Source: Gammaproteobacteria bacterium
GTDB taxonomy: Bacteria > Pseudomonadota > Gammaproteobacteria > Pseudomonadales > Azotimanducaceae
NCBI GenBank assembly: GCA_004357385.1
Contig: SMWF01000044.1
Span: forward strand, 1 to 36,749
Length of the DNA: 36,749 bases
Direction of reading: 5' to 3'
Shown here: positions 1 through 36,749 of the stretch, piece after piece
How positions within the stretch are numbered: the first letter of the stretch is position 1
How the letters are laid out: the number at the start of each line of letters is the position of its first letter
Made by a program: the position numbers and the translations under genes
Notes under the pieces: model-generated
The model's input: only the letters and a program-made list of their open reading frames with translations
Database searches by the model: none
What the model was told of the DNA's origin: nothing

Positions 1-2
1 AC

Positions 3-602
3 ATGACGCGATGGATAGTCATCGGCGCATTCATGGCAGCTGCGGCCTGCAGCAGCCTGTCGCCCCGGCCACCTTCGACTTTCGACCTCAACGGCCAATG
101 GGTGCTTCAACCAGAGCTCAGTGAGAGCCCGCCCGTCGTCGCCCGTGAAACGAGCCAGAGACGCAACTCCGCGTCTCGGCCTCGGCGTGCAGGCGAGATG
201 CAGCCACCGGGCGGGCAGCAGCGGCAACGGTCCGCTGGCGGCATGCACACTGCTCCGCCGGCAGATCTGTTTGACGTAATGCACGCTGAATGGATGGCTA
301 TCGAGCAGAACGCCGATTCGATGGGGATCGATTACGAACCCGGAAATTACCGGGACGTAAATTGGGGGAAAAGCGAGCGCTCCGGTTTCGAAATCGAAGT
401 CGGCTGGAAAGAGGACACCCTCATCATCACTTCCAAGCGCGATCGCATGAAGGTCAGAGAGTCTTACACCCTGACGGAGTCCGGCGATCGCCTGATCGTT
501 GAGATCGAGGTCGGCGCGCACCGCAGAGGGTTCGTAATCACCCGAGTTTACGACCGCATAGAGCGAGCCCTGCGCGGCGCTCGTGGAGCAACGCCGACCT
601 AG
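3..602 (+). CDS. Putative lipoprotein, function unknown (199 aa)
   Basis: The protein begins with a short hydrophobic signal peptide ending in a run of alanines before Cys16 (AAAAC), which fits a lipoprotein signal although the usual Leu at -3 is missing. Residues 17-90 are Pro/Ser/Arg-rich and look disordered. The C-terminal part (about 90-199) is a compact, charged, beta-rich segment that I do not recognise. I infer an outer-membrane or periplasmic lipoprotein. The ATG at base 3 fits the signal peptide, but the window edge means an upstream start cannot be excluded. Its TAG stop overlaps the stop codon of the convergent acyl-CoA dehydrogenase by two bases, leaving no room for a terminator between them. 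Confidence 0.7.
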   Translation: MTRWIVIGAFMAAAACSSLSPRPPSTFDLNGQWVLQPELSESPPVVARETSQRRNSASRPRRAGEMQPPGGQQRQRSAGGMHTAPPADLFDVMHAEWMAIEQNADSMGIDYEPGNYRDVNWGKSERSGFEIEVGWKEDTLIITSKRDRMKVRESYTLTESGDRLIVEIEVGAHRRGFVITRVYDRIERALRGARGATPT

Positions 603-1744
603 TAGCCTTCCAACTCCCCGTAGCGGTTGCGATGAAAATTGACGTCGCCGAAGGTCTGTTCGGTCACCGCTGAGCGTTTGATGAAGAACCCGATATCGAA
701 CTCGTCGGTCATGCCGATGCCGCCGTGCATCTGCACGCCTTCGCGACTGACCCGGGTGAAGGTTTCGCCGACCTTGGTCTTGGCGAGGCTCGCGAGCTTT
801 GCGATCTCGTCCGCATCACGCTCCTCGTCCAGCGCGGTCAGCGCTTCCAGCACGACGGACTTGGAGAGTTCGACCTCGCAGAACATGTCCGCTGCGCGAT
901 GCTTGAGCCCCTGGAATGAGCCGATGGGTACGCCGAATTGCTCGCGCTCCTTGAGGTACTCGATGGTGCGCTCGAAACACTCCTGGAGGCTGCCGAGCAT
1001 TTCAGCGGCCAATCCGATACGTGCGATGTCCAGCGTCGGGTCGAGCACGTCGGCGCCTTTGTCTACCTCACCGAGCACCGCATCCGCACCCACCTTCACG
1101 CCGCTGAGCGAAATGTTGGCTGCATTGCGGCTGTCCACCATCTGCGTGCGGGTAATCGATACCCCATCGGCGCCGGGATCCACCAGGAACAGGGTGATGC
1201 CATCCCGATCGCCCGCGGCACCCGAAGTGCGCGCCACAACAATCAACTGATCCGCCACGTGACCATCCAGAACGAACGTCTTCTCGCCCGTGAGGACGTA
1301 GCCGCCTTCACTCGATTCAGCCGTGGTCGCGATAGCGTACGGCGCGTGGCGATGCGATTCCTCGAGGGCCAGCGCCAGCAGCAGTTCACCCGCTGCGAGC
1401 TTCGGCAGCAGCTCGCTCTTCTGAGCATCGCTGCCGCCGATGTTGATCGCGGTTCCGCCCACCCAGACGCTGGCGATCAGGGGGCTGGCAGTCAAGGTCC
1501 GTCCCGACTCTTCAGTCACAACGCCGAGCCCCTTGTAGCCGAATGCCAGCCCGCCGAACTCTTCCGGCCAGGGGATACCCGCCCAGCCAAGTTCTACCAT
1601 GCTCTTCCAGCTTTCCCGGTCGAAGCCATCCGCGCTGACGTCGTCGCGCAGCTTGCGCAGCTGACTGATCGGGGTGTTGTTCGCGCAGAAGTCCTTCGCG
1701 GTGTCTTTGAGCATGTTCTGCTCTTCGTTGAGAATCATCGCCAT
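599..1744 (-). CDS. Acyl-CoA dehydrogenase, small-subunit (PimD-like) type
   Basis: FAD-dependent acyl-CoA dehydrogenase of 381 aa, which introduces the alpha-beta double bond into an acyl-CoA. The family pattern is clear: an N-terminal helical domain (ILNEEQNMLKDTAKDF), a middle beta domain, and a C-terminal helical domain with YLKEREQFGVPIGSFQGLKH and the QMHGGIGMTDE motif. The C-terminus (FHRNRYGELEGY) is typical of the smaller partner of heteromeric dehydrogenases such as PimC/PimD. It closely resembles the gene at 19423-20562, so the two are paralogues. No large-subunit partner lies beside it here. It is divergent from the enoyl-CoA hydratase at 1936, across an intergenic region carrying direct repeats. 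The true substrate is unknown. Confidence 0.93.
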   Translation of the reverse strand: MAMILNEEQNMLKDTAKDFCANNTPISQLRKLRDDVSADGFDRESWKSMVELGWAGIPWPEEFGGLAFGYKGLGVVTEESGRTLTASPLIASVWVGGTAINIGGSDAQKSELLPKLAAGELLLALALEESHRHAPYAIATTAESSEGGYVLTGEKTFVLDGHVADQLIVVARTSGAAGDRDGITLFLVDPGADGVSITRTQMVDSRNAANISLSGVKVGADAVLGEVDKGADVLDPTLDIARIGLAAEMLGSLQECFERTIEYLKEREQFGVPIGSFQGLKHRAADMFCEVELSKSVVLEALTALDEERDADEIAKLASLAKTKVGETFTRVSREGVQMHGGIGMTDEFDIGFFIKRSAVTEQTFGDVNFHRNRYGELEGY

Positions 1745-1813
1745 CGTGTGCGCCTGCTCCTACTAATGCGTGTCGCTACCGCTCCGGGGGATCGACAAAT
1801 GTAATGCCAGCGC

Positions 1814-1848
1814 TGGCCTCTGTCGAGCGAGATGGCCTCTGTCGAGCG
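1814..1848. repeat. Two 16-bp direct repeats, possible operator
   Basis: The 16-mer tggcctctgtcgagcg occurs at 1814-1829 and again, identically, at 1833-1848, a 19-bp period. A further gtcgag follows at 1854 inside two copies of ggacag. The repeats lie between the divergent starts of the acyl-CoA dehydrogenase (1744) and the enoyl-CoA hydratase (1936). A regulator-binding site is possible, and replication slippage is the alternative. Confidence 0.4.
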
Positions 1849-1935
1849 GGACAGTCGAGTCGGACAGTTGTTCGATGAACGTACAGCCTCCATACTCGGC
1901 GGCTTTCGTATGCCAGACACCAACGGGGGGCACGC

Positions 1936-2754
1936 ATGGCAGTCACCGAATCGAGCACCGAGGAATTCCTGGTCGAACAACGCGACCGCGTTGTGGTCTT
2001 CACCTTGAACCGTCCGGAACGTCTGAACGCGATCAGCCGTGACATGCTGGCCGAGCTCTCCACCAAGATGACCGAAGCCAACAGAGACCCGGACACCCGC
2101 TGCATCGTGCTGACCGGGGCCGGCAGAGGTTTCTGCTCCGGGCTGGATCTCATCGAAGTGGGCGAAGGCGGCATCGGCAGCGACGCGGGCAAAGGCAGCA
2201 ACCGGCCACGGCAACTGTTCGATCTGCGCGACGCCCCGGTCAACGTCATGTGGAACATCGACACGCCGATTGTGTGCGCCGTCAATGGCGCCGCCGCCGG
2301 CTACGGTATGGACGTTGCGCTGTTGTGCGACATCCGCATCATGGCCGAGTCCGGCAAGATGGCGGCGGTGACCGCCAAGCGCAATGTCGTTCCCGAAAGT
2401 GGCGGAACCTGGCTGCTGCCGCGCCTGGTGGGCTGGGCAAAAGCGGCTGAACTCTACTACCGCGCACGCACCGTGGGCGCCGAAGAGTGTCTCGAGATCG
2501 GCCTGGTCAACACCGTGGTGCCTGACGATCAACTCATGGATACCGCGATGCAATGGGCCAACGAGATCGCCGACAACGCCCCGATGGCCGTGCAAACCAC
2601 CAAACGCATGATGCGTATGGGTCTGGAAGAGTCCTACGACACCGCCGTGGACCACTTGATGGTGCATCTGGGCGCTATGTTCGCGAGCGAGGACTTCCAG
2701 GAAGGCGTGAAGGCGTTTCTGGAACGCCGCAAGCCGGAATTTACCGGCCGGTAG
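1936..2754 (+). CDS. Enoyl-CoA hydratase/isomerase (crotonase) family protein
   Basis: Crotonase-fold enzyme of 272 aa, the usual family length. It most likely hydrates or isomerises an enoyl-CoA in beta-oxidation of a fatty acid or a degraded ring compound. The two oxyanion-hole segments are clear: GAGRGFCSGLDL at 61-72 and NGAAAGYG at 117-124, followed by PESGGTW at 153-159 in the active-site loop. The start ATG is preceded by a G-rich ribosome binding site (ggggggcacgc). It is divergent from an acyl-CoA dehydrogenase, which suggests joint use. Its 3' end overlaps the convergent alcohol dehydrogenase by 14 bases. Exact reaction and substrate cannot be told from sequence. Confidence 0.92.
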   Translation: MAVTESSTEEFLVEQRDRVVVFTLNRPERLNAISRDMLAELSTKMTEANRDPDTRCIVLTGAGRGFCSGLDLIEVGEGGIGSDAGKGSNRPRQLFDLRDAPVNVMWNIDTPIVCAVNGAAAGYGMDVALLCDIRIMAESGKMAAVTAKRNVVPESGGTWLLPRLVGWAKAAELYYRARTVGAEECLEIGLVNTVVPDDQLMDTAMQWANEIADNAPMAVQTTKRMMRMGLEESYDTAVDHLMVHLGAMFASEDFQEGVKAFLERRKPEFTGR

Positions 2755-3757
2755 GGACCAGCACCTTCGCGCCCTTGACGCCGCCGGCGCGAAGCTCCAG
2801 CAGCGCTCGATTCGCATCCTCGAGTGGATAGGTCGTCACTTGCGGCCGAATCGGAATCAACGCTGCGATCTGCAGGAATTCCGCGATGTCACGGGCGGTG
2901 ATGTTCGCCACGGATTTGATCTCGCGCTCCATCCATAGGTGTTCGTGATAGCTCAGCTCGCTGAGGTTCGCCTTATCGGCATCCTCCTTGCGAATCGCAT
3001 TGATCACCAGACGTCCGCCGGGGCGCAGGTTCGCCAGGGCTTCCACCATCGGTCTCCACGCCGGCGTCGTATCAATGACGGCGTGCAACGCGTCCGGCGT
3101 TCGTTCGGTGATATCACCGGTCCAGTCTGCGCCGCACTGGCGCGCAAACGCACGCACGTCCGGATCCCGCGCGAACACGGCGATCGTCGCGTTCGGGTAC
3201 AGGTGTCGCGCAAGTTGCAGTACCAGATGGGCGGAACCGCCGAAACCTGTCAGGCCCAATCTCTGGCCATCCGCAATTCCCGACAAGCGCAGCGCACGAT
3301 GGCCGATCGCCCCGGCGCACAGCAATGGCGCCGCCTCGACGTCGCTGAACTGGTCGGGTATCGGATAGGCGTAGTCCTGGGAAACAGTCATGAACTCCGC
3401 GTAGCCACCGTCGACATCACGCCCGGTGGCCGTGAATTCGGGCGCCAGGTTCTCATCGTCCGCGCCGGTTGAACGGTAGATCCAGCCCACCCCAAGCCGG
3501 TCACCCAGCGCATGTCGATCCGCTCCCGCTCCCCGCTTCGTCACCCGGCCCACCACTTCATGCCCAGGAATTACGGGTAGTGACGGCGGCGGGGTGCGCC
3601 CTTCGATCTCGTCCAGCTCGGTATGACAGACGCCACAGGCGAGCACCTGGAGCAGCACCTCCCCGGCTCCCGGCCTCGGAACGGGCAGGTCCACCTGCCT
3701 CAGCGGTTCGGGACGATCCGCCAGGGTCGCCGTTCGTTCCAGAATCATCGCCCGCAT
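2741..3757 (-). CDS. Zinc-dependent alcohol dehydrogenase lacking the structural-zinc cysteines
   Basis: Medium-chain NAD(P)-dependent dehydrogenase. The catalytic-zinc region is intact (CGVCHTELDEIEGR, then PGHEVVGRV), and the cofactor-binding turn reads GLTGFGGSAHLVLQLA. The loop that normally carries four structural-zinc cysteines reads YRSTGADDENLAPEFTATG: it is shortened and has no Cys, while the flanking family signature (TATGRDVDGGYAEFM) is kept. I chose ATG 3757 (MRAMILER) because family members start this way; GTG 3793 or ATG 3760 are alternatives, the first overlapping the upstream DUF4389 gene. Those two genes may be co-transcribed. Likely oxidises an alcohol or reduces an aldehyde; substrate unknown. 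Confidence 0.9.
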   Translation of the reverse strand: MRAMILERTATLADRPEPLRQVDLPVPRPGAGEVLLQVLACGVCHTELDEIEGRTPPPSLPVIPGHEVVGRVTKRGAGADRHALGDRLGVGWIYRSTGADDENLAPEFTATGRDVDGGYAEFMTVSQDYAYPIPDQFSDVEAAPLLCAGAIGHRALRLSGIADGQRLGLTGFGGSAHLVLQLARHLYPNATIAVFARDPDVRAFARQCGADWTGDITERTPDALHAVIDTTPAWRPMVEALANLRPGGRLVINAIRKEDADKANLSELSYHEHLWMEREIKSVANITARDIAEFLQIAALIPIRPQVTTYPLEDANRALLELRAGGVKGAKVLVPTGR

Positions 3758-3779
3758 CATCGGGTTACTCGAACCCCTG

Positions 3780-4073
3780 TCAGGCCGACTCACCCAGCGG
3801 CCAGGGCTGCACGTCCGAGCGCAGGCAGATGTACTCCAGCACTTGGTATATGTAACCGGTCAGGGTTCCGGCAAATTCGTTAAGGCGATCGTTGCGATCA
3901 CCCGTCACCAGCATGCACACCACCTGGAACAGCGCCACGGCAAAGAATATGACTTCCGCGACCTGGTAAATCAGCGCAAACAGAATCACCAGCAGCAGGC
4001 GCGACCAATCGCGTCCGCCGGATTCAGTCATTTCGGATTCAGCGGCCGGTTCGGACTGATTTGTATCACTCAT
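3780..4073 (-). CDS. DUF4389 family membrane protein
   Basis: Small inner-membrane protein of 97 aa. After a polar, acidic N-terminus come about 30 hydrophobic residues (LLLVILFALIYQVAEVIFFA and on), then a C-terminal part with TGDRNDRLNEFAGTLTGYIYQVLEY, which is the conserved DUF4389 pattern known from proteobacteria. Its function is not known. The ATG at 4073 is chosen because a strong ribosome binding site (ggaaggggaa) precedes it; a longer frame reaching 4229 has no family similarity upstream. It is divergent from phaC, sharing a 138-bp intergenic region, and its end abuts the alcohol dehydrogenase. Confidence 0.82.
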   Translation of the reverse strand: MSDTNQSEPAAESEMTESGGRDWSRLLLVILFALIYQVAEVIFFAVALFQVVCMLVTGDRNDRLNEFAGTLTGYIYQVLEYICLRSDVQPWPLGESA

Positions 4074-4167
4074 AAGCACTTCCCCTTCCTCAAGCTGGAA
4101 TGACAGTTCTCCATATCCGCACGCGGCTTGCAACATCCACGGCTGGCTTCTCGCCTTCAACGGGTGC

Positions 4168-4179
4168 ATCGATATCGAT
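4168..4179. promoter_or_regulatory. 12-bp perfect palindrome upstream of phaC
   Basis: ATCGATATCGAT is a perfect palindrome 32 bases before the phaC start, in the divergent region shared with the DUF4389 gene. It could be an operator. Short AT/GC palindromes also occur by chance, so this is only a candidate. Confidence 0.25.
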
Positions 4180-4200
4180 ATAGTGAGGGTTAATAGTGCC

Positions 4201-4206
4201 AGGAGG
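4201..4206 (+). promoter_or_regulatory. Consensus ribosome binding site of phaC
   Basis: AGGAGG is a full match to the anti-Shine-Dalgarno sequence, five bases before ATG 4212. It fixes the phaC start and suggests strong translation. Confidence 0.85.
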
Positions 4207-4211
4207 TAGCC

Positions 4212-5891
4212 ATGGCCACCGAGCAACACCCGGAAGACGCCGCGCTCGAGAGCACCCTCGCCCTGAACCCGGTGGTGGGATTCAGCTTCGAGGACGTCGC
4301 GAAGGCCAGCGCCATGGTGCTGCGCCAGGCCGTATTGCAGCCGGCCATCGGCGCCGAATACGCCAATCGCCTGTTCCAGGAAAACGTCCGCATCCTGTTC
4401 GGCACGTCGACGGTGGCACCCAACCCACGCGATCGCCGCTTCGCCGACGAAGCGTTCACCGAACAGCCCCTGTTCAAGCGTCTAGCCCAGGGCTGGCTCG
4501 CGATGCAGCAGACCGCAACCGATTGGGTCGACGCGGTGGGCTTCAAGCCGCTCGACCAGCAGCGTGCCCGATTCGTCGTCGATCTGGTGACAGATGCCGT
4601 GGCGCCAACCAACTTTCTGCTCGGCAACCCATCGGCATTGAAACGCGCCCGCGAGTCCAACGGCGAGAGCGTGGTCAAGGGGCTGCGCAACTTCATCGAC
4701 GATATGATCAACAATGGCGGCATGCCTTCGCAAGTCGACAAGACGGCATTCAAGGTCGGTGAGAACATCGCCAATACGCCCGGCGAGGTGGTGTTTCGCT
4801 CGCCCTTGCTGGAGCTTCTGCAGTACCAGCCAACGACAGAGACGGTCGAGGCGCGGCCGATCTTCATCGTGCCGCCGCAGATCAACAAGTTCTACGTGTA
4901 TGACATGTCGCCCGAAAAAAGTCTGGTCAGATACCTGGTTGATCAGGGCTTTCAAGTATTCGTGGTCTCGTGGCGCAACCCGACGGCCGAGCAGCGCGAC
5001 TGGGGACTCGCCGACTACGTAGACGCCATCGAAGAGGCAATCGATGCAACGCTGGAGATCACCGGGCAACCGGGCGTAGCCGGGGTCGGCGCCTGCGCCG
5101 GGGGCATTACGTTCGCCAGCGCGCTGGCTTATCTCACGGGCCTCGGCCGCGGCGACAAAGTGGCATCGCTGACCCTCATGGTGAACGTTCTCGACAGCCG
5201 CAACGACGACTCGGTAATGGGTTTGTTCATGACCGACCAGACGCTGGAGGCCGCGCGCAAGCGCTCAGCACGCGAGGGGATTCTGGACGGAGAGAAAACG
5301 GCGCGGGTGTTCAACTGGATGCGGCCCAACGACCTCATCTGGAACTACGTCGTTTCAAACTACCTGCACGGCGAGACACCGCCGGCATTCGACATCCTGT
5401 ACTGGAACAGCGACACCACCTGCCTGCCCGCGCAGTTGCACAGCGACTTTCTGAACATCTTCAAGGACAGCCCGTTCACCAACCCGGGAGCCATGCACAT
5501 CCGCGACGTGCCGATCGATCTGACCCAGGTCCAGATTCCCGTGTTTATCACCGGCGGCACCACGGATCACATCACGCCATGGCACGCCTGCTACCGCTCC
5601 ACCCAGCTGTTCGGCGGCGATTGCACGTACGTGCTGTCGACGGCGGGTCACATACAAAGCCTGATCAATCCGCCCGGGCCTTCCAAGCGGCGTTACTACG
5701 TAAACCCTGAAACGCCACCGAGTGCGGAAGAATGGCGCACCGGAGCGACCGAGCACGAGGGCTCGTGGTGGCCGTATTGGTTGGAGTGGCAGCGAACCCA
5801 CGGGGCTGGCACGAAGCCCGCCCCAGAAAAGCTCGGCAGTGCCGCCAACGCTCCGCTGGGTGCCGCGCCTGGCACCTACGTGCTCGAGTAG
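4212..5891 (+). CDS. phaC: Polyhydroxyalkanoate synthase, class II (medium-chain) type
   Basis: Polymerises (R)-3-hydroxyacyl-CoA into polyhydroxyalkanoate storage granules. The lipase-like box is GVGACAGG with the nucleophile at Cys295; GGTTDHITPW supplies Asp452 (and His453), and STAGHIQSLINPPG supplies His480. The GACAGG box, the residue numbering of this triad and the 559-aa length all match the Pseudomonas class II synthases, so medium-chain monomers are the best guess. The next gene is the matching depolymerase, 9 bp downstream, as in the Pseudomonas pha cluster. I see no phasin, phaD or second synthase in the window. A perfect ribosome binding site precedes the start. Confidence 0.96.
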   Translation: MATEQHPEDAALESTLALNPVVGFSFEDVAKASAMVLRQAVLQPAIGAEYANRLFQENVRILFGTSTVAPNPRDRRFADEAFTEQPLFKRLAQGWLAMQQTATDWVDAVGFKPLDQQRARFVVDLVTDAVAPTNFLLGNPSALKRARESNGESVVKGLRNFIDDMINNGGMPSQVDKTAFKVGENIANTPGEVVFRSPLLELLQYQPTTETVEARPIFIVPPQINKFYVYDMSPEKSLVRYLVDQGFQVFVVSWRNPTAEQRDWGLADYVDAIEEAIDATLEITGQPGVAGVGACAGGITFASALAYLTGLGRGDKVASLTLMVNVLDSRNDDSVMGLFMTDQTLEAARKRSAREGILDGEKTARVFNWMRPNDLIWNYVVSNYLHGETPPAFDILYWNSDTTCLPAQLHSDFLNIFKDSPFTNPGAMHIRDVPIDLTQVQIPVFITGGTTDHITPWHACYRSTQLFGGDCTYVLSTAGHIQSLINPPGPSKRRYYVNPETPPSAEEWRTGATEHEGSWWPYWLEWQRTHGAGTKPAPEKLGSAANAPLGAAPGTYVLE

Positions 5892-5900
5892 CGCCTCACC

Positions 5901-6710
5901 ATGGCCCAGCCGGAAATCGAACACGGTTTCGCCGATCTCGGGGCCGATCGCCTGTGCTTCGCGCGCACGCGGCTACCCGACGCAGCGGGCCCGACGCTGC
6001 TGATCTTCAACGGCATTGGCGCCAGCACGGAGCTGTTGGAACCGCTCATGCGCGCACTGACGGGTGTCGAGACATTAGCCTTCGACCTGCCAGGCATCGG
6101 CGCCTCCAAGCCCTCGTTCTTTCCCCGGCGCTTGCGGGGTTTTGCGCAACTCGCTCGGGAACTCATCGACGCGCTCGGGATCGAACGGGTGGATATCATG
6201 GGCATATCCTGGGGCGGGGCTCTCGCCCAACAGTTTGCGCACCAGTATCCACACCGGACGAAGCGTTTGATTCTCGCCGCCACGTCCACCGGACACCTGA
6301 TGATTCCGCCGCGCCCGAGCGTGATCCTGAAGATGGCAACGCCGCTGCGCTATTTCTCGGCGGGCTTCTTCAGAATGGTCGCGGGCTCTATCTATGGCGG
6401 CGACTTCCGAAGCAACGGTGAACTGGCCGAGCAGCATCTGCGGCGCATGGCCCCACCCACGATCCGGGGCTACGCCAATCAGCTGTTCGCGCTAGCCGGA
6501 TGGACCAGCCTGCATTGGCTGCGTGAGCTCACGCAACCGACGCTGATCATGGCCGGCGACGACGACCCCATCATTCCAATGGTCAACGCCCGAATCCTGG
6601 CGGGTCTCATCCCGAATGCCGAACTCGAGGTGTTCGACTGCGGTCATCTGTTCATGCTGACCCGTCTGCGGGAGACCACGCAACGAATTGAAGGGTTCCT
6701 GCAACCGTGA
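5901..6710 (+). CDS. phaZ: Intracellular PHA depolymerase (alpha/beta hydrolase)
   Basis: Alpha/beta hydrolase of 269 aa that closely follows the Pseudomonas intracellular medium-chain PHA depolymerase: LIFNGIGA near the N-terminus, the nucleophile elbow [14 protein letters not shown] with Ser103, AGDDDPIIP with Asp222, and CGHLFMLTR with His249. It would release 3-hydroxy acids from the granule when carbon is needed. It follows phaC by 9 bp, so synthesis and mobilisation are probably co-expressed. Its TGA stop overlaps the GTG start of the downstream copper ATPase (GTGA), suggesting translational coupling to an apparently unrelated function. No signal peptide is present, consistent with an intracellular enzyme. 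Confidence 0.93.
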
Positions 6711-9130
6711 ACAGCCCCCCAATCGACCCGGTCTGCGGGATGACCGTGACGCCCGACGGTCCACACGTACACGAGCATGCCGGTACGGATTACCGATTCT
6801 GCAGCGCCAGTTGCAAGGTGAAATTCGCCGCCGACCCCGGGCGCTACCTGGATCCTGTCCAGGCGGAACAGGCAGCGCGCCGGGAAGCGGAGACTTCACC
6901 GCCCGGGACGCGCTACCTCTGCCCCATGTGCCCCGACGTCGAGAGCCCGGTACCCGCCGCGTGTCCGAAATGCGGGATGGCCCTGGAACCGGCGCTCACC
7001 TCGACCGCCCTCGTCATCGAATGGACCTGTCCGATGCATCCCGAGGTCGTCGAACGCGCGGCCGGTAATTGTCCAATCTGCGGCATGGCGCTGGAACCTC
7101 GCACGGCATTGCCCCAGGAAGACGATACCGAGCGAACCGACATGCGCCGCCGGTTCGTCTGGGCGACCGCATTCAGCCTCCCACTGCTGTTCGCCAGCAT
7201 GAGTGATATGTTGCCGGGCATGCCGGTTTCGGCGCTCATTGGCGACACGACCCGAATCTGGCTGGAACTCGCGCTGGCAACGCCCGTATGTCTCTGGGCC
7301 GGTTGGCCATTCTTGGTACGTGGCGTGCAGTCGGTGATGCACCGATCGCTGAACATGTTCACGTTGATTGCACTGGGCGTGAGCGTCGCATACATCTACA
7401 GCCTCGTGGCAGTGCTCGCGCCCGGGGTGTTTCCGGCCGCGTTTCGCGCCGCGGACGGTCACGTGCCGGTGTACTTCGAGGCCGCCGCGGTCATCGTCAC
7501 GCTGATTCTGCTCGGACAGGTACTGGAATTGCGCGCCCGCTCACGCACCGGGGCGGCAATCCGCGCGCTACTGAGCCTGGCGCCGCCGGTCGCCCGACAG
7601 GTGCAATCCGACGGCAGCGAAACCGACGTACCGCTCGACCAGGTGCGCTCTGGTGACCGCCTGCGGGTACTACCGGGCGCCAAGGTACCGGTCGACGGCA
7701 CGGTCCTCGAGGGGTCCAGCACGGTCGACGAATCGATGATGACCGGGGAACCCATTCCGGTCGAAAAGGGTCCGCAAGACCAGGTCTCCGGCGGCACCGT
7801 CAACGGTACCGGCAACTTGCTGATCGAGGCAACCCGCGTGGGCGCCGATACGTTGCTCGCACGCATCGTCTCACTCGTTGCCGAGGCACAGCGTAGTCGT
7901 GCGCCCGTGCAGCAACTGGTCGATCGCGTCGCCGCCGTGTTCGTTCCAATAGTGATAGGCATCGCCGTTGCTGCATTCGCGGTCTGGGCAACCGTGGGTC
8001 CCGAACCGCGCCTGGCCCACGCGTTGCTGGCATTCGTCGCCGTACTCATTATTGCGTGCCCCTGCGCACTGGGTCTTGCTACTCCAATGTCGATCATGGT
8101 CGCCACCGGGCGCGGTGCTTCCATGGGCATCCTGTTCCGCAACGCGGAAGCCATCGAACACGTGCGCAAGGTCGATGTGTTGCTGGTCGACAAGACCGGG
8201 ACCCTCACCGAGGGCAAGCCCCGGCTGGTCCACATCGAGCCCTTTGGACAGTGGGGCGAAGCCGAACTGCTTGCACTGACGGGCGCCGTCGAACGCGGCA
8301 GCGAACACCCGTTGGCCGGCGCGATCCTCGACGCCTGCCGGGAGCGCGGTCTGTCCCTTCGCGAAGCGACGGAGTTCTCCACCCTGCCCGGCAAAGGGAT
8401 CACCGCGCGGGTAGGCGAACTCCGGATCGGCTTCGGCAACCAAGCGTTGACCGAGCACCTCGGGATCGACATCGCACCCTTCTCCGCGCGCGCCGATGCT
8501 CACCGCGAAGCGGGCGCCACGGTCATGTATGCCGTCATCGATGGCGCGGCGGCGGGGTTATTCGCCGTCAAGGATCCAATCAAGCCAACCAGCGTCGCCG
8601 CCCTGGCCGCATTGCAGTCTGACGGCGTGGAGGTCGTCATGGTCAGCGGCGATGCGGAAGCCACCGCCCGGGCTGTCGCCAGGGATCTCGGTATCGAGAC
8701 GGTTTATGCCGGTGTCACCCCGGAACGTAAGGCAGCGTTGGTTGCCGAGTTCAAAGCCCGGGGTCACGTCGTGGCGATGGCCGGAGATGGCATCAACGAC
8801 GCACCAGCGCTGGCGACGGCCGATGTTGGAATTGCGATGGGCACCGGCACCGACGTCGCCATGGAGAGTGCCGACCTGACCCTGGTGAAAGGCGATCTGG
8901 CGGCGATCGCCCGCGCTCGTGCGCTGTCCCGGGCAACCTTTCGCAACATCAAACAGAACCTGGTCTTCGCGTTCGGCTACAACAGCGCGGGCGTACCGCT
9001 CGCGGCCGGTGTGCTCTACCCGCTGACCGGCTGGTTGTTGAACCCGATGTTTGCCGCGGCAGCGATGAGCTTGTCGTCGATCTCGGTGATTGGCAACGCG
9101 CTGCGATTACGGCACCAACGCCTCGAATAG
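6707..9130 (+). CDS. copA: Copper/silver-translocating P1B-type ATPase
   Basis: Exports Cu(I) or Ag(I) from the cytoplasm using ATP. The N-terminus has no classical HMA domain. It has a YHS-type metal-binding domain (IDPVCGMTV, then FCSASC, residues 6-50) and two heavy-metal-binding repeats ([10 protein letters not shown]...[10 protein letters not shown] at 72-95; CPMHPEV...[10 protein letters not shown] at 108-131). The ATPase core is complete: TGEP 346-349, the membrane metal motif CPC 451-453, phosphorylation site DKTGT 495-499 and [10 protein letters not shown] in the P domain. The start is GTG inside the phaZ stop (GTGA), giving 807 aa. No metal-responsive regulator gene is seen nearby. 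Confidence 0.95.
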
Positions 9131-9185
9131 CCGGCCCCAAGACCGACGTACCGACGAAACGTAATGATCCAACCGGTCGATTCGC

Positions 9186-9208
9186 CCCGGAAACCCCCAT
9201 ATTCCGGG
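9186..9208 (+). terminator. Hairpin downstream of the copper ATPase
   Basis: CCCGGAA at 9186-9192 pairs perfectly with TTCCGGG at 9202-9208 across a 9-base loop, 55 bases after the ATPase stop. It lacks a following T-run, so it is at best a weak or Rho-assisted terminator for the phaC-phaZ-copA unit. Confidence 0.35.
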
Positions 9209-9219
9209 CGCGTATCAGC

Positions 9220-9239
9220 TTCTAAGGACTTCTAAGGAC
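9220..9239. repeat. Tandem 10-bp direct repeat
   Basis: ttctaaggac occurs twice in tandem (9220-9229 and 9230-9239), about 80 bases before the lipoprotein start at 9322. It could be a duplicated regulator site or simple slippage. Confidence 0.4.
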
Positions 9240-9321
9240 ATTTCATACCCGCCTCAGGTGTCCCAATCCGCCGATCCGTACAAAGGGTTCCGAGTTGAAC
9301 AACCTCCGACGGAGCAGGGAC

Positions 9322-10464
9322 ATGACCCACCATCTACTCAAGCTGACCATTCTGGGGCTGACGCTGATCTGCGTCGGATGTGCAACCACGGCGGGGCTGG
9401 TACAACCACCGGTCACCGCAATATCCACCAGCGCGCGGCAGGAAGTGAACGTGCTGGCCATTCGGGGCCCGCACGCGCCGTCGATACACGTCAGCGGCGA
9501 CGAGATCGCCCGGCGGTCACAAGTGATCGGCGCCACAGCCAAGGAAGCCGGGCTCGGCTCCATCAGCGCGGGCTTTCAAGCCGGCGCTGAGGCGGGCGAA
9601 CCGCTCACCGCTATCTTCATGGCGGCCCTCGGCATCGCTGCCGCGCCCTTTGCCGCCACGGGCGGCGCCATCTATGGCGGAGTAATCTCCGACACCGACG
9701 AGGACATCAAGGCGAGCGTCCCCCAACTTCGAGCCGCACTGCAGCAGGCACCGGCCCACATGGAGCGGCAACTCAGATTGCACGCTGATGCTGATCTCAG
9801 TGGTATCCAGTACGAGTACGTGGCACCTTCCACGACCAACGAGGCGCTGCGTGAGCGCGGGTTCGACGCGGTACTGGACCTGGACATGAAGCGCCTCGAT
9901 ACGATGCCTTCCGAGAACCTGGCACAAGTCCGCCTCGTGTCGCGCAACACGGTGCGCCTTACGGACCTGGATAACGACGTCGTGCTAGCCCGACGCGACT
10001 ACCAGGCGTTCACCGACGACAAGAAGTTCTCAACCTGGGTCGGTCATGACGCCGCACCCCTGTTCGATGCACTCGATAGAACCTTCGCCGAAATCAGCAC
10101 CGACCTGATCGACGACTTCTTTCTCAACCCGTCGATCCAGGTCCAAGGGCTCGAGCCGATCGCCACAGACGCCATGCGGCGGGGGCGTATCGACAGCATG
10201 AAGCCGCTGATCCTATGGCGGACGCTTGATGCAAACATGGATCTTCCGGATGACCGTGACGTTGAGTACGAACTGCTGCTGTACACCGGATCCAAGACAC
10301 CGGACGAGGGAATTCGTGTCGCCACGGATCGCTATGTGCCTGACGGCCTGCTGGAGCATTGCAAGCGTTATCGCTGGAAGGTTCGGGCGCACTACCAGAG
10401 CTTCGGTCAGCCAGTGGCATCGCCCTGGTCGCCCGTGTATCGGTTCGGTACGCCGTGCAGATAG
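9322..10464 (+). CDS. Putative lipoprotein with C-terminal fibronectin-like region
   Basis: The 380-aa protein starts with a signal peptide (HHLLKLTILGLTLICVGC) whose Cys could be lipidated, although the residues before it (CVG) are not an ideal lipobox. A glycine/alanine-rich hydrophobic stretch follows (ISAGFQAG, ALGIAAAPFAATGGAIYGG). The last 90 residues resemble a fibronectin-III-like beta sandwich (LILWRTLDANMDL, YRWKVRAHYQS, ASPWSPVYRF). I do not recognise the family. ATG 9322 is preferred to the upstream TTG because GGAGCAGGGAC precedes it and the signal peptide begins there. Probably a cell-envelope protein. Confidence 0.75.
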   Translation: MTHHLLKLTILGLTLICVGCATTAGLVQPPVTAISTSARQEVNVLAIRGPHAPSIHVSGDEIARRSQVIGATAKEAGLGSISAGFQAGAEAGEPLTAIFMAALGIAAAPFAATGGAIYGGVISDTDEDIKASVPQLRAALQQAPAHMERQLRLHADADLSGIQYEYVAPSTTNEALRERGFDAVLDLDMKRLDTMPSENLAQVRLVSRNTVRLTDLDNDVVLARRDYQAFTDDKKFSTWVGHDAAPLFDALDRTFAEISTDLIDDFFLNPSIQVQGLEPIATDAMRRGRIDSMKPLILWRTLDANMDLPDDRDVEYELLLYTGSKTPDEGIRVATDRYVPDGLLEHCKRYRWKVRAHYQSFGQPVASPWSPVYRFGTPCR

Positions 10465-10543
10465 GTCAATCGTCTTGTGCGACGTAAAACCGCACCGGTG
10501 GGGCAGTATACTGGGGTCGTGGAAATCAGGACGGGAGAATCCC

Positions 10544-10999
10544 ATGGATCTGGCTGCACTCGAAGCCCGCATCGCCCGGGTCGAAGACGTGGAAGCAATC
10601 AAACAACTCAAAGCCCGGTACTGCGAGATCTGCGACGACAGCCACAACCCCGATGAAATCGTCAAAATCTTCACCGAAGACGGCATCTGGGAAGGTAAAG
10701 GGATCGGCAAGGCCCAAGGCCACGCTGCAATTCGCGAGTTGTTCGTCGGCTTTCAAAAGGCAATGAGCTATTCGCAACACATGGTGATGAACCCGATCAT
10801 CGAGATCCAAGGCGATACCGCGACAGGTCGTTGGTACATTTTCGTACCGTCCACCTTTCGCCACGGCAATCAGGCCAAGTGGCAAGCCGCTCGGTACAGC
10901 GAGGATTACGTCAGGGAAAACGGCGCGTGGAAGATCAAGCACTTGCGCATCGCCGGTCCCAGGATGAGTGCAGATTACGAGACAGGCTGGGCCAGCTAG
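10544..10999 (+). CDS. SnoaL-like / NTF2-fold protein
   Basis: Protein of 151 aa with the alpha+beta cone fold pattern of SnoaL-like proteins: an N-terminal helix with VEAIKQLKARYCEICDD, the core FTEDGIWEG, a middle SYSQHMVMNPIIEIQGDTATGRWY and a final strand NGAWKIKHLRIAG. Family members include small hydratases, dehydratases and isomerases acting on polyketides, steroids and aromatics, as well as plain ligand-binding proteins, so the reaction cannot be assigned. The ATG at 10544 is preceded by GGGAGAATCCC. A longer frame reaching back to 10226 overlaps the lipoprotein gene and is not supported. Confidence 0.85.
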   Translation: MDLAALEARIARVEDVEAIKQLKARYCEICDDSHNPDEIVKIFTEDGIWEGKGIGKAQGHAAIRELFVGFQKAMSYSQHMVMNPIIEIQGDTATGRWYIFVPSTFRHGNQAKWQAARYSEDYVRENGAWKIKHLRIAGPRMSADYETGWAS

Positions 11000-11092
11000 C
11001 GGCCCAGTGCCAGCGCCTGGGCAAGGGTAGTGCCGAACGCGTCTGGCGCGTCACCCAGGAAGGCCAGCCGTAACGATCGCCAGCGCTCCCCT

Positions 11093-11908
11093 TCACATGG
11101 TTTGAGTCGCTGAATTTCCAACATCGCTATGGGTCTCTTCTGTTCCCGGAACGTCAAACGTGCGTGTGCTCAACAGCACGTCGCGCTCGAAAAGTCGCCG
11201 TTCCAGACTGACCAGGGTTTCGCGTTCCGGGTCCAGGGCCCAGTCGCCCGACGCAATCGCATCACGGAATTCGAGCACCGTCATCCGGTCGAACTGATCC
11301 TCCGCCTGCGCCACCAGCGGATTGAGATCCGCGGACCAGGCCAGCACACCCCCATGGCGCTCAAGAAGTTCGTGTTCCTGTTGGCCCCACCGGTCCTCGA
11401 ACGCCTCATAATCGGCACCTTCGCCCAGGCGGGTCAGCCGAACCACGTAACTTCGATCCAATTCGGGCTCGAAGGGAAACCGGGGGGTACCCGCATAGAC
11501 CGCGGTGCGCTCAAGGGCCGCCGCACGCGCGTCCAACCCGTCGCGATACTCACCGCTGGTGACCATGTCGATGAAACTCACCCGGGAGGGGTACTCCACC
11601 AAGGCGATCAGCTGCCACCCGTCGGCCGCATTCCCGGCAAGCACCTCGTCTGTTCGAGCTGCCCACAACTGCCGGCCGCCAAGCGCCTCCACCAGTTGAA
11701 GCGTATCGCGTGCGTACCCGTCGAAGTACCGCTGCTCCGCGGCCTGATCCACGAAGTCGAGCAAGTTGACCATGACGAACGGTGCGTCGCCGCGTTGCTC
11801 ATGAAAAATGAACGAAAGCCTGTTGCTGCCCAACAACAATGCGACACCCAGCAGCAGCATCGTAACCATACCGATGAAAGCCAGGAACAGGGCGAGCCCT
11901 TTGCTCAC
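11093..11908 (-). CDS. Membrane-anchored protein with two DUF1330-like domains
   Basis: With the GTG start at 11908 the 271-aa protein opens with one transmembrane segment (GLALFLAFIGMVTMLLLGVA). Two dimeric alpha/beta-barrel-like units follow: about 35-140 (FVMVNLLDF, WQLIALVEYPSRVSFIDMV) and about 145-255 (SYVVRLTRLG, DRMTVLEFRDAI). Each ends with a strand and the sort of ERTAVYAG-type helix seen in DUF1330 proteins. The function is unknown. The frame continues upstream to 12049, but that part overlaps the divergent enoyl-CoA hydratase and shows no domain. The start choice is moderately sure. Confidence 0.65.
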   Translation of the reverse strand: MSKGLALFLAFIGMVTMLLLGVALLLGSNRLSFIFHEQRGDAPFVMVNLLDFVDQAAEQRYFDGYARDTLQLVEALGGRQLWAARTDEVLAGNAADGWQLIALVEYPSRVSFIDMVTSGEYRDGLDARAAALERTAVYAGTPRFPFEPELDRSYVVRLTRLGEGADYEAFEDRWGQQEHELLERHGGVLAWSADLNPLVAQAEDQFDRMTVLEFRDAIASGDWALDPERETLVSLERRLFERDVLLSTRTFDVPGTEETHSDVGNSATQTM

Positions 11909-12032
11909 GGTTGAATTCCCACACGACGTTGCACCGATGGTACGCGCCTGACGGTCCAACGCCAGCCTGGACTCGCGACGCACTTCGCTTTTCGCTACTC
12001 TCAGCGATCTGCTTGGCCAATGGGGAAGAGTC

Positions 12033-12869
12033 ATGTACCAGGACATCAACTACGACGTGAGGGAGCCGGTTGCCATCATCACCATGAACCGGCCCGACGC
12101 TCTGAACGCCTTTACTTCACGCATGCTCGCCGAGATCAGGCATGCGCTGGCCGCGGCAGAGCGCGACCCGGACGTCGTCGGCATTGTACTCACCGGCGCG
12201 GGGCGCGGCTTCTGCGCGGGAATGGATATGAACGCGCTCAACCAGATGTCGTCCGGCACTGACGAGGGCGGCGATGATCTGAGCGAACTGGCCGCGTCGC
12301 CCGGCGATCCCAATATGGGCGAGAATTTCCAGACCACCTATTCGTATCTGCTATCCGTCCGCAAGCCCCTGCTCGCCGCGATCAACGGTGCATGTGCCGG
12401 CCTCGGTTTTGCCGTTGCCATGCTCTGCGACATGCGGTTCGTGGAGCGCAGCGCGAAGTTCAGCACTGCGTTCTCGAAGCGCGGGCTGATCGCCGAACAC
12501 GGCATCAGCTGGATCTTGCCACGCCTCATCGGGCCATCAAGGGCGCTTGACCTGCTCTGGAGCGCCCGCAAGTTCGATGGTGTCGAAGCGGAACGGTTGG
12601 GGCTCGCCGACCGGCTCGTGGAGGACGGCGCAAGCCTCGACGCGGCACTGGGCTATATCGAGGAACTCGCCGCCAGCGCGGCGCCGAATTCTCTGATGGT
12701 GATGAAGCAGCAGGTGTACCGGCACCTGAACATGCCGCTTGGCGAAGCCATGAAGGAGACCAACACGCTGATGGCCGAAAGTCTCTCGCGCCCGGACTTC
12801 CGCGAAGGGGTCCGCTCGTTCATCGAGAAGCGACCGCCCGAGTTTGCGCGCTTGGAAATCGCGGACTGA
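12033..12869 (+). CDS. Enoyl-CoA hydratase/isomerase family protein
   Basis: Second crotonase-family protein of the window, 278 aa. Oxyanion-hole segments are GAGRGFCAGMDM at 55-66 and NGACAGLG at 118-125. The active-site loop reads AEHGISW at 154-160 and is followed by ILPRLIGPSRALDLLWSARK, the usual product-side helix. It is related to, but clearly diverged from, the protein at 1936-2754. It stands alone: divergent from the DUF1330-like gene and convergent with the small DRR protein. It likely hydrates or isomerises an acyl-CoA intermediate; the substrate is not evident. Confidence 0.92.
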   Translation: MYQDINYDVREPVAIITMNRPDALNAFTSRMLAEIRHALAAAERDPDVVGIVLTGAGRGFCAGMDMNALNQMSSGTDEGGDDLSELAASPGDPNMGENFQTTYSYLLSVRKPLLAAINGACAGLGFAVAMLCDMRFVERSAKFSTAFSKRGLIAEHGISWILPRLIGPSRALDLLWSARKFDGVEAERLGLADRLVEDGASLDAALGYIEELAASAAPNSLMVMKQQVYRHLNMPLGEAMKETNTLMAESLSRPDFREGVRSFIEKRPPEFARLEIAD

Positions 12870-12885
12870 GTTGCCCGAAAGCGAG

Positions 12886-13179
12886 CTAGCCGCTGCGCCG
12901 ATCGTCGCTGTCGCGTCGATCACTGGGCTCGTGGAACTGGATCGTGCGCCCGGCGTATATGGCACGCCGTTCGCCCGCCCGTCGATCCGACCAGTGCTTA
13001 TACACACAGTGGCAGTCGCCTGGCTGGCTGCATGCGTTCAGCGGCAACATCGGCGCTTCCCCGGCGAGAAACCGCTGCCGCGCGAGCTTCCGCGAAGCTT
13101 CGCAACAGCCGCGCCAGTCGGATTCGATCGAGACAGCCCCAAACTGCCTGGTGCGCTCCTTGGCTGTACTTAAGGCCAC
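12886..13179 (-). CDS. Small cysteine- and DRR-motif protein, conserved hypothetical
   Basis: Protein of 97 aa with CCEASRKLARQRFLAGEAPMLPL, then CHCVYKHWSDRR and repeated basic-acidic motifs (SDRRAGERR, SDRRDSDDRR). This matches from memory a family of small uncharacterised proteobacterial proteins with a Cys cluster and repeated DRR/GERR ends. The Cys and His residues suggest metal or redox binding, but nothing is proven. The start is GTG at 13179, preceded by aaaggataatttc, a fair ribosome binding site. It fills a gap that would otherwise be unexplained between the enoyl-CoA hydratase and the DUF169 gene, and is transcribed away from the latter. Confidence 0.75.
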   Translation of the reverse strand: MALSTAKERTRQFGAVSIESDWRGCCEASRKLARQRFLAGEAPMLPLNACSQPGDCHCVYKHWSDRRAGERRAIYAGRTIQFHEPSDRRDSDDRRSG

Positions 13180-13203
13180 GAAATTATCCTTTGTTTACAA
13201 CTA

Positions 13204-13228
13204 CCTGCGGCAAGCCTACTCCCGCAGG
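13204..13228. promoter_or_regulatory. Inverted repeat in divergent promoter region
   Basis: CCTGCGG (13204-13210) and CCGCAGG (13222-13228) form a perfect 7-bp inverted repeat with an 11-base loop, in the AT-richer region between the small DRR gene and the DUF169 gene. It could be an operator or a leader hairpin. Confidence 0.3.
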
Positions 13229-13332
13229 CACATCCATCGGTACGACCGTCATGTAACGAATCGTGGGCACATTTTTCACATCCATGGTGCATCTGCCCTA
13301 ACATCAACGCTCGCGACCTGACGGGAACTGCA

Positions 13333-14130
13333 ATGGCTAGCGAAAACATAATCGCTACGGATCTGGACATCTCGGACTGGCCGGGATTGGTCGATCAGCT
13401 CAACCGCATGTTGCGGCTCAGGACGACACCCATCGGCATGAAGCTGTTCGAAACCGTGGCGGCGATGGAGGCAATTCCACGTATTCGCCGACCCAGACAC
13501 GTGCACACCACCGATCAGATCGTCGGCCAGGCGGCTCGCAACGGCTGGACGGTCGGCATTACCGCGCAAGACCTGGTCGGCGCCCAATGCCAGACCGTGA
13601 TCGGCCTGCATCCTCGCGACGACGACTGGCTGTCCGGCAATCGAATGGCAGGGGTCTGGTACTCCGACGATGCCGAGGCGAGCGTGCACCAGCATGCAAT
13701 GGACGTGGTCCCCTACGGCCAGTTTCAGGCCATGGCGGTGAGCCCCCTCGCGAGTGGGCGCCTCGACCCTCCGGACATCGCGCTCATCTATGCCACTCCC
13801 GCCCAGATGATCCTGTTCATCAACGGGCTCCAGTGGACCGGTTATAAGAAGCTCGAGTGGGGCTGCGTGGGCGAGTCTTCCTGCGCTGATTCCTGGGGTC
13901 GGGCGCTGGCGACCGGGGAGCCCAGCCTGTCGATTCCGTGTTTCGCTGAGCGTCGCTATGGCGGCGTCATGGAGGATGAGTTGCTGATGGCGATTCCACC
14001 CGGCTATCTGCCGAAGGTCATCGCCGGACTCGAACACCTCTCACGTAATGGGCTGCGCTACCCCATCCCAGGCTACGGCGTGAACAACGACGTGCGTGCT
14101 GGGATGGGCGTGAGCTACGCCGACACGTAA
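13333..14130 (+). CDS. DUF169 family protein
   Basis: The 265-aa protein fits the DUF169 (COG2043) family: an N-terminal LNRMLRLRTTPIGMKLFET, a middle part rich in Cys and small residues (GAQCQTVIGL, GCVGESSCADSWG) and the segment PYGQFQAMAVSPLASG. The family is widespread but has no established biochemical role. The conserved cysteines (GAQC, GCVGESSC) suggest a metal or cofactor site; that is inference. The stop is 15 bases before a nitroreductase-family gene on the same strand, so the two are probably one operon. Confidence 0.85.
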   Translation: MASENIIATDLDISDWPGLVDQLNRMLRLRTTPIGMKLFETVAAMEAIPRIRRPRHVHTTDQIVGQAARNGWTVGITAQDLVGAQCQTVIGLHPRDDDWLSGNRMAGVWYSDDAEASVHQHAMDVVPYGQFQAMAVSPLASGRLDPPDIALIYATPAQMILFINGLQWTGYKKLEWGCVGESSCADSWGRALATGEPSLSIPCFAERRYGGVMEDELLMAIPPGYLPKVIAGLEHLSRNGLRYPIPGYGVNNDVRAGMGVSYADT

Positions 14131-14145
14131 TCAGTTGGAGCGATC

Positions 14146-14790
14146 ATGGAACTGTATGATGCAATGAGCAGTCTGCGTGCGGTTCGCCGCCTGCGTCCCG
14201 ATCCCATCGACACGGTGACCCTCGAACGGATCTACCAGGCCGCGATCTGGGCGCCTACCGGCGGCAACGTTCAGCCCTGGCGGCTGGTTGCCATAACCGA
14301 TGCTGCAAAGAAACAGGCGCTGGCGGCTCTGTACGCACCACGGTGGAAGGACTACAGCGCCAATTACCGGGAACGGATCGATCACCTGGGCGAAGAAGCG
14401 AAGGCTCGGGCAGAACGGACCCTCGACGCCGGCGATCATCTCGCGGCGAACATGGGCCAGGTCCCGGTGATCGCCGTGTTCTGTTTCAACCCGTCGCTCA
14501 TGGCGCTGACCGACTCCGAGCAGGCACGGCCCACAGTGGTCGGTGGCGGATCCGTCTACCCGGCGGTGCAGAATTTACTGCTGGCGTGTCGCAGCGAAGG
14601 CGTAGGTTGCGTGTTGACCACGCTGCTGTGCATGGACGAGCCGGCCGTGAAGGAACTGCTGGGCATGCCTGAGGACTGGTACACCTGCGCGCACGTGCCG
14701 ATGGGGTATCCGGTCGGCGGCGGCTACGGGCCGATCAACCGCCGCCCGGTGGCGAAGATGGTGTACCGGAACGCCTGGGGATCCAGCTGA
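14146..14790 (+). CDS. Nitroreductase family flavoprotein
   Basis: FMN-dependent nitroreductase-fold protein of 214 aa, near the usual family length. The flavin-phosphate binding N-terminus reads SSLRAVRRLRPDPI and is followed by YQAAIWAPTGGNVQPWRLV, the hallmark AP(S/T)..N.QPW segment. The later SVYPAVQNLLLACRSEGVGC and VPMGYPVGG segments are also family-typical. These enzymes reduce nitro groups, quinones or enones with NAD(P)H, or oxidise or dehalogenate in special cases. The coupling with the DUF169 gene 15 bases upstream suggests a shared but unknown task. Confidence 0.92.
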   Translation: MELYDAMSSLRAVRRLRPDPIDTVTLERIYQAAIWAPTGGNVQPWRLVAITDAAKKQALAALYAPRWKDYSANYRERIDHLGEEAKARAERTLDAGDHLAANMGQVPVIAVFCFNPSLMALTDSEQARPTVVGGGSVYPAVQNLLLACRSEGVGCVLTTLLCMDEPAVKELLGMPEDWYTCAHVPMGYPVGGGYGPINRRPVAKMVYRNAWGSS

Positions 14791-14860
14791 CACGCCAAAC
14801 ATCTGAACCATCTTGTCATGCCAATGTGTCCGCTCGGGGTCTGCGCGGTCTACATGGGAG

Positions 14861-15907
14861 TTAACCCGCTGCAGCTACCGAGTCGTGCAAGTCCGAAATC
14901 GCATCGAACTCGCGCAGGATGCGTTGTCCATCCGATGCTTCGAGGATGCGCTGGCGCACAGCGGCGTATTGGTTCTCGGCCGCCAGCCGCGGTTGCTCGA
15001 CGGTCGCCCAGCCGATCAGCCCATCCCAGAAACGATCCAGCAGCTCGGCGCCCCTGATGGTACCGCCGTCCACGGTCTTGAAATTCAACTCGCGCAGTTC
15101 GCCAAGGTACAAGCACAACGAACGGACATGGATTTCCTCATCGGTGCGAATCCGCTCGATGATCTGCGCGGCTTCCTCGGCATCGGCACGACGATCCGCG
15201 AACAGGTCCGGCGTCCTTAACACCTCCTGGGTGCTGGCAAAGCCGATCTCGGCGCGGAACTCGATGACCAACAGGTTCATCAGGAAGCTCAACAACCCCT
15301 CGTACTGCGGCTCGATTTCCGGCATCGAGCGGGTGCCCAGCTCCGGCCTCGAAATGTTCTCGGGGGGTTCGACGTCGGGGTACGCATCGGGTCCAAACGC
15401 CAGATCCCGAGCCACGAACCACATCACATCGTGACCCCCGATGCCCTTGTCCGGCTCACCCCCCTCATCGATGCCATGGGCCGCAAGCAGGCCTTTGTTC
15501 AGGTGCCCGATCGCCATCTCGGAGATGTCTTCCTCGATGAGGTCCTGCAAGTCGGGAAACTGCATTTCGGCAAGCATCCGGCCGCGGCCTTCGATCTTGC
15601 CGGTGATGGTCAGGCCGTTCCAGAAGGTCTGGCCGAGGCCTTCTCGCAGCAGCATCCGTTGCTGCTCAGTGTTCGGCACGCGCGGGCCGGACAGCAACGA
15701 GGAGTCCGCGTCCAGCAGGTCTCCACCCCGCGCACGCAGCGCTTCCGCCCAATGGGCAAGCGCCTCTTCGCGATCCATGGCGCGCGGTGGCACGTAGTTG
15801 CCCTGCGCATCGAATCCGCCATGCAGGCGTTGACCGCCGATTTCGTGCGGGCGAGCATAGTCGTGGCTGCGAAACAGCTCTTCTTCGGTGTACGTCAACT
15901 TGGTCAT
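14861..15907 (-). CDS. Ferritin-like protein with one DExxH motif, function unknown
   Basis: The protein of 348 aa is mostly helical. A DEEIH sequence at 256-260 is a DExxH di-iron ligand motif, with Glu220 (or 216) 36-41 residues before it in the helix LVIEFRAEIGF. The other half of a di-iron site is less clear: SEMAIGH at 129-135 has Glu and His too far apart for ExxH. I therefore read it as a ferritin-like or oxygenase-like fold with an unusual or partial metal site. It resembles neither of the two di-iron-type proteins at 23799-26014 closely. It is divergent from the CoA-transferase operon. A good ribosome binding site (aaggacagaca) precedes the ATG. Confidence 0.65.
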   Translation of the reverse strand: MTKLTYTEEELFRSHDYARPHEIGGQRLHGGFDAQGNYVPPRAMDREEALAHWAEALRARGGDLLDADSSLLSGPRVPNTEQQRMLLREGLGQTFWNGLTITGKIEGRGRMLAEMQFPDLQDLIEEDISEMAIGHLNKGLLAAHGIDEGGEPDKGIGGHDVMWFVARDLAFGPDAYPDVEPPENISRPELGTRSMPEIEPQYEGLLSFLMNLLVIEFRAEIGFASTQEVLRTPDLFADRRADAEEAAQIIERIRTDEEIHVRSLCLYLGELRELNFKTVDGGTIRGAELLDRFWDGLIGWATVEQPRLAAENQYAAVRQRILEASDGQRILREFDAISDLHDSVAAAG

Positions 15908-16081
15908 TGTCTGTCCTTGCTACGCCGTCGCGGTCCGGGCCGGGTGACGATCGGGTAATTGGATCGGGCATTCTTTCGACCCTCGCGAAGCGTGTCAACT
16001 CGGTGAATGTACGCAGTGCGCGTCGCCATTACCGGGAGCAGCACACACTGAGCTATCCTTGGGGTTCAAGGGGAGGCAACC

Positions 16082-17293
16082 ATGGCAACTCGCACGGGAC
16101 CGCTGGCGGACGTCACCATCATCGACTGCACCATGGCGCTGGCCGGTCCGTTCGGCACCGCCCTGCTGGCCGATCTGGGCGCGGACGTAATCAAGGTCGA
16201 ACCACCGACGGGCGATATGTCACGCAGCCTGCCCCCGTTGCCGGCCGACTATGCGAACCCCAACGCCAAGGACCCAGCCGGTTGCGATTTCGGCGGCTAC
16301 TTCGCCAGCGTCAACCGCAACAAACGCAGCATTGTCCTGGACCTCAAACAGGTCGACGATCGCGAGACGTTCCTGAGGTTGTGCGAGTCCGCCGATGCGG
16401 TGGTTGAAAACATGCGGGTCGGCGTGATGGACCGACTCGGGCTGAGCTACGAAGTCATCGCCGCGCGCAATCCCCGCATCGTGTATGGGGCGATTCGCGG
16501 GTTCGGCGATCCCAGAACCGGCGAGAGTCCCTACGCGCGGTGGCCCGCCTACGACATCGTCGCACAGAGCATGGGCGGCGTGGCCCACATCACGGGCTCT
16601 GCAGAGGGCTCCGGCTACCCCTGCGGCGCGAGCGTGGGTGACATCTACCCGGGTACATTAATTGCGCTGGGCGTCACCGCGGCGATCCATCACGCCCGCG
16701 CCACAGGCGTCGGCCAGTTCGTCGATGTCGGCATGTACGATGCAACCCTGCTGCTGTCGGAAACCGCGATCGTGAACTACGGGTACAACGAGACCGTGCT
16801 GGGTCCTCGCGGCGCCCACCACCCCAACCTCTGCCCCTTCGGCATATACCCCGCCCTGGACGGCGGCGTATCCATTGCCGCACCTGGACCGGCGCACTGG
16901 CAGGCATTGTGCGAAGCCATGGACCGCGAAGACCTCGTCACCGACGCGCGAACCCACAACACACACCTGCGCAGTCGCAATCACACGTTCGTGGAACAGG
17001 TCGTGGCGGACTGGACGGGACAACGCACCCGCCAACAGGTGATCGACGCGATTGGCGGCCGCGTCCCCTGCGGACCGGTCAATACCGCCGCAGATATCTT
17101 CGCCGACCCCCACGTTCGAGCGCGCGCAATGATTTCCGAGTTCGAGCTACCCGGAGACAACGGCCGGGTCTCAATCGCGGCCAATCCCATTAAATTCACG
17201 GCTACGCCCACGAATCTACACCGGCGCGCGCCGCTGCTCGACGAACACGGCGATGAGATCCGTGCGGAATTCCAGACAGGAGGCAATGCATGA
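16082..17293 (+). CDS. CaiB/BaiF (family III) CoA-transferase
   Basis: Moves CoA from an acyl-CoA donor to a carboxylic acid, activating it without ATP. The 403-aa protein shows the family's N-terminal DCTMALAGPFGTALLADLGADVIKVE, the NRNKRSIVLDLK motif, and GASVGDIYPG with the predicted catalytic Asp at 187. The start follows ggggaggcaacc. It overlaps the next gene by ATGA, so it is the first gene of an operon with an SDR and a MmgE/PrpD protein. Together they look like an activation and oxidation module for an unknown organic acid. Confidence 0.94.
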   Translation: MATRTGPLADVTIIDCTMALAGPFGTALLADLGADVIKVEPPTGDMSRSLPPLPADYANPNAKDPAGCDFGGYFASVNRNKRSIVLDLKQVDDRETFLRLCESADAVVENMRVGVMDRLGLSYEVIAARNPRIVYGAIRGFGDPRTGESPYARWPAYDIVAQSMGGVAHITGSAEGSGYPCGASVGDIYPGTLIALGVTAAIHHARATGVGQFVDVGMYDATLLLSETAIVNYGYNETVLGPRGAHHPNLCPFGIYPALDGGVSIAAPGPAHWQALCEAMDREDLVTDARTHNTHLRSRNHTFVEQVVADWTGQRTRQQVIDAIGGRVPCGPVNTAADIFADPHVRARAMISEFELPGDNGRVSIAANPIKFTATPTNLHRRAPLLDEHGDEIRAEFQTGGNA

Positions 17294-18054
17294 GTCGCTT
17301 CGAGGATCAGAGCGTGATCGTCACCGGCGCCGGTTCCGGTTTCGGTGCCGCGATCGCGAAACGCTTCGCCAGCGAGGGCGCCCGGGTGGTGGTGTCTGAC
17401 ATTGACCAGGACTCAGGCGCACGCGTTGCATCGGAAATCAACGCCGACGGCGGCACCGCACGGTTCATTCCCGCCGACGTCTCCTGCGAAGCAGAGGTGC
17501 AGGCACTCATGGAGGGAACCTGCGCGGCCCAGGAACGCATCGACGTGCTGGTGAACAACGCGGGCTACTCGCACCGCCAGAACCTCACCTGGAAAATCAC
17601 GGTCGAGGAGTTCGACGCCGTGTTCGCGGTGAACGTGCGCGGCGTGTTTCTCGGCGTGAAGTACGCGGTGCCCGTCATGATCGAACAGGGCGGCGGCGCC
17701 ATCATCAACATCGCCTCGATCGGCGCCGTTGCGCCGCGCCCCGGCGTCACGCCATACAATGCCACCAAGGGCGCCGTGTTGACCATGACCAAGGGACTGG
17801 CGCTTGAAGTCGCCCGCCACAACATACGGGTCAACGCGGTCAATCCGGTGGCCGCGGACACCGGATTCATGAAGAAGGCCACTGGTCTCGACGAGCTCTC
17901 GGACGAGCTTCGCGCATCGTTGATCAGTACCATTCCACGCGGGCGCATGGCTGAGCCACGCGACATCGCCGCAGCGGTGACATTTCTGGCGTCTGAGGAT
18001 GCGGATTTTCTTACCGGCACCAGCATCAACGTCGACGGCGGGCGCAGCATCTAA
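17290..18054 (+). CDS. SDR family oxidoreductase
   Basis: Classical short-chain dehydrogenase of 254 aa. The cofactor motif is TGAGSGFG at 12-19, the NNAG motif is at 89-92, and the catalytic Ser143, Tyr156 and Lys160 (YNATK) are all present. Asp37 after the second strand (VVVSDID) predicts NAD(H) rather than NADP(H) preference. It ends with the family-typical FLTGTSINVDGG. It overlaps the CoA-transferase by ATGA, suggesting translational coupling, and is followed after 29 bases by the MmgE/PrpD gene. Probably oxidises a hydroxyl group of the acid or CoA ester handled by this operon. Confidence 0.93.
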   Translation: MSRFEDQSVIVTGAGSGFGAAIAKRFASEGARVVVSDIDQDSGARVASEINADGGTARFIPADVSCEAEVQALMEGTCAAQERIDVLVNNAGYSHRQNLTWKITVEEFDAVFAVNVRGVFLGVKYAVPVMIEQGGGAIINIASIGAVAPRPGVTPYNATKGAVLTMTKGLALEVARHNIRVNAVNPVAADTGFMKKATGLDELSDELRASLISTIPRGRMAEPRDIAAAVTFLASEDADFLTGTSINVDGGRSI

Positions 18055-18083
18055 ATCCCGACGCAAACAAACGGAGAACCACG

Positions 18084-19394
18084 ATGAACGTTTCGCCCGA
18101 GGCACTTTGGGACCGTTACCGGGGTCTGACTTACGCTGAGCTACCCGACGACGTGAAAACCGTGGCCGGCCATTGCATTCGCGACTGGTTCGCTTGCGTA
18201 CTCGCCGGCGTGGATGAACCGCTTGCCGCAATCCTGCGCGAAGAATTCGCAGACCGCGTTGGACCCTGCACCCTGGTCGGGACTGGCCTCCACAGCCACG
18301 CTACGGTTGCCGCGCTGATCAACGGCGCGACCAGCCACGCGCTCGATTTCGACGACACCAGCATGTCGATGGGCGGCCACCCGACCGCACCGGTCTTCCC
18401 GGCAGCGTTGGCACTCGCCGAGGAACGCGGCGCGAGCGGTGCCGAGTTGATCACCGCGCTGGTGGTGGGTATCGAAATCGAATCACTGCTGGGCTCGGCG
18501 ATCGGTTCCAAGCACTACGCGAAAGGCTGGCACGTCACCTCCACCATGGGAGTGTTCGGTGCCGCGGCGGCCGCGAGCTTTCTCCTGCGGCTGAATACGG
18601 AACAGTTCGGCCACGCCATGGGCTTGGCGGCATCCCAGGCTGGCGGGCTGAAGGCAAACTTCGGCACCATGACCAAGCCATTTCACGCGGGCCACGCGGC
18701 GGAGCGTGGTTTGCTGTCGGCGCGTCTGGCAGCCCGGGGCTTTACCGCCAACCCCGACGCGTTTTCCGGCAACCAGGGGCTGGTGGAAGCCGCGGGGGTC
18801 GGCACGCTGGATCAAGCGCGCCTGGCCGCCACCGATGGGCGCTGGCTGATCTCCGATACCCTGTTCAAGTACCACGCGGCCTGCTATCTGACGCACGCTG
18901 CCATCGAAAGCTGCCTGCAACTGCACACTGCGGTCGACCCGGTTGATCTGAGCACCGCGACCGTCACAGTGCACCCTTCCCTGCTGGACATTTGCGCCAT
19001 ACCTCGGCCCAGCACGGGCCTGGAAGCCAAATTCAGCCTGACCGGAACCACCGCCATGGCGATCCTCGGGTTCGACACCGCAAGTCCGGCAACCTTTGTC
19101 GACCACATCGTTCAACAACCCACGCTGCAGGAGATGATCAGAAAAGTTGTTGTCGAAACTGACTCCGCGCTGCGCAGCACCCAGACGGTGGTCGAACTCG
19201 AGGACAAATCCCAGAACGCCTTTCGAGCCGAGTTCGACAGCGGCGTTCCGAGCACCGATCTCGAAGAGCAAGGACGCAAGCTGGCGGCCAAATTCGCAGC
19301 CATCGCGGCGCCAGCGCTGGGCGACGATGCGAGTCGATTCACGGCGGGCCTCGAGGCACTACCCGACCTGCCCGACGTTCGCCAATTGCACTAG
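18084..19394 (+). CDS. MmgE/PrpD family protein
   Basis: The 436-aa protein belongs to the MmgE/PrpD fold (2-methylcitrate dehydratase, cis-aconitate decarboxylase and iminodisuccinate epimerase relatives). Family segments seen include the N-terminal helical part (AGHCIRDWFACVLAGVDEP), HALDFDDTSMSMGGHPTAPV, and KANFGTMTKPFHAGHAAERG with the conserved Lys/His region, then DTLFKYHAACYLTHAAIES. A true PrpD would be longer and normally sits with prpB/prpC, which are absent, so a different dehydratase, racemase or decarboxylase role is likely. It has its own ribosome binding site (cggagaaccacg) and is the last gene of the CoA-transferase operon. Confidence 0.9.
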   Translation: MNVSPEALWDRYRGLTYAELPDDVKTVAGHCIRDWFACVLAGVDEPLAAILREEFADRVGPCTLVGTGLHSHATVAALINGATSHALDFDDTSMSMGGHPTAPVFPAALALAEERGASGAELITALVVGIEIESLLGSAIGSKHYAKGWHVTSTMGVFGAAAAASFLLRLNTEQFGHAMGLAASQAGGLKANFGTMTKPFHAGHAAERGLLSARLAARGFTANPDAFSGNQGLVEAAGVGTLDQARLAATDGRWLISDTLFKYHAACYLTHAAIESCLQLHTAVDPVDLSTATVTVHPSLLDICAIPRPSTGLEAKFSLTGTTAMAILGFDTASPATFVDHIVQQPTLQEMIRKVVVETDSALRSTQTVVELEDKSQNAFRAEFDSGVPSTDLEEQGRKLAAKFAAIAAPALGDDASRFTAGLEALPDLPDVRQLH

Positions 19395-19422
19395 CAGCAA
19401 AAGTGCGGAAAGCCCGCGTAGC

Positions 19423-20562
19423 TCAATAGCCACCCAGTTCGGCAAATCGGTTGCGATGGTAAGTCGAATCGCCAAGCAGCAGTTCGGATACGCGCGCACG
19501 CTTCATGAAGAAGCCGATGTCCGCTTCATCGGTCACCCCCATCCCGCCGTGCATCTGAATGCCTTCCTTGCCGCACAGTCGGTAGGTGTCCGACGCGCGA
19601 GCCTTGCAGGCACTGGCCAGCATGGCTTGTTGTTCGCGTTGCTCATCGATGGCCCGCAGCGCATCCATGACGATCGAACGCGTCAGTTCCACCTCGCAGA
19701 ACCAGCGTGCGGCGCGATGCTTCAGCCCCTGGAAGGTGCCGATCTTGACGCCAAACTGATCGCGCTCCTTGAGGTATTCGACGGTACGATCAAAAGATTC
19801 CTGGATGCCGCCCAGCATCTCCGCGGAAAGCGCTACCGCGGCGCGTGCAAACACCTCGTCGAGCACATCGGCCCCGGTTCCCGGGGCACCCAGCACCGAG
19901 TTGGATTCCACCCGGACATTATCGAGTTCGATGTTCACCGCACAACGGCTGTCCAGCAGCACGTTCCGTTTCAGGGTCAGTCCGGGGACGTCAGAGGCCA
20001 CCAGGAACAGAGTCAGGCCGTCCCGGTCGCCGGTCGAGCCGCCGGTCCGCGCGGCAACAACCAGCAAATCCGCCGACTCACCATCCAGCACCAGAACCTT
20101 GCGCCCGCTCAACAGATAGTCGTCCCCATCCAACCTCGCGGCCGTTGCGATAGCGTAGGGATCGTGGCGCGGACTTTCCTGGTAGGCCAGCGCCAACAGC
20201 CGGGTTCCGTCACACACGCCCGGCAGCAGCGATTTGCGCTGCGCATCGTTACCGCCGAGTGCAACCGCGCTGCCCGCCAGCACGATGCTGGACAGGAACG
20301 GCGCGACCACGAGCCCACGCCCAAGCTCCTCGAGAACCACGCCAAGCTCTGCATAGCCGAGCCCCAGGCCACCGTATTCCTCCGCGAATGGAATGCCCGT
20401 CCAGCCCAACTCGGCCATCTGCTTCCACAGGTCCTCGTCGTGACCGCGACCGGAACTCATGGAGCGCAGCTTGCGCAATCGATCGATGTTCCATTGATCC
20501 GCCACAAAGCCGCGCGCGCTGTCACGCAGCAATTCCTGTTCTTCCGTCAGCACCAGGGCCAT
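19423..20562 (-). CDS. Acyl-CoA dehydrogenase, small-subunit (PimD/FadE-like) type
   Basis: FAD-dependent acyl-CoA dehydrogenase of 379 aa. Recognisable parts are LTEEQELLRDSARGFVADQW, YLKERDQFGVKIGTFQGLKH and IQMHGGMGVTDEADIGFF. The C-terminus YHRNRFAELGGY lacks the usual ExGT..IQ motif of homotetrameric enzymes, as in the small partner of heteromeric dehydrogenases. It lies 9 bases after a large-type dehydrogenase gene, the arrangement known for alpha2beta2 acyl-CoA dehydrogenases of steroid side-chain and pimeloyl-CoA degradation. It is the last gene of an eight-gene minus-strand cluster and a paralogue of the protein at 599-1744. Confidence 0.93.
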   Translation of the reverse strand: MALVLTEEQELLRDSARGFVADQWNIDRLRKLRSMSSGRGHDEDLWKQMAELGWTGIPFAEEYGGLGLGYAELGVVLEELGRGLVVAPFLSSIVLAGSAVALGGNDAQRKSLLPGVCDGTRLLALAYQESPRHDPYAIATAARLDGDDYLLSGRKVLVLDGESADLLVVAARTGGSTGDRDGLTLFLVASDVPGLTLKRNVLLDSRCAVNIELDNVRVESNSVLGAPGTGADVLDEVFARAAVALSAEMLGGIQESFDRTVEYLKERDQFGVKIGTFQGLKHRAARWFCEVELTRSIVMDALRAIDEQREQQAMLASACKARASDTYRLCGKEGIQMHGGMGVTDEADIGFFMKRARVSELLLGDSTYHRNRFAELGGY

Positions 20563-20571
20563 CCTCGATCC

Positions 20572-21771
20572 TCAGTCCGGCAAGCCAAGCACCCGCTTGG
20601 CGATAATGTTCATCTGAATCTCGGAGGTACCACCGAGAATGGTCCCGGCCTTGCCATACAACCAGCCACGGGTCATCTCACGCTCCTCCGCGGGCACGTC
20701 TTCGCCGTCCCAGACCAGCGAAACGTGGCCCACGAGGCGTTGCCGCAGGTCGGACCCGCGTTGATTCATTTCGGACAGGTAGAGTTTGAACATGGAACTC
20801 TCCGGGCCCATCCCCTGGCCCGCTTTGGCCGCATCGGTGCTGCGTTGATACGTGGCGCCGTAGCAGAGCCTATCCATCTCATACTGCACGAGTTCGTCGC
20901 GCAGGCCGGCGTCCGGGAGCTGCCCTTCGGGGGTCGCCAACGACTCGCGAGCCACCTCGAGCAGCGATTGGCGGCGCGTCGATGCGCCGGATCCGACCCC
21001 CGTGCTCTCGGCGAGCATGGAGCGTTCGTACTGAAGCAGCCGCTTGGCGATGGTCCAGCCCTTGTTCTCCTCGCCAACACGATTCCCGATGGGCACCCGC
21101 ACGTTATCGAAGAAGGTCTCACAGAACGGTGACGCACCACTGATCAACTCGATCGGTGACACCGACACACCTTCGGTTTCCATATCGACGAGCACGAAGC
21201 TGATGCCGTCGTGCTTCGGCACCTCGGTGTCGGTGCGTACCAGGGCGAAGATCCAATCGGAGACATCGGCGTCCGAGGTCCAGATCTTCTGGCCGTTGAT
21301 GGTGTAGTGGTCGCCCTCCCGAACCGCGCGACACTGTAATCCCGCCAAATCCGAACCGGCACCCGGTTCGCTGTAACCCTGGCACCAGCGGATCTCGCCC
21401 CGAGCTATCTTAGGCAGGTGTTCGAGTTTCTGTTCTTCCGTGGCGTATTCCATCAGCACCGGGGCCAACATGGCCATGCCGAACGAAAACAGAGGCGAGC
21501 GCGTCCCGATGGCACGCATTTCCTCGCGCAGCACCTTGTCCTGCTCCTCCGTCAAGCCCGCGCCACCGTACTGCGTCGGCCATCTCGGAACCGTCCAACC
21601 GCGCTCGATCAATCGCTCCAGCCAGATTTTGACGTCGTCATGTGCGAAGGTTTGCCGCCGGCCGCCCCACACCACATCCGGGAGTACGCTGTCCGGGCCA
21701 CGGGCGCCGGCGGGGCAGTTGGCCTCCAGCCAATCCCGGGCTTCGCTGCGAAAGGTCTCAATGTCGCTCAT
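20572..21771 (-). CDS. Acyl-CoA dehydrogenase, large-subunit (PimC-like) type
   Basis: The 399-aa acyl-CoA dehydrogenase carries RWPTQYGGAGLTEEQ in the N-terminal domain, WCQGYSEPGAGSDLAGLQ at the flavin/substrate region, INGQKIWTSDADVSDW, and the C-terminal GGTSEIQMNIIAKRVLGLP. The residue matching the classical catalytic Glu before GT (YEGT in MCAD) is Gly here, so the base must come from elsewhere or from the partner; this is common in heteromeric types. With the small-type gene 9 bases downstream it probably forms one alpha2beta2 enzyme. The start ATG follows ggaaggacac. A run of 17-bp repeats lies just upstream. Confidence 0.94.
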   Translation of the reverse strand: MSDIETFRSEARDWLEANCPAGARGPDSVLPDVVWGGRRQTFAHDDVKIWLERLIERGWTVPRWPTQYGGAGLTEEQDKVLREEMRAIGTRSPLFSFGMAMLAPVLMEYATEEQKLEHLPKIARGEIRWCQGYSEPGAGSDLAGLQCRAVREGDHYTINGQKIWTSDADVSDWIFALVRTDTEVPKHDGISFVLVDMETEGVSVSPIELISGASPFCETFFDNVRVPIGNRVGEENKGWTIAKRLLQYERSMLAESTGVGSGASTRRQSLLEVARESLATPEGQLPDAGLRDELVQYEMDRLCYGATYQRSTDAAKAGQGMGPESSMFKLYLSEMNQRGSDLRQRLVGHVSLVWDGEDVPAEEREMTRGWLYGKAGTILGGTSEIQMNIIAKRVLGLPD

Positions 21772-21780
21772 GTGTCCTTC

Positions 21781-21840
21781 CGGATCAGAATGCGCGCCGG
21801 ATCAGAACGCCCTTCGGATCAGATGCCCTCTAAATCAGAA
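21781..21840. repeat. Degenerate 17-bp tandem repeat (three to four copies)
   Basis: Copies begin at 21781, 21798 and 21815, each starting cggatcaga, a 17-bp period. A weaker fourth copy (taaatcagaa) at 21831 runs into the SDR stop codon. They fill the gap of 63 bases between the SDR stop and the dehydrogenase start within the minus-strand cluster. Slippage is a likely origin, and a regulatory use is possible. Confidence 0.55.
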
Positions 21841-22617
21841 TGAATAGTAACCGCCGTCGATGAGAAACGTCTCCGCGGTGTGATAGTCGCTCGCGGTGCT
21901 CATGATGTAGACCGCGATACCCGCGAAGTCAGCCGGATCCCCCCAGCGACGCATCGGCACCCGCTTCATCACATTGTCATAAAACCTGGGGGTGGCAAAC
22001 GTCGCTTCGGTCATCGAGGTTTCGATCCAGCCCGGGAGAATCGTGTGCGCGGTCACGCCGTAGCGGGCATATTCTATGGCCAATGCCTTGATCATCGACA
22101 CCAGCCCACCCTTGGTGGCCGCGTAGTGCTCGCCTCGTGCCTGACCCGAAATCGCGGCGAGGCTGGCCGTGCCGACCAAGCGACCAAAAGCATCGCCCTG
22201 GGTGGCGCGCTCCTTCATGTGCCGGGCAGCGCAGCGAAAGGTATAAAACACTCCAGTCTGATTCACCTCGACGACCCGATGCCACTCCTGACTGGTCATC
22301 TCGTCGAAGGCGGTGCCACGGCCGCCGATTCCCGCGTTGGCAAAGCAACCATCGACGCGTTGGTGCAGTTCCAGTGTGCGCGCGAAGCTTTCATTCACCT
22401 GGGTTTCATCGGCGACATCACAGATCAGCGCCGACACCCGTGGTCCGATGCCCGACAGCGTCTCCAATGCCCGGGCATTCTTCTCTTCATTGGTGCCCCA
22501 GATGCACACTTCGCAACCGGATTCGGCCAAACCGCGGGCCATGCCGAGCCCAATCCCACTATTGCCTCCGGTGATCAGCGCCACCCGGCCGGACAGATCA
22601 AAAGCTGCCAGGGTCAC
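21835..22617 (-). CDS. SDR family oxidoreductase
   Basis: Classical short-chain dehydrogenase of 260 aa with TGGNSGIG at 17-24, NAG at 94-96 and the catalytic Ser152, Tyr165 and Lys169 (YAATK). The C-terminus (TAETFLIDGGYYSF) is usual. The start is GTG at 22617, seven bases after the stop of the FmdB-like gene, with only a weak ribosome binding site, so translation may depend on read-on ribosomes. In this cluster it would oxidise a hydroxyl or reduce a keto group of the lipid or acyl-CoA intermediate. The substrate is not evident. Confidence 0.92.
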   Translation of the reverse strand: MTLAAFDLSGRVALITGGNSGIGLGMARGLAESGCEVCIWGTNEEKNARALETLSGIGPRVSALICDVADETQVNESFARTLELHQRVDGCFANAGIGGRGTAFDEMTSQEWHRVVEVNQTGVFYTFRCAARHMKERATQGDAFGRLVGTASLAAISGQARGEHYAATKGGLVSMIKALAIEYARYGVTAHTILPGWIETSMTEATFATPRFYDNVMKRVPMRRWGDPADFAGIAVYIMSTASDYHTAETFLIDGGYYSF

Positions 22618-22624
22618 AGGCCGC

Positions 22625-22909
22625 TCAGTCTCGCTTCGCGCCGGTGAACGGCGTCATCTTCTTCAGCAATCGATGTTCATCGGCGCTGGCGCTATTGCGC
22701 ATCGAGGCATCGATCATCTTTTCGTATCTGGGATCGAGCTTCGCGGTCTTGGCGTTGTTCGATGCGTGGTACGCACTACTGCCGATCACCCGGTAGGTGT
22801 CATCGCTCTGACAGTGCTCACAGCCGATCGCGGCGACCTGCTCAGCCACCGACAACAACCGATCGGTCAGCTCGCCGCATCTGCGGCAGCGGTACGAGTA
22901 AATCGGCAT
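22625..22909 (-). CDS. FmdB-family zinc-ribbon protein
   Basis: Small protein of 94 aa starting MPIYSYRCRRCGE, the signature of FmdB-type putative regulatory or metal-binding proteins. Cys8, Cys11, Cys30 and Cys33 form two CxxC/CxxC-like pairs suitable for one zinc ion. The C-terminal half is charged and disordered-looking. The upstream frame to 22981 is not needed, because the family begins at MPIYSYRC. FmdB proteins often sit in oxidative or acetamidase operons, with no settled function. Here it lies between an SCP2-like gene (28 bases upstream) and an SDR (7 bases downstream), inside the cluster. Confidence 0.87.
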   Translation of the reverse strand: MPIYSYRCRRCGELTDRLLSVAEQVAAIGCEHCQSDDTYRVIGSSAYHASNNAKTAKLDPRYEKMIDASMRNSASADEHRLLKKMTPFTGAKRD

Positions 22910-22937
22910 CTGAAACTGCGGCGACCTGCGGCCAACG

Positions 22938-23342
22938 TCAAGCGGCGCGAGCGCCCGCCTCGGCGCGCGCGCCTGCATCAATGAACGCCTGCACTGAGAG
23001 GTGATAACGCAGGAAGTCGAGCTTTTTGCGTGGATTGATCGCCTTCACCACGCCATCCACGTTGTCCAACTCCGCAAGTGTTGCGCCTGTGCCGGTGGTC
23101 CGCCCCTCGAGAAACGAATCCCAGCCGTCCTGACTCATCTCGACGACGAAATCGGCGTCCCGCAGCTGCGCGACCTTGATCTTGCGCACGTCGTGACAGG
23201 TGAAACCACCGAAGGTCACCAGGAACGCGGCACTGCCCACCTTGATCCCCATCTCTACATCGACGCTACCCAGCGCGCGGAACGCCGGATCACCATTGAT
23301 CGCGTTCTGCGCCGTCTTCAACCACTTTGCGGTGAGTGCCAC
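22938..23342 (-). CDS. SCP2-like putative lipid-carrier protein B
   Basis: Protein of 134 aa, start GTG at 23342 (VALTAKWLKTAQNAINGDP). The pattern W..L...N.D followed by KVG....LVTFGG, then DFVVEM and W74, resembles the sterol-carrier-protein-2 fold, a hydrophobic lipid-binding pocket. It is paralogous to the neighbouring protein at 23354-23794, sharing the W.K..Q...N.D, KVG, F.G..C and DF..EM....W positions. A C-terminal extension is Ala/Arg-rich. Start choice rests on the alignment to the paralogue; the frame runs on to 23669, but that part overlaps the neighbour. Function as a carrier or subunit is inference. Confidence 0.65.
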   Translation of the reverse strand: MALTAKWLKTAQNAINGDPAFRALGSVDVEMGIKVGSAAFLVTFGGFTCHDVRKIKVAQLRDADFVVEMSQDGWDSFLEGRTTGTGATLAELDNVDGVVKAINPRKKLDFLRYHLSVQAFIDAGARAEAGARAA

Positions 23343-23353
23343 GAGCCGTCTCC

Positions 23354-23794
23354 CTAGTCGAACGTCGTTTCGACGCGCGAGCTCGCATCGAAAAAATCCT
23401 GAAAGTTCTGGTTGAAGCGATAGAACAGATCCTGCCGCGCCTGATCGTCTTCCGGCGAGTACGCAATACTGTCGTCCTGCCGCAGATCGATACTGTTCAG
23501 CGTTTGATCGTCGTGCGCAGCGCCGTGCTCCTGAATGTTCTCCACCATCGCCTTCCACAATTCCGGCGCCATCTCGATGATGAAGTCGGTCTCGGGGGAT
23601 GCCAGCTCCGCTTCGCTGGCGGAGCGAATCTCCAGGCACTGGTGGCCTTCGAACACGATCCGGTAGCACTCGTCGCCGACCTTGAAGGCGGCCGTGGTTT
23701 CACACGCGCCACCGCCTCCCGTGTGCAAGCTGCTGTCAGAATTGTAAACCTCCTGGACTTCTTTGAACCAGGCTTCTGAAGGGAATCGTGCCAT
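23354..23794 (-). CDS. SCP2-like putative lipid-carrier protein A
   Basis: Protein of 146 aa with the SCP2-like pattern: Trp9 (AWFKEVQEVYNSD), then FKVGDECYRIVFEGHQC at 37-53, DFIIEM at 70-75 and Trp80. It aligns directly with the protein encoded 11 bases downstream (22938-23342), so the two are a duplicated pair and may form a heterodimer. The C-terminal tail (about 95-146) is acidic and unlike known SCP2 proteins. It starts four bases after the stop of the di-iron paralogue gene, suggesting coupled translation. SCP2 domains bind sterols and acyl-CoAs; the ligand here is unknown. Confidence 0.65.
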   Translation of the reverse strand: MARFPSEAWFKEVQEVYNSDSSLHTGGGGACETTAAFKVGDECYRIVFEGHQCLEIRSASEAELASPETDFIIEMAPELWKAMVENIQEHGAAHDDQTLNSIDLRQDDSIAYSPEDDQARQDLFYRFNQNFQDFFDASSRVETTFD

Positions 23795-23798
23795 TGCG

Positions 23799-24890
23799 CT
23801 AATACACCAGGTACTTCTTCAACATCGGATTGAGGTTTTCTTCACGCGGCACACCGATCCATTCGCCCAGCGCGAGGTAGTCGCGGACAAAATCTCCGAC
23901 GCCGTGCAGATAGGTTTCCATGCCGATGGTCCGCCCACCCTCGATGCCGCCGCCCAGCAGCACCGCCATGGCCGACCCCATGGTTCCCTCTTTGAGCTCG
24001 GTTCCCATGATGCTCTCGCCGATGGCCAGCAGGGTTTGCAGGATCCGATCCTGGCCGACATGGTGGGTGACGGCGTACTTCAGATGATCGTAGCCGTAGG
24101 TCAGATGACGGGCATGATCCTCGATGCAATGGCTGAAGATGAAACGTTCCGCATCGTTATGCGCCGCGTTCAACAGCATCCGGTACAGCGCCATCGTATA
24201 GGTGCCCCGCAGCAGGTACAGATAGGTAACCGACTCCGTCCAGCCGCCGCGGCTCTCCAGAATCATCCGATTCACCGATCCGCGCTGTTCGATCCCCAGC
24301 CCACCGCCATTGGCCAGTGCGCGCTTGCGGAAGGCCTCAATGTGTCGCGCACAGTCGAAGGTGGCCGTTGCGAGGAACTGCTTCACCTCGAAGTAGCCAT
24401 AAGACATCTGACCCTGCCAGTAGGTGATTATCTCGAGTTCGGTATTGGCATACTGGCAGAACTCGGTGCAGATCTGGCAGATTGCCCGTTCCACTTCTTC
24501 GGGCAACGGCTCGAGGCTCCCCCACGGGACTTCGGTGGCCGGAATCCAGCGACGTTGGATGGCTTCCTCGTAGAGGTCGGCGGCGCAGTCTGCCCACATC
24601 TCGTGCTTGCGGCGCAGGTTGTAGGGTAGCGGCGGAATGCCGGGACGCGGCAAAGCGCCACGCGGCCGGCGCGTGTGATCGTTCCACTCTTCGGGGACCT
24701 CACCGTAGATACCCACGTTGAGATCGCCAAGGCGCAGACCGTGTTCACCGGGCTTGACCCGCACCCCCCATTCGTTCGACAAGCCCATCCATTCATAGGT
24801 GGGTTCAGGCACACCCTCCACCTGAGGGCCGTCGTCATCCCCAGCTGATACGGCAGCCGGCACCGCGGCGCCGGCGTCTTTGTCCGCCAT
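23799..24890 (-). CDS. Degenerate di-iron-type protein, pseudo-enzyme paralogue
   Basis: The 363-aa protein aligns without gaps over its helical core with the upstream neighbour (24947-26014), with identical blocks such as FRKRALANGGGL and EPLP. All helix glutamates expected to bind iron are changed: the first-helix Glu is Gln or Ala, DEARH becomes DCARH, the third-helix Glu is Gly, and the second DEARH becomes DHARH. The histidines remain. A di-iron site is therefore unlikely. By analogy with PaaC beside PaaA, I infer a structural or regulatory partner of the canonical protein. The N-terminal 30 residues are disordered-looking and Ala/Asp-rich. A strong ribosome binding site (gggggagact) precedes the ATG. 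Confidence 0.8.
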   Translation of the reverse strand: MADKDAGAAVPAAVSAGDDDGPQVEGVPEPTYEWMGLSNEWGVRVKPGEHGLRLGDLNVGIYGEVPEEWNDHTRRPRGALPRPGIPPLPYNLRRKHEMWADCAADLYEEAIQRRWIPATEVPWGSLEPLPEEVERAICQICTEFCQYANTELEIITYWQGQMSYGYFEVKQFLATATFDCARHIEAFRKRALANGGGLGIEQRGSVNRMILESRGGWTESVTYLYLLRGTYTMALYRMLLNAAHNDAERFIFSHCIEDHARHLTYGYDHLKYAVTHHVGQDRILQTLLAIGESIMGTELKEGTMGSAMAVLLGGGIEGGRTIGMETYLHGVGDFVRDYLALGEWIGVPREENLNPMLKKYLVY

Positions 24891-24946
24891 AGTCTCCCCC
24901 AGCTTTTGTTGGTGCGCTCGGCCTGTGTTGCTACCGGCGGGCGCTA

Positions 24947-26014
24947 CTAGTATGCGGCTGCGTATTGCTCCGGAATCGACGACCGCCCGTTCTCGAAGCG
25001 CTCGCCGAACCCGGCACTCTGCACCCGTTTCATGTACTCCTTGAGCTGTCGACGACGGATCACCAGCAGCATCTTATGACCTTCGTCGTAGTGCGCTTTG
25101 CCGCCCCCGAGCAGAATGGCCAGCGCCTCGGAGGTTTCCGCCTGGGTACCCGCCGGATTCTGCAATCCCGCCATGATCTGGGCTTCGGCCTCGTCGAGGT
25201 AACACTCTATTTCGGGGCGCCGCTCCGGCGCATGTTCGCAGAGAAAACGCAGATGCATGACGCCAAACGCGACGTGTCGTGCTTCGTCCTGAGCGCAGAG
25301 TCGATACATGCGCTTTTCGGCGTCGTTCTGACCCATCAATTCGCCCATGCGGAACATGGTCAGCACCGCGCCTTCACCCGAGATATGCAGCCGGGTCGAC
25401 ATTTCGGTGAAGTCGCGCGCCAGATCGATGCTGCCGATAAATCCGGACGTGGCCCCTGACATGCGCATCAAGCCGCCGCCGTTGGCCAGCGCCCGCTTGC
25501 GAAACACGTCCATGTGCCGTGCTTCGTCCATGACCTGAGCGATCAACACGTGGCGCGCCTCGAAAAAGTCCGGACTGGTCTTGGCAATCCAGCGTGCCGG
25601 TACGTCTCCCGCGACGAATTCCACCTCGTTGAAGAAGGTGCACAGCAGACATTCCGCCTCCTCGATATCGTCCGGCAGGGGCTCGATGGTGTGCCAGGGA
25701 ATATCAGTCGCCGAGCTCCATTGGCGTTGCAGCGCTTCCTCGTAAAGGAAGGTCGCATTCTCGAGCCAGATCTCCGAAAGATTACGAACCCCGTAAGCAC
25801 CGACCCGGTAGGCCTCGGGTCGTGGCGTCGCACCGCGGGGTCGCCCGGTCATGTTGTCAGTGGTCTCCGGCAACTCGCCGTACTCGCCGATCTGAATTTC
25901 AGCCAAAGTCAGGCCGCGCTTGCCCGGTTTCGCCTTGATACCCCACTCGCCCATCTGGTCCATCCAGCTGGTATCAAGCTCGTGCTCCTGCTCGCGAACC
26001 GGTGCCTCGCTCAT
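24947..26014 (-). CDS. Putative di-iron oxygenase (R2/AurF-like ferritin fold)
   Basis: The 355-aa protein carries two copies of the di-iron oxygenase pattern E-X28-37-DExxH: Glu130 (or Glu132) then DEARH 163-167, and Glu214 then DEARH 243-247. These six ligands match the carboxylate-bridged di-iron sites of AurF, CmlI and class I R2 proteins. The substrate cannot be told; an oxygenase or desaturase acting on a lipid or acyl-CoA is my inference from context. An N-terminal segment (MGEWGIKAKPGKRGLTL) is shared with the next gene's product. It is the first gene of the eight-gene cluster, 100 bases after cysNC on the same strand, with ribosome binding site gaggg. Confidence 0.85.
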   Translation of the reverse strand: MSEAPVREQEHELDTSWMDQMGEWGIKAKPGKRGLTLAEIQIGEYGELPETTDNMTGRPRGATPRPEAYRVGAYGVRNLSEIWLENATFLYEEALQRQWSSATDIPWHTIEPLPDDIEEAECLLCTFFNEVEFVAGDVPARWIAKTSPDFFEARHVLIAQVMDEARHMDVFRKRALANGGGLMRMSGATSGFIGSIDLARDFTEMSTRLHISGEGAVLTMFRMGELMGQNDAEKRMYRLCAQDEARHVAFGVMHLRFLCEHAPERRPEIECYLDEAEAQIMAGLQNPAGTQAETSEALAILLGGGKAHYDEGHKMLLVIRRRQLKEYMKRVQSAGFGERFENGRSSIPEQYAAAY

Positions 26015-26054
26015 ATTCCCTCACCTTCGCCCATGGCAATTCGATCAACCGCTT

Positions 26055-26063
26055 CGTATACCA
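26055..26063 (-). promoter_or_regulatory. Candidate extended -10 promoter of the di-iron cluster
   Basis: On the minus strand TGGTATACG (extended TGn plus TATACG) lies about 40 bases before the ATG at 26014. There is no good -35 box, which extended -10 promoters may lack. If real, the di-iron cluster can be transcribed apart from cysD-cysNC. Confidence 0.35.
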
Positions 26064-26114
26064 CGATTGGGTCGATTTTTGTAGCACAGGCTCTCGGGCC
26101 CGTGTGGAAAACGC

Positions 26115-28004
26115 CTAGATGAGTTCGAGTACCCGCTCGACGCACTGCTCCACCGACAGATCCTTTGTCGACAGGATCAGCTCGGCGGTTTCCGGTTCCT
26201 CGTAGGCGCTGTCGATGCCGGTGAAGTGCGGCAATTCGCCCTTTCGGGCCTTCTTGTACAGACCCTTGGGATCCCGTTCCTCGGCCACGTCCAGCGACAC
26301 GTCGAGATAAACCTCGACAAATTCATCCGCATCGAACAACGCCCGCGCCATGTCCCGCTCAGAACGAAACGGTGAGATGAACGCGGTCAGCACCACCAGC
26401 CCGGCGTCGACCATGAGCTTGGCCACCTCCGCGACACGGCGGATGTTTTCCACTCGGTCCGCGTCGGTGAACCCGAGATCCTTGTTGAGTCCGTGGCGAA
26501 TATTGTCGCCGTCCAGAACATAGGTACAGATGCCGCGAGCGTGGAGCACCTGTTCGGTGGCGTTGGCGATGGTCGACTTGCCGGACCCGGAAAGACCGGT
26601 GAACCACAGCACCTTGCCCTCGTGACCATGCAGTTTGGCGCGCGCTTCCTTGTCCACAGTGAGCGCCTGACGATGCACGTTTTTAGCGCGTCGCAAGGCG
26701 AAGTTGATCATCCCGGCCGCCACCGTGGCGTGGCTGTACCGATCCACCAGGACGAACGAGCCCATGCCCGCACAATCCTTGTAGGCTTCGAACGGTACGG
26801 CTTTGTCGAAGCTCAGCGTCACGCGGCCGATTTCGTTCAGTTCGAACTCGTGCGACGACATCTCCTCGAGGGTGTTGATGTTGTACTTGTGTTTGATCTC
26901 GGTGAGCGTGGCATTGATCCGCGTGGTACCGAGCATCAGCCAGTAGGAGCGGCCGATGAAGCCATGCTCCTGATCCATCCACACCAGGGACGCATCGAAC
27001 TGGTCCGATACCTCGCATGGATCATCCGCCGCCACCAGCACGTCACCGCGCGACACATCGACCTCCCGATCGAGGGTGATGGTCACCGCCTGATCGACGA
27101 TCGCCGAATCCAGGTGGTCCTTGTACAGCACGATATCGGCCACCTTGGCAACTTCGCCCGAGGGCAGCACGCGCACCTCCTGACCCGTGCGGATGGCGCC
27201 GGCCACCACGGTACCCGCATAGCCCCGGAAGTCGGCGTGGGGCCGGTTCACCCACTGCACCGGAAAGCGGAAGGGGTGCTCCAATTGCGCGGTGCGCACC
27301 TCCACCGTTTCAAGGTACCCCAGCAGCGTCGGGCCGCTGTACCAGGCTGTACGTCGTGAACGCTCGATGACGTTGTCCCCCAGCAACGCGGACAGGGGAA
27401 TCGCAGTGACCGTCTTAAAGTCGAGTTGGCGCGCGAATTCCATGTAATTGCTGAGAATGTCGTCGAACACGATCTTGTCGAAATCGACCAGATCCATTTT
27501 GTTGATGGCGAGCACCACGTGGCGAATGCCCAACAGGGAGGCGATGAACGAATGTCGCCGGGTTTGCGTCAGCACGCCTTGCGATGCATCGACCAGGATC
27601 ACCGCTACATCGGCAGTCGATGCCCCGGTGACCATGTTGCGGGTGTACTGTTCATGTCCCGGCGTATCGGCGACGATGAATTTGCGGTGATCGGTGTTGA
27701 AGAAACGGTAGGCAACGTCGATGGTGATGCCTTGCTCGCGCTCGGCAGCAAGCCCATCGACCAGCAATGCGAAATCGATCTCTCCTCCCTGGGTCCCCTG
27801 CTTCTTCGAGTCGGCTCGCAGCGCCGTCACTTGATCCTCAAAGATCATCTGCGCTTCGTACAGCATACGGCCGATCAACGTGCTCTTACCGTCGTCGACG
27901 CTGCCGCAGGTAATGAAGCGCAGTAGGTCGAGACCCGATTGAGTTGCAATGTACTCGTCGACGCGTGCTTCGAGTTCCGCCTCGACCGAGAGTGCTTCGC
28001 TCAT
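26115..28004 (-). CDS. cysNC: Sulfate adenylyltransferase subunit 1 fused to APS kinase
   Basis: Bifunctional enzyme of 629 aa (CysN-CysC, NodQ-like). The N-terminal GTPase has the P-loop GSVDDGKST (34-42), DTPGHEQY and NKMD; it is followed by elongation-factor-like beta barrels. The C-terminal APS kinase begins near residue 463 with [12 protein letters not shown] and contains the [10 protein letters not shown] and ISPFRSERD motifs. With CysD it converts sulfate and ATP to APS, then phosphorylates APS to PAPS. The start overlaps the cysD stop as TGATG. No PAPS reductase (cysH) lies in the window, so PAPS could serve either assimilation or sulfotransfer. Confidence 0.97.
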
Positions 28005-29497
28005 CAGAAGTACCCCTCCTGTTTCTTTTTCTCCATGGACCCGGATGAATCGCTATCGATCGCCCGGCCCTGGCGTTCGCTGGTGCGGCTCTGCAACAGC
28101 TCCAACACGATCGCCGGTAGATCGTCAGCCGTGGAATCGAATGCCCCGGTCAGCGGGTAGCAGCCCAGCGTTCTAAACCGAACGCGCCTGAGCTGTATCT
28201 GTTCGTCCTCGAACAACCGCATCCGATCGTCGTCAACCAGGATCAGCATGCCGTCGCGCTCTACCACCGGCCGTTCAGCGGCAAAGTACAACGGGACGAT
28301 GGGGATCTGTTCGCGATAAATGTACTGCCAGATGTCCAGTTCGGTCCAATTGGACAGCGGGAAAACCCGGATGCTTTCGCCGGGATTCTTATAGCCATTG
28401 TAGAGGTTCCACAGTTCCGGGCGCTGATTCTTAGGGTCCCAGCGGTGTGTTTTCGTGCGAAACGAGAACACCCGCTCCTTGGCCCGGCTCTTCTCTTCGT
28501 CGCGCCGCGCACCACCGAAGGCAACGTCGAAACCGTGTAAATCCAGGGCCTGCTTCAGTCCCTGGGTTTTCATCACGTCGGTGTGCAGCGCGCTGCCGTG
28601 ATCGAAGGGATTGATGTCTTTCTGCACCCCTTCCGGATTGATGTAGACGATCAGTTCCATGCCGCTTTCGCGCACCATCTCGTCGCGGAACTGATACATC
28701 GCCTGGAATTTCCAGCGGGTGTCGACATGCATCAGCGGAAACGGCGGCACGCTGGGGAAAAATGCCTTCTTTGCCAGATGAAGCATCACCGAGCTGTCTT
28801 TGCCTATCGAGTACAGCATCACGGGGTGCTCGGCCTGGGCCACGACCTCACGCATAATGTGCATGCTCTCGGCTTCGAGGCGGTCGAGGTGGGACAGGCC
28901 CTCCCCCGGTTCGGTCCTTGGAATGATCGACTCGTAGTCCATCGACGCCTGGGTCGCCTGGTGGGCAAAGGTCGCGATGCGCGCCAGGCCGCCACCGGGA
29001 AGTTCGAGGCTGTGGGTTTTCGCCGCCGAGACGAGTTCGCGGCAGAGCCGGGTTACCTCGCCGTGCGGCCAGACGATCAGCGACTTGCCTGCCGCCAGAA
29101 CTTCGAGTCCCTGCAGCAGGGCGTCGCCTTCCGGCGCCGCGGCGTCGAGATAGACCCAGCGCCGTCCCAGTCGGCCGTCGTTGGCAAACAGCATCAAACC
29201 CGCCTCGTGTGTGCGATGCAGCTGTATCACCAGCGACAGCATACGTTTACGTCTGGCTTCGGCTTCAAAGTACTGGCACACCAGACGCAGGGGTGCACGG
29301 CCCTGTTCGTCGCGCAGCTGGTCCAGTTTCAGGGAGTCGGGCAGAAAGCCCGACTTTTCCAGCAACCGCTCGGTCGAGCGCAACGTCTGGTCGCTGCCGT
29401 CCTGCGTCAGCACTTCGTGTACCGATGCGGTGTCCCAGAACAGCGGGCGGTTCCCTTCTCCGATCCGATTCGAGTAGATGTCCTTCGGAAGATCCAT
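28004..29497 (-). CDS. cysD: Sulfate adenylyltransferase subunit 2 with extra N-terminal domain
   Basis: The C-terminal 300 residues are a complete Cys[23 protein letters not shown]-loop [32 protein letters not shown] and the ending [11 protein letters not shown]. CysD normally starts at about [11 protein letters not shown]; here about 200 residues precede it in frame. This part ([34 protein letters not shown]) matches no family I recognise. ATG 29497 is preferred to the TTG at 29578, because a promoter-like sequence covers the upstream stretch, though its ribosome binding site is weak. An internal start giving a normal CysD cannot be ruled out. cysNC follows with a TGATG overlap. Confidence 0.9.
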
Positions 29498-29549
29498 GCA
29501 AATATACGGAGACGGGATGGTGTCGCAAAACGCGATTGTACCGATAAAT

Positions 29550-29578
29550 AGTACATTCGCAAGGCCATAAATCGTCAA
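29550..29578 (-). promoter_or_regulatory. Candidate sigma70 promoter of cysD-cysNC
   Basis: Minus strand TTGACG (29578-29573), a 17-base spacer, then TGTACT (29555-29550); TACTAT two bases further on is an alternative -10. The region is more AT-rich than its surroundings. The downstream ATG at 29497 fits a leader of about 45 bases. Confidence 0.5.
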
Positions 29579-29645
29579 ACTGTAATTTTCGGACGCGCAT
29601 GACGTATTGCGACACCCTATCCAGGCCCGATTGCGTCACCGAAGC

Positions 29646-29671
29646 ACGCAATGCGAGTCACGCAATGCGAG
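29646..29671. repeat. Two 12-bp direct repeats upstream of the LLM oxidoreductase
   Basis: acgcaatgcgag occurs at 29646-29657 and 29660-29671, a 14-bp period, 33 bases before ATG 29705. Related attgcg(t/a)cac words lie nearby at 29614 and 29630. A regulator-binding array for the divergent cysD and oxidoreductase genes is possible. Confidence 0.4.
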
Positions 29672-29704
29672 AATTGCAGCCACATCGCGCTGGGAGGACG
29701 CACG

Positions 29705-30790
29705 ATGGACCGAATGAACGAACTCGGCTTCTACACGCTGGCCGGTGCGCCACGCTCGCCCCGGGATCTGATCGCCGAAGTTCAACAGGCCGAGGTGCTG
29801 GGACTGGGGTCGGCGTTCATCTCAGAACGCTTCAACATCAAAGAAGCCGCCACCCTGTCCGGCGCGGCGGGCGCTGTGTCCACGCATATCGGCATCGCAA
29901 CGGCCGCGACCAACCACAACACCCGACATCCGATGGTGACCGCCGCCTATGCGATGACCATGCACAAACTCACCGAAGGCCGATTCTCGCTCGGTCTGGG
30001 ACGAGGCATTGATCGGGTGTTCGATGCCTACGGGCTGGCCCACATCAAAACCGCGCAGATCGAAGACTTCGTCGGCCTGATGCGGCGCATCTGGCGCGGC
30101 GAAACGGTGATCGCTCACGACGGCCCGGCGGGGAAATACCCGCTCCTGTCCATGGGCCCCGAATATGACGAGCACATTCCAATGACCTTTACCGCATTCG
30201 GACCCAACTCGCTGGCTCTGGGGGGCCGAGCGTTCGACGCGGTGGTTCTGCATACGTTTTTCACCGACGAAACGACCACCCGTGCCGTCGCGACCGTCAA
30301 GCAGGCCGCCGAGCAAGCCGGCCGCGATCCCGCCTCGGTCAGAGTGTGGTCCTGCTTTGCGACCATCGGCGACCACCTGCCCGAGGCGCTACGCCTGAAA
30401 AAAACCGTTGGGCGCATGGGCACCTACCTGCAGGCCTACGGCGATCTGATGGTGCGCACCAACGACTGGGATCCCGCCGTGCTCGCACGCTTCAGGGCGG
30501 ATTCCTTCGTGGCCGGGTTTCAAGGTGCGCTGGATGCCCTGGCCACGCCCGAGGAGCTCGAACACGTGGCCACCCTCATTCCGGAACAGTGGCTGGCCGC
30601 GGCCGCGACCGGGACGCGCGAGCAGTGCGTGAAGATGATCCGCGCCCAGTTCGATCTCGGCTGCGACGGCGTGATCCTGCACGGCGCCAGCCCTGCCGAA
30701 CTGGAACCGATCATCAGCGGGTATCGGGATGCACGACCCGTTGGACGGTTCGATCGGCTCGCTGCCAACCCGGCGGGATACGCCGGCTAA
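29705..30790 (+). CDS. LLM-class oxidoreductase, F420-type (MSMEG_2249-like)
   Basis: Luciferase-like TIM-barrel flavin or deazaflavin oxidoreductase of 361 aa. The N-terminus MNELGFYTLAGAPRSPRDLI, then SAFISERFNIKEAATLSGAA and ATAATNHNTRHP, are the pattern I know from the F420-linked MSMEG_2249 family (TIGR03857). The middle EGRFSLGLGRGI is also typical. Whether this organism uses F420 or FMN cannot be settled here. ATG 29705 is preferred because GGGAGGACGCACG precedes it and the family begins at this point. It is divergent from cysD across a repeat-bearing region and convergent with the DUF429-like gene. Confidence 0.88.
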   Translation: MDRMNELGFYTLAGAPRSPRDLIAEVQQAEVLGLGSAFISERFNIKEAATLSGAAGAVSTHIGIATAATNHNTRHPMVTAAYAMTMHKLTEGRFSLGLGRGIDRVFDAYGLAHIKTAQIEDFVGLMRRIWRGETVIAHDGPAGKYPLLSMGPEYDEHIPMTFTAFGPNSLALGGRAFDAVVLHTFFTDETTTRAVATVKQAAEQAGRDPASVRVWSCFATIGDHLPEALRLKKTVGRMGTYLQAYGDLMVRTNDWDPAVLARFRADSFVAGFQGALDALATPEELEHVATLIPEQWLAAAATGTREQCVKMIRAQFDLGCDGVILHGASPAELEPIISGYRDARPVGRFDRLAANPAGYAG

Positions 30791-30843
30791 CTGCTGCTGA
30801 CACCCGGATTTTCAGTCCCAACGAAATCACAACAGGCTCGCGA

Positions 30844-31611
30844 TCAGCAGAGCCCCAGGATCCATCCTTCGAGTCTGGCTTCGCGTAATTCCGGAAGGCT
30901 GAGCGGCGGTTTGAAGTAGTAATCGAGCGTGCCGCGCCGGTCCATCTCGCTAAGCCACGCAGCGACAGACCAGGCGTCATGTTCGTCGGCGCTGCGATCA
31001 TCCCTCGCGTACCGGCGACGAAAGAGAGACGGATACACCTCCGCGATCACCGACCTGCCGTGCGGAACGTCGAAGCCATCAAACGGCCAGAAGTGAATGC
31101 GGGATTCTGCGTCCGGCATCAGCCGCAGCCACAGCAACCATGGCAGACCTGCATGTGTCGACTTGGCGACCTGCCCCTGCACGTCGAAATGAAACACGCT
31201 CTTGGCGCCGGCTGTCCACTGCTCGCAGAGGCGCAGCTCGCTCGGGTCTCCCGAGCGTGGGTTGCCCTCACGCACGAAGTCGACGTAGATGTGCGGATCG
31301 GCAGTCGGCCAGTGGCGCATGAAGTCGTCGAGGAACTGATCCCAAGTCTGAATGCCGAAGCGGTCCATGTAGGTCATGGGAAACGAGAAACCGTGGTCGA
31401 TGCCGATGATCAACGGTTCCTCGGTTTCAAGCGCGGCAGCGCAGAACTGAGCGACCTCGACCCGTGTCCAGTTCTTCGCTCCATCGGTGGGTGTGCTCAC
31501 CTTGATCGGTAGTTGTTCGTCGCGCGCCTCGTAGACTTGCAGGGCTTTCAGCCGGCTTTCCGGCGTCTGTGCGCCGGAGTAGTCGATGCCAATGTAGCGA
31601 GTGAACCTCAT
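30844..31611 (-). CDS. DUF429-like predicted RNase H-fold protein
   Basis: The 255-aa protein opens with YIGIDYSGAQTPESRL, a first strand with a catalytic-type Asp, followed by LIIGIDHGFSFP (second Asp) and a late DEHDAWSVAAWLSEM segment with acidic residues. This order matches the RNase H-like predicted nucleases of the DUF429 group. No nuclease activity has been shown for most of these. The ATG overlaps the stop codon of the hsdM remnant (ATGA), so the two once formed one transcription unit. It is convergent with the oxidoreductase at 29705. Assignment to DUF429 itself is from the motif order only. Confidence 0.65.
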   Translation of the reverse strand: MRFTRYIGIDYSGAQTPESRLKALQVYEARDEQLPIKVSTPTDGAKNWTRVEVAQFCAAALETEEPLIIGIDHGFSFPMTYMDRFGIQTWDQFLDDFMRHWPTADPHIYVDFVREGNPRSGDPSELRLCEQWTAGAKSVFHFDVQGQVAKSTHAGLPWLLWLRLMPDAESRIHFWPFDGFDVPHGRSVIAEVYPSLFRRRYARDDRSADEHDAWSVAAWLSEMDRRGTLDYYFKPPLSLPELREARLEGWILGLC

Positions 31612-31811
31612 TCGGACCCACTTGTTTCGGGGGTCGTGCAGGGTCTCGACAGGAAATACTCGTAGACGCGGCCGAGCACGTCCCTAGCCCACGCGGCCTC
31701 GTCGCCTACCTGGACGTTGTTGACCATGTCGAGAGATTTCAGGAAGATGACTCCGAGTACCACATGCTTGTACTCGGCCGCATGCATGGAACCGCGCAGC
31801 GCATCGGCCAC
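31608..31811 (-). pseudogene. hsdM: hsdM remnant (type I restriction-modification methylase, internally deleted)
   Basis: A 67-codon frame reads VADALRGSMHAAEYKHVVLG and VIFLK, the N-terminus of HsdM, and then jumps to VGDEAAWARDVLGRVYEYFL, which in intact HsdM lies roughly 100 residues further on. The frame ends a few residues later, before the methylase (NPPY) domain. The start codon would be GTG at 31811. The rest of hsdM, and hsdS and hsdR, are absent. This is what remains of a type I restriction-modification locus after deletion; a functional short protein is unlikely but not excluded. It sits between the MFS gene and the DUF429-like gene. Confidence 0.8.
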
Positions 31812-31839
31812 ACAGGCACTCTCCGCGAGTGGGCCACCC

Positions 31840-33213
31840 TCAGGTCACATGCTGGCCGGCTGCCTGCAAGTCGGCCTTCAACGTCCGGCCGGCCAGGTAG
31901 TAGTGCAAGGCACACCAGAGGTTGATGAAGCAAAGCACGAACAACGCCATGCGCAGCGACTCGTTGCCGAACCTGGGCGCAAAAAGGTCGCTCAGGATAC
32001 CGACCATCTGGGGACCGAAGCCCATCCCGATGATGTTCAGTACGAACAAGGTGATGCTCGCCGCCAGGGCACGCATGCGCAGGCTAACCAGGCTCTGTAT
32101 CAGGGCGAAGGTCGGGGCCAGGTAGAAGCCGCCGAAAAACGCCGGAATCAGGTAGACCAGCAACGCGGTCCACAGATCATCGATCAGGAAAAACGCAGCC
32201 AGAAACGGGACGTAACCTGCCTTGGCCAGGGCAACAACCCAGACACGCCAGCGAACGTCACGCTCCGCAAGATAGTCCGCGAGGCGGCCGGCCGTAAAAG
32301 TCCCCAGGCCACCGACTACGCCCGTCATCAGCGCGAGGGTGATACCAACTTCAGTCGGGCTGAGCCCGTGAGACCGAATCAGAAACGACGGCATCCACAG
32401 CACGAATCCATAGCCGACGAACCCGGCCAGGGTGGATCCGAACACGGTATGACGCACGCTGCGCACCCGCCACATATATGCAACGACGTGACGAAAGGAC
32501 GGCGCCTTCGAGTCGCCCTCGGACCCGTCACCCTCGGACAGGCCGGTCACGCGCTCACTCGCCCCACGGTTCGGCTCTATGGTGGTCAGGTAAACCAGCA
32601 GCGCAATCAACACGCCCGGTAGACCAACCGCGATGAAGGTGGCACGCCAGCCCCAGTGTTCGCTCATCCAGCCACCGGCAAGATAGGCGATCAGCAACCC
32701 GAAATTGACCCCCAATGCGTACACGCCCATCGCAGTACCACGGGTCTGAGGCGGGAACAGGTCGGCCACCAAGGAGTGCGAGGGCGGCGACGAACCCGCC
32801 TCGCCGACGCCCACACCGATGCGCGTCAGCACCAGCTGCGCGAAGCTGCCGACGTACGCGCAGGCAACGGTCATGACGCTCCACATCGACACCGCGGCGG
32901 TAATGATGTTGCGCCGGTTGGAGCGGTCCGCCAGCATGGCGATCGGCATTCCGAGCGTCGCGTAGAACAACGCAAAGGTCAGGCCGATCAGGAAGCCCAT
33001 CTGGGTATCACTGGCGCCGAGTTCGAGCTTAATCGGCTCGAGCAGTATCCCCATGATCTGTCGATCCACATGGCTCGACGTGTAGACCAGTGTCAGCACT
33101 CCCAGCGCGTACCAACGATAACGCGGTGTCGCGGCTATTCGTTCACGGAGCCGGTCGCGCATCCCGCCGAGACCGGAGCGATCATCGACCAATTCAGCGG
33201 CGCTCCGGTCCAT
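31840..33213 (-). CDS. MFS transporter, spinster-like
   Basis: Major facilitator with 457 aa and about 12 hydrophobic segments. It has the spinster-type first helix SSHVDRQIMGILLEPIKLEL, the cytoplasmic LADRSNRRNII loop, and GVGVGEAGSSPPSHSLVADLFPP in helix 4-5. Relatives move organic acids, lipids or peptides; the substrate here is not known. The ATG at 33213 overlaps the stop of the upstream M81 peptidase as TGATG, so transporter and hydrolase are translationally coupled and probably work on the same compound. The frame extends further upstream to 33321, but that part overlaps the peptidase gene. Confidence 0.92.
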   Translation of the reverse strand: MDRSAAELVDDRSGLGGMRDRLRERIAATPRYRWYALGVLTLVYTSSHVDRQIMGILLEPIKLELGASDTQMGFLIGLTFALFYATLGMPIAMLADRSNRRNIITAAVSMWSVMTVACAYVGSFAQLVLTRIGVGVGEAGSSPPSHSLVADLFPPQTRGTAMGVYALGVNFGLLIAYLAGGWMSEHWGWRATFIAVGLPGVLIALLVYLTTIEPNRGASERVTGLSEGDGSEGDSKAPSFRHVVAYMWRVRSVRHTVFGSTLAGFVGYGFVLWMPSFLIRSHGLSPTEVGITLALMTGVVGGLGTFTAGRLADYLAERDVRWRVWVVALAKAGYVPFLAAFFLIDDLWTALLVYLIPAFFGGFYLAPTFALIQSLVSLRMRALAASITLFVLNIIGMGFGPQMVGILSDLFAPRFGNESLRMALFVLCFINLWCALHYYLAGRTLKADLQAAGQHVT

Positions 33214-34709
33214 CAGAAACGCTCCGGGCTGTTGATGCCATCCAGTGGAAAGATCGGCCGCCGTACGTTCTCGAAGGTCACCTCGGAATAATCCGAGGTG
33301 CATACACCCAGCCCCGCGCACTCCACCACTTCCTTGACCAGCGGCTTGAAGCCCGTGCGGTAGTGAATGCGGCTCTTGAGCATCAGAAACCGGCGCTCGG
33401 TCGGCTCGATGCCCAGCGAGCGGAAGCAGCCCGGATCGAAAGGCTCGATGTGCCGGGACACCACCACGATGTCGACGCTGCCGACGCTCAGCACGGCCGT
33501 TGTGCCCATGTTCATCGTCAGGCCCCGGGACATGGGCACCGTCGCTCTGAAGCGGCCCTCGGAGATGAGTTTCACCCTGCCGGCCAACTCGAGGGGCCGA
33601 CTCTGACGTGCCAGCGCGGGCATTTCCAGCTTGCCGCCCAACGCGATGCAGACCTCATTGCCGACGCCCGCCGCAACCATCGTCGCGACCGCTTCGGGGT
33701 CGAAGAAACCGAACACCGCGACGTCTTCGAGGCCCTGGCGCAGGATCTCAGCCAGCACTTCAGTGGTATCCATCGTGCCGCCGGACGCCGTGTTGTCGTA
33801 GTGATCCAGCAGCAGTACGGGGCCACCCGCATCAGCCAGGGTATTCGCCCGCGCGACCGAATCCTCCAACGGCTCGACCTCGTAGACGAAGGCCTCGCGT
33901 TCGCCCCAGGCAAAGTCCAGCAGTTCGTCGCGATATCGTTCGGCCAGAGCTTCGTCGTCGTCAGTCACCACCACGACCGAGAGCCCCGCGTTGGCAATGT
34001 CCGCGTGGGGGAATCCGGTGAACACGCTGACCGCCAGCGCCCCCTGTGATTCCATTTCGCTCGCCCGCGCCTGCAATCGATCGTTGGGGAAGTCGTCCGT
34101 CCCCTGGCGCATGACGTGCGGAAGCATGGGCGCGTTACCCCAGACCATGGTCGGGTGCGCCTCCCCGCGCAAGGTTCTAAGGAGTAGCCGTCCGGCGTGC
34201 TCCGCGGTCACGTCCATGTCGATGTGAGGATAGGTGTGATAGCCATAGACCAAGGTCGCGAGTTCCACGATATCCGGATAGAGGTTGGCGTGCATATCCA
34301 ACGCCACGGCAATCGGCACGCGCGGCGCCACCGCCCGAATGCGCCGAAGCAACTCGCCCTCGCCGTCGTCCACGGACCGGGTCACCATCGCGCCATGCAA
34401 ATCGAGGAAGATCGCATCGCAACCCAACCCAGCGGCTTCGACGATCTTGCCGGTGATGTATTCGTACGCATCGTCCTCCACCGGTCCCGACGGCGGCGCG
34501 CCAGCCACGACCGGAATACTGATGTCAGCCCCGGCCTCCTCAGCAACCTTCAGATAACCGCCCATGCAGCTTGCGGTGCCCCGATAGACATCCCGCGCCA
34601 CATCACCACTCATCGGCGCGTCACGCCCACCGGCGAATCGCGCGAGGTCGGTGAGGACCGGGGAAAAGGTATTTGTTTCGTGGCTCATCTGAGCGATGAC
34701 GATATGCAC
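33213..34709 (-). CDS. M81 family metallopeptidase (MlrC-like)
   Basis: Protein of 498 aa, the usual length for the MlrC family, named for the enzyme that cleaves linearised microcystin fragments. Family marks are QMSHETNTFSP at 8-18, DLHGAM at 103-108, DMHANLYPD at 138-146 and YHTYPHID around 157-164, with Asp/His likely to bind zinc, then LLLDHYDNTASGGTMDTTEVL further on. Most family members have unknown substrates, so a microcystin role should not be assumed. It lies 6 bases after an aldo/keto reductase gene and is coupled to an MFS transporter. The product is predicted cytoplasmic, since no signal peptide is seen. Confidence 0.9.
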   Translation of the reverse strand: MHIVIAQMSHETNTFSPVLTDLARFAGGRDAPMSGDVARDVYRGTASCMGGYLKVAEEAGADISIPVVAGAPPSGPVEDDAYEYITGKIVEAAGLGCDAIFLDLHGAMVTRSVDDGEGELLRRIRAVAPRVPIAVALDMHANLYPDIVELATLVYGYHTYPHIDMDVTAEHAGRLLLRTLRGEAHPTMVWGNAPMLPHVMRQGTDDFPNDRLQARASEMESQGALAVSVFTGFPHADIANAGLSVVVVTDDDEALAERYRDELLDFAWGEREAFVYEVEPLEDSVARANTLADAGGPVLLLDHYDNTASGGTMDTTEVLAEILRQGLEDVAVFGFFDPEAVATMVAAGVGNEVCIALGGKLEMPALARQSRPLELAGRVKLISEGRFRATVPMSRGLTMNMGTTAVLSVGSVDIVVVSRHIEPFDPGCFRSLGIEPTERRFLMLKSRIHYRTGFKPLVKEVVECAGLGVCTSDYSEVTFENVRRPIFPLDGINSPERF

Positions 34710-34715
34710 GCTCGA

Positions 34716-35741
34716 TCACCACTCCGGCGTCGTGGCGGCGCGATGGTTGTCGATGCGTCGTTTCAACGCCTCGACCTGTGGCTGCAGCATGTCGTGGGGG
34801 AAGCCCGAGCTGATCGCGCTCGCTTCGTTCAAGCGATTCAGCTGATCATCGCCGAGCTGCACCTCCAGAGCGCCGAGGTTTTCGACCAACTGGTCCCGCG
34901 TGCGCGCACCCAACAACGGGATGATATTGCCTTCTCCCGCCCGGACCCACGCGATCGCCACCTGAGACGGGGTCGCGTCGACCTCTTCGGCGACCGCGAT
35001 CACCTCCTGCGCTATCGCCAGACCACGCTCCGTCGCCCCGCCACGCATCTGTACGCGACCTTCGGTATCCGGGTCTTTGTTGTACTTTCCTGTCAGGATG
35101 CCGGAGCCGACGACACCCCAGGGCGTAACCGCTAGATCCAGCGCCCGGGCCATCGGCAACAGCTCCCGCTCGACCGTGCGGTCCACGAGGCTGTAGCGAA
35201 TCTGCAAGCCGACGAACGACGTCCAACCGCGCAGCTCAGCCAGCGTGTTGGCCTGTGACACCACCCACGCCGGCGTATCGGAGACGCCGACGTAAAGCAC
35301 CTTACCCTGGCTGACCAGATCGTCAAGACCGCGCATGACCTCTTCGATCGGCGTCAGGTAGTCGCGCGCATGCACCCAGTAGAGATCGATGTAGTCGGTG
35401 TTCAGGCGTTTCAGACTGGCATGGATCGAATCCATCATGTTCTTGCGCGAATTGCCGACCGCATTGACGTCCCGGCTGCGCATGCCACCAGTGTACTTGG
35501 TGGCCAATACGATCCGTTCGCGCTCCTGCGCCATGAACTCGCCGAGAAAGGTCTCGCTCGTGCCGGCGGCGTACACGTTGGCGGTATCGATGAAGTTGCC
35601 GCCGGCTTCCCGGAACGCATCGTACACGGCACGGCTTTCGTCTTTGTCGACGCCGAATCCGGTCTCGGTGCCAAACGTCATCGCACCCAGGGCAAGTTCG
35701 GACACCCGCACCCCGCTCCGGCCCAGCAATCGATAGCGCAT
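34716..35741 (-). CDS. Aldo/keto reductase
   Basis: NADPH-dependent reductase with an (alpha/beta)8 barrel, 341 aa. The catalytic tetrad is complete: Asp52 and Tyr57 (NFIDTANVYAAG), Lys82 (VLATKY) and His124 (YWVHARD). The C-terminal cofactor-binding segment (IPLLGARTRDQLVENLGAL) is typical. ATG 35741 is chosen over GTG 35744 because ggggaggg precedes it by a suitable distance. It is the first gene of a probable operon with the MlrC-like peptidase and the MFS transporter. It would reduce a carbonyl or xenobiotic; no substrate is evident. It is divergent from a luciferase-like oxidoreductase. Confidence 0.94.
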   Translation of the reverse strand: MRYRLLGRSGVRVSELALGAMTFGTETGFGVDKDESRAVYDAFREAGGNFIDTANVYAAGTSETFLGEFMAQERERIVLATKYTGGMRSRDVNAVGNSRKNMMDSIHASLKRLNTDYIDLYWVHARDYLTPIEEVMRGLDDLVSQGKVLYVGVSDTPAWVVSQANTLAELRGWTSFVGLQIRYSLVDRTVERELLPMARALDLAVTPWGVVGSGILTGKYNKDPDTEGRVQMRGGATERGLAIAQEVIAVAEEVDATPSQVAIAWVRAGEGNIIPLLGARTRDQLVENLGALEVQLGDDQLNRLNEASAISSGFPHDMLQPQVEALKRRIDNHRAATTPEW

Positions 35742-35840
35742 CACTCCCTCCCCAAGTAGTGGTCAATCGGCAAGACGTCTAGTATGCAGAATCGCGACGG
35801 ATGCACCAATGCTAACCAGGGGCCAAAAAGGGGGCAAGGA

Positions 35841-36680
35841 ATGAGAGTGGGTGTTTCGCTGCCGGTCCGGGAGCTCGAGAACGACATAGGCGCGATTAGA
35901 GCATTTGCCCAGCTCGCTGACGACCTTGGTCTGACGCATCTGCGTGTACCAGACCAGGTGCTGCGACCCGACAGCGGACATCTGCACGAACCAATGACAC
36001 TGCTGGCCTACCTCGCCGCGGTAACCGACAGAATCGAGTTGGTTCCTTCGATCATCGTGCTGCCATCGCGACAGACCGCACTGTTCGCCAAGCAGGCCGC
36101 GGAGCTGGACGTTCTCTCCGGTGGCCGCCTGCGGCTGGGTATCGGTGTTGGGAACAGCGCCGACGAATACCGGGCACTGGGCGCGGACTTCTATACCCGC
36201 GGCGTCCGCTGCGACGAGCAGCTTGAGCTACTCAAACTGCTTTGGACCCGGGATGTGGTGGACTACCATGGCCGTTGGGACACGGTTTCGGGCGCAGGCT
36301 TGAACCCGCTGCCGGTGCAACGACCCATTCCCATCTGGATCGGCGCGAGACCCGTACCGGCCGCTTCGGTTGCGCGCCGCATCGGCCGACTGGCCGACGG
36401 CTGGTTCGTGTTGTGTTCGCCTGAACAATTCTGCGACATCAACGGCGCGATCCGCGGCGAAGCGGAGGCGGCGGGACGCAATCCCGATATGATCGGCACG
36501 GAAGCCGGTGTCGCGGTCGTCGGCCCTCGCCAGTCCGAGTGGAAGGATCGCGTCGCGGGCTGGCGCCGTACCGGGCTGACCCACCTCTGCCTGCGCACTC
36601 TCGGCGCCGGTCTCGAGGCCAAGCAACACCTCGACACCCTGAAGCAGGCCGTGGCCGAGCTCCCCGAAACGGAGCAGTAA
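35841..36680 (+). CDS. LLM-class oxidoreductase, F420-type (Rv2161c-like)
   Basis: Luciferase-like oxidoreductase of 279 aa. The N-terminus MRVGVSLPVRELENDIGAIR, the segment VPSIIVLPSRQTALFAKQAA, then GGRLRLGIGVGNSADEYRALG and PIPIWIGA are those of the TIGR03619/Rv2161c-type group usually linked to F420. ATG 35841 has aagggggcaagga upstream; a longer frame from 35784 adds a polar tail with no similarity. It is divergent from the aldo/keto reductase and followed 4 bases later by the next gene, so it starts a new operon leaving the window. FMN use is the alternative. Confidence 0.88.
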   Translation: MRVGVSLPVRELENDIGAIRAFAQLADDLGLTHLRVPDQVLRPDSGHLHEPMTLLAYLAAVTDRIELVPSIIVLPSRQTALFAKQAAELDVLSGGRLRLGIGVGNSADEYRALGADFYTRGVRCDEQLELLKLLWTRDVVDYHGRWDTVSGAGLNPLPVQRPIPIWIGARPVPAASVARRIGRLADGWFVLCSPEQFCDINGAIRGEAEAAGRNPDMIGTEAGVAVVGPRQSEWKDRVAGWRRTGLTHLCLRTLGAGLEAKQHLDTLKQAVAELPETEQ

Positions 36681-36684
36681 CCAA

Positions 36685-36749
36685 ATGCCCCCGATTCCCG
36701 AATCACCCGCGCTCGACAACCTGCTGGTCGACCCGGCGACCTGGGCCGA
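36685..36749 (+). CDS. Start of next gene, truncated by window end
   Basis: An ATG at 36685, four bases after the oxidoreductase stop, opens a frame without stops to the end of the window (MPPIPESPALDNLLVDPATW). An upstream ggagcag could be the ribosome binding site. Only about 21 codons are visible. The wording resembles the N-terminus of some cytochromes P450, but this is too little to assign. Confidence 0.5.
   Translation, partial: MPPIPESPALDNLLVDPATWA

What the first reader, a model, noticed from the sequence alone, without database searches (positions are those of the whole stretch)
23799..26014. Di-iron oxygenase paired with a paralogue that has lost every ligand glutamate
The two proteins align without gaps across their helical cores. 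The first keeps two E-X28-37-DExxH motifs (Glu130 or 132/DEARH and Glu214/DEARH). In the second the matching residues are Gln or Ala, Cys (DCARH), Gly and His (DHARH), yet both histidines and large identical blocks remain. A catalytic plus structural pair is known for PaaA/PaaC, but I know of no description for this family. It looks like a two-subunit oxygenase with a pseudo-enzyme partner.
Basis: partly seen in the sequence, partly recalled or inferred. Interest (0 to 1): 0.75.

Follow-up and report, generated by a model that had tools for sequence, protein, structure and literature searches.

The report
Di-iron oxygenase with ligand-less partner
Two neighbouring, related genes found together in uncultured bacteria of three phyla encode one protein that keeps the metal-holding residues of a di-iron enzyme and one that has lost all the acidic ones; they likely form a single oxygen-using enzyme that would take its substrate from small lipid-carrier-like proteins encoded beside it.

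Summary
Alpha (24947-26014) keeps E132, E164xxH167, E214 and E244xxH247. Beta (23799-24890, 36% identical) has A, C, G and H where the glutamates were. This is a family trait: 80 of 80 distinct alphas keep those six residues, and 0 of 91 partners examined keeps a Glu at any of the four ligand-Glu positions. Of 61 alpha loci with at least 3.5 kb downstream, 60 carry beta downstream. In seven genomes where a catalytic gene stands alone, a partner lies on another contig. Beta is under purifying selection where this could be measured.

In 200 genomes of the host's family, 65 of 66 with an SCP2-like gene also have the oxygenase. Some relatives pair a catalytic protein with an SCP2-like protein and no beta.

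Best reading: a two-subunit di-iron (or Mn/Fe) oxygenase fed a lipophilic, perhaps CoA-linked, substrate by SCP2-like carriers. It works like PaaA/PaaC or MMOH alpha/beta but belongs to a separate branch, undescribed as far as my searches go, near VlmB, AurF, ADO and R2lox. Physical complex, metal content, electron donor and substrate are untested.

The parts
24947..26014 (-). alpha: catalytic subunit, 355 aa, ferritin-like di-iron carboxylate protein; ligands E132, E164, H167, E214, E244, H247
   Evidence: fold; homology to an AurF-like protein of the same genome:
25619..25621 (-). codon of alpha E132, likely first-helix ligand
   Evidence: alignment A2 numbering; E132 versus E130
25514..25525 (-). 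codons of alpha E164-A-R-H167 (ExxH of second ligand helix)
25373..25375 (-). codon of alpha E214 (third ligand helix)
25274..25285 (-). codons of alpha E244-A-R-H247 (ExxH of fourth ligand helix)
23799..24890 (-). beta: ligand-less paralogue of alpha, 363 aa; A148, C180, R228-G229, H259 at or beside the four ligand-Glu positions
   Evidence: purifying selection
23354..23794 (-). S1: SCP2-fold protein, 146 aa
   Evidence: AlphaFold2 mean pLDDT 95.7; best PDB matches are SCP2 proteins
22938..23342 (-). S2: paralogue of S1 (SCP2-like), 134 aa from the GTG at 23342
   Evidence: fold inferred from homology to S1, not predicted itself
22625..22909 (-). FmdB-type zinc ribbon, 94 aa from the ATG at 22909, CxxC-18-CxxC
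   Evidence: PF09723 and TIGR02605 over cut-off; conserved in the cassette
21835..22617 (-). SDR oxidoreductase downstream in the same gene run; not part of the conserved cassette
20572..21771 (-). acyl-CoA dehydrogenase (best NCBIfam model pimC large subunit, below its cut-off); same gene run, not conserved
19423..20562 (-). acyl-CoA dehydrogenase (best NCBIfam model pimD small subunit, below its cut-off); same gene run, not conserved

Best explanation
The two genes likely encode one two-subunit oxygenase: alpha keeps all six metal-ligand residues of a di-iron carboxylate enzyme and is predicted to activate O2, beta has lost every ligand glutamate and likely serves as its metal-free structural partner, and proteins predicted to have the SCP2 fold, encoded next door, would hand alpha a lipophilic, perhaps CoA-linked, substrate. 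Shown here: ligand retention and loss across the family, shared ancestry, adjacency or co-presence, purifying selection on beta in the pairs that could be measured, and the recurring SCP2-like and zinc-ribbon genes. Predicted: the SCP2 fold of S1 (confident model) and the ferritin-like fold of alpha (poor overall model, but its helical core matches known di-iron oxygenases). Inferred: that alpha binds two metals (Fe/Fe or Mn/Fe), that alpha and beta form a heteromer as PaaA/PaaC do, that beta's invariant Arg (and often Lys) fills the emptied metal site, that the SCP2-like proteins load substrate as proposed for the SCP2 domain of UbiJ, and that the zinc ribbon is an assembly or electron-transfer part. 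The reaction would be a hydroxylation or similar O2-dependent step in breakdown of alicyclic or terpenoid-type acids, suggested only by nearby acyl-CoA dehydrogenases and family III CoA-transferases.
Against: No complex was predicted or observed. Alpha's model is poor (mean pLDDT 62.6). G417 has a tandem alpha pair with no beta beside it, and L063 is a solitary extra alpha in a genome with two pairs. 'Every ligand lost' is complete only in the window's branch: of 21 further partners 16 keep E130, 10 have Asp at 214 and 2 Asp at 164. Five catalytic relatives (L118-L122, from four genomes) sit beside an SCP2-like gene with no beta, so beta is not needed by the fold as such. No reductase or ferredoxin was seen among the neighbours scanned, but only 9 of 28 recurrent neighbour clusters were scanned. 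The SCP2 assignment is by predicted fold; Pfam SCP2 matched only 1 of 26 sequences, at E 0.086. Unlinked partners come from fragmented assemblies; L129 ends 0.6 kb after its catalytic gene. Alpha-beta distance agreement (r 0.85) would also follow from shared inheritance.
Confidence: 0.66

Rival explanations
1. Beta is not a structural subunit of alpha but a separate substrate- or regulator-binding protein that evolved from the enzyme and merely shares its operon.
For: Catalytic relatives without beta exist (L118-L122); in seven genomes a partner lies on another contig than a solitary catalytic gene.
Against: Adjacency in 60 of 61 loci with room; genome-level co-presence where unlinked; alpha and beta distances correlate, r 0.85 over 51 pairs.
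Confidence: 0.15
2. The enzyme is an N-oxygenase or azoxy-type biosynthetic enzyme like AurF/VlmB rather than a catabolic C-H oxygenase.
Against: No biosynthetic genes were seen among the neighbours scanned; CoA-transferase family III genes recur and, in the window, acyl-CoA dehydrogenases follow. Alpha does not match the PF11583 model.
Confidence: 0.12
3. Beta is not dead but a metal-free redox subunit, as class Ie ribonucleotide reductase R2 proteins (QSK/VPK variants, three ligand glutamates replaced, one by Lys) are.
For: Beta often has Lys at the helix-4 ligand position (45 of 70), an invariant Arg at 213 and an invariant Tyr at 250 (70 of 70 each); precedent in PMC11846895 (passages).
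Against: At alpha-position 171, which by recall matches the R2 radical Tyr, beta has Phe or Leu in 68 of 71. Position 244 varies widely (K, H, L, R, V, F, A).
Confidence: 0.05

Closest known systems
Phenylacetyl-CoA epoxidase PaaA/PaaC (and MMOH alpha/beta)
   Same: Catalytic di-iron subunit plus a same-fold partner with a structural role; CoA-linked substrate in Paa (PMC4498308, passages).
   Different: Not the same sequence family; PaaA and PaaC share 17% identity (same paper) against 36% here; no reductase gene was seen among the neighbours scanned; SCP2-fold and zinc-ribbon genes are added.
VlmB / AurF-type N-oxygenases
   Same: Nearest by sequence (6d9f/8wvr E 0.0056) and profile; same ExxH layout.
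   Different: Alpha does not match PF11583; I did not look for a ligand-less partner or SCP2 gene beside these; the same genome has two separate AurF-like genes.
R2-like ligand-binding oxidase (R2lox)
   Different: Far below the family cut-off of 194 bits; R2lox has no such cassette that I know of (recalled).
UbiJ SCP2 domain of the ubiquinone-synthesis metabolon
   Same: An SCP2 domain proposed to hold a hydrophobic intermediate within a multi-enzyme complex (PMC9499169, passages); UbiJ structures match S1.
   Different: UbiJ is a longer protein with a coiled coil (same paper); here S1/S2 are free-standing and encoded with a di-iron-type oxygenase.

Membership tests
Ferritin-like di-iron carboxylate oxygenases (superfamily) | Four ligand helices carrying E / ExxH / E / ExxH | tested here: met
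   Alpha: 80 of 80. Beta: not met, 0 of 70
Ferritin-like di-iron carboxylate oxygenases (superfamily) | Ferritin-like helical-bundle fold | tested here: met
Ferritin-like di-iron carboxylate oxygenases (superfamily) | Binds two metals and activates O2 | not testable with these tools
   needs metal analysis and assay
PaaA/PaaC or bacterial multicomponent monooxygenase hydroxylase | Catalytic subunit paired with a ligand-less paralogue | tested here: met
   (gene pairing; physical complex not tested)
PaaA/PaaC or bacterial multicomponent monooxygenase hydroxylase | Match to a Pfam family of these proteins | tested here: not met
   beta no family, alpha only DUF455 below cut-off
PaaA/PaaC or bacterial multicomponent monooxygenase hydroxylase | Dedicated reductase gene in the cluster | tested here: inconclusive
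   none among the cassette genes or the neighbours scanned, but only 9 of the 28 recurrent neighbour clusters were scanned
AurF (PF11583) | Pfam gathering score | tested here: not met
   no match to PF11583 at E 0.1
R2lox (NF006200) | NCBIfam cut-off 194 bits | tested here: not met
   alpha 26.1 bits
R2lox | Tyr-Val ether cross-link (recalled) | not tested
   -
SCP2 (PF02036), for S1/S2 | Pfam gathering score | tested here: not met
   1 of 26 members, E 0.086
SCP2 (PF02036), for S1/S2 | SCP2 fold | tested here: met
FmdB zinc ribbon (PF09723/TIGR02605) | Score over cut-off and CxxC...CxxC | tested here: met
   Window protein: 42.5 bits against 34.4 and 44.4 against 31.3; CxxC-n-CxxC in 50 of 60 cassette members, the rest lack or shift a Cys or were not matched by the pattern

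The most novel reading that the evidence does not exclude
A new class of multicomponent di-iron oxygenase in which SCP2-type lipid carriers take the place of the usual coupling protein: substrate arrives already held by a carrier, docks on an alpha-beta hydroxylase whose partner's emptied metal site is plugged by an invariant Arg, and is oxidised. The series catalytic + SCP2, then catalytic + partner + SCP2, then the five-gene cassette would record its stepwise assembly, spread among SAR202-type Chloroflexota, Acidobacteriota and Pseudomonadales as a tool for oxidising recalcitrant alicyclic carbon.
Probability: 0.4. Interest if true: 0.8.

Novelty: new variant of a known kind. Interest (0 to 1): 0.64.

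Why it matters
Which enzymes let abundant uncultured ocean bacteria such as SAR202 attack sterol-like and other stable organic carbon is an open question; published proposals name flavin monooxygenases, dioxygenases and enolases (PMC6946804, passages). This family is a further, conserved and so far unnamed candidate (where sources name the listed proteins at all, they say 'hypothetical protein' or 'ferritin-like domain-containing protein'). It also offers a graded natural series from a catalytic protein without a partner to a near-constant pair with a ligand-less partner, which makes the question of why di-iron oxygenases acquire pseudo-subunits directly testable, and it links SCP2-type lipid carriers to a di-iron-type oxygenase.

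Tried and rejected
Beta as a decaying pseudogene: rejected (75 distinct beta ORFs from 75 of 80 loci and the window, 5 of them cut short at contig ends; dN/dS at most 0.109 in the 7 unsaturated comparisons).

Two independent origins of the ligand-less partner (the G015 pair, L134): the tree needs two changes, but one origin is not rejected (p-AU 0.359); not claimed.

G417 as a genome with alphas but no beta: mostly resolved. Two of its four alphas run into contig ends that carry the first residues of a beta, and beta C-terminal fragments lie on two other contigs; the tandem alphas on C68 remain without a neighbour.

Defence system: no PADLOC match. Zinc ribbon as rubredoxin: a profile search of PDB sequences gave only weak GATA-type zinc fingers (best E 0.018), so an electron-carrier role is only a guess. 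Beta profile against PDB sequences: no match. Published description: searches (open-access PMC only; listed 13 of 13, 20 of 28, 10 of 31 and 7 of 7 papers) showed no paper on this pair or cassette; I saw only titles and abstract openings there.

The Dehalococcoidia sample scored at most 6 candidates per genome and its match list was cut, so I take no tally from it beyond 98 of 294 genomes with a match.

Full report
WHAT IS THERE. The two ORFs are at 24947-26014 (alpha, 355 aa) and 23799-24890 (beta, 363 aa), both on the minus strand, 36% identical over 305 columns, E 1e-63, with 9 gap positions. The ligand layout of alpha is E130/E132, D-E164-A-R-H167, E214, D-E244-A-R-H247; beta has Q146/A148, D-C180-A-R-H183, R228-G229, D-H259-A-R-H262 at the same columns. 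The genes run alpha, beta, S1 (23354-23794), S2 (22938-23342), an FmdB-type zinc ribbon (22625-22909), an SDR (21835-22617) and two acyl-CoA dehydrogenases, with gaps of under 70 bases.

FAMILY-WIDE TEST OF THE LIGANDS. A scan of 84,980 species genomes with an alpha alignment gave 229 relatives, of which the tool kept the best 80; this favours alpha-like proteins. With the window, and leaving out the eight loci L003-L010 from the search of the window's relatives, 81 alpha and 76 beta ORFs gave 80 and 75 distinct sequences. All 80 alphas keep E132, E164, H167, E214, E244 and H247; E130 is D in one. Of 70 betas with letters at all five Glu columns none has a Glu at any of them; the other five are cut by contig ends. 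At alpha-position 164 betas have A (50), C (12), G, N or S; at 214 G (63), A, T or L; at 244 K (45), H (11), L, R, V, F or A. Beta-specific are Arg at 213 and Tyr at 250, 70 of 70 each, against Gly in 80 and Phe in 75 of 80 alphas. In 21 further partners fetched one by one, none keeps a Glu at 132, 164, 214 or 244, but 16 keep E130, 10 have Asp at 214 and 2 have Asp at 164, so the loss is less complete outside the window's branch. All sister-lineage catalytic proteins examined keep E132; E130 is Gln in 4 of 21 (0 of 15, 4 of 6). E132 is therefore the likelier ligand.

CO-OCCURRENCE. Of the 80 loci, 75 have beta downstream of alpha. Of 61 loci with at least 3.5 kb after alpha, 60 have beta, 60 at least one SCP2-like gene, 54 two, and 56 the zinc ribbon. 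The five loci without beta: L086 and L088 end within 0.3 kb of alpha, and a search with the beta profile finds the first beta residues at those contig ends; L087 and L089 have alpha alone but their genomes carry beta, zinc ribbon and SCP2-like gene together elsewhere; L063 is an extra solitary alpha in a genome with two pairs. In 200 genomes of the window's own family, 60 alphas over 520 bits in 58 genomes have a partner within 1 kb in 58 cases; the two others are the extra alpha just named, reached there under another handle, and one split over contigs. In 390 genomes of the order, 8 have the pair and all 8 lie in the window's family. In five Chloroflexota genomes where a sister-type catalytic gene had no neighbour partner (L124, L125, L128, L129, L130), a ligand-less partner with an SCP2-like gene lies on another contig; these assemblies are fragmented and L129 ends 0.6 kb after its gene. 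A tandem pair of alphas in G417 has no partner beside it.

EVOLUTION. In a tree of 64 proteins from loci I picked, 24 of 25 ligand-less partners form one clade (100/100); the 25th, on a very long branch (L134), is unplaced, and a single origin is not rejected, p-AU 0.359. Alpha and beta distances correlate (r 0.85 over 51 non-redundant pairs, 0 of 999 permutations as high), which shared inheritance alone could give. Beta differs on average 1.5 times as much as alpha, yet dN/dS is 0.012-0.109 in the 7 of 10 comparisons with unsaturated dS. Catalytic relatives L118-L122 (four genomes) stand beside an SCP2-like gene and have no partner there; in G740 and G756 the beta profile finds nothing but the catalytic gene itself. 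They fall outside the alpha and beta clades, but support at that fork is modest (87/53) and the root is a midpoint. In the L083-L085, L090, L135 and L136 loci the order is alpha, beta, zinc ribbon, one SCP2-like gene; the window's branch has two SCP2-like genes before the zinc ribbon. A plausible order of assembly is catalytic + SCP2, then the partner, then the zinc ribbon, then duplication of the SCP2 gene; this is inference.

HOW IT LIKELY WORKS. Alpha is predicted to hold the metals and activate O2; beta, with its site emptied and an invariant Arg next to the lost E214, likely builds the dimer and perhaps one wall of the substrate channel, as a structural subunit like PaaC (PMC4498308, passages). 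The SCP2-like proteins would present a greasy substrate, as proposed for UbiJ (PMC9499169, passages). Homologues of the window's family III CoA-transferase (16082-17293, on the other strand here) occur in 25 of 80 loci, with 23 matches downstream of alpha on its strand within 6.5 kb; L121 and L134 have CoA-transferases too, and acyl-CoA dehydrogenases follow in the window. This hints at CoA-linked acids but is weak evidence; the substrate is unknown. No reductase was seen among the neighbours scanned (9 of 28 recurrent clusters), so the electron donor is unknown; the zinc ribbon is a candidate only by elimination.

KNOWN OR NEW. The principle, catalytic subunit plus ligand-less paralogue, is known. 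This family, its cassette with SCP2-fold proteins and its graded series did not appear in four full-text searches of open-access papers (listings only, two of them partial). The SAR202 enzyme survey whose passages I read has 0 occurrences of 'ferritin' or 'diiron' in its main text. I file it as a new variant of a known kind.

Noticed in passing
L017, L063, L076 (records CAMAVY01...): Records titled Klebsiella pneumoniae carry three copies of this system at the same coordinates as a genome of the window's own Pseudomonadales-type family (G026); the organism label looks wrong.
   Followed up: partly
28004-29578 (-): Sulfate adenylyltransferase subunit CysD-like protein of 524 aa with a long N-terminal extension, next to a CysN-CysC-like fusion at 26115-28004 (named from reading the sequence, not scanned).
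   Followed up: no
29651-30790 (+) and 35784-36680 (+): Two luciferase-like (LLM) oxidoreductases; the first is over the cut-off of the F420-type family TIGR03857.
   Followed up: no
L113 (G417:C68), 5976-7166 and 7760-8923: Tandem alphas, both with full ligands and no partner beside them.
   Followed up: partly
L134 (G015): Very divergent set with another order (SCP2-like, ligand-less partner, catalytic) next to a CoA-transferase; may be a second origin of a ligand-less partner.
   Followed up: partly
G000:C136:2429-3061 and G000:C63:22075-22788 (L001, L002): Two separate AurF-like (PF11583) genes in the same genome.
   Followed up: partly
1735-2817, 9295-10464, 14861-15907: Three ORFs of 348-389 aa without a Pfam match at E 1e-5.
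   Followed up: no
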